From Gammaproteobacteria bacterium (lineage in GTDB: Bacteria > Pseudomonadota > Gammaproteobacteria > GCF-002020875), in the NCBI GenBank assembly GCA_013349825.1, contig DUYW01000007.1, positions 1 to 41,918 on the forward strand: DNA of 41,918 nt, read 5' to 3'. Positions 1 through 41,918 of the stretch are shown here, in pieces. The notes beneath the pieces were generated by a model. It saw only the letters and a list, made by a program, of their open reading frames with translations. It did no database searches and was not told the DNA's origin. How positions within the stretch are numbered: position 1 is the first letter of the stretch; each line of letters starts with the position of its first letter. A program made the position numbers and the translations under genes.

Positions 1-181
1 AGATTTCGGAGAACGCCCCCAACTCGGCCTTGAGCCGTTCGAAGTCGAGCGTCTCAACCAGCTCCCCGACACTACTTCGGGTTTCAGTAAACACTCCGGG
101 GAAAAGCTGCTTCAGCTCTTCCCTGCGCTGTGCGCTGATATCCAGCGAATCGCTGTTCATTTCGGTGGAGTTATCGCTCAT
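1..181 (-). CDS. Type III-like DNA methyltransferase (Mod), N-terminal fragment cut by window edge
   Basis: Only the first 60 codons are present; the gene continues beyond position 1. The start is the ATG at 181-179. The visible sequence reads MSDNSTEMNSDSLDI, then a helical stretch and an LFPGVFTETR motif followed by LDFERLKAELG. This 'LFP-x-V-x-TE ... DF-x-x-L-x-x-L-G' opening is characteristic of the N-terminus of type III-like site-specific adenine methyltransferases (COG2189 Mod), which modify the recognition site in restriction-modification or related defence systems. The catalytic motifs (DPPY, FxGxG) lie outside the window, so activity cannot be judged. It follows the antitoxin-like gene by 41 bases on the same strand and is probably the fifth gene of that operon; a Res-type nuclease/helicase may lie further left. 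The family call rests on the N-terminal pattern alone. Confidence 0.6.
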   Translation of the reverse strand, partial: MSDNSTEMNSDSLDISAQRREELKQLFPGVFTETRSSVGELVETLDFERLKAELGAFSEI

Positions 182-222
182 TTTTCATTTTCCCAGTTAT
201 TGGCTGACTCTCCGCTTCCATA

Positions 223-435
223 TCACCCCGCAACACGCCTCATTTCATACACAACACCATGCCGGGATGCTGCCTCTAAATCGCCCTGTTGCAATGCCTC
301 TCTAACTTCATCCAACTTGTAGGCCTCATCCAAAGACATAGTCGGACTCCAGTCACTGGTTGACTCTTCGAGCTCAATCTCGACCTCTGCAACATAGTGC
401 CCCTGATGGATATATTTTGTCTGTCGTCTGCTCAT
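223..435 (-). CDS. Small acidic antitoxin-like protein paired with DUF4258 protein
   Basis: This is a 70-residue protein beginning MSRRQTKYIHQGHYVAEVEI, followed by an acidic stretch, then SLDEAYKLDEVREALQQGDL and a short basic end. I recognise the general pattern (a Tyr-Val-Ala-Glu-Val strand, then an 'AYKLD-x-VR-x-AL-x-x-GDL-x-x-A' helix) from small uncharacterised proteins that sit beside RelE- or DUF4258-like toxins. No DNA-binding motif or zinc finger is visible. The start chosen is the ATG at 435, whose last two bases overlap the stop of the upstream DUF4258 gene (ATGA), implying translational coupling. An in-frame start 11 codons upstream exists but would lie inside the preceding gene. 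The antitoxin role is inferred from size, acidity and pairing; it could instead be an accessory subunit of the defence operon. Confidence 0.65.
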   Translation of the reverse strand: MSRRQTKYIHQGHYVAEVEIELEESTSDWSPTMSLDEAYKLDEVREALQQGDLEAASRHGVVYEMRRVAG

Positions 436-755
436 CGCGGTTTCCTCTTCATGAAATGGTGTTCCCATCGTTGCGGGTCTGGCCGATACGCTGTCACCAA
501 CACAGCGGGAGAAGTGTGCCCTTTTGGAATACCCCAGACGGTATGGATCGGTTTCCCGCTTCTATCTCTCTGCAATAGTAAAACAGAAGCTCCTTTAGGG
601 TAATCAGGATAGTCTTCAACCACTACCGCATCAACCAGCCCTGCCACCACCTCTCTAGCAGTTAGCTCATCATTGGCCAATTCATCATAGCCATGTTCGG
701 AAACTCTGATCTCTTGCTTAAGAACAAGCCGTTGAATCTGAACAATAGTACTCAC
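432..755 (-). CDS. DUF4258 domain protein (toxin-like)
   Basis: The protein is 107 residues long. It shows the DUF4258 layout: an N-terminal helix with a 'RVSEHGYDEL' motif (compare 'ISxHAxxRM'), a helix 'LTAREVVAGLVDAVVVEDYPDYPKG', strands around 'SVLLLQRDRSGKPIHTVWG', and a C-terminal strand ending 'VLVTAYRPDPQRWE'. DUF4258 is structurally related to MqsR/RelE-type ribonucleases, and many members sit in toxin-antitoxin pairs, but catalytic residues vary and no activity can be read from sequence here. Its ATG overlaps the stop of the AlbA_2 gene by four bases, and its stop overlaps the start of the antitoxin-like gene by four bases, so it is embedded in the operon rather than being a free-standing cassette. 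The family call is fairly secure; the toxin role is inference. Confidence 0.75.
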   Translation of the reverse strand: MSTIVQIQRLVLKQEIRVSEHGYDELANDELTAREVVAGLVDAVVVEDYPDYPKGASVLLLQRDRSGKPIHTVWGIPKGHTSPAVLVTAYRPDPQRWEHHFMKRKPR

Positions 756-2008
756 TGTTCCTGCTTCCCCTCTTTACTGGCGGCATAGATGGTGAGCTTA
801 AGTTCATTCTCATCGATCAAACTATAATCTGGTGCTTTTCCGCTTAACTGCTCACTCTCACGCATGATTCTAGGAACTCCCTCTCCCCGACGTTCAATCA
901 GGGCTTGCCGCCCCGCCTCTTCCCTCGCACTGTAATAACGGCTGAGCAGATTGACGATGGTCTCGTTACGGGTCACGGTATTGTCCATCAATCCTTCTAG
1001 GGTGAGGCTATTGGGCAATGCCCCTGGGCTATAGAGTTCAAGGCGATCTGCAAACAAGTGTAGTCGAATCTTACGCCCGGTCATGGAGTAGTCGCGATGA
1101 GCAACCGCGTTGACAATGGCTTCAAAAACAGCCCCCAAGTGGTATTGTGGAATATCCTCACGCCCCACCAGCTTGATTGCTTCAACACGCATGTTCTTAT
1201 CGACAAATCTCAGCGCCTGATCAATCTGTTGATCCAGCGGCCCTTCAGCATTTTTCGCATCCAGTTGCTGGTCAGCATTCCGTTCGGTACCAGCATAGAA
1301 GACACATTGGATATAGGCATTGCTAAGCCACTGCTCGGGGTGCGCAGTCAGCAACAGAACACCGGCAATCGAGAGCCCCTCTTCATCTTCTTCCTGCATG
1401 GTCAGATGGAGTTTGTGCAGCTGCTGGTGTTCCGGGGTATCGACACGGAGAAAGCGTTGCTTGAGGCCCTGATCGATATCTTCCCGCCCACTTTGTGGCA
1501 CCAATGTTTCATCAAAGCGGATCAGCCGCGACTGGCTGCGCTGCTGGAACAGTCTCGCCAAGACTTCCGGCTTCATTTCCTGTTTAGTAGAGCCAACCCG
1601 TTGGTAGTAGCGCCCAGCACTGGCATGAACGGAGATACTACGTGGAATCTTGATCAGGATCACAGTCTTCTGATCACCCTCTCGGTCGGGCAGCTGTAAC
1701 AAACGGGTATCGATCTTGACGGGTGGCTGAATATTGTTCTGACTGATATTGACAACCCACTCCTCTGTTTTATCCACCAACTCATCATCAATCCCCACTA
1801 CATCACGTTTCTTGTCTGTCACACCCAACAAAATTCGCCCTCCCTGACCATTAGCAAAGGCGGCAATCTCATGGGCCATTTTGTCTCTATTGGGGTCAAT
1901 CGGATTTCCATCACGAAACTTGACCGCTTTGAATTCGATACCGGAATCTTCCCCTAATCGCACATGGAACAGTAGCTCTTTGGTCAGTTTCTCTCTGTCA
2001 GTATTCAT
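752..2008 (-). CDS. AlbA_2 (Schlafen-like) / HATPase_c_4 domain protein
   Basis: The protein has 418 residues from the ATG at 2008, which is preceded by a GGA ribosome-binding motif about seven bases upstream. A TTG four codons further up (2020) is the alternative start. The N-terminal part holds an AlbA_2/Schlafen-like domain: 'GEDSGIEFKAV', then 'KMAHEIAAFANGQGGRILLG' and a 'VTDK' turn. The C-terminal half has the HATPase_c_4-type block 'EAIVNAVAHRDY', then 'RLELYSPGALPN' and 'GEGVPRIM'. This is the COG2865 architecture, usually annotated as an ATP-binding protein or putative transcriptional regulator and often found in defence islands. It starts 15 bases after the helicase stop and overlaps the DUF4258 gene by four bases, so a joint function is likely. 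Schlafen-like domains can be nucleases, but I cannot identify catalytic residues with confidence here. Confidence 0.8.
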   Translation of the reverse strand: MNTDREKLTKELLFHVRLGEDSGIEFKAVKFRDGNPIDPNRDKMAHEIAAFANGQGGRILLGVTDKKRDVVGIDDELVDKTEEWVVNISQNNIQPPVKIDTRLLQLPDREGDQKTVILIKIPRSISVHASAGRYYQRVGSTKQEMKPEVLARLFQQRSQSRLIRFDETLVPQSGREDIDQGLKQRFLRVDTPEHQQLHKLHLTMQEEDEEGLSIAGVLLLTAHPEQWLSNAYIQCVFYAGTERNADQQLDAKNAEGPLDQQIDQALRFVDKNMRVEAIKLVGREDIPQYHLGAVFEAIVNAVAHRDYSMTGRKIRLHLFADRLELYSPGALPNSLTLEGLMDNTVTRNETIVNLLSRYYSAREEAGRQALIERRGEGVPRIMRESEQLSGKAPDYSLIDENELKLTIYAASKEGKQEQ

Positions 2009-2023
2009 GCAGCTATCCAATTG

Positions 2024-4852
2024 TTAGGGGTTCAATGTCCAGGCAATAACAAACAGCGGAGTAACTTCCATCTTCAGCTCCAGCTTGGCACTCACATCGT
2101 CCAGCAGTTTATCCTCTTGCTGCTCGATACTCTTTTTGGCCTGATGATACTCGGTCAAGGCGCTGTCTCGCTTGCGTTCCAGTCTGCGCAACGCCTTCTT
2201 AGCCTGAATTTTCTCTGCAGTAGAGGCCAGTTGTCGAGACTCTTTTTTATGGGTGCGGATCTCCCCATCCAACTCTTCTACATCCTGCATCAACGCTTTT
2301 CGACGATCCTCAGCCCAACGCTCCAGCTTGTCATTCTCTTGGTCAAACCACTGCTCTAACTGTGCTTCAGTCTCTACCTTCTTTTGCTGTAGTAGTTGTT
2401 GGAGGAGCGGTTTCAGCGATACCTCATCAATGATGGTCATTGATGCCTGTTGTTCATCCGCCGGTACTGAAAGCAGGCGCTCTGCCTGCTCAGGAGAAAG
2501 CATTTTCCCATGGTCAGTTTGTGCAATGGCAATGGCATAAGATTCTCGGGTATTGGCATAGGAGAATTGCAGTGTAATCGCCTGCAGCAATCCACTCTGC
2601 CCAATCAACGGCTTGAGGTCGGAGAGGTGGCCTTGCATTCTGGAATAGTAAAAAGAAATCTGTGCGGGTCGTAATGATCGCTCTTTCGCCTGCCTGACCA
2701 AATCCCATGCCAGATAGTGTTCAGTCGCCTGCAAACGAAAAAACTCAGAGTGGTTATGCTCTGCCAGCGACCATTTCAAATCATAGCGTACACCATCAAG
2801 GAAGAAGTGGTTACGCTCCAACTTCACTTCAGGCAGTTCTGCCGCAGCCAAATCCAGCAATACTTTCTCGTACCCTCTGAGGAAATCATCACTTTGATCC
2901 CTTCTGGTTTTGAGCGCCGCCACCACATCCCGGTCAAAATTATCCAGCAGCGTCTGGCGCGCAGCCTCCTCTCTTACACAGAGTAGCTCTTCCATATCTT
3001 GCTGTAACTGATCAAACTGGTATTCAATTTCTTCATCAGTGCGGCATTTCTGGTAGATCTGGTAGATGCGTTTTTCAATATCAATCTCACCACCGGCAAT
3101 CGCCCCCAGAATTTCATCAGAGGCTCCAAATACCCCTTCAAACAGTTTGAATTTCTGATCCAGCAATTCAAACACTCGCTGGTCTGCCGGGTTTTTACGG
3201 TTGACGAAGTTGACCACTACGACATCATTTTTCTGCCCGTAACGGTGAACACGTCCAATACGCTGCTCTACCTTCTGTGGGTTCCAAGGCAAGTCGTAAT
3301 TAACCAATATTGAACAGAATTGCAGGTTGATACCTTCTCCACCCGCTTCTGTAGAGATCAGAATATCAGCGGCCTCACTACGAAAACGATCCACTATCGC
3401 CGCTTTCATATCAGCAGTTTTGGAACCACTAACCCGTGCGCTGCCGCTGTTATGCTGCAACCATTGCTGGTAAATCTGTTTTGATTCTGAATCACTATTG
3501 CTGCCATTGAGCAGTACAACACGCCCTTGGTAGCCTTGCTCTGAAAGCAGGGTATGGAGATATTGTTGGGTTCTGCAAGATTCGGTAAAGACCACCGCCT
3601 TGTGTTGACCACCAACATTTTCAGTCATATCCATCGCCTTGCCAAGAGTACGCAGCAGTGCTTCTCCCTTGGCATTGATCTTTATTTCTCGTGCCATATT
3701 CTGGCACTGTTGTAATAGATCAATTTCCAGCTGTAGCTGGTTGCGACGATCACTACGCGCAACAGCTGCATCTATTGGATCAAACTGATCATACCAATCA
3801 CTCATCTCTTCCAAATCCACAAGGCTATCTTCATCCAGCAGTTGCTGCTGTTGTAGCCGTTCCACCATTCCCTTGAGAGTATCGGCAATAGCAAAGGAGG
3901 AGGATGCAAGCGTCTTGCGCATACCGATACTGACCAGATGAATAGCTTTCGGGTCGATGGCTGCTATTTCCGGGGTGCGTAGATAATCGGAAAGTTTTTG
4001 GTAAAGCGCCCACTCTTCATCACCGGGGGTAAAATCTTCGGTAATCGCATAGCGGTTGGTAAAGTTGATCCCCCCCTCCTGCTGCACCTGTCTGCGCAGG
4101 GTACGATAACAGAGCGGCTGAATACGCTGCTTGAGATCGTCCAGACGACTCATGTCTTTGCGACGGTTGGTGTAGAGGTTTCTGAATGATTTTTGATCAC
4201 CAAAGTAGTGTTCATCAATGACTGAAGCCAATCCGTACAGCTCCATCAAATTATTCTGAATCGGGGTTGCCGAGAGCAGGATACGGCTCTCCGCCCGCTC
4301 TACCGCTTCAACAATCGCCTTTGCCCGTTTATTGCTGCCACTTTTGTAAATATTGCGTAACTTGTGGGCCTCATCAAATACTACGACATGCCAGTCAATC
4401 AGTTTGGCCCATTCTTTCCGCTTGGCAATGAATTCGTAAGAGCAGATAACAATCCGCTCATCCACCGCGAAAGGGTTACTCTGCCCTTGCTTCTTCAGCT
4501 TATCTGCCACCTTGCCATCAATAATTTTGGAAGGCAGTTCGAATTTATCCTGCAACTCCTGCTCCCACTGTTTACGCAGTGATGCCGGTACAATCAGCAG
4601 CAGTTGACGTTTTCGCTCTGCCCACTTCTGCGCCAGCACCAGCCCCGCTTCAATGGTTTTACCCAACCCCACCTCATCTGCCAGTAGCACCCCTTTTGAG
4701 AGCGGTGACTGAAGCGCAAAACGGGCAGCTTCAACTTGATGGGGGTTCATATCCACACGAGCAGAGGCCATGGTACGGGAGACCTGATTCTCCATACGCC
4801 CCGTCTGGGTAAGCCAGTGTGCGAACCAGGCACTTTGGTGAGGAGTAAACAT
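2024..4852 (-). CDS. SNF2-family DEAD/DEAH helicase, defence-associated
   Basis: The chosen start is the ATG at 4852 (MFTPHQSAWFAHWL), giving 942 residues. Earlier in-frame starts would overlap the upstream protease gene and add non-conserved sequence. Visible motifs in order are Walker A LLADEVGLGKTIEAG (residues 56-70), DEAH box VVFDEAHKL (157-165), motif III LLSATPIQNN (192-201), and motifs V/VI from EGINLQ through RIGRVHRYGQ (506-540). This is the RapA/SNF2-type helicase set. The last ~120 residues are rich in Glu, Lys, Gln and Arg with heptad-like spacing and are probably a coiled coil. Such helicases translocate on duplex DNA and, beside an adenine methyltransferase, commonly belong to restriction-like phage defence systems. 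It is the first gene of the operon running to position 1. No clear promoter was found in the 67 bases upstream. Confidence 0.88.
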   Translation of the reverse strand: MFTPHQSAWFAHWLTQTGRMENQVSRTMASARVDMNPHQVEAARFALQSPLSKGVLLADEVGLGKTIEAGLVLAQKWAERKRQLLLIVPASLRKQWEQELQDKFELPSKIIDGKVADKLKKQGQSNPFAVDERIVICSYEFIAKRKEWAKLIDWHVVVFDEAHKLRNIYKSGSNKRAKAIVEAVERAESRILLSATPIQNNLMELYGLASVIDEHYFGDQKSFRNLYTNRRKDMSRLDDLKQRIQPLCYRTLRRQVQQEGGINFTNRYAITEDFTPGDEEWALYQKLSDYLRTPEIAAIDPKAIHLVSIGMRKTLASSSFAIADTLKGMVERLQQQQLLDEDSLVDLEEMSDWYDQFDPIDAAVARSDRRNQLQLEIDLLQQCQNMAREIKINAKGEALLRTLGKAMDMTENVGGQHKAVVFTESCRTQQYLHTLLSEQGYQGRVVLLNGSNSDSESKQIYQQWLQHNSGSARVSGSKTADMKAAIVDRFRSEAADILISTEAGGEGINLQFCSILVNYDLPWNPQKVEQRIGRVHRYGQKNDVVVVNFVNRKNPADQRVFELLDQKFKLFEGVFGASDEILGAIAGGEIDIEKRIYQIYQKCRTDEEIEYQFDQLQQDMEELLCVREEAARQTLLDNFDRDVVAALKTRRDQSDDFLRGYEKVLLDLAAAELPEVKLERNHFFLDGVRYDLKWSLAEHNHSEFFRLQATEHYLAWDLVRQAKERSLRPAQISFYYSRMQGHLSDLKPLIGQSGLLQAITLQFSYANTRESYAIAIAQTDHGKMLSPEQAERLLSVPADEQQASMTIIDEVSLKPLLQQLLQQKKVETEAQLEQWFDQENDKLERWAEDRRKALMQDVEELDGEIRTHKKESRQLASTAEKIQAKKALRRLERKRDSALTEYHQAKKSIEQQEDKLLDDVSAKLELKMEVTPLFVIAWTLNP

Positions 4853-4919
4853 CTTTGGTATTACAATTATTCTCAGAGGGAAATGTGTTTTTGCAGTATT
4901 TTGACTATTGTAATAGGAA

Positions 4920-5366
4920 TCAACAGATTGATGTACCTTGATTAAGCAGATTAACGATCTCATGCACTGCCTGTCGCACTGACTCATAGGGGATGGGAAA
5001 CGGTACACTGGTAGCAGAAATCCCAACAAGGTTTAACTGTTCAGGCAGGTCACCCAGAGCACTACCTAAAGCAATCACCTCTCCTACTCCCAAAGCATGG
5101 CTGGATAGCCCCTGTTGTGCCTGCTGAATCAGAGCATGTCGATCTAACACCAGCACTCCCTTATCAGCCTCATCCAGCAATAGTGCATCCACCAGTACCA
5201 CCTGCTGATACCTCTTCATCTCATCTAGCAGGGAAATACCCGGACGATCCAGTTTCAGGTATTCGACCCCCGTAACTTGACCACTGCTTTGCAGTTCATC
5301 TGCTACCCGCCAACCGAACTGATCTTTCCCGAACGGGCTACCCACACCTATCACGGCCCGTTTCAT
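4920..5366 (-). CDS. [NiFe] hydrogenase maturation protease for the group 3b enzyme
   Basis: This 148-residue protein belongs to the HycI/HoxW/HyaD endopeptidase family. It begins MKRAVIGVGSPFGKDQFGWRV; the 'GxGxxxxxDxxG' turn with Asp is the first nickel-sensing position. 'VVLVDALLLDEAD' carries the second conserved acidic position, and a later histidine in 'SSHALGVGEV' matches the third ligand. These enzymes remove the short C-terminal tail of the large subunit once Ni and Fe(CN)2CO are inserted. The ATG overlaps the stop of hydA by four bases, so it is the last gene of the HydBGDA operon and almost certainly acts on HydA. The second protease in the window (18024-18497) belongs to the other hydrogenase and differs in its motif wording ('GLGNTLLGDEG'). 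Confidence 0.88.
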   Translation of the reverse strand: MKRAVIGVGSPFGKDQFGWRVADELQSSGQVTGVEYLKLDRPGISLLDEMKRYQQVVLVDALLLDEADKGVLVLDRHALIQQAQQGLSSHALGVGEVIALGSALGDLPEQLNLVGISATSVPFPIPYESVRQAVHEIVNLLNQGTSIC

Positions 5367-6661
5367 ACCTGTTTCATGCGCAAATCGAGAAAGTGGGTAG
5401 CACAGGAGATACAGGGATCATAGTTACGGATTACCTGCTCGCCATGCAGTTTGATCGCCTCTTGTGAGCGATCAAGGCCGAACTGATTGAGTGAATAATA
5501 CAAATCTGCCTCAATTCTTGCCTGATTCTGACTGGTGGGGGGGACAATCTGAGCCGATTGAATTTTTCCCTCTGCATCAAGCTGATAACGGTGCCAAAGC
5601 ATGCCTCGTGGCGCACAGGTAGCACCAAAAGCGACCCCAGCTTTGGGGCTGAACTCACTCCAGGGTTGTGAGGGTCGCTGGTACTGCTCCAGCAGAACAA
5701 CACTCTCACGGATCATCTGCAGCAACTCAACACCGCGTGCCACGATACTGTCAAACATATTGCGGCTCGGAAAACGAACCCCCAACTCACCACATAATAC
5801 TTTAACTTTACTATGTAACTTATTATTATTTATATTAAGTCTAGCCAAGGGTCCAACCAGATAAGGTTCTCCATCCAACAGAGCATGAAAAGCGGTAGAG
5901 TGCGGCACTTGCAACTCTTCAAAGCGCTGTTCGAATTGCTCAATCGGCAGATCCAATCCGTTATCTGAGACGATCTGTCGTCCCATCACCGGATAAGCAT
6001 CAGGCTCGGATAGCGCTACAGAGACAAAATTCTGCTCCTCCTGCGGTAGTTCAATGGTTACCAACCAACGCAATAACGCCTCCGCATCGACCACTGCCGA
6101 CTTTGCCTCCACCAATAATTGAGCCACTTCACTTTTTGAGGGGGCACGGTGGAATCCACCGACCCGTGCTCCTACCGGGTGGACTGAACGTCCACCAAGT
6201 AGTGCAATAATCTGGTTTCCCAGCCCTTGCAGCCGCAGACCACGCCGCACTTCATCAGGGTATTCACTTGCCATTGAGATGGCGTGAGGGTGACCCAAAA
6301 AGTCGGGGGCTGCCAACAGATGAATATGAAGACTATGACTCTGTATCCACTCGCCACAGTAGAAGAGGCGGCGCATCTGCGCTACCCATGGAGTGACTTC
6401 CCCCTCAAACAGTGATTCGACTGCCAGCACTGCACTCATCTGATAGGCGACCGGGCAGATTCCACAGATCCGCGCCACCATCTCTGGCAGCTCATCTACT
6501 GATCGCCCTTCAAGAAATTTCTCAAAGTAACGTGGTGGCTCATAAATTCGCAGCGCCAACGACTCAATCTTTTTGTCTTTGATGTTCAGATCGAGCGCCC
6601 CCTCCCCCTCCACTCGCGTCAGCACCGGTACCTCTAGCCGTATGGTCTGCTCTCCATCCAT
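5363..6661 (-). CDS. hydA: Group 3b [NiFe] hydrogenase large (alpha) subunit
   Basis: This is the catalytic subunit carrying the Ni-Fe site. The L1 motif RICGICPVAY (Cys 66 and 69) and the C-terminal L2 motif DPCISCATH (residues 415-423) supply the four cysteine ligands. A nine-residue tail (FLDLRMKQV) follows the final His and should be clipped by the protease encoded immediately downstream. The length of 432 residues fits group 3 cytosolic enzymes and is much shorter than the membrane-bound HynL (576). I chose the ATG at 6661, which overlaps the hydD stop as TGATG and lies seven bases after a GGAG motif; a GTG at 6664 is a less well placed alternative. Neighbouring NAD(P)-binding and ferredoxin-like subunits identify it as the HydBGDA (sulfhydrogenase) type rather than the bidirectional Hox type. 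Confidence 0.93.
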   Translation of the reverse strand: MDGEQTIRLEVPVLTRVEGEGALDLNIKDKKIESLALRIYEPPRYFEKFLEGRSVDELPEMVARICGICPVAYQMSAVLAVESLFEGEVTPWVAQMRRLFYCGEWIQSHSLHIHLLAAPDFLGHPHAISMASEYPDEVRRGLRLQGLGNQIIALLGGRSVHPVGARVGGFHRAPSKSEVAQLLVEAKSAVVDAEALLRWLVTIELPQEEQNFVSVALSEPDAYPVMGRQIVSDNGLDLPIEQFEQRFEELQVPHSTAFHALLDGEPYLVGPLARLNINNNKLHSKVKVLCGELGVRFPSRNMFDSIVARGVELLQMIRESVVLLEQYQRPSQPWSEFSPKAGVAFGATCAPRGMLWHRYQLDAEGKIQSAQIVPPTSQNQARIEADLYYSLNQFGLDRSQEAIKLHGEQVIRNYDPCISCATHFLDLRMKQV

Positions 6662-7419
6662 CACTGCTCTCCTTGATAATGGATCGAGTGGATCATCTTG
6701 AACCGCCGACTGATCTCTTCTGGCAATAGTCCCAACCCTTCAAAACAGCGTTCGATTGATTCACTGTTGGGTTTTTTTAAAGGACCACTACAACCATAAC
6801 AGTCTCGCCCCAAACGGGGACAGATTGCACCACAACCTCCACGAGTTACGGGGCCCAGGCAGGGCTTGCCCAGGCTCACCAGTGTGCAGACCTGTTGGTT
6901 CCGTTTACAACTCTGGCAGAGAGGCTCTTGCATGACTCCAGAGAGCTTTCCGGGCATCACCCCATGTAACAGATCACTCAAAACCGCAAGCAACTGCTCA
7001 CTACGGACTGGACAACCCCACAACTCCAGATCTACATCCACATACTCTGTAATAGCCCTTGAGGTGGCAAGAGAGGCGATAGTATCTGGCGTTGCGTAGA
7101 GACTTGAGCACCAATCTTCCTCCTGCAGGTTACGCAGTGCCTGTATCCCCCCTGAGGTGGCACAGGCCCCAATCGTGATCAACAGTCCGCTATGTGCACG
7201 AATCTGTTGAATACGCAGCTCATCTTCAGCGGTGGTGACACTCCCTTCAATAAAGGCAATATCCACTGTCGTGTCCGGATCAACCATTCCCGCCTCCGCA
7301 AAGTGGATGATCTCAACTCGCGCTGCAAGCTCAATTAACCCCTCACCCATATTGAGAAAGGCAAGCTGACAGCCATCACAGGAGCTGAACTTATGAATTG
7401 CAACCGTTGGTCTGCTCAT
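6661..7419 (-). CDS. hydD: Group 3b [NiFe] hydrogenase small (delta) subunit
   Basis: The 252-residue electron-transfer subunit contains the proximal-cluster motif 'FSSCDGCQLAFLN' near the N-terminus, 'GACATSGG' in the middle and a further Cys set (CQSC, GGCGAICPRLGRDCYGC) for additional Fe-S clusters. It has no twin-arginine signal, so the enzyme is cytoplasmic. It accepts electrons from HydA and passes them to HydG and HydB. Start and stop overlap both neighbours by a few bases (ATGA with hydG, TGATG with hydA), as expected for a strictly co-translated complex. The HydB-HydG-HydD-HydA order is that of the Pyrococcus sulfhydrogenase operons and of bacterial group 3b clusters. Confidence 0.92.
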   Translation of the reverse strand: MSRPTVAIHKFSSCDGCQLAFLNMGEGLIELAARVEIIHFAEAGMVDPDTTVDIAFIEGSVTTAEDELRIQQIRAHSGLLITIGACATSGGIQALRNLQEEDWCSSLYATPDTIASLATSRAITEYVDVDLELWGCPVRSEQLLAVLSDLLHGVMPGKLSGVMQEPLCQSCKRNQQVCTLVSLGKPCLGPVTRGGCGAICPRLGRDCYGCSGPLKKPNSESIERCFEGLGLLPEEISRRFKMIHSIHYQGEQ

Positions 7420-8267
7420 AACCCTTTCACCTTCAACAGATCCCCGATCTCCCCCCAGTTGAAAACAGGGCCATCTCTACAGATAAAATAGCGCCCCAAT
7501 TGACAGTGACCACAGAAACCATCACCACACTGCATATTGCGCTCCAGACTGAGCCAGATTCTGTCTGCTGATACACCTTGCTGCAGCAGTGTTTCTGCTG
7601 CCGCCACCATCATCCCTTCAGGACCACAAAGTAGTGCGACTGCATTTTTCAGATCAATATCCATCTCCTGCAGATGGCTGGTCACTCGGTCCGTATGCCA
7701 CGGCCAGGGGGCCGCCTTCTCTTCACTACAGCACAGCACCACCTCGGTGCGTTCCATCTGTCTCCAGTGTTGAAAGCGATCCGGGTAGATCAGATCCTGA
7801 TGGTGTCTCACCCCTTCCACAATCGCCAACCTTCCATATTCACTGCGCTGCTGCTCTACTGCGGTGATTGCGGCTACCACTGGTGCACAACCCAGACCAC
7901 CAGTCACGATTACCAGCTCTTTTCCTTTGGCCAACTCCATCGGCCAACCACGTCCATAAGGGCCACGCAGCCCAATCTGCTGTCCTGGCTGCAACTGTTC
8001 CAATCCACGGGTGGCTCTCCCGACTGCGCGAATGGTGTGGTTCAGCAAGGTATGATCCTCTCGATCCGAAACAATAGAGATCGCCACCTCACCAACTCCA
8101 TGAAGATAGACCATATTGAATTGACCCGGTTGAAAGGTGTACTGCTGTCGTAGTTGTGGATCAGTTAAGCGTATTCTCAAGGTAAAGACATCACTGCTCT
8201 CCTGCTGTCGCTCTACTACCTCAGCACTCATTGGGACTCTAGTTGGAGTTGGAGCAGCCTGGCTCAT
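7416..8267 (-). CDS. hydG: Group 3b hydrogenase FAD/NAD(P)-binding (gamma) subunit
   Basis: This is a 283-residue ferredoxin-NADP reductase-like subunit. The first ~100 residues form the FAD-binding barrel ('FQPGQFNMVYLHGVGE', 'TIRAVGRATRGL'). A Rossmann-like nucleotide site follows at 'VIVTGGLGCAPV', and 'LLCGPEGMM' is the typical C-terminal NAD(P)H dehydrogenase motif. The end carries a [2Fe-2S] cysteine set, 'MQCGDGFCGHCQLGRYFICRDGPVF'. It lets the hydrogenase exchange electrons with NAD(P)+/NAD(P)H, as in SHI gamma and in dihydroorotate dehydrogenase PyrK. Whether NADP(H) or NAD(H) is preferred cannot be decided from sequence by eye. Its ATG overlaps the hydB stop by four bases. Confidence 0.92.
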   Translation of the reverse strand: MSQAAPTPTRVPMSAEVVERQQESSDVFTLRIRLTDPQLRQQYTFQPGQFNMVYLHGVGEVAISIVSDREDHTLLNHTIRAVGRATRGLEQLQPGQQIGLRGPYGRGWPMELAKGKELVIVTGGLGCAPVVAAITAVEQQRSEYGRLAIVEGVRHHQDLIYPDRFQHWRQMERTEVVLCCSEEKAAPWPWHTDRVTSHLQEMDIDLKNAVALLCGPEGMMVAAAETLLQQGVSADRIWLSLERNMQCGDGFCGHCQLGRYFICRDGPVFNWGEIGDLLKVKGL

Positions 8268-9400
8268 GACTGATCTCTCAATTGATCTCTCACAAAACGG
8301 GCTGACTCTTCCAGTAGGTCAACCCCTGTCGGGCACCAGGTGATACAGCGACCACAACCAACACAGCCGCTCTCACCGAACTGATCATGCCATCCTGCCA
8401 GTTTATGCATCATCCATTGGCGATAGCGCTCTCTGCGTCCTGTGCGCACCGGAACTCCATGCAGCTGACTGTGCTCACCACTAAAACAAGAGTCCCAAAC
8501 CCGCTGATGGAGGCTGCCCTGAAGATCAAGCGAGGGGACCTCCTCTTCCCGGTGACAGAAGCAGGTGGGGCAGACGGCTGTGCAGTTTCCACAACCGAGA
8601 CAACGATCCGCAATCTGCTGCCAGACCGGACTCTCTTCTTGCCCTGTAAAGTGACATCTGAAATCATTTGTGGCAATTGCTCGCTGCTGTTGTGTAGCCA
8701 CTGTATGCAGTTGCTCGTCTGCCTTCGCTAACTGTTCAGGCTTGGCCTCTTTCAACCCTAACTGAGCCTGTAAGATCTCCCCCTGTTCACTCCCTGAGCG
8801 GATCAAAAACCCGGTATCCAACTCATCCAGTCGCAGGTCAAACCCACTCTCTGACTCTGGCCCCGTTGCAGTGGATGCACAGAAGCAGCTACCGGAGGCA
8901 GAACTACAACTCACTGTAATGAGCAGTAGATTGGCTCGTCGTTGTTGATACCAAGGGTCCTCTGCCCCACTACGCAGAAAATGGCGGTCCATCAATTTGA
9001 TTGCAGCAAGGTCACAGGCACGTACACCAAACAGTGCCACAGCCTGTTGGGGTGCTAGAACCTGAGTAAAGTCCAGCTCTCCACCTGCCTGCTGTTCAGC
9101 GCTCCACAGCACTTCACTGGGTGGAAACAGTGCCGCTTTCACCCCTTGTAGCGCACTGCTCCAACTGAAGTAACGTGACCCACCGGTCTCTGTTAACCGA
9201 TAGTGTCCCGGCTGCTGATGATCTACCACCCCCCTGGGCAGCATATCGATGGATTCAGTTTCACTGTAAAGAATGGCCCCATCGACAACTTGCGGAGCAT
9301 GAATAGAATAACCCGCCTGAATGAACTGTTGAAACAACAGCTCAAGCTCTTTAAAGGGTAGAAACTGCACCCCCGAAGTTGCCCCCATTTGCTGTTTCAT
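8264..9400 (-). CDS. hydB: Group 3b hydrogenase 4Fe-4S ferredoxin-like (beta) subunit
   Basis: This is the first gene of the operon, 378 residues long. The N-terminal ~250 residues match the HydB/sulfite reductase subunit A family ('LFGVRACDLAAIKLMDRHF', then a Cys-rich SCSSASGSCFC segment). Two ferredoxin motifs follow, CLGCGNCTAVCP (267-278) and CVGCGRCITWCP (346-357), each binding a [4Fe-4S] cluster. In sulfhydrogenases this subunit and HydG form the module that can reduce polysulfide or sulfur as well as exchange electrons with NADP(H). The ATG at 9400 is preceded by an AAGG motif. The 190-base divergent region upstream, shared with the exported protein at 9591, holds the likely promoter and an FNR-like half-perfect site. 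Confidence 0.92.
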   Translation of the reverse strand: MKQQMGATSGVQFLPFKELELLFQQFIQAGYSIHAPQVVDGAILYSETESIDMLPRGVVDHQQPGHYRLTETGGSRYFSWSSALQGVKAALFPPSEVLWSAEQQAGGELDFTQVLAPQQAVALFGVRACDLAAIKLMDRHFLRSGAEDPWYQQRRANLLLITVSCSSASGSCFCASTATGPESESGFDLRLDELDTGFLIRSGSEQGEILQAQLGLKEAKPEQLAKADEQLHTVATQQQRAIATNDFRCHFTGQEESPVWQQIADRCLGCGNCTAVCPTCFCHREEEVPSLDLQGSLHQRVWDSCFSGEHSQLHGVPVRTGRRERYRQWMMHKLAGWHDQFGESGCVGCGRCITWCPTGVDLLEESARFVRDQLRDQS

Positions 9401-9457
9401 ACCTTGATCTTATACCACATCACCATCATTACAAGCGGGATGGCAGGACATTCTGTT

Positions 9458-9471
9458 TTGATATCGATCTT
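9458..9471. promoter_or_regulatory. Possible FNR/ANR-like box upstream of hydB
   Basis: The sequence TTGAT-ATCG-ATCTT matches 8 of 10 specified positions of the FNR consensus TTGAT-N4-ATCAA. It sits about 58 bases upstream of the hydB start, in the divergent intergenic region. Oxygen control of a group 3b hydrogenase would be sensible. A single degenerate site found by eye is weak evidence, and no matching -10/-35 pair was clearly placed relative to it. Confidence 0.25.
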
Positions 9472-9516
9472 AATCTGCCGGAACTTCATAATCACACCAT
9501 ATAGCGTTGCAACTAT

Positions 9517-9545
9517 TTGACATAGAGCGGATATCCCTACATAGT
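9517..9545 (+). promoter_or_regulatory. Predicted sigma-70 promoter for the exported repeat protein
   Basis: A perfect -35 box TTGACA (9517-9522) is followed after 17 bases by CATAGT (9540-9545), which matches four of six positions of TATAAT. Transcription would start near 9552, about 40 bases before the ATG at 9591, leaving room for the AGGA ribosome-binding site seen just upstream of the gene. Confidence 0.5.
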
Positions 9546-9590
9546 CGCGCCTAATTTCAACAACAAGCGGGATTCTGTAGGAAAAGAGTG

Positions 9591-10820
9591 ATGATCAAAC
9601 AACTCTCCAATCTACTGATGGTTGCACTAATCGCCACGACCTCCGGGCAGGCATCTGCTGTTGAGGTACCTGACCTCTTTGAGTTGATTGGTTACCACTA
9701 CGAAGACAGTGAAAAAGCTCAAGAACTCCATCTGCTTAACAGTAAAGAACAGCGAAACCAGATCATCGCCAGTAACTTTCCACTGGCAGAGGTCAATATT
9801 CTCACAGCAGATAACGAAGAGATTATTCAGATGCGCTGGAGAAATATCGGCCTCTATATGGAGCCAATACTGCAGGCACAAAGTGATGATGAGTGGGGAA
9901 CGTTACTACAGCAGCAACCACAAGTGGATGAGCCTGCAATTACACAAGAGAACGTTATCTCTCTAGCCAGGCAGCAGGGGTTAGAGTTGTTTCTGAAGAA
10001 AATGAATAACGCATATAACCCTGATGAACTGCAGCAGCTCAGAGCTTTTCTTGACAAAGAGCTCTCCTCTCCGAAAGTCACCAAAAACACAATCACCCAT
10101 AGTGGTTTTATATTGATTCCAACAAAAATTCTCAATCTGGAGCTACAGTGGGATCTCTCAACGCAACATACGATTAAGCTCATAGAGCCCATCACTACCG
10201 CATGGGCAGAGACAAAGAGCAAACAGGTGCAGGAAGCGATACGTTTAAAACAGGAACGGCAACAGCTGGAGAAGATTCGATTAGAGAATGTGCGTCTGCA
10301 TAAACTTAATGAAGCTCATGAAAAAGAGAAGAGAACACTAAAAGAAAGTGAAGACAGTGGTACGATCGAAGGGTTCAGCCAATACCTTTTAGTCTACCCT
10401 GAGGGACAGTTCGTAGAACAGCTGATCAACCATGTCTCCCGGTACATCAATCAACTATCAACTGAGGAGAGACAAGAAGTTTATAGTCTCATCTACAACA
10501 AACACCCCGCGCTCAACCAGAAGCTGCCTGACTCCAGCAGTGAATATCAAGCCTTTATAACCGCCCTCGAAGATGAAAAACGTCTTTTTCAAAAAAGCAT
10601 CAAAGGTGCCACCCTGAAAGGGTTGACCAACTATCTGGCAATCTACCCCAATGGTCAATTTGTGGAACAGTTGGTTGCACCCATTCAGCAACATATCAAT
10701 AATCAGTCCCACGAACAGCAACAAGGGGTCTATCGTTACATCTCAAAAAAATATCCCGAGTTACTGCAACACCTACAGCCAGTACTCTCAGCCACTACAA
10801 TTACGCCTGAGACAGAGTGA
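9591..10820 (+). CDS. Exported protein with two 'YP-x-GQFVEQL' repeats, function unknown
   Basis: This is a 409-residue protein from the ATG at 9591, with an AGGA motif about eight bases upstream. Residues 1-23 form a standard Sec signal peptide ending AxA (SGQASA) before VEVPDLF, so the mature protein should be periplasmic or secreted; no lipobox or transmembrane anchor is seen. Residues ~205-250 are rich in Lys, Glu, Gln and Arg and are likely a coiled coil. Two related ~52-residue repeats follow (261-312 and 344-395), each containing a Tyr-Leu, a 'YP-x-GQFVEQL' core, and an Ile-Asn-x-x-S ... V-Y-x-x-I helix. Such 'YP-x-G-x-F' helical motifs occur in repeat proteins associated with peptidases and TPR-like scaffolds. 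I do not recognise the family. It is convergent with parB and divergent from hydB, so it is probably an independent transcription unit. Confidence 0.8.
   Translation: MIKQLSNLLMVALIATTSGQASAVEVPDLFELIGYHYEDSEKAQELHLLNSKEQRNQIIASNFPLAEVNILTADNEEIIQMRWRNIGLYMEPILQAQSDDEWGTLLQQQPQVDEPAITQENVISLARQQGLELFLKKMNNAYNPDELQQLRAFLDKELSSPKVTKNTITHSGFILIPTKILNLELQWDLSTQHTIKLIEPITTAWAETKSKQVQEAIRLKQERQQLEKIRLENVRLHKLNEAHEKEKRTLKESEDSGTIEGFSQYLLVYPEGQFVEQLINHVSRYINQLSTEERQEVYSLIYNKHPALNQKLPDSSSEYQAFITALEDEKRLFQKSIKGATLKGLTNYLAIYPNGQFVEQLVAPIQQHINNQSHEQQQGVYRYISKKYPELLQHLQPVLSATTITPETE
10371..10775 (+). repeat. Two ~52-residue protein repeats in the exported protein
   Basis: Copies lie at 10371-10526 and 10620-10775, an offset of 83 codons. 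Shared positions include G-[FL]-x-x-YL-x-[VI]YP-x-GQFVEQL, then I-N, Q, V-Y and a 'K-[HK]-[PY]-x-L' ending. The core GQFVEQL is identical in both, while flanking residues have drifted, so this is an old duplication rather than a recent one. Confidence 0.7.
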
Positions 10821-10883
10821 CTATTTAGTAGTTTTAGTAACCCTTATTTAGCGATCCCAGGATTACCCCCCCTCTTGGTCGCA

Positions 10884-11807
10884 TTATGATCTCTGGTACG
10901 TTTCGGTAATTCGATAAATATTCCTCAATTCATCATGAGAACTGTACTGGATAACCACTTTACCTTTCCCCCCGGCCCCCTCCTTAATAGAGACATTCGC
11001 CCCCAGTAACGCCGCAAAAGCCTCTTCTAGCGCCTTCAAGTCTGAAGGTAACTCCCTTGGTCGAGACGGTTCTTTCGGTGGTAACTGACATTTACGCACC
11101 AGCTTCTCCGTCTCTCGGACCGACATCCCTTTAAATACAACCTCTTTAGCTGCATCAATCTGCTCTTTTCCGTCTAACCCCAATAGTGTTCGTGCATGAC
11201 CCATATCCAGCTCACGACGCTGCACCATCATGCCCACCTCAGCATTTAAGTTGAGCAATCTCAGTTGGTTTGTAACAGCACTACGAGACCGCCCGATCAC
11301 TTGTGCGGTCTGCTGTTGAGTCAGACCAAATTCTTTGGTCAGTCGTTGTAACGCAACCGCTTCTTCGATCGGATTAAGGCTCTCTCGTTGGAGATTTTCG
11401 ATGAGAGCTATCGCCATCGCATCCAGATCACTTGCTTCACGAATGATCGCAGGAATCTCGCTGAAACCTGCAAGCTTTGCTGCACGCCAACGTCGTTCAC
11501 CGGCAATAATTTCATAACGATCACCACCTACACGGCGCACAACCAGCGGCTGAATTACACCTTGCTGACGAATAGATTCAGACAGCTCCTCTAGCGCCTC
11601 TTGATTAAACTCTTCTCTTGGTTGATATCGACCACGCTTCAGGTGATCAATCAGCACATAGCTAAAGAGCTGTTGACTCTCCCGACTCACCGGACGCTCA
11701 TCAGGCTGCTTATCAGCTGCTTGTTCTCTACCACCAGAGAGTGGAACTTCAGATGCATTGACTACCCCAAGCAATCCATCCAACCCCTTGTTTTTATTTT
11801 TTGTCAT
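10884..11807 (-). CDS. parB: Chromosome-partitioning protein ParB (Spo0J type), no parA adjacent
   Basis: The protein has 307 residues. The N-terminus 'KGLDGLLG' corresponds to the ParA-interacting 'RGLDALLG' motif of chromosomal ParB. The nuclease-like CTP-binding domain carries 'LIDHLKRGRYQPR' and the ParB box 'GERRWRAAKLAG'. A central helix-turn-helix ('LTQQQTAQVIGRSRSAVTNQLRLL') should recognise parS, and the C-terminal part forms the dimerisation domain. ParB spreads along DNA as a CTP-dependent clamp and normally works with ParA. Here the upstream neighbour is a small hydrogenase-linked gene and no parA is present, nor did I see a parS-like TGTTTCACGTGAAACA. The start ATG follows a GAGGA-like site. 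It may be the main ParB in a rearranged locus or a second copy. Confidence 0.93.
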   Translation of the reverse strand: MTKNKNKGLDGLLGVVNASEVPLSGGREQAADKQPDERPVSRESQQLFSYVLIDHLKRGRYQPREEFNQEALEELSESIRQQGVIQPLVVRRVGGDRYEIIAGERRWRAAKLAGFSEIPAIIREASDLDAMAIALIENLQRESLNPIEEAVALQRLTKEFGLTQQQTAQVIGRSRSAVTNQLRLLNLNAEVGMMVQRRELDMGHARTLLGLDGKEQIDAAKEVVFKGMSVRETEKLVRKCQLPPKEPSRPRELPSDLKALEEAFAALLGANVSIKEGAGGKGKVVIQYSSHDELRNIYRITETYQRS

Positions 11808-12011
11808 TTTGCATCCTCTGTGCAGTTCACCATGGTCCGCTGCTCATTGAAGAGAGGCTTACAACCATCATAAGAGACCGCATATGGGAGGCGAACGAGA
11901 CCGCTATTCTATTGCCTAAAGCAATCACACGTCCAATAATAAACAAGAATAGAAGTCCAACAACAGGATCTCTATCTCCTGACAGGCCCCCTCTCAGGAT
12001 ACTTATATGAC

Positions 12012-12230
12012 TTATTTATGAGACATAAAAAGTGGGAGTAGTTTTCTCCTCAGCAGCAGAGCGCCAACACCCACAACAGCTAATAACATCAGCAAATGAT
12101 CTGCACTGCTCAAAAGGTGGATAACACCATCCATCACCCCCCCAGAGTGGTCCAAACCCGGATGTGCCTCAACTACGGCAATCGGGGTCAATAGTGCAAC
12201 CAAGCCAAATATTTTATAGATCCTGTTCAT
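12012..12230 (-). CDS. Miniature HupE/UreJ-like membrane protein
   Basis: The protein has 72 residues. A signal-peptide-like hydrophobic start (MNRIYKIFGLVALLTPIAVVEA) is followed by 'HPGLDHSGGVMDGVIHLLSSADHLLMLLAVVGVGALLLRRK'-type sequence, read here in parts: an N-terminal 'HPG' after the cleavage site, a 'G-x-x-H-x-x-x-x-x-DHLL' core and one transmembrane helix ending in RRK. This matches the first third of HupE/UreJ nickel-permease-like proteins, which are usually ~190 residues with six to seven helices. The stop codon is genuine and no continuation is seen downstream, so it is either a minimal family member or a stable truncation. It lies 25 bases after hynL on the same strand and is probably the last gene of the Isp operon. 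A nickel role is inference. Confidence 0.65.
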   Translation of the reverse strand: MNRIYKIFGLVALLTPIAVVEAHPGLDHSGGVMDGVIHLLSSADHLLMLLAVVGVGALLLRRKLLPLFMSHK

Positions 12231-12254
12231 TTTTCTACACCTTTATCTTTTTTA

Positions 12255-13985
12255 CTAACCCGTAACCTGAATTTGAACCAACTCTTCACCATCCGGATCG
12301 GTCACATGTACCGCACAAGCGATACAGGGATCGAAGCTATGGATAGTACGCAATATCTCCAATGGCTGCTTGGGGTCATGCATGGTATGTCGATCCTCCA
12401 GTGCGGCCTCATAGGGACCCGCCTGCCCCTCGGCATCTCTGGGGCCGGCATTCCAGGTGCTGGGAACGACTGCCTGATAGTTATCAATCTTCTGGTCCTT
12501 GATCACAATCCAGTGTGAGAGTGCCCCACGCGGCGCCTCAGTAAAGCCAACACCCTTGGCCTCGCTGGGCCAATCGGCAGGATCCCACAGCTTCTGATTA
12601 TGGGTAGCGAGATCTCCCGCTTTGATATTGGCCACCAGTGACCCATACCAATCCATCATATTATCTGCAAAGATCTTGGTCTCCAAGGTACGGGCTGCGG
12701 TACGACCAAGAGTAGAGAACATCGCCTCTAACGGTGCGTCCAGTGTCTTCAGTGCATAGTTGGCCAACTCTACGGTCTGCTCATGCCCCTTGGCATACAT
12801 TACAAGTACACGAGCCAAAGGCCCCACCTCCATCGCATGCCCTTTCCAACGAGGTGACTTGAGCCAAGAGTAAGATTTGTCTACATCAAGGTGCTCATAC
12901 GGTGGTTGAGGCCCACTGTAGTTGAGATTAGTCTCACCTTCCCATGGATGCAGCCCCTCTTTTTTGCCACCGCTGTAGTCATACCAGGAGTGGGCAACAT
13001 ACTCACGAATCTGACTGGAATCATTCAAGTCAAAGTCATGGATGGTCGAGAGGTCACGATTCATGATAATGCCGGGAGGAACCAGGAAGCTGTCGACATC
13101 GTTATTACCTTTTGCAGGAAAGTCACCCATCACCATGAAGTTGCCAACTCCCTCGCCTTTGGCAAACCAGTCTTTATAGAAACCCGCCACCGCAAGGGTA
13201 TCCGGTACATAAACCTGATCAACGAAGGTCTGCATCTTCTCAATCACACCCTTGATTGTCATCAGACCATCCATATTGAGTGCAGTGTTACCGGTGTCTT
13301 CAGTACTGATCGCAACGGGAGCACCACCCACCAGGAAGTTGGGGTGTGGATTTTTACCACCCAGAATGGCGTGAATCTTCACTACATCACGCTGCCACTC
13401 CAGTGCTTCCAGATAGTGGGCCACGGCCATCAGGTTGGCCTCTGCAGGCAGTTTGTAGGCGGGGTGTCCCCAGTAGGCATTGGAGAAGATTCCCAGTTGC
13501 CCACTCTCTACAAAGCTCTTTACACGTTTCTGAATATCTGAAAAGTAACCGGGAGAGGATTTAGGCCAACTACTGAGTGATTGGGCCAACTCAGAGGTCG
13601 CCTTGGGATCTGCACTCAGTGCAGAGACCACATCAACCCAGTCCAGCGCATGTAGATGATAGAAGTGCATCACATGGTCATGTACATACTGGGCACCAAT
13701 CATCAGGTTACGGATCAGCTGCGCATTGGGTGGAATCTCCCAGTTAAGTGCATCCTCTACGGCACGTACCGAGGCAATGCCGTGGACCAGAGTACAGACA
13801 CCACAGATACGCTGGGTAAAGGCCCAGGCATCTCGCGGGTCCCGCCCCTTGAGAATATTCTCGATACCGCGCACCATCGTTCCTGACGAATAGGCTGCGC
13901 TGATCTTGTCGCCATCCATCTGCGCCTCTATACGCAGGTGGCCCTCGATTCGTGTGATCGGATCTACAACAATGCGTTCGCTCAT
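12255..13985 (-). CDS. hynL: Isp-type (group 1e) [NiFe] hydrogenase large subunit
   Basis: This is the 576-residue catalytic subunit of a membrane-bound uptake hydrogenase. It starts MSERIVVDPITRIEGHLRIE, carries L1 RICGVCTLVH (Cys 61 and 64) and L2 DPCIACAVH (552-560), and ends with a 16-residue tail beginning VTDPDG that is cut off during maturation, probably by the HupD protease encoded at 18024-18497. The conserved 'GGKNPHPNFLVGG' and 'EAPRGALSHWIVI' blocks are present. The gene is separated from hynS by isp1, isp2 and a 151-residue gene, as in Thiocapsa and Allochromatium hynS-isp1-isp2-hynL operons. It has no signal peptide and would be co-exported with HynS through the Tat system. Confidence 0.95.
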   Translation of the reverse strand: MSERIVVDPITRIEGHLRIEAQMDGDKISAAYSSGTMVRGIENILKGRDPRDAWAFTQRICGVCTLVHGIASVRAVEDALNWEIPPNAQLIRNLMIGAQYVHDHVMHFYHLHALDWVDVVSALSADPKATSELAQSLSSWPKSSPGYFSDIQKRVKSFVESGQLGIFSNAYWGHPAYKLPAEANLMAVAHYLEALEWQRDVVKIHAILGGKNPHPNFLVGGAPVAISTEDTGNTALNMDGLMTIKGVIEKMQTFVDQVYVPDTLAVAGFYKDWFAKGEGVGNFMVMGDFPAKGNNDVDSFLVPPGIIMNRDLSTIHDFDLNDSSQIREYVAHSWYDYSGGKKEGLHPWEGETNLNYSGPQPPYEHLDVDKSYSWLKSPRWKGHAMEVGPLARVLVMYAKGHEQTVELANYALKTLDAPLEAMFSTLGRTAARTLETKIFADNMMDWYGSLVANIKAGDLATHNQKLWDPADWPSEAKGVGFTEAPRGALSHWIVIKDQKIDNYQAVVPSTWNAGPRDAEGQAGPYEAALEDRHTMHDPKQPLEILRTIHSFDPCIACAVHVTDPDGEELVQIQVTG

Positions 13986-13995
13986 GGGGAACTCC

Positions 13996-14451
13996 TCATG
14001 GATTGTTAACTTTCTCTAAATAATCATTCAATAGTTGGTACTGCGCTCCGGTCTCCAGATCGTGTGTATCTTCATCCGATTCTGAGGCGAGACAGGTACG
14101 CGCCATCCGACACTGCATCGCCGCCTTCCAGGCTGGATTCTTTCCAGCAGTACGTATTTGTGGTTCAACAATTGCCTCGACACCACGTGCCACAAAATAG
14201 CCCGCCTGGTCGTTCCAGTCCCCCTCGGTGCCACAACGAGTATGTGCCTCCAGACTGGCGCGCTTTGCTATTTTAAAGGCACTCTCCAAATCTCCCTCGC
14301 TAGTCGCTGCCTCAACCACCTGTTGCAGACGTGCATCCTCGCTTAAAGAGAGTACATTTGTTACAAAACGGGCACCAACATAGCGTTGCTGCTCCAGACT
14401 CAGCGCTTCCAGCGCCTGGCGGAATTCCATATCACTGCTGATGGTGTTCAT
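13996..14451 (-). CDS. Unrecognised 151-residue protein inside the Isp hydrogenase operon
   Basis: The protein is soluble, mostly helical and mildly acidic, with no signal peptide or membrane segment. The central part reads 'AKRASLEAHTRCGTEGDWNDQ' followed by 'AGYFVARGVEA'. A Cys pair in the 'MQCRMARTC' segment plus the Cys in 'TRCGTEGDW' gives three cysteines. Its ATG overlaps the isp2 stop by four bases, and hynL begins ten bases after its stop, so it is translated together with the hydrogenase subunits. Position and coupling suggest an assembly chaperone, a subunit-specific maturation factor or a small structural subunit of the Isp complex. I do not recognise the family, and the function is inferred only from context. 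Confidence 0.75.
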   Translation of the reverse strand: MNTISSDMEFRQALEALSLEQQRYVGARFVTNVLSLSEDARLQQVVEAATSEGDLESAFKIAKRASLEAHTRCGTEGDWNDQAGYFVARGVEAIVEPQIRTAGKNPAWKAAMQCRMARTCLASESDEDTHDLETGAQYQLLNDYLEKVNNP

Positions 14452-15722
14452 GATACTGACTCCTCTTCCACCAGATGTTCTGCAACCATTTCAGTCAAAC
14501 CAACAACCGGGATATCCATACCGTTATGCTCTAGCCCCTCTTCTAAGGTCAAACGGCAATTGGCACAGGCTGTAACCAGTGTATCTACCTTCAACGCATC
14601 CAGTTGTGATTTTTTGCGGTTGAATGCAGTTAACTTGATCTCTTCAGCACGCTCATTGGCGCTAACACCACCGCCTCCACTACAGCACCAGTTCATTGCA
14701 CCCGCATCACTCATCTCAACAAAGTTGCTTGCAATCTGGTTCAGCAGACGACGGGGTTCTTCAACAATTCCCCCTTTACGAGCGATCTGGCAAGGATCGT
14801 GATAGGTCAAACGGGACTCTTCCATCCCTTCTGTACGAATCAGGCCTGCCTTGGTAAACTCATCCAGCACCTCCAGAATGTGCTTCACCTCAAATTTGTA
14901 GGGGCGACCAATCAGGTTTGGTCCTTCCCATCTCACGGCAGTATAGGCATGTCCACACTCAGGGCTGATCACTGTTTTGACGCCCAACTCTTCGGCTGCA
15001 TCAACAATGCGCGACACAATCACTTTGGCCAGATCTGAGACACCAATCTGAATCCCACTGTTGGTCGCCTCAAATGCTGTGGAAGCGATGGTCCAGGTTT
15101 TACCCGCCTGTTTCATAATGCGGGCAATTGCCTCCAGATATTCTGGAAAATTCATAATCTCCATTGAAGAGAGTAGCACCATATATTCTGCCCCCTTCTC
15201 ATCCAATGTCACCTTGAGGCCGGTATCCTCCTCCAAATGACGGAGCTGCGCCTTCACTGCTGGTAGTTTGACCCCCATCGGGCTGCCAATCTCTACCGCT
15301 CGCTGCGTTGCTCCGATCAGATCCGGTGGTGCATAACCGGCTGCAGCAAAACCTTCTCGAATTTTACGTACCATGCCGGAAATATCATTTCCCACCGGGC
15401 AGACCACTGAACAACGCCCACAGAGGGAGCAACCATCATAGACCATGGTCTCCCACTTTTTGAAGGTCTCTTCATCAACCGGCTTGGTTAAACCCAATGC
15501 CGATTTCAGTTTGCCCAGCATGGTATATTCCTGCTCCCAGATGCGACGCATCGGTTCCACCTTGTTGATCGGTGTATATTTTGGATCACCGGACTCTGTA
15601 TAAAAGAGGCATGCCTCTGCACAGAGACCACAGTGAACACAGGAGCTAAAGAAGCTGGCAACCGGTGCATCAATCTGCGCCTTGATGAAGTCAATTCCTT
15701 TCTTAATTGATGGTTTGCTCAT
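14448..15722 (-). CDS. isp2: Isp2, HdrD-like iron-sulfur subunit of the Isp hydrogenase
   Basis: The protein has 424 residues. Two ferredoxin-type motifs lie in the N-terminal third, 'CVHCGLCAEACLFY' and 'CSLCGRCSVVCPVGND', each followed by sequence typical of heterodisulfide-reductase-like proteins. The C-terminal half has CCG-domain features: 'SPECGHAYTAVRWEG', then 'HDPCQIARKGG', 'NWCCSGGGG' and 'CANC'. This resembles HdrD and the DsrK subunit. In Isp hydrogenases it is thought to pass electrons between the periplasmic-type hydrogenase heterodimer, cytochrome b-like Isp1 and a thiol or disulfide partner. Start and stop overlap isp1 and the 151-residue gene by four bases each. Confidence 0.92.
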   Translation of the reverse strand: MSKPSIKKGIDFIKAQIDAPVASFFSSCVHCGLCAEACLFYTESGDPKYTPINKVEPMRRIWEQEYTMLGKLKSALGLTKPVDEETFKKWETMVYDGCSLCGRCSVVCPVGNDISGMVRKIREGFAAAGYAPPDLIGATQRAVEIGSPMGVKLPAVKAQLRHLEEDTGLKVTLDEKGAEYMVLLSSMEIMNFPEYLEAIARIMKQAGKTWTIASTAFEATNSGIQIGVSDLAKVIVSRIVDAAEELGVKTVISPECGHAYTAVRWEGPNLIGRPYKFEVKHILEVLDEFTKAGLIRTEGMEESRLTYHDPCQIARKGGIVEEPRRLLNQIASNFVEMSDAGAMNWCCSGGGGVSANERAEEIKLTAFNRKKSQLDALKVDTLVTACANCRLTLEEGLEHNGMDIPVVGLTEMVAEHLVEEESVS

Positions 15723-16366
15723 GATTCCACTCCTCGGCGTCCTGCGAGATACCCTTGATACCAGCGCGCCAGTACAAAGCTGAACATATGGGTCAATTTG
15801 GTAAACGGGGCCAGCACCAACAGCAACTCTACACTAAGAATGTGATAAGCCAACATCTGCGTATAGTCGAGCATCAGGTGATGGTAGGCCATATAACCGG
15901 TAATCAGTGGCAGCAGTGTAATCAACCATGCTAGATAGTCTCCTACGGTAGAGATATGCTGCAACACAGGGCTGTAGAGCCGCATCAACAGTGCCGCAAA
16001 TAGTGAAAGAATGGTGATCACCGTAACCGCATCAATCACACTGGAGGAGAGTCCGGCCAAATCCAGCCCAAGTAACTCAATATGTGGACGATAGAAAAAA
16101 ATCACCACAAACAGTCCAATATGGAGAATATAGCCATTCAAAATTCGTAGAGGCTCACGAGCGAATACTGTTTTGCGTGGCAGGGACCGGCTAAAGATAG
16201 TACGTAATCCTCCACTCAACCCGCTGTCACGTGCTGCAGAAAGGTCACTCTTTCGTCCCAGACTGATGATTTCAAACAGCCGTAACAGCATACCAAACAC
16301 AAAGATTGCCAACGCCATATTGAAGGCGGGCCCGCGTGCCCAGATCAGTAGTTCATTGACTTCCAT
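15719..16366 (-). CDS. isp1: Isp1, cytochrome b-like membrane subunit
   Basis: The protein has 215 residues and about five transmembrane helices. These start with 'GPAFNMALAIFVFGMLLRLFEII', then 'LRILNGYILHIGLFVVIFFY', 'VIDAVTVITILSLFAALLMRLY', 'YLAWLITLLPLITGYMAYHH' and 'MLAYHILSVELLLVLAPFTKLTHMF', each within normal helix length. Histidines in the second, fourth and fifth helices are suitable heme ligands. It belongs to the NarI/DsrM-like family and should move electrons from HynSL to the quinone pool or through Isp2. The ATG lies two bases after the hynS stop, and the end overlaps isp2 by four bases. Confidence 0.92.
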   Translation of the reverse strand: MEVNELLIWARGPAFNMALAIFVFGMLLRLFEIISLGRKSDLSAARDSGLSGGLRTIFSRSLPRKTVFAREPLRILNGYILHIGLFVVIFFYRPHIELLGLDLAGLSSSVIDAVTVITILSLFAALLMRLYSPVLQHISTVGDYLAWLITLLPLITGYMAYHHLMLDYTQMLAYHILSVELLLVLAPFTKLTHMFSFVLARWYQGYLAGRRGVES

Positions 16367-16368
16367 GA

Positions 16369-17487
16369 TCAGGACTCCTTCTTCAGATCTTCAACCGTCA
16401 TGGTTTCACGCCCCTCCACTGCAGCGCTTTTGTTACTTCGGTTCAGTGCCGCAGCCGCTACACCTACACCGACACCAACAGCAGCTGCCTTGAGTACAGT
16501 TTCACCAACACGCCCTTGGGGTACGGATAGCGCCTCATAGAAGCTGCCGGCATCCCAAAAATTGGGTTCGGAGCAACCCAGACAGGGGTGACCCGACTCA
16601 ATGGGAAAGCTGGTACCCTCATTCCATTTCATGGTTGCGCAGGCATTATGGGTGGTGGGTCCTTTACAGCCCAATTCATAGAGACACCACCCTTTACGCG
16701 CCCCCTCATCATCAAAGGCCTTGGCAAACAAGCCCTGATCATAGAAGGTTCTGCGATAGCAACGATCATGGATGCTATCACCATAGAAGGCCTTGGGTCG
16801 TCCCAACTCATCCATATCCGGTAACCGGGCAAAGGTGAGGAAGTGGGCAATGGCGCTGGTCATTACCAGGCCAATCGGAGGACATCCGGGAATATTCATC
16901 ACCGGTTTATCTTTCACAATATCGGTCACCGCTACAGCCCCGGTAGGGTTGGGCTTAGCCATCGGCAGTCCGCCATACGCCGCACAGGTACCCACCGAAA
17001 TCACAGCTGCTGCCCCTGCCGCAGCCTCTTCCAGCATACTGAGGTTGGTTCTACCTGCAATGGTTGAGTAGACCCCTCCATCTTTGGTTGGGATTGAACC
17101 ATCTACAATCAATAGATACTTTCCATAAGCATCCTTCATCGCCATATCGCGCGCTTCCTCTGCCTGATGACCCGCAGCAACTTGCAAGGTATGGTGATAA
17201 TCCAGTGAAATAAAATCAAAAATCAGATTTTCAATGGTTGGGGTATGTGAACGGGTGATCGATTCAGTACAGCCGGTACACTCTTGAAAGGAGAGCCAGA
17301 TTACCGTTGGCCGTTTCGCCGCAGATAAGGCTTCAGCCATCACATCCGCTGAACCTGTAGGCAGTGCCAGTGCGGCTGCCATAGAGCTACAGAACTTCAG
17401 AAAACCGCGCCTGCTCACACCATGTTGTTCCAGATGATCGACAAAGGTTTCACTGATCTGGCTATTATTGCGTTTCAATTGACTCAT
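16369..17487 (-). CDS. hynS: Isp-type [NiFe] hydrogenase small subunit, Tat-exported
   Basis: The protein has 372 residues. A twin-arginine signal 'SRRGFLKF' (Arg 26 and 27) followed by a hydrophobic region ends near 'ADVMAEA', directing the folded heterodimer across the membrane. The mature part starts the proximal-cluster motif 'FQECTGCTESITRS' (Cys 70 and 73) and later has 'GTCAAYGG', 'NIPGCPP', the medial/distal cluster cysteines in 'DRCYRRTFYDQG', 'GWCLYELGCKGP' and 'GHPCLGCSEPNFWD'. A C-terminal hydrophobic segment near residues 330-350 likely anchors it in the membrane. Ribosome-binding site GGAG lies seven bases before the ATG. A promoter and paired palindromes occupy the upstream 130 bases. 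Confidence 0.94.
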   Translation of the reverse strand: MSQLKRNNSQISETFVDHLEQHGVSRRGFLKFCSSMAAALALPTGSADVMAEALSAAKRPTVIWLSFQECTGCTESITRSHTPTIENLIFDFISLDYHHTLQVAAGHQAEEARDMAMKDAYGKYLLIVDGSIPTKDGGVYSTIAGRTNLSMLEEAAAGAAAVISVGTCAAYGGLPMAKPNPTGAVAVTDIVKDKPVMNIPGCPPIGLVMTSAIAHFLTFARLPDMDELGRPKAFYGDSIHDRCYRRTFYDQGLFAKAFDDEGARKGWCLYELGCKGPTTHNACATMKWNEGTSFPIESGHPCLGCSEPNFWDAGSFYEALSVPQGRVGETVLKAAAVGVGVGVAAAALNRSNKSAAVEGRETMTVEDLKKES

Positions 17488-17542
17488 GACTGACTCCGAA
17501 AAACCATTCGTTAATACACTGAAATATAAAACCCATTAATCT

Positions 17543-17589
17543 ATATGTATATGCAATACACACTATTTGTCAACCCAATATATACATAT
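17543..17589. promoter_or_regulatory. Inverted repeat flanking the hynS promoter, plus nested TGTAT-N5-ATACA
   Basis: Ten-base arms ATATGTATAT (17543-17552) and ATATACATAT (17580-17589) are exact reverse complements separated by 27 bases. The arms lie on the -10 element and just upstream of -35. Nested within the left side is a smaller palindrome TGTAT-ATGCA-ATACA (17546-17560). A related palindrome with the same five-base spacer occurs at 25624-25640 between the sensor kinase and hypE. AT-rich sequence makes chance palindromes easier, so this is a candidate operator only. Confidence 0.4.
17546..17573 (-). promoter_or_regulatory. Predicted sigma-70 promoter of the hynS-isp operon
   Basis: On the minus strand, a perfect TTGACA (17573-17568) is followed after 16 bases by TATACA (17551-17546), four of six positions of TATAAT. 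Transcription would start near 17538, giving a leader of about 50 bases before the hynS ATG at 17487. The surrounding region is much richer in A and T than the genes on either side. No sigma-54 GG/GC pair, common for some hydrogenase operons, was seen. Confidence 0.5.
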
Positions 17590-17617
17590 TTTTACCAAAT
17601 TTAACCTAGCAAAACAG

Positions 17618-18031
17618 TTAGTTATTGTGAATTTTGTCTACCTCTAATTTCAACCGCCCCAGTGCAGAGAGCACTTCTGACGGCTGTGGAAAAATTATGG
17701 CTGGAATATCAACTACCTCAATCTGTTTTACGATCACCTGATCCTGGTCGTCTCGATGTATCACATACCAGACACCTGAAAATGCGGTTTCGATCATCTG
17801 ACTGTTTCCCATTACGTCCATTGAGACGGTCACTTCTCCTCGGCCTAAAGCTTTCTCAAGTAGCTGGCTGTCTGCTGCTGAAAGAGGCAGGCTTTTCAGA
17901 TCCAGCTGCCCCGGTTCACCCTTCTTGACCCAACGTTCCAGTAGTGATACCACCTCACTGAGGATCGAACGCACCATTTCTGAGTGACCTTCATCAATAA
18001 GATTCACCGCAATCCGGTCCAGGCTACTCAT
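17618..18031 (-). CDS. HupH C-terminal-domain hydrogenase expression protein
   Basis: The protein has 137 residues. The region 'LLEKALGRGEVTVSMDVMG' followed by 'IETAFSGVWYVIHRD' and 'EVVDIPAIIFPQP' matches the HupH/HyaF C-terminal domain, which has the pattern 'L-x-x-LGxGEV-x-x-x ... ETA-xx-GVW-x-V'. Full-length HupH is about twice this length; here only the C-terminal domain is present with a short N-terminal helix. HupH/HyaF proteins assist assembly of the small subunit's Fe-S clusters and early heterodimer formation. Its ATG overlaps the upstream hupD stop by eight bases, and hynS begins 130 bases downstream. The assignment is good; whether the short form is fully functional is unknown. 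Confidence 0.75.
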   Translation of the reverse strand: MSSLDRIAVNLIDEGHSEMVRSILSEVVSLLERWVKKGEPGQLDLKSLPLSAADSQLLEKALGRGEVTVSMDVMGNSQMIETAFSGVWYVIHRDDQDQVIVKQIEVVDIPAIIFPQPSEVLSALGRLKLEVDKIHNN

Positions 18032-18497
18032 CCGTCCACTCCTTCAACAATCGTTTCACTTCATCCACAGCCTGTTCAACCCCCTTCTCAACAGCAGGGG
18101 TTAATGCCTCAGACCAATCCACAAACTCCGGTTGCACCCCAACCAAGGCTCTTGAAGTCGGTAATTCGCCACTCAGGGCGGTAATTGATAAGAGATCCAG
18201 TAAGCTTACTTCATGGACACTACTCATCTTTCCGGTACCGATAAAGTGGTCCATTTCCTCATTAACAAAGGCCTGCACCGATCCACTCTCAGCCTGTAGA
18301 TTCGCTGCATCAACCACAATCAATTGATCGGCCTCTGCAATGGGTCCTGCCAGTGTAAAACTCAAGGTTCCACCATCCATCAGTTCCACATTCGGTATTA
18401 AATTCTCTTCTGCAAGCCGTTCAATCACCCTGACACCTACACCCTCATCTCCCAACAAGGTGTTACCTAAACCCAATACCAATATTTTTCTCATCAT
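18024..18497 (-). CDS. hupD: Hydrogenase maturation protease HupD/HyaD for HynL
   Basis: The peptidase has about 157 residues and opens with 'MMRKILVLGLGNTLLGDEG', the M52 family signature with the first metal-sensing acidic residue in 'GDEG'. 'LIVVDAANL' carries the second acidic residue, and the His in 'MSSVHEVSLLDLL' is the expected third ligand. It clips the C-terminal tail of the large subunit after nickel insertion. I chose the ATG at 18497 or the adjacent 18494, because a GGA motif is well placed; an in-frame ATG further up (18527) would add ten non-conserved residues. It heads the minus-strand unit hupD-hupH-hynS and is divergent from hypC across about 100 bases. Confidence 0.88.
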   Translation of the reverse strand: MMRKILVLGLGNTLLGDEGVGVRVIERLAEENLIPNVELMDGGTLSFTLAGPIAEADQLIVVDAANLQAESGSVQAFVNEEMDHFIGTGKMSSVHEVSLLDLLSITALSGELPTSRALVGVQPEFVDWSEALTPAVEKGVEQAVDEVKRLLKEWTDE

Positions 18498-18562
18498 CTT
18501 TTCCATTCTCGTGGCGTATACCCACACAATACAGTAGATTAGATTCCAATTTAATCAACCGT

Positions 18563-18590
18563 TTTACTTTATATTAATTTAACCTACTAT
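18563..18590 (+). promoter_or_regulatory. Candidate promoter of the hyp operon, near-leaderless
   Basis: TTTACT (18563-18568) and TACTAT (18585-18590), separated by 16 bases, each match four of six consensus positions. The predicted start near 18597 leaves about four bases before the hypC ATG at 18601, and no ribosome-binding motif precedes that ATG. Either the hypC message is close to leaderless or a better promoter lies further upstream inside the hupD region. Confidence 0.35.
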
Positions 18591-18600
18591 TCTCTACATC

Positions 18601-18828
18601 ATGTGCTTCGGAATCCCAATGCAGATCAAAAGTATCGACCGTTTCATCGCCACTTGCGAAGCGAAAGGGTTTGAACGCGAGGTCAATCTTTTTATGCTGC
18701 AATACGAAGAGTTGGCTGTGGGTGACTATATTGTGAGCCACCTTGGACAGGCGACTCAAAAGGTCAGTGAGGATGAGGCTCGTGTCGCTTGGGAACTGTA
18801 TGATGAGATGAGCCAGCCTCATGCATGA
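18601..18828 (+). CDS. hypC: Hydrogenase assembly chaperone HypC (first copy)
   Basis: The protein has 75 residues. It opens with MCFGIPMQI; after Met removal, Cys2 is the residue that binds HypD and carries the Fe(CN)2CO unit. The 'EELAVGDYIVSHLGQATQKVSEDEA' block is the normal HypC/HybG core. HypC shuttles the iron centre from HypCD to the immature large subunit. It overlaps hypA by eight bases. A second hypC lies at 21201, and the two probably prefer different large subunits, as HypC and HybG do in E. coli. This copy, next to hupD and the Isp operon, may serve HynL, but that is only positional inference. Confidence 0.93.
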   Translation: MCFGIPMQIKSIDRFIATCEAKGFEREVNLFMLQYEELAVGDYIVSHLGQATQKVSEDEARVAWELYDEMSQPHA

Positions 18829-19186
18829 ACTCTCTGTCTGCCAATCGATACTCTCCCAGGTTGAAACAATTGCCCAACAACACCAGGCAACTGCGGTTAC
18901 ACTGATAAAACTTAAAATCGGACCACTCTCAGGGGTAGAAACACCTTTATTGGTAAATGCCTGGACCATCGCCAGTGCCAACACCATTGCTGCAGAGGCA
19001 CAGTTTGAGGTTGAAGAGATGCCGATTACTATTCACTGTCCAAGCTGCGACAGAGAGAGCCGTGCTAAGGCCAACCGCATGGTCTGTGGTCACTGTGGAG
19101 AGTGGAGAACACAACTTGTGAGTGGCGATGAGATGCTGCTACAAAGTATAGAACTGGATAAATCTACGGAGAGAGAGAATGTGTGA
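18821..19186 (+). CDS. hypA: Nickel-insertion protein HypA
   Basis: The protein has 121 residues. It starts MHELSVCQSIL; the N-terminal amine, His2 and neighbouring residues form the nickel site. The zinc site is made by 'CPSCDRES' and 'CGHCGEW', two Cys-x2-Cys pairs, the expected spacing for HypA/HybF. HypA works with HypB to deliver nickel to the large subunit after iron is in place. It overlaps hypC and hypB by eight bases each, so the three are translationally coupled. Confidence 0.95.
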   Translation: MHELSVCQSILSQVETIAQQHQATAVTLIKLKIGPLSGVETPLLVNAWTIASANTIAAEAQFEVEEMPITIHCPSCDRESRAKANRMVCGHCGEWRTQLVSGDEMLLQSIELDKSTERENV

Positions 19187-20039
19187 CACTTGTGGATGTA
19201 ATATCACCCCTGGCAATGAGCATCTGATTGTCAATGATGGCAAGCTCTCCAAAACCAGCAGTGGCGGTGAAGCGGTAGAGGTGCTGCAAGGTCTGTTGCA
19301 TGAAAATGATCATCAGGCGATGCATAATCGTCAACATTTCGATCAGCACCAGCTGCTGGCAATCAACTTGATGTCCTCGCCCGGAAGCGGGAAAACCGCT
19401 CTACTGGAGGCCACCATTGATGCATTAGGTGATGAGGTCAGGATTGGTGTAGTTGAGGGGGACCTGGAAACTGAAAATGATGCCAACCGTATCCGAAAAA
19501 AAGGGGTGCCTGCCTGTCAAATCTCAACCGGAAGTGCCTGCCACCTGGATGCCCATATGGTGCATGATGCACTCCACCAGCTCACACTGGAGGATCTCGA
19601 TATTCTATTTATCGAAAATGTGGGCAATCTGGTCTGCCCTGCCAGTTTTGATCTGGGACACCACCGCAACATCACCCTGCTCTCTGTCACGGAAGGGGAT
19701 GATAAACCCGCCAAGTATCCGGTAATTTTCCGGGCTGCAGACCTGATGTTACTCACCAAGACTGATCTGCTTCCCTATCTTGAAGAGTTTGATCCAACCC
19801 GTGCAGAGCAATACCTGCGCGAGCTCTCCAACCCTGCTGAGATGATTTCACTCTCAGCAAAGAGTGGCGAAGGGTTGAAGCACTGGCTGGATTGGCTGCG
19901 CCATGAACTGAAGCACTACCGCAGACATCTTGCTACCGGAACCACCTTAACCCCTGCACTGCAGCCGGATGGGGTGGCACTCCATCAGCATACTCATAGT
20001 CACAACCATACTCACAATCACGATCACCACCACTCCTGA
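19179..20039 (+). CDS. hypB: GTPase HypB with C-terminal His-rich tail
   Basis: The protein has 286 residues. It begins MCDTCGCNI, giving the high-affinity nickel CxxCGC site. The G domain shows P-loop 'MSSPGSGKTALLE', 'VEGDLETENDA', and 'LLTKTDLLPY' (the NKxD-equivalent motif TKTD). HypB hydrolyses GTP to drive nickel transfer with HypA. The unusual feature is the location of the histidine stretch: many HypB proteins carry it between the N-terminal CxxCGC site and the P-loop, while here ten His occur in the last 18 residues, and the N-terminal linker has only scattered His. This tail may store nickel or act as a metallochaperone site. Confidence 0.95.
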   Translation: MCDTCGCNITPGNEHLIVNDGKLSKTSSGGEAVEVLQGLLHENDHQAMHNRQHFDQHQLLAINLMSSPGSGKTALLEATIDALGDEVRIGVVEGDLETENDANRIRKKGVPACQISTGSACHLDAHMVHDALHQLTLEDLDILFIENVGNLVCPASFDLGHHRNITLLSVTEGDDKPAKYPVIFRAADLMLLTKTDLLPYLEEFDPTRAEQYLRELSNPAEMISLSAKSGEGLKHWLDWLRHELKHYRRHLATGTTLTPALQPDGVALHQHTHSHNHTHNHDHHHS

Positions 20040-20040
20040 G

Positions 20041-21201
20041 ATGAACCTGGAGGGACGCATTGCAATCACTTTATCCCCAACGGAGGATAATGCCCATCGC
20101 GTCGCCATTAACTCTACCCGTCCGGTACATGCTTGTCAGATGTTTCATGGAAAATCCATCGACGAAACACTCAAAGCGCTTCCGTTGCTTTTCAGTATCT
20201 GTGGCACAGCCCAGGCTGCTGCTGCAGTACGAGCCTGTGAACAGGCACTTGATCACTCCCCCTCAATTAAGAGTGAAAAGATTCGACAACAGTTGGTTGC
20301 ACTGGAGACCATTCGCGAGCACCTCTGGAGAACCTTGCTGGGTTGGGGGGCTTCACTTGGAGAGCCTCTATCCGAACAGACCATGGCAAGGGTGATGACA
20401 CTGCAACAGCAGATGCGAAAGGCGTTAACAGGGGATACCTCTCCGTTCCAACTCCAACCTCAACTCTCACCGTCTGATTCCTTAATGGTCTCTACCCTCC
20501 AGCAACAGCTTATCGAGATTGTAGAACACTCATTACTGGGGATCTCTATCGCTCAGTGGGAATCCATAACCAGCCTCGATGCTTTTTGGGGCTGGAGCAA
20601 GCAGCAAAAAACCGTTGCAACTCGCTTTATCCAACAGCTTGAACATGCCGGCTGGAATCATCTCGGAGAGTGTGATAGTTCACTATTACCCACTCTGGAG
20701 ACTGAGTTAATCCATCAACAACTCGATCAAGCTGATTTTATTGCTCAGCCACTCTGGAAGGCTATCCCCAGAGAGACCACCCCATTCAGCCGTACCCAGA
20801 GCCCACTGTTAACAACACTGTACACCCATTATGGAAACGGACTATTAACCCGTTCTGTCGCTCGTCTTACAGAACTGTTTCAGCAGCTAACACAGCTGCT
20901 CAACCCTGCCTCACAATCCTCCATAGCCACTTATCAGCCCTCTGTCGGAATCGGACTCAGTACGGCGGCCCGAGGACAGTTACTGCATCGTGTTGCGGTC
21001 GAAAACAGCCAAATTATCCGTTACCAGATTCTTGCGCCAACTGAATGGAATTTTCACCCCCAAGGGGTAGTTACACAAGCATTGCAGCAACTGGAGCCAG
21101 ACACTGCAACAGTAAAGCAGCAAGCCTCTCTGATCATCCATGCAATTGACCCCTGTGTTGGTTATGATTTAACCCTCAACCCAACTGGAACCGAATGCTG
21201 A
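20041..21201 (+). CDS. hupK: HupK-like hydrogenase assembly protein (degenerate large-subunit paralogue)
   Basis: The protein has 386 residues, starting one base after the hypB stop. It resembles a [NiFe] large subunit with the catalytic motifs worn down: 'FSICGTAQAAAA' (Cys 54) in place of RICGxCxxxH, and 'DPCVGYDL' (Cys 372) in place of DPCxxCxxH. The 'RYQILAPTEWNFHPQG' block before the end is typical of HupK and large subunits. With one Cys of each pair retained, it may hold the iron centre temporarily as a scaffold during assembly, as proposed for HupK in Rhizobium. The stop overlaps the following hypC as TGATG. Identification is good; the scaffold role is from family knowledge. Confidence 0.8.
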   Translation: MNLEGRIAITLSPTEDNAHRVAINSTRPVHACQMFHGKSIDETLKALPLLFSICGTAQAAAAVRACEQALDHSPSIKSEKIRQQLVALETIREHLWRTLLGWGASLGEPLSEQTMARVMTLQQQMRKALTGDTSPFQLQPQLSPSDSLMVSTLQQQLIEIVEHSLLGISIAQWESITSLDAFWGWSKQQKTVATRFIQQLEHAGWNHLGECDSSLLPTLETELIHQQLDQADFIAQPLWKAIPRETTPFSRTQSPLLTTLYTHYGNGLLTRSVARLTELFQQLTQLLNPASQSSIATYQPSVGIGLSTAARGQLLHRVAVENSQIIRYQILAPTEWNFHPQGVVTQALQQLEPDTATVKQQASLIIHAIDPCVGYDLTLNPTGTEC

Positions 21202-21443
21202 TGTGCCTCGCTATCCCGACTCAAATCATCACCGTCTCTGCCGATCAACAGGGTGCAACAGTCTCAATTGATGGTATCCAAAAAGAGATCTCACTGGCAC
21301 TGGTTGAGGAGATTGCTGTAGGAGATTATGTTCTGTTGCATGTCGGTTATGCCCTCAGCAAAGTAGATACCGTTGAAGCTGAAAAGACACTGGCGCTGTT
21401 CGCAGAGATGAAGGGGCTCGAAACAATGGAACCTCTGAAATGA
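21201..21443 (+). CDS. hypC: Hydrogenase assembly chaperone HypC (second copy)
   Basis: The protein has 80 residues. It begins MCLAIPTQI, with the essential Cys2, and continues with 'VEEIAVGDYVLLHVGYALSKVD'. I chose the ATG at 21201 because it places the Cys at position 2; an ATG two codons upstream would add two residues and destroy that position. It overlaps hupK (TGATG) and hypD (four bases). Compared with the first hypC it is closer to the canonical HypC partner of HypD ('MCLAIP'). It may serve the group 3b enzyme or act as the general HypCD partner. Confidence 0.93.
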   Translation: MCLAIPTQIITVSADQQGATVSIDGIQKEISLALVEEIAVGDYVLLHVGYALSKVDTVEAEKTLALFAEMKGLETMEPLK

Positions 21444-22585
21444 GATACATTGATGAGTTCCGCTCCGGGGAGCTGGCGCAGAAGCTTGCCAGAAAAATCC
21501 GGCATGCAACTGATCCGAATCGTCAATATAATCTGATGGAGTTTTGTGGAGGCCATACCCACGCTATCTTCCGCTATGGCGTGCCCGATCTGTTGCCAAA
21601 GAATGTCCACTTTGTTCATGGCCCCGGCTGTCCGGTCTGTGTACTCCCAACAGCACGTATTGATCAGGCGCTCTATTTACTGGAGCAGGAGGATGTGATT
21701 CTCTGTAGCTATGGTGATCTATTGCGGGTACCTGCCAGCCACAAAAAGAGTCTACTCAAAGCAAAGGCACAAGGTTCCGATGTGCGTATGGTCTACTCGA
21801 CACAAGATGCTCTAAAAATTGCAAGGGAAAACCCAGAGCGTGAAGTGGTCTTCTTTGCCATCGGTTTTGAGACCACTACGCCGCCCACTGCCGTGGCCAT
21901 CAAACAGGCCGCAACGGAAGGGTTATCAAACTTCAGCGTATTCTGTAACCATGTCCTCACCCCCGCAGCCATTCAAAATATTCTGGAATCTCCAGAGGTT
22001 CGTGAGATCGGCACGGTCTCTATTGATGGCTTCTTTGGCCCCTCTCATGTCAGCGCAATTATTGGCAGCCGCCCCTATGAGTTCTTTGCTGAGGAGTTTC
22101 AACGCCCTGTTGTGATTGCCGGTTTTGAACCGCTCGATGTGATGCAGTCTACGCTGATGTTAATACAACAGCTCAATGAGGGACGTTATGAGGTGGAAAA
22201 CGAGTACCACCGTGTAGTCAGCCGTGATGGCAACCTGAAGGCTCAGGCACTGGTGGCCGAACTGTTTGAACTGCGCCCTCTGTTTGAGTGGCGTGGCTTG
22301 GGGCAGGTTCCCTATAGTGCATTACGGATCAAACAGCCTTTTAATGAATTTGATACGGAACAGCGTTTCAACATCCCGGAGATTGAATCCAAAGAGATCA
22401 AAGGGTGTGAATGCCCGGCTATTTTACGTGGTGCAAAACGCCCTCGTGACTGCAAACTGTTTGGTACTGTCTGTACCCCAGAAAACCCGATGGGTTCCTG
22501 TATGGTCTCTTCTGAAGGAGCCTGCGCCGCCTACTGGAGTTATGGTCGGTTCCGCAATGTCTCCCCGGAGAGCGATTTAGAGTGA
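21440..22585 (+). CDS. hypD: HypD, Fe(CN)2CO assembly scaffold
   Basis: The protein has 381 residues. Conserved motifs are 'NLMEFCGGHTHAIFRYG', 'HGPGCPVCVLP' and 'FAIGFETTTP', with the C-terminal cluster region 'CECPAILRG', 'CKLFGTVCTPENP' and 'GSCMVSSEGACAAYW', which together ligate the [4Fe-4S] cluster. HypD and HypC hold the iron while cyanide (from HypEF) and CO are added. The start overlaps hypC by four bases. The reading direction ends here: 57 bases later a sensor kinase on the opposite strand converges on it, interrupting the usual hypD-hypE adjacency. Confidence 0.96.
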   Translation: MRYIDEFRSGELAQKLARKIRHATDPNRQYNLMEFCGGHTHAIFRYGVPDLLPKNVHFVHGPGCPVCVLPTARIDQALYLLEQEDVILCSYGDLLRVPASHKKSLLKAKAQGSDVRMVYSTQDALKIARENPEREVVFFAIGFETTTPPTAVAIKQAATEGLSNFSVFCNHVLTPAAIQNILESPEVREIGTVSIDGFFGPSHVSAIIGSRPYEFFAEEFQRPVVIAGFEPLDVMQSTLMLIQQLNEGRYEVENEYHRVVSRDGNLKAQALVAELFELRPLFEWRGLGQVPYSALRIKQPFNEFDTEQRFNIPEIESKEIKGCECPAILRGAKRPRDCKLFGTVCTPENPMGSCMVSSEGACAAYWSYGRFRNVSPESDLE

Positions 22586-22620
22586 TCTCTCACCTCTAGG
22601 TGCTTGTCCGAGAATATTGT

Positions 22621-22640
22621 TTTGATGGGTACCTATCAAA
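22621..22640. terminator. Hairpin between convergent hypD and sensor kinase
   Basis: Six-base arms TTTGAT and ATCAAA enclose GGGTACCT, which can add two further pairs. It sits right after the kinase stop codon and 36 bases after hypD, so it could act for both directions. There is no clear U-run, so intrinsic termination is uncertain. Confidence 0.4.
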
Positions 22641-22641
22641 C

Positions 22642-25584
22642 CTATGTTGTTCGAGTACTAACCTCTTCAGCATCCTCTTTAACCAGCAGAGGAAGAGTGA
22701 CAATCATCCTCATCCCTTGATGGGCCCCTTCACTCTCAGCAGTAACCGTACCACCCAAGCTGCGTACCAATTTTGCCGCCGAATTGAGACCAAAACCACT
22801 GCCCGCCTCTTTGGTGGTATAACCCACACGAAACAGTTTATGTGCCGCTTCTGGATCATGTCCACAGCCATTATCTGCGATCATCATCTCAAAATGGGCA
22901 TCACCGACAGGAACTACCCGCAATAAGACACGCCCTTCGAAGGTCTCTTTGCCACTTCTCTCTTCACTAATTGCTTCAAGTGCATTTTTCAAAAAGTTAA
23001 GCAGTAGCTGCATCAATGGGTTTCGAGGCAGGAAGAGTAAGTTAACCACTGGGTCCAGTTCAGTCTCAAACTGAACTTCCGCTTTCTCGAAGCGATCCTC
23101 AATCAAACTATAGGTTTCATTAACCATCGTAACCAACTCAAACTCGGTCGACTGAATCACCGGACGAGCCGCATTGCGGTGCAGTGCAATAATATCCCCA
23201 ACATGTACAATCCCGGTCTCAATCTTGTCGAGATCACCTGACTCATCAAATGAATGGCTCATTTGACCTACAAACTTGGCCATTGCCTCCATCACCTGGG
23301 CAGATTTCTCCAGCTCCCCGGTTAACGCGGCTGAATCTCCTTCAGACTGCAGTGCTGTGCGTATCTGCTCTGCAGACTTCTGCTGCATTTTTTGCAGTTT
23401 TTCCAACTGTTTAATTTTGCGACGTGTACGGATTACATTCCCACTCATCCCGGTAATCACATTACCAATATTATGGAGCACAGACCCGCTCATCTCAGCC
23501 ACACCACTCTGAAAATCGGCAAGTTGCTCCTGTTTTTCTGCCCAAATTCGGTCTCGAACATCATGCAATACCAATACAGATCCTACAATCTCACTACCCT
23601 GCTCTTGCTGCTGGCGTAGCATTGCACCACTGATCTGAACTGGCATCGTCTCCCCTTTCTGCTGTATTAATCTACGTTGCACATAGAGCATTCCTTCATC
23701 CAGAAAAAGTCGTCCAAACGGGGTGGTGGCAAATATATCCCAAAGTTGTGTATCAGATGGATCATGGACCACAGCCAGTACTTTGGTCTCACCCTCAACC
23801 GTTAATGGGAACAGTCCGATTTCAACAGAGAGCAGGTCTCCACTCTGGGTTTTGAGTGAGATTCTATCCCCCTGCTTCATCCCTCTCGGTTTTCCCCTTT
23901 CAATAACTGCCTGCATCATTGCATCGTGATTCCCACCCATCTCAAGAGGCAACAAGGGAGACAGATTTCCTCCAACCAACTGCTCAGCAGACCACTCTGA
24001 CAATAGCTCTAATGCCCCATTGACGCTCTCAACAACCCCGGATTGATCAATAATTAATGTACCAACAGCTGCCTCTATGCAAAATTCATGCAGTAAAATC
24101 TGCTGAGTACCAACCAGCTCTTGCAGACGTTCCTGAACGATATAGTTCAAACTATCCGTCCGATCTCGTAGTACCTCTTCTTTGGCGAACAGCTGATTAA
24201 ATGGTTTCCCAACCAGTTTTTCTCGGCGCTCTCCAGTCAAATTCTCCAACATCGGGTTGACCATCTGAATCACACCACTGCGATCCAGAACCAATACCCC
24301 CTCCTGCATCGACTCTAAAATAGAGACGCTCTGTGCTTTCTCACGCATCAAATCCTGCTGAACCTTCTCAATGGTCTTGGTCATCTGGTTAAAACTTTTA
24401 GAGAGCATGCCTAACTCATCACCACTCTGGTCTTCAAGTCGATAACTCAAGTCACCACGTGTTAATGCCTGCGCACCGCGATAGAGCAGAGAGATTCTGT
24501 TCAACACAATACTTCGCATCTCCCAGCTGATAATAGCTAACAGGAATAGTGCAAAGAGAAAGAGGCTGATATAGAGCAGCCTCTGTAGATCCTCCAATGG
24601 TGCTAATGCCACCTCTTCCTCATAGACAATATGAATTAAATGGCCTTGAGTAAATGACTGAGGTTTTTGAGTAACGTGATGAGAATCCTCTTGTGAAGAG
24701 AGATACCGTACTGCGGGTTCATCCCCCCAAAGTGAAAGACGCCATTCAATGGTATCTTCGTGCTCATGATCACTCCCCTTACCCGCCTCATAAGGTGGCC
24801 AGGCAGAGATCACCTGCCCCTGATCTGCATCCAGGTATTCTATTTCATCCAACCCACTATCCTGAGGAAGATTATGGGCAATACTTTCCAACACCCGATC
24901 TGTCACCTGCTGCCAGCGTTCAACAACGACCAATTCTCCGAGCAGCTCCCCCTCTACTTTAACAGGAGCCACAAACCAGCGCATACGACGTTTTTTCTCC
25001 TCTTTGCTCTCCCCCAATAAGTCAATCCAGGGGTCAAAATCAGGCGGTGAAACTCGAACCGCTGCAACACCTGACATCTGATCAGGAATAGCCTTTTGAA
25101 CTTGTACATTAAAATAGGATTTATTCAGAGCCACAGACTCTAACGTTTTATACAACGGGTGGTTATTTACATTGCTACCAATCATCTCCTTATGCTTCGA
25201 ATCATCCTCTCCATGACCCTGATTGCAGATCACAACCACATTTCCATTACGATCAACCAGAAAGGCCGATAAAAGCTGTGGATAGACGTTTACCAGATCA
25301 TCCAAAACAGCCTGTCCATCTGTCAGCAAAACCTGATCCTGCAACAATTTAGCCACCCTGGGGTCTCGTGATGCAAAATCAACAATATGGCGATTTTCAT
25401 CGACACGTTCTTGCAATTGACTACGGATAAACGAGAGTGTTGCCACCATCTGATACTCGATCTCTAATTTGAGTTCGCTACGCATCTCTTTTTCAAGCAG
25501 GAATGCGGCGATAGCTGTCAGAAGCAGAATTGAGCCACCTACGATAATGAGTGTTCGTGGAATCAGTTTCATTTTTGACAACAT
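22642..25584 (-). CDS. Membrane sensor histidine kinase with HAMP and two PAS domains
   Basis: The protein has about 980 residues from the ATG at 25584; MKLIPRTL at 25572 and an upstream TTG are alternatives, and no strong ribosome-binding site decides between them. Transmembrane helices at ~10-30 and ~337-355 bracket a large periplasmic sensor region of about 305 residues, probably of the double-Cache type. A HAMP linker (~357-405) follows, then PAS at ~418-470 and ~498-550. The dimerisation helix has 'SGSVLHNIGNVITG' with His 704 as the likely phosphorylated residue, a Leu-His-Asn-x-Gly-Asn type rather than classical HisKA. The ATPase domain has N box 'LLNFLKNALEAI', 'DNGCGHD' and 'GSGFGLNSAAK'. 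It lies between hypD and hypE on the opposite strand, and no response regulator is in the window. A role in sensing H2, redox state or a sulfur compound is possible but unproven. Confidence 0.88.
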   Translation of the reverse strand: MLSKMKLIPRTLIIVGGSILLLTAIAAFLLEKEMRSELKLEIEYQMVATLSFIRSQLQERVDENRHIVDFASRDPRVAKLLQDQVLLTDGQAVLDDLVNVYPQLLSAFLVDRNGNVVVICNQGHGEDDSKHKEMIGSNVNNHPLYKTLESVALNKSYFNVQVQKAIPDQMSGVAAVRVSPPDFDPWIDLLGESKEEKKRRMRWFVAPVKVEGELLGELVVVERWQQVTDRVLESIAHNLPQDSGLDEIEYLDADQGQVISAWPPYEAGKGSDHEHEDTIEWRLSLWGDEPAVRYLSSQEDSHHVTQKPQSFTQGHLIHIVYEEEVALAPLEDLQRLLYISLFLFALFLLAIISWEMRSIVLNRISLLYRGAQALTRGDLSYRLEDQSGDELGMLSKSFNQMTKTIEKVQQDLMREKAQSVSILESMQEGVLVLDRSGVIQMVNPMLENLTGERREKLVGKPFNQLFAKEEVLRDRTDSLNYIVQERLQELVGTQQILLHEFCIEAAVGTLIIDQSGVVESVNGALELLSEWSAEQLVGGNLSPLLPLEMGGNHDAMMQAVIERGKPRGMKQGDRISLKTQSGDLLSVEIGLFPLTVEGETKVLAVVHDPSDTQLWDIFATTPFGRLFLDEGMLYVQRRLIQQKGETMPVQISGAMLRQQQEQGSEIVGSVLVLHDVRDRIWAEKQEQLADFQSGVAEMSGSVLHNIGNVITGMSGNVIRTRRKIKQLEKLQKMQQKSAEQIRTALQSEGDSAALTGELEKSAQVMEAMAKFVGQMSHSFDESGDLDKIETGIVHVGDIIALHRNAARPVIQSTEFELVTMVNETYSLIEDRFEKAEVQFETELDPVVNLLFLPRNPLMQLLLNFLKNALEAISEERSGKETFEGRVLLRVVPVGDAHFEMMIADNGCGHDPEAAHKLFRVGYTTKEAGSGFGLNSAAKLVRSLGGTVTAESEGAHQGMRMIVTLPLLVKEDAEEVSTRTT

Positions 25585-25623
25585 AGTACAATTCAACCAT
25601 AAAGACCTTGCCAAGACAATTCC

Positions 25624-25640
25624 ATGTATCCCAAATACAT
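25624..25640. promoter_or_regulatory. Palindrome ATGTAT-N5-ATACAT between kinase gene and hypE
   Basis: Six-base arms are exact reverse complements around CCCAA. The site is in the divergent 118-base region, 40 bases from the kinase start and 62 bases from the hypE start. The core TGTAT-N5-ATACA recurs at the hynS promoter (17546-17560), so both may bind one regulator. No strong promoter could be placed beside it. Confidence 0.35.
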
Positions 25641-25702
25641 ATTAGAAACCACATAGTAATTACTCTCTTTCAAACTGATTTAACAAACACACGACAATCG
25701 AT

Positions 25703-26752
25703 ATGACTTCTCACCCTAAACACTACAGCTCTAAATTGGATCTGAAAAACGGCACTGTTGATATGACCCACGGCAGTGGTGGCCGGGCCATGGCTCAACT
25801 GATTGATGAGCTTTTTGTCCACTACTTTGACAACGACCTATTACGACAGGCAAATGATCAGGCTACTTTTTCGATTCCAGCCGGACGTATGTCGATCAGT
25901 ACCGATGGGCATGTAATCTCTCCACTCTTTTTCCCCGGTGGTGACATCGGTTCACTGTCGGTCCACGGCACACTCAATGATGTTGCCATGTCGGGTGCCA
26001 AACCACTCTACCTGGCTGCCGGTTTTATTCTGGAAGAGGGGTTTCCTCTCTCTGAGCTGGAACAGATTATTCAATCAATGGGAAGAGCCTCTGCCAAAGC
26101 GGGGGTCCCTGTGGTAACTGGAGATACCAAGGTGGTGGAGCGAGGTAGTGGGGATGGTATCTTTATTACAACCACTGCGGTCGGTATTGTTCCTGAAGGG
26201 GTCAACATTGCTGGAGATCGCGCACAACCGGGAGATAAGATACTGGTCAGCGGCACTTTAGGAGATCACGGGGTTGCTATCCTCTCCAGCCGGGAAAACC
26301 TTGAGTTTGAGACCACCATTGAGTCTGACTCTGCCGCACTGCATGGCCTGATTGCCGACCTGGTCGCCGCCGTACCTGATATCCACTGTCTACGTGACCC
26401 AACCCGTGGTGGCCTTGCAACCACACTCAACGAACTGGCCAAACAGTCCGATGTTGGCATGCGCATTATTGAAAAGAAGCTGCCGATTCAGCCAGCCGTC
26501 AATGCCGCCTGTGAACTGCTAGGATTAGACCCTCTCTATGTCGCCAATGAGGGAAAATTGATCTGTATCGCTGCGGCTGAACATGCCGACAAACTACTGG
26601 CCACTATGCAACAGCACCCTAATGGAAAGGATGCGGCCATTATTGGAGAGGTCATTGAGGACAAGATGGGATTTGTACAGCTAGAGACCAGCTTTGGTGG
26701 AAACCGGGTGATCGATTGGTTAGTCGGAGAGCAATTGCCAAGAATATGTTAA
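25703..26752 (+). CDS. hypE: HypE, thiocyanate-forming dehydratase for CN ligand synthesis
   Basis: The protein has 349 residues. Motifs are 'VDMTHGSGGRAM', 'GDTKVVERGSGDGIFI', 'LRDPTRGGLATTLNELA' and the invariant C-terminal 'PRIC', whose Cys receives the carbamoyl group from HypF and is dehydrated to thiocyanate using ATP. The protein belongs to the PurM/SelD-like ATP-binding family. It starts a second plus-strand unit, hypE-hypX-hypF, separated from hypD by the kinase gene. No strong ribosome-binding motif precedes the ATG. Confidence 0.96.
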   Translation: MTSHPKHYSSKLDLKNGTVDMTHGSGGRAMAQLIDELFVHYFDNDLLRQANDQATFSIPAGRMSISTDGHVISPLFFPGGDIGSLSVHGTLNDVAMSGAKPLYLAAGFILEEGFPLSELEQIIQSMGRASAKAGVPVVTGDTKVVERGSGDGIFITTTAVGIVPEGVNIAGDRAQPGDKILVSGTLGDHGVAILSSRENLEFETTIESDSAALHGLIADLVAAVPDIHCLRDPTRGGLATTLNELAKQSDVGMRIIEKKLPIQPAVNAACELLGLDPLYVANEGKLICIAAAEHADKLLATMQQHPNGKDAAIIGEVIEDKMGFVQLETSFGGNRVIDWLVGEQLPRIC

Positions 26753-26762
26753 GGAATCCTGA

Positions 26763-28481
26763 TTGAAAATCCTGCTTCTGGCACACAGCTTTAATGGGCT
26801 GACGCAACGGCTCTTTGTCGACCTGCGTGAGGCTGGCTATCAGGTCTCCGTTGAACTGGATATTCATGATGAGATCACTGCCGAGGCAGTTACGCTGTTC
26901 CAGCCCGACCTGCTAATCGCCCCATTCCTCAAGCGCAGAATTCCAGAGACGATCTGGAGACAACTCCCCTGCCTCATCCTTCACCCCGGCCCTCCAGGTG
27001 ACCGTGGGCCCTCAGCACTGGATTGGGCACTGCTCAAGCAGGAAAAATTATGGGGCGTCACACTGCTTGAGGCTAATGCAACACTGGATGGCGGTGATAT
27101 CTGGGGGTTTGAAACCTTTCCGATGCGCAACACAACCAAGGGAGTGCTCTACCACCAAGAGGTGACTGATGCAGCCTCAAGAATAACCCTGAATGTAGTC
27201 CGTCAATTTGAAACCGGCTCTATTTCACCTCATCCTCAGAACGCTCTTCCAGATGCAGAACGATGGGGAGAGCAATTGTTGATGAGCCAGCAGGATCGTA
27301 AAATTGATTGGCAACAGGATAGCCAAGAGAGCGTCCTGCGCAAGATTAACAGTGCAGACGGCTCTCCCGGTCTGCTGGATTCTCTCTTTGGGCATTCGCT
27401 CTACCTCTATGATGCGCAACCGGAAAAGCAACTCAGTGGCTCTCCCGGTGAGATTATCGCCCGTTCTGGTCCGGCGCTCTGTCGTGCCACAGCAGATGGT
27501 AAAGGTGTGTGGATCGGTCATTTGAGAGACCGGCAGAGCACCCACCCTTTTAAGCTACCTGCTACTCAACTACTTGCCGATGAGCTGAACAAACACCCGT
27601 CCCTTGAAGAGGTCCACTATTCACCCGCAATGCAGAGTGGTTACCGAGAGATTGTCTATGAAGAGGAGAACAGTGTCGGCCTGATCCACTTCAATTTCTA
27701 TAATGGTGCCATGAGCACTGCCCGTTGCCAGCAACTACAACAGACCCTGCAACAAGCCAAACAGCGATCAACCCGCGCCATCTTGCTTCTGGGCGGTGAA
27801 AACTATTGGTCTAACGGGATGTGTCTCAACCAAATTGAGGCCGCCCAGAGTCCTGCAGATGCCTCCTGGGAGAATATCAATGCGATGGATGATCTGGCCC
27901 TGGAGATTCTCCAGAGTGATCACCATCTAATCATCAGTGCAGTGCAGGGCAATGCCGCTGCTGGAGGGCTCTTTCTCGCCCGTACAGCCGATCTCATCTG
28001 GGCCAGAAAAGGGGTCATCCTCAACCCTCACTACAAGGATATGGGAAACCTTTATGGTTCTGAGTATTGGAGTTATCTACTCCCCAAACATGCCGGTATC
28101 GAGCATGCCCAGCAGATCTCTCAGGCACGCCTGCCGATGGGAACTGAGGAAGCACACCGCTTGGGACTGGTTGATCAACAGTTTGACTGCCCGCATGACT
28201 CTTTCTTGAATACCTGCAAAAGTGAGGTGGATAAACTGATCCATCAACCCGATTTTGACCAGCAACTGAAACAGAAGCGCCAACAACGCCGAACAGACGA
28301 GCAGATAAGACCGCTCGCCCGTTATCGTGAGGCAGAGCTGGAAAAGATGCGACTGAACTTCTATGGTTTTGACCCCAGCTACCATATTGCACGCTACAAT
28401 TTCGTTCATAAGGTTGCAAAATCGAGAACGCCCACCACCATTGCATTTCACCGTAGACCACAGAGAACCGCTCAATCTTGA
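26763..28481 (+). CDS. hypX: HypX/HoxX, CO-ligand synthesis protein
   Basis: The protein has 572 residues. The N-terminal half resembles formyltransferases: 'CLILHPGPPGDRGPSALDWAL' in parts (HPG-x-x-G-x-RG) for formyl-tetrahydrofolate binding, then 'LLEANATLDGGDIW'. The C-terminal half is enoyl-CoA hydratase-like ('GGENYWSNGMCLNQIE', 'AVQGNAAAGGLFLARTADLIW'). HypX converts the formyl group of formyl-tetrahydrofolate to CO through formyl-CoA, supplying the active-site CO when oxygen is present. Start is a TTG at 26763, supported by an AAGGA motif eight bases upstream and by the conserved KILLLAHSFN beginning. It overlaps hypF by four bases. Confidence 0.92.
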   Translation: MKILLLAHSFNGLTQRLFVDLREAGYQVSVELDIHDEITAEAVTLFQPDLLIAPFLKRRIPETIWRQLPCLILHPGPPGDRGPSALDWALLKQEKLWGVTLLEANATLDGGDIWGFETFPMRNTTKGVLYHQEVTDAASRITLNVVRQFETGSISPHPQNALPDAERWGEQLLMSQQDRKIDWQQDSQESVLRKINSADGSPGLLDSLFGHSLYLYDAQPEKQLSGSPGEIIARSGPALCRATADGKGVWIGHLRDRQSTHPFKLPATQLLADELNKHPSLEEVHYSPAMQSGYREIVYEEENSVGLIHFNFYNGAMSTARCQQLQQTLQQAKQRSTRAILLLGGENYWSNGMCLNQIEAAQSPADASWENINAMDDLALEILQSDHHLIISAVQGNAAAGGLFLARTADLIWARKGVILNPHYKDMGNLYGSEYWSYLLPKHAGIEHAQQISQARLPMGTEEAHRLGLVDQQFDCPHDSFLNTCKSEVDKLIHQPDFDQQLKQKRQQRRTDEQIRPLARYREAELEKMRLNFYGFDPSYHIARYNFVHKVAKSRTPTTIAFHRRPQRTAQS

Positions 28482-30838
28482 AACAGACCTCTCCTATAAA
28501 TATCGGCCGCTCTATTTCCGTATCCGGTGTTGTGCAGGGGGTAGGCTTTCGTCCCACGGTCTGGAATTTAGCTAAACAAAACAGACTCACCGGGTCTGTC
28601 TGGAACCACTCTTCCGGGGTAACGATTGAGCTCTGGGGAACAGCGCAGCAGATTGACCAATTTTTACATCAATTACAACAAGAGCCACCTCCACTGGCCA
28701 TTATTGAACAGATCACAACGACCCCGCTCTCTGGGGTTCAGCCGGACCTTTTTACCATTGTAGAGAGTCATGGAGGGTTAGTCACAACCCGTGTTGCTGC
28801 CGATGCTGCAACCTGCCCTGCCTGCACCGAAGATATCTTTGACCCTACCAATCGCCGCTACCGTTACCCTTTTACCAACTGTACCCACTGTGGTCCCCGT
28901 CTCTCGATCATTCAGGCGATTCCCTATGACCGTGCAAATACCTCAATGTCAAAATTCACCCTCTGTAAGGCCTGTAAGACAGAGTATGAAGACCCTGCAG
29001 ACCGTCGCTTTCATGCACAACCCAACTGCTGTGCAGAGTGTGGCCCCCGACTCTGGCTTGAGGAGCGATCAGGAGTGACACTGGACGGCGACCCGGTCCT
29101 GCTGGCTGCAGAGAAAATCCGTGCAGGAGAGGTTGTGGCAATCAAAGGGCTGGGCGGTTTTCACCTCGCCTGTGATGCCACCAATGAGCAAGCAGTTGCA
29201 CTGTTGCGAGTGCGAAAAAAAAGGGTCAACAAGGCCTTTGCGGTGATGGCAAAGCATTGTGGCGCGATTGAACACTTTGCTGAGATACCGGAATCTGCGC
29301 GCAAACTGCTGGAGAGCCGCAGCGCCCCCATTGTCATTCTCGATCAACGAGTGGATGGAGAACCTCTGACACCTTCACACACACCCTCACTCGCACCCTC
29401 ACTCGCACCGTTGCAGCAGACGGTCGGGTTTATGCTTCCCTACACACCACTCCACCACCTATTACTGGATCAGCTCGACCACCCGATTGTCCTCACCTCA
29501 GGAAACCAAAGTTCCGAGCCACAATGCATCACCAACCATTCGGCCCGACAGCAACTTGCCGGGATCGCCGACTTCTGGTTGATGCATGACCGGGAGATTA
29601 TTAATCGAGTCGACGACTCCGTTGTTCTGCTCTCGAACAGCGGCAGCCGAACCCTGCGTTATGCAAGAGGAATGGCACCAGAATCGATACCGCTTCCTGA
29701 TGGTTTTGAAAACAGCCCGCCACTGCTGGCAATGGGGGGGGCACTCAAAAACAGTTTTGCACTACTGCGCAATCAAGGCATCACTCTCTCACAATATATC
29801 GGGGACCTTGAGAATAGCGCGGCAATTAACGAATACCAACATACCCTCCAGCTCTACCAACAGTTATTCAGCCACTCCCCACAAGCCATTGTGGTGGACC
29901 GCCACCCAGACTACAGCTCTTCCCGGCTGGGACGCGCGTGGGCCAGTGAGCAACAACTTCCGCTGATTGAGGTACAGCATCACCATGCACATGTTGCCAG
30001 CTGTATGGTCGAAAATAATATTTCACTGGACCATCCCCCAGTACTTGGTATCACACTGGATGGACTCGGTTATGGTGACTCAGGCGAGATTTGGGGGGGT
30101 GAGTTTCTGCTCACGGGGTATCAGGACTACCGACGCATTGCATCTTTTACCTCGGTGGCACTGCCTGGAGGAGACCGCGCCAACCGGGAACCGTGGCGAA
30201 ACAGCCTGGCACACCTGCTCCATTTTTTCGACTGGGGGCAGCTCTCCAACGACTATTCCGGGTTAGAACTGATCCACTATCTGCAGCAAAAACCACTCAA
30301 GACCATTCGCCAGATGATCGATCAACAGATCAACTCCCCCCTAAGCTCCTCTTGTGGAAGAGTGATCGATGCTGTTACTGCATCTATAGGATTAAACAGA
30401 GAAATCAATAATTTTGAGGCCGAATCTGCCATTTTACTTGAATCTTTTGCAGGCTCACAATTTGATACACAAACGGATTCCGCCTACCCTCACCAACACT
30501 CTTTTCAAAACGACCTGCTAACCATTGATTGGCGGCCACTCTGGCAGGCTATACTGGAGGATCTACAGCGACAGATCGCACCAGCTACTATTGCTGCCCG
30601 TTTTCACCACGGCTTAATCTCAGCACTTTGTGAAACCACCACTCAACTCGCTAAGAACCACTCTTTCTCTACAGTTGCACTGGTCGGTGGTGTTTTCCAG
30701 AACCGGTTACTTCTGGAGGGATGTAAACAGTATTTGACCGAAATGGGCTATACCGTGCTTATCCAATCCAAAACCCCAACCAATGATCAGGGTATCGCCA
30801 TCGGGCAGTCAGCCATTGCTGCAGCTCAACAACTTTAA
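28478..30838 (+). CDS. hypF: HypF carbamoyltransferase
   Basis: The protein has 786 residues and starts with TTG at 28478, overlapping the hypX stop as TTGA. Domain order is acylphosphatase ('VSGVVQGVGFRPTVWNLA', ~13-95), zinc-finger pair (CPAC...CTHCGPR and CKAC...CAECGPR, ~110-195), YrdC-like nucleotide domain (~205-390), and Kae1-like carbamoyltransferase (~395-786, with 'HHHAHVASCMVEN' metal ligands and 'LGITLDGLGYGD'). HypF uses carbamoyl phosphate and ATP to carbamoylate HypE. The full length and intact motifs indicate an active protein. It is the last gene of the hyp region. Confidence 0.96.
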   Translation: MKQTSPINIGRSISVSGVVQGVGFRPTVWNLAKQNRLTGSVWNHSSGVTIELWGTAQQIDQFLHQLQQEPPPLAIIEQITTTPLSGVQPDLFTIVESHGGLVTTRVAADAATCPACTEDIFDPTNRRYRYPFTNCTHCGPRLSIIQAIPYDRANTSMSKFTLCKACKTEYEDPADRRFHAQPNCCAECGPRLWLEERSGVTLDGDPVLLAAEKIRAGEVVAIKGLGGFHLACDATNEQAVALLRVRKKRVNKAFAVMAKHCGAIEHFAEIPESARKLLESRSAPIVILDQRVDGEPLTPSHTPSLAPSLAPLQQTVGFMLPYTPLHHLLLDQLDHPIVLTSGNQSSEPQCITNHSARQQLAGIADFWLMHDREIINRVDDSVVLLSNSGSRTLRYARGMAPESIPLPDGFENSPPLLAMGGALKNSFALLRNQGITLSQYIGDLENSAAINEYQHTLQLYQQLFSHSPQAIVVDRHPDYSSSRLGRAWASEQQLPLIEVQHHHAHVASCMVENNISLDHPPVLGITLDGLGYGDSGEIWGGEFLLTGYQDYRRIASFTSVALPGGDRANREPWRNSLAHLLHFFDWGQLSNDYSGLELIHYLQQKPLKTIRQMIDQQINSPLSSSCGRVIDAVTASIGLNREINNFEAESAILLESFAGSQFDTQTDSAYPHQHSFQNDLLTIDWRPLWQAILEDLQRQIAPATIAARFHHGLISALCETTTQLAKNHSFSTVALVGGVFQNRLLLEGCKQYLTEMGYTVLIQSKTPTNDQGIAIGQSAIAAAQQL

Positions 30839-30892
30839 TAATCAGAGCCACAGGTACTCGACCATTACAGCAATCAATGTTACCTTTGATCA

Positions 30893-30909
30893 TTAATCAT
30901 TTTGATTAA
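30893..30909. promoter_or_regulatory. Palindrome TTAATCA-TTT-TGATTAA upstream of the RND gene
   Basis: Perfect seven-base arms surround three T residues, 24 bases before the RND start codon. This looks like a compact operator, for example for a TetR-, MarR- or ArsR-type repressor, but no regulator gene is adjacent. AT-rich sequence raises the chance of a random palindrome. Confidence 0.35.
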
Positions 30910-30932
30910 GCTCTGTTTGAAAAGGCGATCTA

Positions 30933-33900
30933 ATGAAATTTCCCAAAAAAAGCTTCTTCAACTTTTCACACCAGCAGGCCAAACTCGCCTGTAGTCGTCG
31001 CATCCACCACAAACAGGCCGATGAGTCTCACTTTAATGATGAACTCAATGAGTTAGATGAAAAACATCTGGGGATGGCTGGACAGATTGCCAACGCCTTT
31101 ATCCACTCCCCTCTCTCCCCGCTCTTCTTCTTTCTGATGCTGGCAATTGGCATCTATGGGCTCTTCAATACCCCTCGACAAGAGGACCCGCAAATATCTG
31201 TTCCGATGATCGACATTATCTTTCAACACTCTGGAGCCACCCCTGAAGAGATTTCATCACTTACGATCAACCCTTTTGAGCGGGTACTCAGCGAGATCCC
31301 CAACCTTAAACATGTCTACTCGATGAGTGATTATGAGATGGGGTTGATTACGCTGGAATTTGAGGTGGGTGAACCGATGGGTCCCTCTCTGGTTCAGGTC
31401 CACAGCAAAATTGCCTCTAACCTGGACCTGTTGGCTCCGGGTGCCAAACCACCTACCGTTAAACCCAAAGAGGTGGATGATGTCCCTGTGCTCAATCTCA
31501 CCCTCTGGTCTGAAGAGGTGGATGATGAGGTGTTACGTACACTTGCAGTTGATCTGCTACAACATTTCAAACAACTACCCATGACAGGAACCGGTTTTGT
31601 AGTGGGTGGCCGTCAACGACAGATTCGTGTCGAAGTGGACCCGACCCGCCTGGAAGGGTTTGGGATCAGCATGGGGCAGATTGCCATGACTCTCAAAGGG
31701 TTCAACACCAGTATGACGGTTGGCTCAATCGAGCTTTCAGGTCGCCACCACTTCGTAAAGTCAGGAGGTTTTCTACAGAGCCGTAAAGATGTGGAGAATC
31801 TGGTGGTGGGGCAACATCGTGGAGCACCACTCTTTCTAAAAGATGTAGCACGTGTTGTTGAGGGGCCTCAAGAGACACAATCGATGGTGCTCTACTCCAA
31901 TGGTCCGGCATACCCCGATCCAACCAAGAGATCGGTACGTGATGCTGCAGCAGTGACCATTGCACTGGCGAAACAGGTCAACACCAACGGAGTTGCTGTG
32001 GTGGACCGTATTCTGAAGGAGCTGGAGACTCTAAAGGGCTATAAAATACCTGAAAACATAAACATAACGGTCAGTCGTGACTATGGAAAAACAGCAAACG
32101 ACAAGGTCAATGGACTACTCTTCAAGTTGCTCATTGCCACTGCAGCGGTAACACTTCTGGTCTGGCTCAGCCTGGGTTTGACCCCTTCAATCGTAGTACT
32201 ACTGACCATTCCGGTCATCCTGGTCACTACCGTATTTATTGCAATGATCCTCGGTTATACCATCGACCGTGTCAGTCTCTTCGCACTGATTTTTGCCATC
32301 GGCATTCTGGTGGATGATGCCATCGTGGTGGTTGAAAATATCTATCGTCGCTGGTTACGTGCAGGGAAAATGTCAACGATTGTTGCCGTCGACGCGGTAC
32401 GTGAAGTGGGTAATCCAACAATTTTGGCAACGTATACGGTGGTTGCCGCACTGGTACCCATGGGCTTTGTACGTGGAATGATGGGGCCCTATATGGAACC
32501 CATCCCGGTATTGGGTTCAGTGGCAATGCTGCTCTCTCTCTTTTCTGCCCTGATTTTTGTCCCCTGGCTCTCGGTGCGTATGCGCCCACCGATGGAGCGA
32601 CTGAAAAAGATGGAGGAACGGGAGAAGAGGATGGATGCAGGCCTGGATAGCTTCTTCCACCGTGTTCTCTGTATACTGATGACCAATCGATTGATGAGTT
32701 GGGGGTTTCTCCTGTTCCTGATTGTCAGCTTTGCGCTCTCAATGTGGATGTTTTACAACAAGAGTGTCACTGTAAAGATGCTCCCCTTTGACAATAAACC
32801 AACCCTCAGTGTGATGGTCGACATGCCCGATGGAACAGCCCTTCCAGAGACCGCAAACCTGACTCGATCACTGGCAGCAGAGCTGCAGTCAATTCCGGAA
32901 ATTCTATCGTTACAGAGCTATATCGGAAACTCACAACCGTTCGATTTCAATGGCCTGGTTCGGCACTACTATATGCGCCAATTCCCCTGGCAGGCAGATA
33001 TCGCCATTCAGTTGCTCGATAAGCGAGACCGCGAGCGTAGTAGCCATGAGATCGCCACCGCGATTCGTAAACAACTTGCACCATTTGCATCCACTAGCGG
33101 CACCACCTTAACTGTTGTGGAGATGCCGCCCGGTCCACCGGTTTTGCAGACAGTCGTGGCAGAGATCCATGGCCCTGATGCAGAAACCCGTCGTGCAGTT
33201 GCCTCCAAGATGACTCAAATTTTCAAAAGTTCTCCACTGGTCACCGATGTCGATAACTATATGCGTTCTCCTGCGACAACCTGGAATTTCCAGGTGGACA
33301 TCCACAAGGCCGCCCGACAGGGAATTTCTGTCGATACCATCAATCAACACCTGGCGATGGCAATGGGCGAGTTTAAGGTAATCGATCTGAAACAGCCGGG
33401 GGTACAGGAGCCAACCTGGATCACCCTGTTGATCCCACTCAACAAACGCTCCCTGCTCCGCCAACTCAGCAACCTACCTGTTGCAACCCCGGATGGGCGC
33501 ACCATCCCTCTTTCAGAATTGGGCCATTTTGAAGAGGTGCCACGAGAGCAGATGATCTTCCACAAAGACCTTCGGGCGGTTGAGTTTGTCGTAGGCGATA
33601 CCACAGGCCAATATGCTGCCCCGATCTATGCCATGCTGGATATTGAGAAACGACTGAAGGATTATACCACTCCAGACGGGCTTTCATTGCAGGCCACCTA
33701 CATGGGTGCGCCTGAGAGTGATCGCATCAGCGGCTTTGAGTGGAGTGGTGAGTGGACCGTCACCTTTGAAACCTTTAGAGACTTGGGGACTGCCTTTATT
33801 GTGGCTTTGATCGCCATCTATATGCTGGTGGTCTGGCAGTTTGGTAACTTTCTGATTCCTGCTGTGATTATGGCTCCAATTCCACTGACACTACTGGGAA

Positions 33901-34268
33901 TCATTCCCGGACACTGGCTACTTACTGCGGACTTTACGGCAACCTCAATGATTGGCTGGATTGCACTGGCCGGTATCATTGTACGCAACTCCATTCTTCT
34001 GGTTGATTTCACCATCCATCAGGTCCACCAGGGAGAAGAGCTGGTTGAGGCGGTTATTATGGCCGTTAAGGCGCGTACACGCCCTATCTTGATCACGGCT
34101 CTGGCTCTGGTTTTGGGTGCTTCAGTGATCATCACCGATCCCATCTTTCAGGGTATGGCCATCTCTCTACTCTTTGGAGTTTTTGTCTCAACCATTCTGA
34201 CTCTGTTTGTAATTCCACTCGGCTGTGTCAGCCTGGGACGTCAAATTTTTCTCGACAGTAAAGAATAA
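30933..34268 (+). CDS. RND efflux permease, without adjacent adaptor or outer-membrane genes
   Basis: The protein has 1,111 residues, AcrB/MexB superfamily. A ~45-residue hydrophilic N-terminal extension precedes the first helix ('SPLFFFLMLAIGIYGLF'). The porter domain then begins 'NTPRQEDPQISVP'. The TM4 motif 'FAIGILVDDAIVVVENIYRR' contains the paired Asp of the proton relay. The second half repeats the fold, ending with helices around 'IGWIALAGIIVRNSILLVDFTI' and 'GMAISLLFGVFVSTILTLFVIPLG'. It is therefore a complete proton-driven exporter. An AAGG motif lies in the 13 bases before the ATG. No membrane-fusion protein or TolC-like factor accompanies it, so partners would be encoded elsewhere. 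The substrate cannot be inferred; two Asp in TM4 favour the hydrophobic/amphiphilic or related exporter groups over a metal pump. Confidence 0.92.
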   Translation: MKFPKKSFFNFSHQQAKLACSRRIHHKQADESHFNDELNELDEKHLGMAGQIANAFIHSPLSPLFFFLMLAIGIYGLFNTPRQEDPQISVPMIDIIFQHSGATPEEISSLTINPFERVLSEIPNLKHVYSMSDYEMGLITLEFEVGEPMGPSLVQVHSKIASNLDLLAPGAKPPTVKPKEVDDVPVLNLTLWSEEVDDEVLRTLAVDLLQHFKQLPMTGTGFVVGGRQRQIRVEVDPTRLEGFGISMGQIAMTLKGFNTSMTVGSIELSGRHHFVKSGGFLQSRKDVENLVVGQHRGAPLFLKDVARVVEGPQETQSMVLYSNGPAYPDPTKRSVRDAAAVTIALAKQVNTNGVAVVDRILKELETLKGYKIPENINITVSRDYGKTANDKVNGLLFKLLIATAAVTLLVWLSLGLTPSIVVLLTIPVILVTTVFIAMILGYTIDRVSLFALIFAIGILVDDAIVVVENIYRRWLRAGKMSTIVAVDAVREVGNPTILATYTVVAALVPMGFVRGMMGPYMEPIPVLGSVAMLLSLFSALIFVPWLSVRMRPPMERLKKMEEREKRMDAGLDSFFHRVLCILMTNRLMSWGFLLFLIVSFALSMWMFYNKSVTVKMLPFDNKPTLSVMVDMPDGTALPETANLTRSLAAELQSIPEILSLQSYIGNSQPFDFNGLVRHYYMRQFPWQADIAIQLLDKRDRERSSHEIATAIRKQLAPFASTSGTTLTVVEMPPGPPVLQTVVAEIHGPDAETRRAVASKMTQIFKSSPLVTDVDNYMRSPATTWNFQVDIHKAARQGISVDTINQHLAMAMGEFKVIDLKQPGVQEPTWITLLIPLNKRSLLRQLSNLPVATPDGRTIPLSELGHFEEVPREQMIFHKDLRAVEFVVGDTTGQYAAPIYAMLDIEKRLKDYTTPDGLSLQATYMGAPESDRISGFEWSGEWTVTFETFRDLGTAFIVALIAIYMLVVWQFGNFLIPAVIMAPIPLTLLGIIPGHWLLTADFTATSMIGWIALAGIIVRNSILLVDFTIHQVHQGEELVEAVIMAVKARTRPILITALALVLGASVIITDPIFQGMAISLLFGVFVSTILTLFVIPLGCVSLGRQIFLDSKE

Positions 34269-34302
34269 ATACCTCTGGCTGTAGATTTCCATGAGCGCTC
34301 TC

Positions 34303-34328
34303 TAGAGCTACTCTATACAGTAGCTCTA
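34303..34328. terminator. Bidirectional hairpin between RND permease and giant adhesin
   Basis: A perfect ten-base stem (TAGAGCTACT / AGTAGCTCTA) with a six-base loop sits between two convergent genes, 35 bases after one stop and 52 after the other. It lacks a long U-run but its position makes a shared terminator likely. Confidence 0.55.
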
Positions 34329-34379
34329 TCGACTCTCGCTCTCTTTCACCAGCCCTCTGTACCGTTATGATGTGTACCC

Positions 34380-37300
34380 TTATTTGATCACGTCAACATC
34401 TATAGGGTTGATAGAGCCAAGATCACTCAATGAATCACTCAATGGAGAGTAGTCTGAATAGTCTGTGACAGGTGCATCCTCTTCACCCTCTTCAGCAACC
34501 ACCACTTCAGTCTCAGTGGCATCATCTGCTTCGACGACTTCATTCAGGTATTGAGTAATCTCATCATCAGCAACCTCATCAGGTAACAGGTCTCCAATAT
34601 CCAGTGACTGATCGGTTTCATCCAATAGTCCACCCTCAAAGCTCTCACTCTCAGAAGCGAATAGTGCCTCATCGTCTGCAAACTCACCATAGAGAATATC
34701 TTCTTCAGACTCATCCTCAAACAGATCTGCAAAAGATTCCTCTTCGAGACTCGCGGAGGACTCTTCACCCTCAAACAGAGGTTCATCTCCGAAGTCACCC
34801 AGAAGAATTTCACTGCTATCACCATCAGCAAAGAGTGTCTCATTCTGATCAATAACCAACTCTGCTTCATCGGAGTAGCCATCCCCTGCAAGAATCTCTT
34901 CATCAGATAGAGCACCCAAAATATCAGACTCTTCTGAGACTCGCTGTTCAAAAGCGGACTCATCCAATCCCGCATACTCCTCAAGCATATCCTGAACATG
35001 TACCATTGCGGCCTCTTCAGAGATCACCTCTTCACCAACCTGCCCAATTAACTGTTCAGTAATTTCCTCTGTGGCATCTGCAAGGTGAATATCATTACTG
35101 GTATCACCATCAGTAAAGGCTGCACGCATCTCTTCAGTAATGCGAATACCATCGTAGGCATCACCATTCTCATCCAGAGACTGTAAGAATACCGCCATAT
35201 TCTCTACATACTCATCATTCATATTGGTACGTAGCACACCGGCCAGGTCTTGCAGGAAGACCAAGTCATCACCCATCTGAGCTGTATCTACCGTGCCGAC
35301 AACCACATCACCAATCGAGAAGGTGACAACATCACCACTGCGATAGAGGAAAGAGCCATTTTCATCGGTAAGGCCGCTAACACCAGAAGAGGTTGTATAC
35401 TCTAGCCCTTCAATAATGCCATCCACAATCGTTGCACTCTGTACAGAGTCTTCAGTGTCACCATTGGAAGCCTCCGTTGCTGTCACCGTTGAGGAGATTG
35501 AGCTCTTTTCACTACTGGAAAGCGAATGGTTAGAGACCAGTGTAAATGTTGCCGCCTCACCCGAATTGACAGAGACCGTATAACTACCATCACCATTTGC
35601 AGTGAGGGCATCACCATTACCATCCTTCAACGAGACCGTTCCAGAAGGGAGACCACTAATAACCATATCAGACAATGATTCACTACCATCTGTATCACTC
35701 AAGGTAGCGGTTACTGTTACAGGATATTCATAGGTTGTAACCAAATCATCTTCAAATTGAATCACCTCAACATTCTTGACACTGGTGGTATGACCGTCTT
35801 TGGTATAGGTCGTCCAGTCACCATCAGAGCCAACCGAGTAGTCCGAACTGGAACCTTCCATAATCAAGGTATCCGTTCCTCCCTCACCATTGATTTCATC
35901 CCAACCCGAACCAACTTGTAGGCGGTCATCACCCCCACCTGCTTTGATCTCTGCCCAACCTGCATCACCATCACCGACAAGCAGATGATCTGAACCCTCC
36001 TTGAGGTCAATATAATCCCAATCATTACCCAATGAGATTACATCAACATCATCCCCACCTTTGACTTCAGCCCAGCCAGTGTCACCATCTCCTGCAGTCA
36101 ACTGGTTAGCACCACTCCCCATATTGATGTAATCCCAATCATCCCCAGCAGTGACAACATCATCACCATCACCAGCCTTAATCTCAGCCCAGCCACTATC
36201 ACCATCTCCAACTGTTAATTGATCATCTCCATCTTTGAGGTCAATCTTGCTCCAATCATCGCCAACAGAGAGAACATCGTCACCCTCACCCGCATTGATT
36301 TCACTCCAGTTTGAATCTGCATCTCCTGCCGACAATTGATCATCACCATTTTTCAGTTTGATCTCATCCCAATCATTACCCGCAATAACAACATCATCAT
36401 TATTACTGGTCTGAACCCGGTCCCAACCACTTTGGCCATCCCCATAATCCGTTGCACCACTTAAATCAGGACCACTTGCTGTAGTTGGGGTATTAGGAGA
36501 GTTACCTGATGGTGTATTAACGGTCTCTCCACCAATTGTCATCGAGACCACCGGGGCATCAGCAACAGCAGTAATCGTAATTGAAGCAGTCGCTGGTGTG
36601 GCATCCGTTGCCCCACTATCATCTGTCGCAGCATATTGGAAACTTGTTGCTCCACTCCAGTTACTGTCCGGGTCAAAATAGAGAGTCGCTGCAGAACCAG
36701 CAGCTGCAATGACTGCACCCGAGGTCACTGCCTGAGTCAATGCGCTGTCACTGTAAAGCGTTCCATTCGATGGCAAGCTACTGACTGTAAAGCTTGCTAC
36801 AGAACCATCTGAATCACTTCCTGAGAGCGTAATGGCAACATAGGTGGCATCCTCATTTCCGGTTGAAGAAACATCATCTGTCGTTGCAACAATATTCGTA
36901 ATATCTACAGTGACTGTTTCTGACGCAACTGCTGTATCACTGTTTGAACTTTCTGTGGCCGTTGCAGTCACAGTCAGATCAAAATCAGCTGAAACCGTGT
37001 CAGGAACTGTCATTGTCAGTCCACTCAGGTCACTACTTGTAACTGTATAGCTACCGTTGCCGTTGTCTGTACCAGCACTTAATGCAACCCCCGTTGGCAG
37101 ACCGGAAACAACAATAGTGAGACTCTCACTACCATCAATATCCACCAGTGCTGTGGTAATGGTTAATGGATAGACGGTATCGGTACCAGACCCCTCCACA
37201 CTGCCCACAGCATCAAGATATGGCGTACTCCCTGTCGTGAAATCAGAACCTGAAATAGAGATAACATTGAGGTCGTTACTTCCAATCTGGTCAGAGATCA

Positions 37301-40300
37301 CACCATTATTGAGCGCATTCATATCCCAGTGAGCGACTGGTGTGGTACCCCCGGTTACAGTCCCTGTATCATAAATCTTGATATCACCAATTTTTCCATC
37401 GAAGTACTCTTCAGAATCAAAACCGCCACCAACAGAGTCCTGTTCATGCCCAAAGAGCAATGTTCCACCGCTAGAAATGGTAGGAGTCGAAGAGTTATCA
37501 AATGTATCAGTAGAGACCGTAACACCATCAATAATATATTCGATCGCACCATTCTGACCAATACTGACCTGCAAATTATGCATTTCACCGTCAAACAGTA
37601 AGCTACGGTCAAGCTGAGCACTACTTTCGCTATCTCCATGACTTGTCAGTTTGATCTGAAATTCATCATTACTATCAGGGTCCAGTTCAATACGGAACTC
37701 ATTATCATCTGAACTGGTCGCATATGAGACCAGTGGCACATAATCGGTAAAGTCGTTGGCATCCATTGAGAAATCAATCGAGAGGGTAAGTTCACTCTCC
37801 CCCCCGAGTATTGCGCCACCATTACTCACCTGTAGTGCATCATTATTACCCGATTCATTGAGTACAATGGCATAGTCAGCGGTGGATGATGAAGATCCAC
37901 TACCAACAACCACATCTAGTGTAGGTACATCAGCTACTGCAGAAACGGTGATCGTTGCAGTTGCAGGTGATGCATCGGTAGCACCACTATCATCCGTTGC
38001 AGCATATTGGAAGCTGGTACCTCCACTCCAATTGCTATCTGGGTCAAAGTAGAGGGTTGCTGCACCACTTGAAGCCCCAATAATAGCTCCTGAACTGACC
38101 ACCTGAGTTAATGCACTATCACTATATAATGTACCGTTAGAAGGCAAGCTACTCACCGTAAAGCTTGCGATAGAACCATCCACATCACTGCCTGAAAGTG
38201 TTACTGCGATGGATGTTGCATCTTCATTTCCGCTTGTAGCAACATCTGATGTCGTAGCAATATCATTGACTGCAGCAACAGAGACCGTAGAAGTGCCCGT
38301 ACTCGAGTTCAGATCTCCATCGGTTACAAGCCAGGAAATAGTGCGATTATCTGTATCAGGGTTTTCACTACTATTACTGTATTTCACACTCTCGAGCGCT
38401 GATTCATACTGCGCTTTGGTTGCAGTACCACTCAAGGTGAGTGTACCCGTACTACTATTCCAGCTTCCGCTAATCCCATTCTGATCACTAAAGATGAGCA
38501 AATCTTCTGATGACTGATAGTTACCACTGATCTGGATCGTAGCACCATCAATATGAGTATCGTCCACATCGGTCAATGTAATAGAGCTATCGATTACTGT
38601 CGCACCATCATTCTCGGTATAGGCCAATGTACCACCTAGTCCACTCAACTCTGCTGCATCATTCACAGCAGAGACAGTAATAGTTGATGTGCCGGTTGCA
38701 GAATTATTATCTCCATCATTTACCGTCCAACTCACTGTGCGGTTTGATAGATCTGGATCATCACTGCTATTGCTATATTTCACGCTCTCTAGCGCTACCT
38801 CATACTGCGCCTTGGTTGCGGTACCACTCAGAGTCAGTGTACCCGTACCACTATTCCAGCTTCCACTAATCCCATTCTGACTGGAAAAGCTCAGCAGATC
38901 TTCTGCTGCTTGATAGTTACCGCTGATCTGTATGGCGGCACCCTCAATATGGGTATCATCCACATCGGCCAGCGTGATTGAATGATCAATTGCTGTAGCT
39001 AGATCACCTTCTGTATAAGTGAGTGTTCCATCCAGATCACTCAAAGTCGCCACATCATTAACCGCAGAAACTGTAATGGTTGCAGTAGCCGGAGTTGTAT
39101 CTGTGCCACCTAGATTATCCGTTGCCGCATATTGGAATGTAGTCTGACCACTCCAATCCTGATCCGGCACAAAGTAAAGAGTTGCCGACTCATTACTTGC
39201 TGTAATCGTAGCCCCACTCGATACACTCTGGCTCAGCCCACTATCACTATAGAGTGTGCCATTGGCTGGTAGGCTACTGATATTAAAACTTGCTACCGTT
39301 CCATCACTATCACTGCCACTGAGGGTCACCGAAATAGAACTTGCATCTTCAAGACCAGAGGCAGAGATATCACTGGTTGTCGCTATGTCATTAGAATCAG
39401 AAACCGAAATCGTAGAGGTACCTGCTGATGAAGTGGTATGCCCATCCGTTACTGTCCAATTAACAGTTCGGTCAGCCGTATCTGGACTCTCGCTGCTATT
39501 ACTGTATTTGACACTCTCCAGTGCAGACTCATACTGCGCCTTGGTTGCGGTACCACTCAGGGTCAATGCACCCGTACTACTATTCCAACTTCCACTAATC
39601 CCATTCTGATCAGTAAAACTGAGTAGATCTTCTGATGACTGATAATTACCGCTAATCTGGACCGTAGCACCCTCGATATTTGTGTCGTCCACATCTGTCA
39701 ATGTGATTGTATTATCAATTACGATGGCACCATCACCTTCGGTATAGCTTAATGTACCACTCAGATCTGACAGAACAGGGCCATCATTGGTACCTATTAC
39801 ACGTACCGTTATGGTTGCACTATCCGTAGCTGACCCATCTGTGATGGTGTAATTTAAAGTCACATCACTGGTCTCGCCAGCACGCAGTGCATCAAGCTCG
39901 CTATTCGGTGTAAAGACCACATTGCCTGACCCATTCAGTTCAACAGTGCCGATCACTACACCATTCTCATCCGTTGCAGTAGAATCAACACTCTGAATAG
40001 TGATTGAGCTGCTATCCACATCACTATCATTGGACAACAGGGTACTACCTTGAATAGTCAGTACTGAATCTTCATCCGTAGAGAAGCCACTACTGGATTG
40101 AACAAACGGATTACCGGATGAATCAAATCGGACACCGGTAATACCATCACCTGATTCATAGGTAACCACATAGCCTCCATCTCCCATAACGACCACTGCA
40201 GGCTCACTCTGCTCTCCAGCAGTCACTGTATTGACAACAGAGGCCACACTAGAAGGAGCACCCACAGCATCATAGGTACGGGTATAGATCTCACCATCAT

Positions 40301-41918
40301 CCTGCCAAAGCACCACAAACCCATCTCCCAGAGCAGTAACAACTGGGTTACTACCCGAAGATGCAATTTCTATCTCACTACCAGAAAGCGAGCCATCACT
40401 CTGTACAAGCTGTGCTACAACACCCTGGCCCGTTGCTGCAGACTCCCAGGTGATAACTGCATTTCCATTACTCAATGCTGTTACCTCAGGGTCTGTCTGG
40501 TCACTGGAAGTTGTCTGATTGACCGCAATCTCACTTCCAGCCTTGGAGAGTCCATCAGAAGTTAATTCAAGACGCTGTGCATAAACACCATACCCACTTC
40601 CATCCTGGTTTTCAGATTGCCAGGTCATTAATGCCGTACCGTCTCCCAGGAATGTAATATCTGTATCGATTTGATCCCCTTGGGTAAAGGTATTCACAAC
40701 CAGATCACTACCTAATTCATTTCCTGCAGCATCAAAACGCTGTACAACAACCCCAAAACCACTACCATCATGGGTATCCGAGTAGAGTGGATTATCTACA
40801 TCACCTTGATCTGTATTATCCAGTTGGGCTGAAGCTGACCAAGAGACAATAAACCCACCATCTGGCAGTGCAACAATTGGATCATATTCAGCACGGGCAA
40901 TGGTGAACTCCTCTTTGACTGTATTACCATCCTCATCAAAGATCTTGCCACGAATATAACGCGAACCATTATCCCAGTTATCTTGGCTAATATAGTGGTC
41001 ATCGGACTGCCAAGTAACTAGAAAGTTTCCGTTTTCCAGTCCAACCACATTTACATCATGCTGACTTCTACCACCATCCTGGCTGGTGCTGCTGATCAAT
41101 TCATTAATTCGAATTGCATCGCCATCCTCATTACCATTCACATCATAGCGCTGCAGAAACACGTCATGATTGGTGCGGGTTGCCCATATAGTTTCACCAG
41201 AATCTGAAACATCTCCATCATCGTTCAGATCTTGGGTTTCTGCACCAGAATAGGAAGAACCACTCTCTTCAGTCCAGGCAACTACATAACCACCATTACT
41301 GAGGGCTGCAACATCAGGCACAGATTGCTCTTGCCCCGATGCAAATGAAGCAACTGTAAATTCGCCCTGCGCATGTGACGCCAGACCATCATCTACTGCT
41401 ATTGGACTATCATTAGTTCCACTAATTGTAATGGTTGCAGTTTCAGTTGATGATTCTGCTCCACTATCATCCATTGCCGTATAGGTAAATATTGCAGTCG
41501 CATTATTCCCTGCAGGTAGTGCATCCAGATCAAAGCCGGAGACTGAATAACTACCATCTGCATTTACAGTTAAGCTGACATCCTGAGTTTGAGAACTTCC
41601 AGACTTATCCTGATAACTCAGAGTAACGGTTATTGCTTGCCCAACATTAGCTGCTGAACCATTGATTTGGCCAATCGTAAAGGTAGTATCACCATCATCC
41701 GCATCACTCACTTGACTCAACAAGTTACTTTCACCCGCTGTGGCTGAAATCCCACTCTCCAGTTGATCTTCAGTTGCACTTACGGACCCTGAAGTTAACA
41801 CAGGAATATCATTGGTTCCGGTCAGGTTCACGGTCACCTGCTGGGTCACTATCTCTCCATCCGCCGTTTCCGCTGTCACGGTGAAGCTCTCGCTCGCACT
41901 CTCTCCTGCATTCAGACT
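34380..41918 (-). CDS. Giant repetitive surface/secreted protein (RTX-like adhesin), 5' end outside window
   Basis: The reading frame is open to the right edge, so 2,512 residues of the C-terminal part are seen. The visible order from N to C is a VCBS-type repeat ('LNAGESASESFTVTAETADG', cut at the edge) and a second cadherin-like repeat; a segment of seven 'GD/NGG-x-x-V-x-W' blades (40105-41370); three long and three short cadherin-like modules; a LamG-like insert (37230-37880); nine Trp-containing RTX-like repeats (35877-36398); an Ig-like and a 'GxTDENGSFLY' domain; and a tail of about 250 residues very rich in Asp and Glu. No Sec signal can be judged. The low-complexity, Cys-poor and Asp/Gly-rich sequence fits type I secretion, but no transporter genes are present in the window. 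A role in attachment or biofilm is inferred from this architecture. Confidence 0.88.
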   Translation of the reverse strand, partial: SLNAGESASESFTVTAETADGEIVTQQVTVNLTGTNDIPVLTSGSVSATEDQLESGISATAGESNLLSQVSDADDGDTTFTIGQINGSAANVGQAITVTLSYQDKSGSSQTQDVSLTVNADGSYSVSGFDLDALPAGNNATAIFTYTAMDDSGAESSTETATITISGTNDSPIAVDDGLASHAQGEFTVASFASGQEQSVPDVAALSNGGYVVAWTEESGSSYSGAETQDLNDDGDVSDSGETIWATRTNHDVFLQRYDVNGNEDGDAIRINELISSTSQDGGRSQHDVNVVGLENGNFLVTWQSDDHYISQDNWDNGSRYIRGKIFDEDGNTVKEEFTIARAEYDPIVALPDGGFIVSWSASAQLDNTDQGDVDNPLYSDTHDGSGFGVVVQRFDAAGNELGSDLVVNTFTQGDQIDTDITFLGDGTALMTWQSENQDGSGYGVYAQRLELTSDGLSKAGSEIAVNQTTSSDQTDPEVTALSNGNAVITWESAATGQGVVAQLVQSDGSLSGSEIEIASSGSNPVVTALGDGFVVLWQDDGEIYTRTYDAVGAPSSVASVVNTVTAGEQSEPAVVVMGDGGYVVTYESGDGITGVRFDSSGNPFVQSSSGFSTDEDSVLTIQGSTLLSNDSDVDSSSITIQSVDSTATDENGVVIGTVELNGSGNVVFTPNSELDALRAGETSDVTLNYTITDGSATDSATITVRVIGTNDGPVLSDLSGTLSYTEGDGAIVIDNTITLTDVDDTNIEGATVQISGNYQSSEDLLSFTDQNGISGSWNSSTGALTLSGTATKAQYESALESVKYSNSSESPDTADRTVNWTVTDGHTTSSAGTSTISVSDSNDIATTSDISASGLEDASSISVTLSGSDSDGTVASFNISSLPANGTLYSDSGLSQSVSSGATITASNESATLYFVPDQDWSGQTTFQYAATDNLGGTDTTPATATITVSAVNDVATLSDLDGTLTYTEGDLATAIDHSITLADVDDTHIEGAAIQISGNYQAAEDLLSFSSQNGISGSWNSGTGTLTLSGTATKAQYEVALESVKYSNSSDDPDLSNRTVSWTVNDGDNNSATGTSTITVSAVNDAAELSGLGGTLAYTENDGATVIDSSITLTDVDDTHIDGATIQISGNYQSSEDLLIFSDQNGISGSWNSSTGTLTLSGTATKAQYESALESVKYSNSSENPDTDNRTISWLVTDGDLNSSTGTSTVSVAAVNDIATTSDVATSGNEDATSIAVTLSGSDVDGSIASFTVSSLPSNGTLYSDSALTQVVSSGAIIGASSGAATLYFDPDSNWSGGTSFQYAATDDSGATDASPATATITVSAVADVPTLDVVVGSGSSSSTADYAIVLNESGNNDALQVSNGGAILGGESELTLSIDFSMDANDFTDYVPLVSYATSSDDNEFRIELDPDSNDEFQIKLTSHGDSESSAQLDRSLLFDGEMHNLQVSIGQNGAIEYIIDGVTVSTDTFDNSSTPTISSGGTLLFGHEQDSVGGGFDSEEYFDGKIGDIKIYDTGTVTGGTTPVAHWDMNALNNGVISDQIGSNDLNVISISGSDFTTGSTPYLDAVGSVEGSGTDTVYPLTITTALVDIDGSESLTIVVSGLPTGVALSAGTDNGNGSYTVTSSDLSGLTMTVPDTVSADFDLTVTATATESSNSDTAVASETVTVDITNIVATTDDVSSTGNEDATYVAITLSGSDSDGSVASFTVSSLPSNGTLYSDSALTQAVTSGAVIAAAGSAATLYFDPDSNWSGATSFQYAATDDSGATDATPATASITITAVADAPVVSMTIGGETVNTPSGNSPNTPTTASGPDLSGATDYGDGQSGWDRVQTSNNDDVVIAGNDWDEIKLKNGDDQLSAGDADSNWSEINAGEGDDVLSVGDDWSKIDLKDGDDQLTVGDGDSGWAEIKAGDGDDVVTAGDDWDYINMGSGANQLTAGDGDTGWAEVKGGDDVDVISLGNDWDYIDLKEGSDHLLVGDGDAGWAEIKAGGGDDRLQVGSGWDEINGEGGTDTLIMEGSSSDYSVGSDGDWTTYTKDGHTTSVKNVEVIQFEDDLVTTYEYPVTVTATLSDTDGSESLSDMVISGLPSGTVSLKDGNGDALTANGDGSYTVSVNSGEAATFTLVSNHSLSSSEKSSISSTVTATEASNGDTEDSVQSATIVDGIIEGLEYTTSSGVSGLTDENGSFLYRSGDVVTFSIGDVVVGTVDTAQMGDDLVFLQDLAGVLRTNMNDEYVENMAVFLQSLDENGDAYDGIRITEEMRAAFTDGDTSNDIHLADATEEITEQLIGQVGEEVISEEAAMVHVQDMLEEYAGLDESAFEQRVSEESDILGALSDEEILAGDGYSDEAELVIDQNETLFADGDSSEILLGDFGDEPLFEGEESSASLEEESFADLFEDESEEDILYGEFADDEALFASESESFEGGLLDETDQSLDIGDLLPDEVADDEITQYLNEVVEADDATETEVVVAEEGEEDAPVTDYSDYSPLSDSLSDLGSINPIDVDVIK
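35877..36398 (-). repeat. Nine alternating 18- and 21-residue RTX-like repeats, each with a Trp
   Basis: In coding order, repeats alternate 18, 21, 18, 21, 18, 21, 18, 21, 18 residues (174 in all). The short type reads D-D-x-[VL]-x-x-G-x-[DG]-W-[DS]-x-I; the long type reads D-x-[LQH]-L-x-x-G-D-x-D-[ST]-x-W-[AS]-E-[IV]-x-x-G. The 18-residue period is two RTX nonapeptides, so a calcium-binding beta-roll is plausible, but the strictly conserved Trp and the three-residue insertion in every second repeat are unlike the standard GGxGxDxUx pattern. Confidence 0.8.
37230..37880 (-). other. LamG/concanavalin-like domain within the giant protein
   Basis: The encoded segment 'ADYAIVLNESGNNDALQVSN' ... 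'ELTLSIDFSMDAND' ... 'EFRIELDPDSNDEFQIKLTS' ... 'GEMHNLQVSIGQNGAIEYIIDG' ... 'GKIGDIKIYDTG' has the strand order and 'H-x-L-x-V-S ... Y-I-D-G ... F-x-G-K-I-G-D-I-x-I-Y' pattern of LamG-type jelly-roll domains, which often bind carbohydrates or glycoproteins. It separates the second short cadherin-like module from the third. Confidence 0.65.
38275..39785 (-). repeat. Cadherin-like modules: three long copies and one short copy in order long-short-long-long
   Basis: The long module (about 130 residues, roughly 39400-39785, 38672-39056 and 38275-38655) contains 'GTLxYTExD', 'LxDVDDTxIxGA', 'ISGNYQ-x-x-EDLL', 'QNGISGSWNS', 'TLTLSGTATKAQYE' and 'ALESVKYSNSS'; several stretches are identical between copies and the DNA is also very similar. 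A short module (about 110 residues, 39066-39388) with 'NEDA/LEDA', 'SSLPxNGTLYSDS' and 'TTFQYAATD' lies between the first two long ones, with related copies at 37930-38262 and 36550-36890. Confidence 0.75.
40105..41370 (-). repeat. Seven 'xxL-x-[ND]G-x-x-V-x-W' blades, probable beta-propeller segment
   Basis: Seven successive copies of a motif of form [hydrophobic]-A-L-x-[ND]-G-G-[YF]-x-V-x-W are seen, in words such as 'AALSNGGYVVAW', 'VGLENGNFLVTW', 'VALPDGGFIVSW', 'ITFLGDGTALMTW', 'VTALSNGNAVITW', 'VTALGDGFVVLW' and 'VVVMGDGGYVVTY', each followed by a 'D-x-x-G' turn and 'QR[LYF]'. Seven blades is the usual count for a closed beta-propeller, but the fold is inferred. Confidence 0.6.

Follow-up and report, generated by a model that had tools for sequence, protein, structure and literature searches.

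A gene for a membrane sensor kinase lies inside the hydrogenase maturation gene set of this gammaproteobacterium, which raises the question of whether the encoded protein controls hydrogenase synthesis or has an unrelated task and came by its neighbours through inheritance. An earlier reading, made from the sequence alone, had suggested a link to hydrogenase control, on the basis of a palindrome found both in the divergent region before hypE and at hynS.

The hydrogenase neighbourhood and the kinase gene

The window, meaning the whole stretch of DNA analyzed, is the 41.9-kb contig C7, one of 274 in a draft genome of 2.87 Mb (G000), and it holds two [NiFe] hydrogenase operons, one sulfhydrogenase-like (4920-9400) and one Hyb-like (12255-17487, including HmcE/F-like subunits), whose hydrogenases look catalytic. 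These operons are followed by hypA, hypB, a hydrogenase-large-subunit-like gene, hypC (at about 21201-21439, located by eye), hypD (21440-22585, plus strand; TIGR00075), the kinase gene on the minus strand, hypE (25703-26752, plus strand; TIGR02124), a HypX-like gene and hypF. The TIGR matches of the flanking genes thus bear out the earlier statement that a kinase gene on the opposite strand splits hypD from hypE. The HypX-like gene (26763-28481) encodes a formyl-transferase/enoyl-hydratase fusion and is named from this domain make-up.

The two hydrogenase operons are separated by a gene for a ParB-like protein (10884-11807), and at 34380-41879 the window encodes a protein of 2499 aa whose matches are cadherin-like, pentaxin and RTX-type. 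In addition, DUF4258, Schlafen/AlbA_2 and DrmD-like SNF2 helicase genes (432-5366) adjoin a hydrogenase operon, with the helicase frame overlapping that of a maturation protease on the same strand; the stretch looks like a defence locus or the remnant of one.

The frame of the kinase gene is open on the minus strand from 22642 to 25614, up to a TTG at 25614 that defines a 990-residue numbering, and an ATG at 25584 (MLSKMKLIP), common to the orthologue in genome G003 of the same genus, gives a product of 980 residues (P0001; 22642-25584), classed from its open frame and domain matches as an LHN-type membrane sensor histidine kinase. In the 990-residue numbering, the protein contains a HAMP domain (369-416), two PAS domains (430-480 and 517-621), a sub-threshold dCache_1 match (48-129) and a HATPase_c domain (865-976, E 1.3e-15) whose N, G1 and G2 boxes place it in the kinase superfamily. 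Two hydropathy peaks (12-30 and 336-354 in the 980-residue numbering) predict two membrane helices, so the previous description of a membrane kinase of about 980 residues holds. The ATP-binding motifs are kept in an alignment of LHN kinases (A1), and the ATPase domain looks active from its sequence. A structure prediction of the sensor region from the two orthologues was unusable (pLDDT 36.7), and a profile of this region found no match beyond P0001 itself in 274 genomes of the class, a sample that lies apart from G003. A search of genome contigs for related loci returned 14, all of them weak HAMP/PAS/ATPase relatives of 25-34% identity.

The G000 and G003 kinases are 64% identical, with dN 0.27, a saturated dS of ~2.7 and dN/dS of ~0.1, and this constraint marks the kinase as a working gene in both genomes. 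Apparent purifying selection of this kind shows that the kinase has a function, but not which one. The earlier observation that no response regulator is encoded nearby was also correct, as none of the 128 Response_reg matches in the genome falls on the 41.9-kb contig.

Inheritance and loss of the kinase gene within the genus

The hypD gene is present in all six genomes of the genus, at seven loci in total, and the kinase gene stands between hypD and hypE at two of these (G000 contig C7 and G003 contig C134). At three other loci hypE follows hypD without it, namely on contig C42 of G000, where the two genes overlap, in G001 (a gap of ~285 bp) and in G005 (a gap of ~434 bp), while G002 has an oxidoreductase-like gene after hypD and no hypE within the stretch read. 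The second hypD-hypE pair of G000, on contig C42 (locus L057, 5070-12304), is accompanied by a large-subunit-like gene and a hemerythrin-like ORF, the latter identified by eye; a stray C-terminal piece of hypE is also present, and a hybrid kinase is encoded downstream. In G003, a further kinase ORF, 38% identical over 235 aa, lies beyond hypE.

The closest relative, G004, is the most informative of these genomes. Thirteen of its 15 hyp/hyn-region proteins are 87-97% identical to those of the window (the remaining two are 72% and 79% identical) and its hydrogenase cluster is intact, with no kinase gene between hypD and hypE and no copy elsewhere. On the hypD side of the G004 gap, 47 of 57 nt are identical to the 3' end of the kinase gene, and on the hypE side 61 of 67 nt are identical to its start and upstream DNA; the first eight codons of the kinase are left, after which the frame is lost on entering the 3' remnant. 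Since this gap holds both ends of the gene, the kinase predates the split of G000 and G004 and was deleted later. Judging from these remnants, the hypD-hypE position is ancestral, and a hydrogenase cluster can be retained without the kinase.

The sequence-only reading had asked whether relatives carry the kinase at the same place, and the answer is divided: G003 does, while G004, G001, G005 and the C42 locus of G000 have hypD and hypE without it. That reading had also held that its case would fail if close relatives had an uninterrupted hypDE and kept the kinase elsewhere, with an unrelated regulator of its own. Half of this picture was found, because the closest relative indeed has hypD-hypE without the kinase, but through secondary deletion and with no copy at another site.

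The palindrome TGTAT-N5-ATACA

The window contains two exact copies of this palindrome, as had been reported, and these are the only two in the whole 2.87-Mb genome. One (TGTATCCCAAATACA, 25625-25639) lies in the divergent gap between the kinase gene and hypE, where it adjoins the stretch missing from G004, and the other (17546-17560) lies upstream of hynS, where it overlaps a promoter-like TTGACA-N16-TATACA. With about 0.03 copies expected per window, two are unlikely to arise by chance, but the motif was picked after the fact: when the intergenic DNA was shuffled 300 times, a recurring dyad matching in arm and gap size alone turned up in 3 cases. The reversed-pattern control gave three sites in the whole genome.

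The palindrome was rejected as an operator for shared control because G003 and G004 have it at neither site and G002 lacks it at hynS. Across whole genomes, G004 has one copy, on another contig, and G001, G002, G003 and G005 have none. By reading, the right arm of the hynS copy overlaps the TATACA located 16 nt past TTGACA and is -10-like; G004, G003 and G002 keep TTGACA and TATAxx 14-16 nt apart upstream of hynS, also by reading, without the palindrome. The promoter scan does not list the TTGACA...TATACA sequence at hynS. With the palindrome absent in relatives and one arm -10-like, the hydrogenase link that had been built on it is not supported. In G004, a direct repeat of a ACGAGGTATATCTATA-like unit can be seen by eye upstream of hynS (locus L055, 12190-12365), near the place of the window palindrome.

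A predicted histidine kinase with a variant H-box

The putative phospho-acceptor box of P0001, LHNIGN, was placed by pattern position and conservation at codons 23461-23478 (minus strand), and its histidine is residue 714 of 990, or 704 of 980. P0001 has no match to a Pfam phospho-acceptor family at E<=1, and none of 23 LHN members has one among the 25 families listed, with 15 more standing outside that list. In 54 distinct sequences, a set filtered on H.[IVM]GN, this histidine is present in every one; it falls in the DHp helical hairpin of the structure model and is predicted to be phosphorylated. It is followed by Asn in 53 of the sequences and by His in one, and the Gly and second Asn of the box are invariant by construction of the filter. 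A second histidine, residue 804 in helix 2, is conserved among 45 of the 54 and would lie about level with the box histidine, as estimated from helix length in the predicted model.

HisKA domains carry an acidic residue beside the histidine (HE or HD), and the LHN set does not. The LHN profile nevertheless aligns LHNIGN with the H-box HEIRNP of Thermotoga maritima ThkA (3a0r), with Glu replaced by Asn, at an i-Evalue of 0.15 that is weak when taken alone; ThkA is a classical HisKA kinase that works with an ordinary receiver, TrrA. A model of the DHp and ATPase region (22687-23574, minus strand, the same region used for alignment A1) has pLDDT 78 and pTM 0.53 and shows a DHp-CA fold with helices at 2-76 and 81-136. 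The fold is shared with FixL/YF1, HK853 and ZraS; the best matches are ZraS, HK853 and 4gcz, the last with a Z of 22.1 and an rmsd of 9.2 across 246 residues, and histidine kinases and related kinases dominate among the matches listed by VIA-align and Foldseek. The modelled DHp-CA fold and the ThkA alignment therefore argue that P0001, its variant H-box included, is a histidine kinase whose fold is not new. Compared with FixL/AtoS/ZraS-type PAS kinases, which are of the HPK4-like class, the ATPase domain and the overall DHp-CA fold are predicted to be alike, whereas P0001 has Asn for the H-box Glu and Gly for Arg/Lys, lacks a Pfam HisKA match and has long DHp helices in the model. The earlier description of the histidine region as unlike classical HisKA thus stands as far as Pfam recognition is concerned, but not with regard to the alignment with ThkA and the ordinary kinase fold that is predicted.

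LHN kinases and insert-type receivers

G000 encodes at least 16 LHN kinases (15 in the retrieved stretches plus P0001, one of them with LHHVGN). The alignment and protein searches scored no more than 13 to 15 candidates per genome, so that paralogue numbers drawn from them are lower bounds. Eight of the 16 are fused to, or lie within 50 bp of, a receiver of an insert type. Ordinary receivers (PF00072) have about 45 residues between the acidic pair and the phospho-accepting Asp; by comparison, the insert type spans 70-88 residues in most members, with a motif like DMRMPPGWDGLETA, and keeps the DD, D and K of the receiver core. Another LHN kinase, on contig C65, forms a fusion with an ordinary receiver, and for two more the nearest receiver lies at a distance of 1.1 and 3.9 kb. 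The remaining five are orphans with no receiver near them, including P0001, which has the LHN box but no adjacent or fused insert-type receiver on its contig. As outputs, ten insert-receiver proteins selected from G000 have GGDEF (three, one of them with EAL), HisKA-HATPase (five), PAS (one) or no such domain (one).

Outside the genus, where each genome contributed a single LHN locus, an insert-type receiver was found at 11 of the 14 and at none of 25 control loci (Fisher p 2e-7), the controls being every locus in the range L008-L032, around non-LHN kinase matches. The receiver profile used for this count was built from G000 alone, and a profile that included the tested loci agreed. One of the three LHN loci lacking a receiver lies near a contig start. 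The count leaves out five of 19 non-genus loci (L098-L102) that lack the H[NH][IV]GN motif, among which L098 has insert receivers and L099-L102 do not. At locus L084 of genome G046 (64-2394), a single ORF matches the LHN profile twice, with scores of 112 and 245, and an insert-type receiver comes next.

Within the genus, DNA-pattern counts for G000, G003, G002, G001, G004 and G005 are 12, 22, 14, 4, 0 and 0 for LHN kinases and 18, 32, 22, 3, 0 and 0 for the receivers, so that the two rise and fall together; both reversed controls gave zero, and the two genomes that lack both patterns, G004 and G005, are 98-99% complete. Among 274 genomes of the class, which are not independent of one another, a strict receiver pattern occurs in eight, all within the 33 that have an LHN-profile match. 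A class-wide LHN DNA pattern (58 of 274 genomes) was dropped as a kinase count because it accepts Phe before the His and its reversed control had hits. The open literature, in which few subscription journals are covered, yielded no description of the LHN kinase group or its network, although one may exist.

Possible roles of the kinase

From the domains, motif, position, scar, family pairing and joint absence observed, we infer a signal, partner, phosphotransfer and output as follows. P0001 is probably an orphan input of a lineage-expanded network of LHN kinases and insert receivers, with an inherited hyp neighbourhood. A periplasmic, probably Cache-like domain and the two cytoplasmic PAS domains would set the state of the HAMP and DHp helices, the ATPase domain would phosphorylate His714 (704) in LHNIGN, and the phosphoryl group would pass to at least one receiver of the insert type, in which the insertion follows the acidic pair. 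Such receivers, with their genes at other places in the genome, would drive GGDEF/EAL proteins or hybrid-kinase phosphorelays. Because P0001 has no receiver nearby, its insert-receiver partner is assigned by family only, and the five LHN orphans, together with the ordinary-receiver fusion on C65, mean that orphans may use ordinary receivers. The gene would have come to lie between hypD and hypE before G000, G004 and G003 diverged; purifying selection would have maintained it in G000 and G003, and G004 would have deleted it along with loss of the LHN/insert-receiver network. On this explanation, regulation of hyp is only hypothetical, and the shared position in G003 could reflect a retained functional link with hyp.

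Several alternatives bear on this proposal. The many paralogues, the loss in G004 and the hyp clusters without the kinase would also fit a neutral neighbour: an LHN paralogue that arose by duplication, happened to settle among the hyp genes and serves an unrelated target through ordinary receivers. This is unlikely, as the insert-receiver pairing is family-wide and the G000-G003 constraint speaks for function, though not for which one. We regard it as quite doubtful that the kinase is dedicated to controlling hydrogenase synthesis by way of a distant regulator bound to the shared palindrome: the position kept in G000 and G003, the divergent promoter region common to the kinase gene and hypE and the restriction of the palindrome to the two hydrogenase sites are offset by its absence from both sites in relatives, by the loss of the kinase from G004 with the cluster retained, and by the three other hypD-hypE pairs of the genus that have no kinase. 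A PAS-containing kinase inside a hydrogenase cluster also recalls HoxJ/HupT, soluble PAS kinases that are encoded with an NtrC-type regulator (HoxA/HupR) and work with a regulatory hydrogenase. H2 sensing of this kind is highly improbable for P0001, which has a membrane/HAMP architecture with two hydropathy peaks, a histidine region that is not of the HisKA type and no receiver, hence no NtrC-type regulator, on its contig.

Given that G004 deleted the kinase and kept its hydrogenase genes, the kinase looks unlike a dedicated hydrogenase switch and more like an orphan within a large sensor family that is poorly catalogued. Control of the hydrogenases is disfavoured, and apart from location the link that had been suggested finds no support.

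Implications

G004 is in effect a natural kinase deletion in an almost identical hydrogenase cluster, and so bears on the question of hydrogenase control without an experiment. More tentatively, LHN kinases and insert receivers could form a separately wired two-component subfamily that has its own phospho-acceptor chemistry (Asn in place of the acidic residue, plus the helix-2 His), supplies c-di-GMP enzymes and secondary phosphorelays with input, and is gained or lost as a block, with the hyp-embedded kinase as one orphan input. The pairing of LHN kinases with insert receivers would make it possible to match orphan kinases from many genomes to partner families, and it draws attention to a phospho-acceptor region missed by Pfam in P0001.
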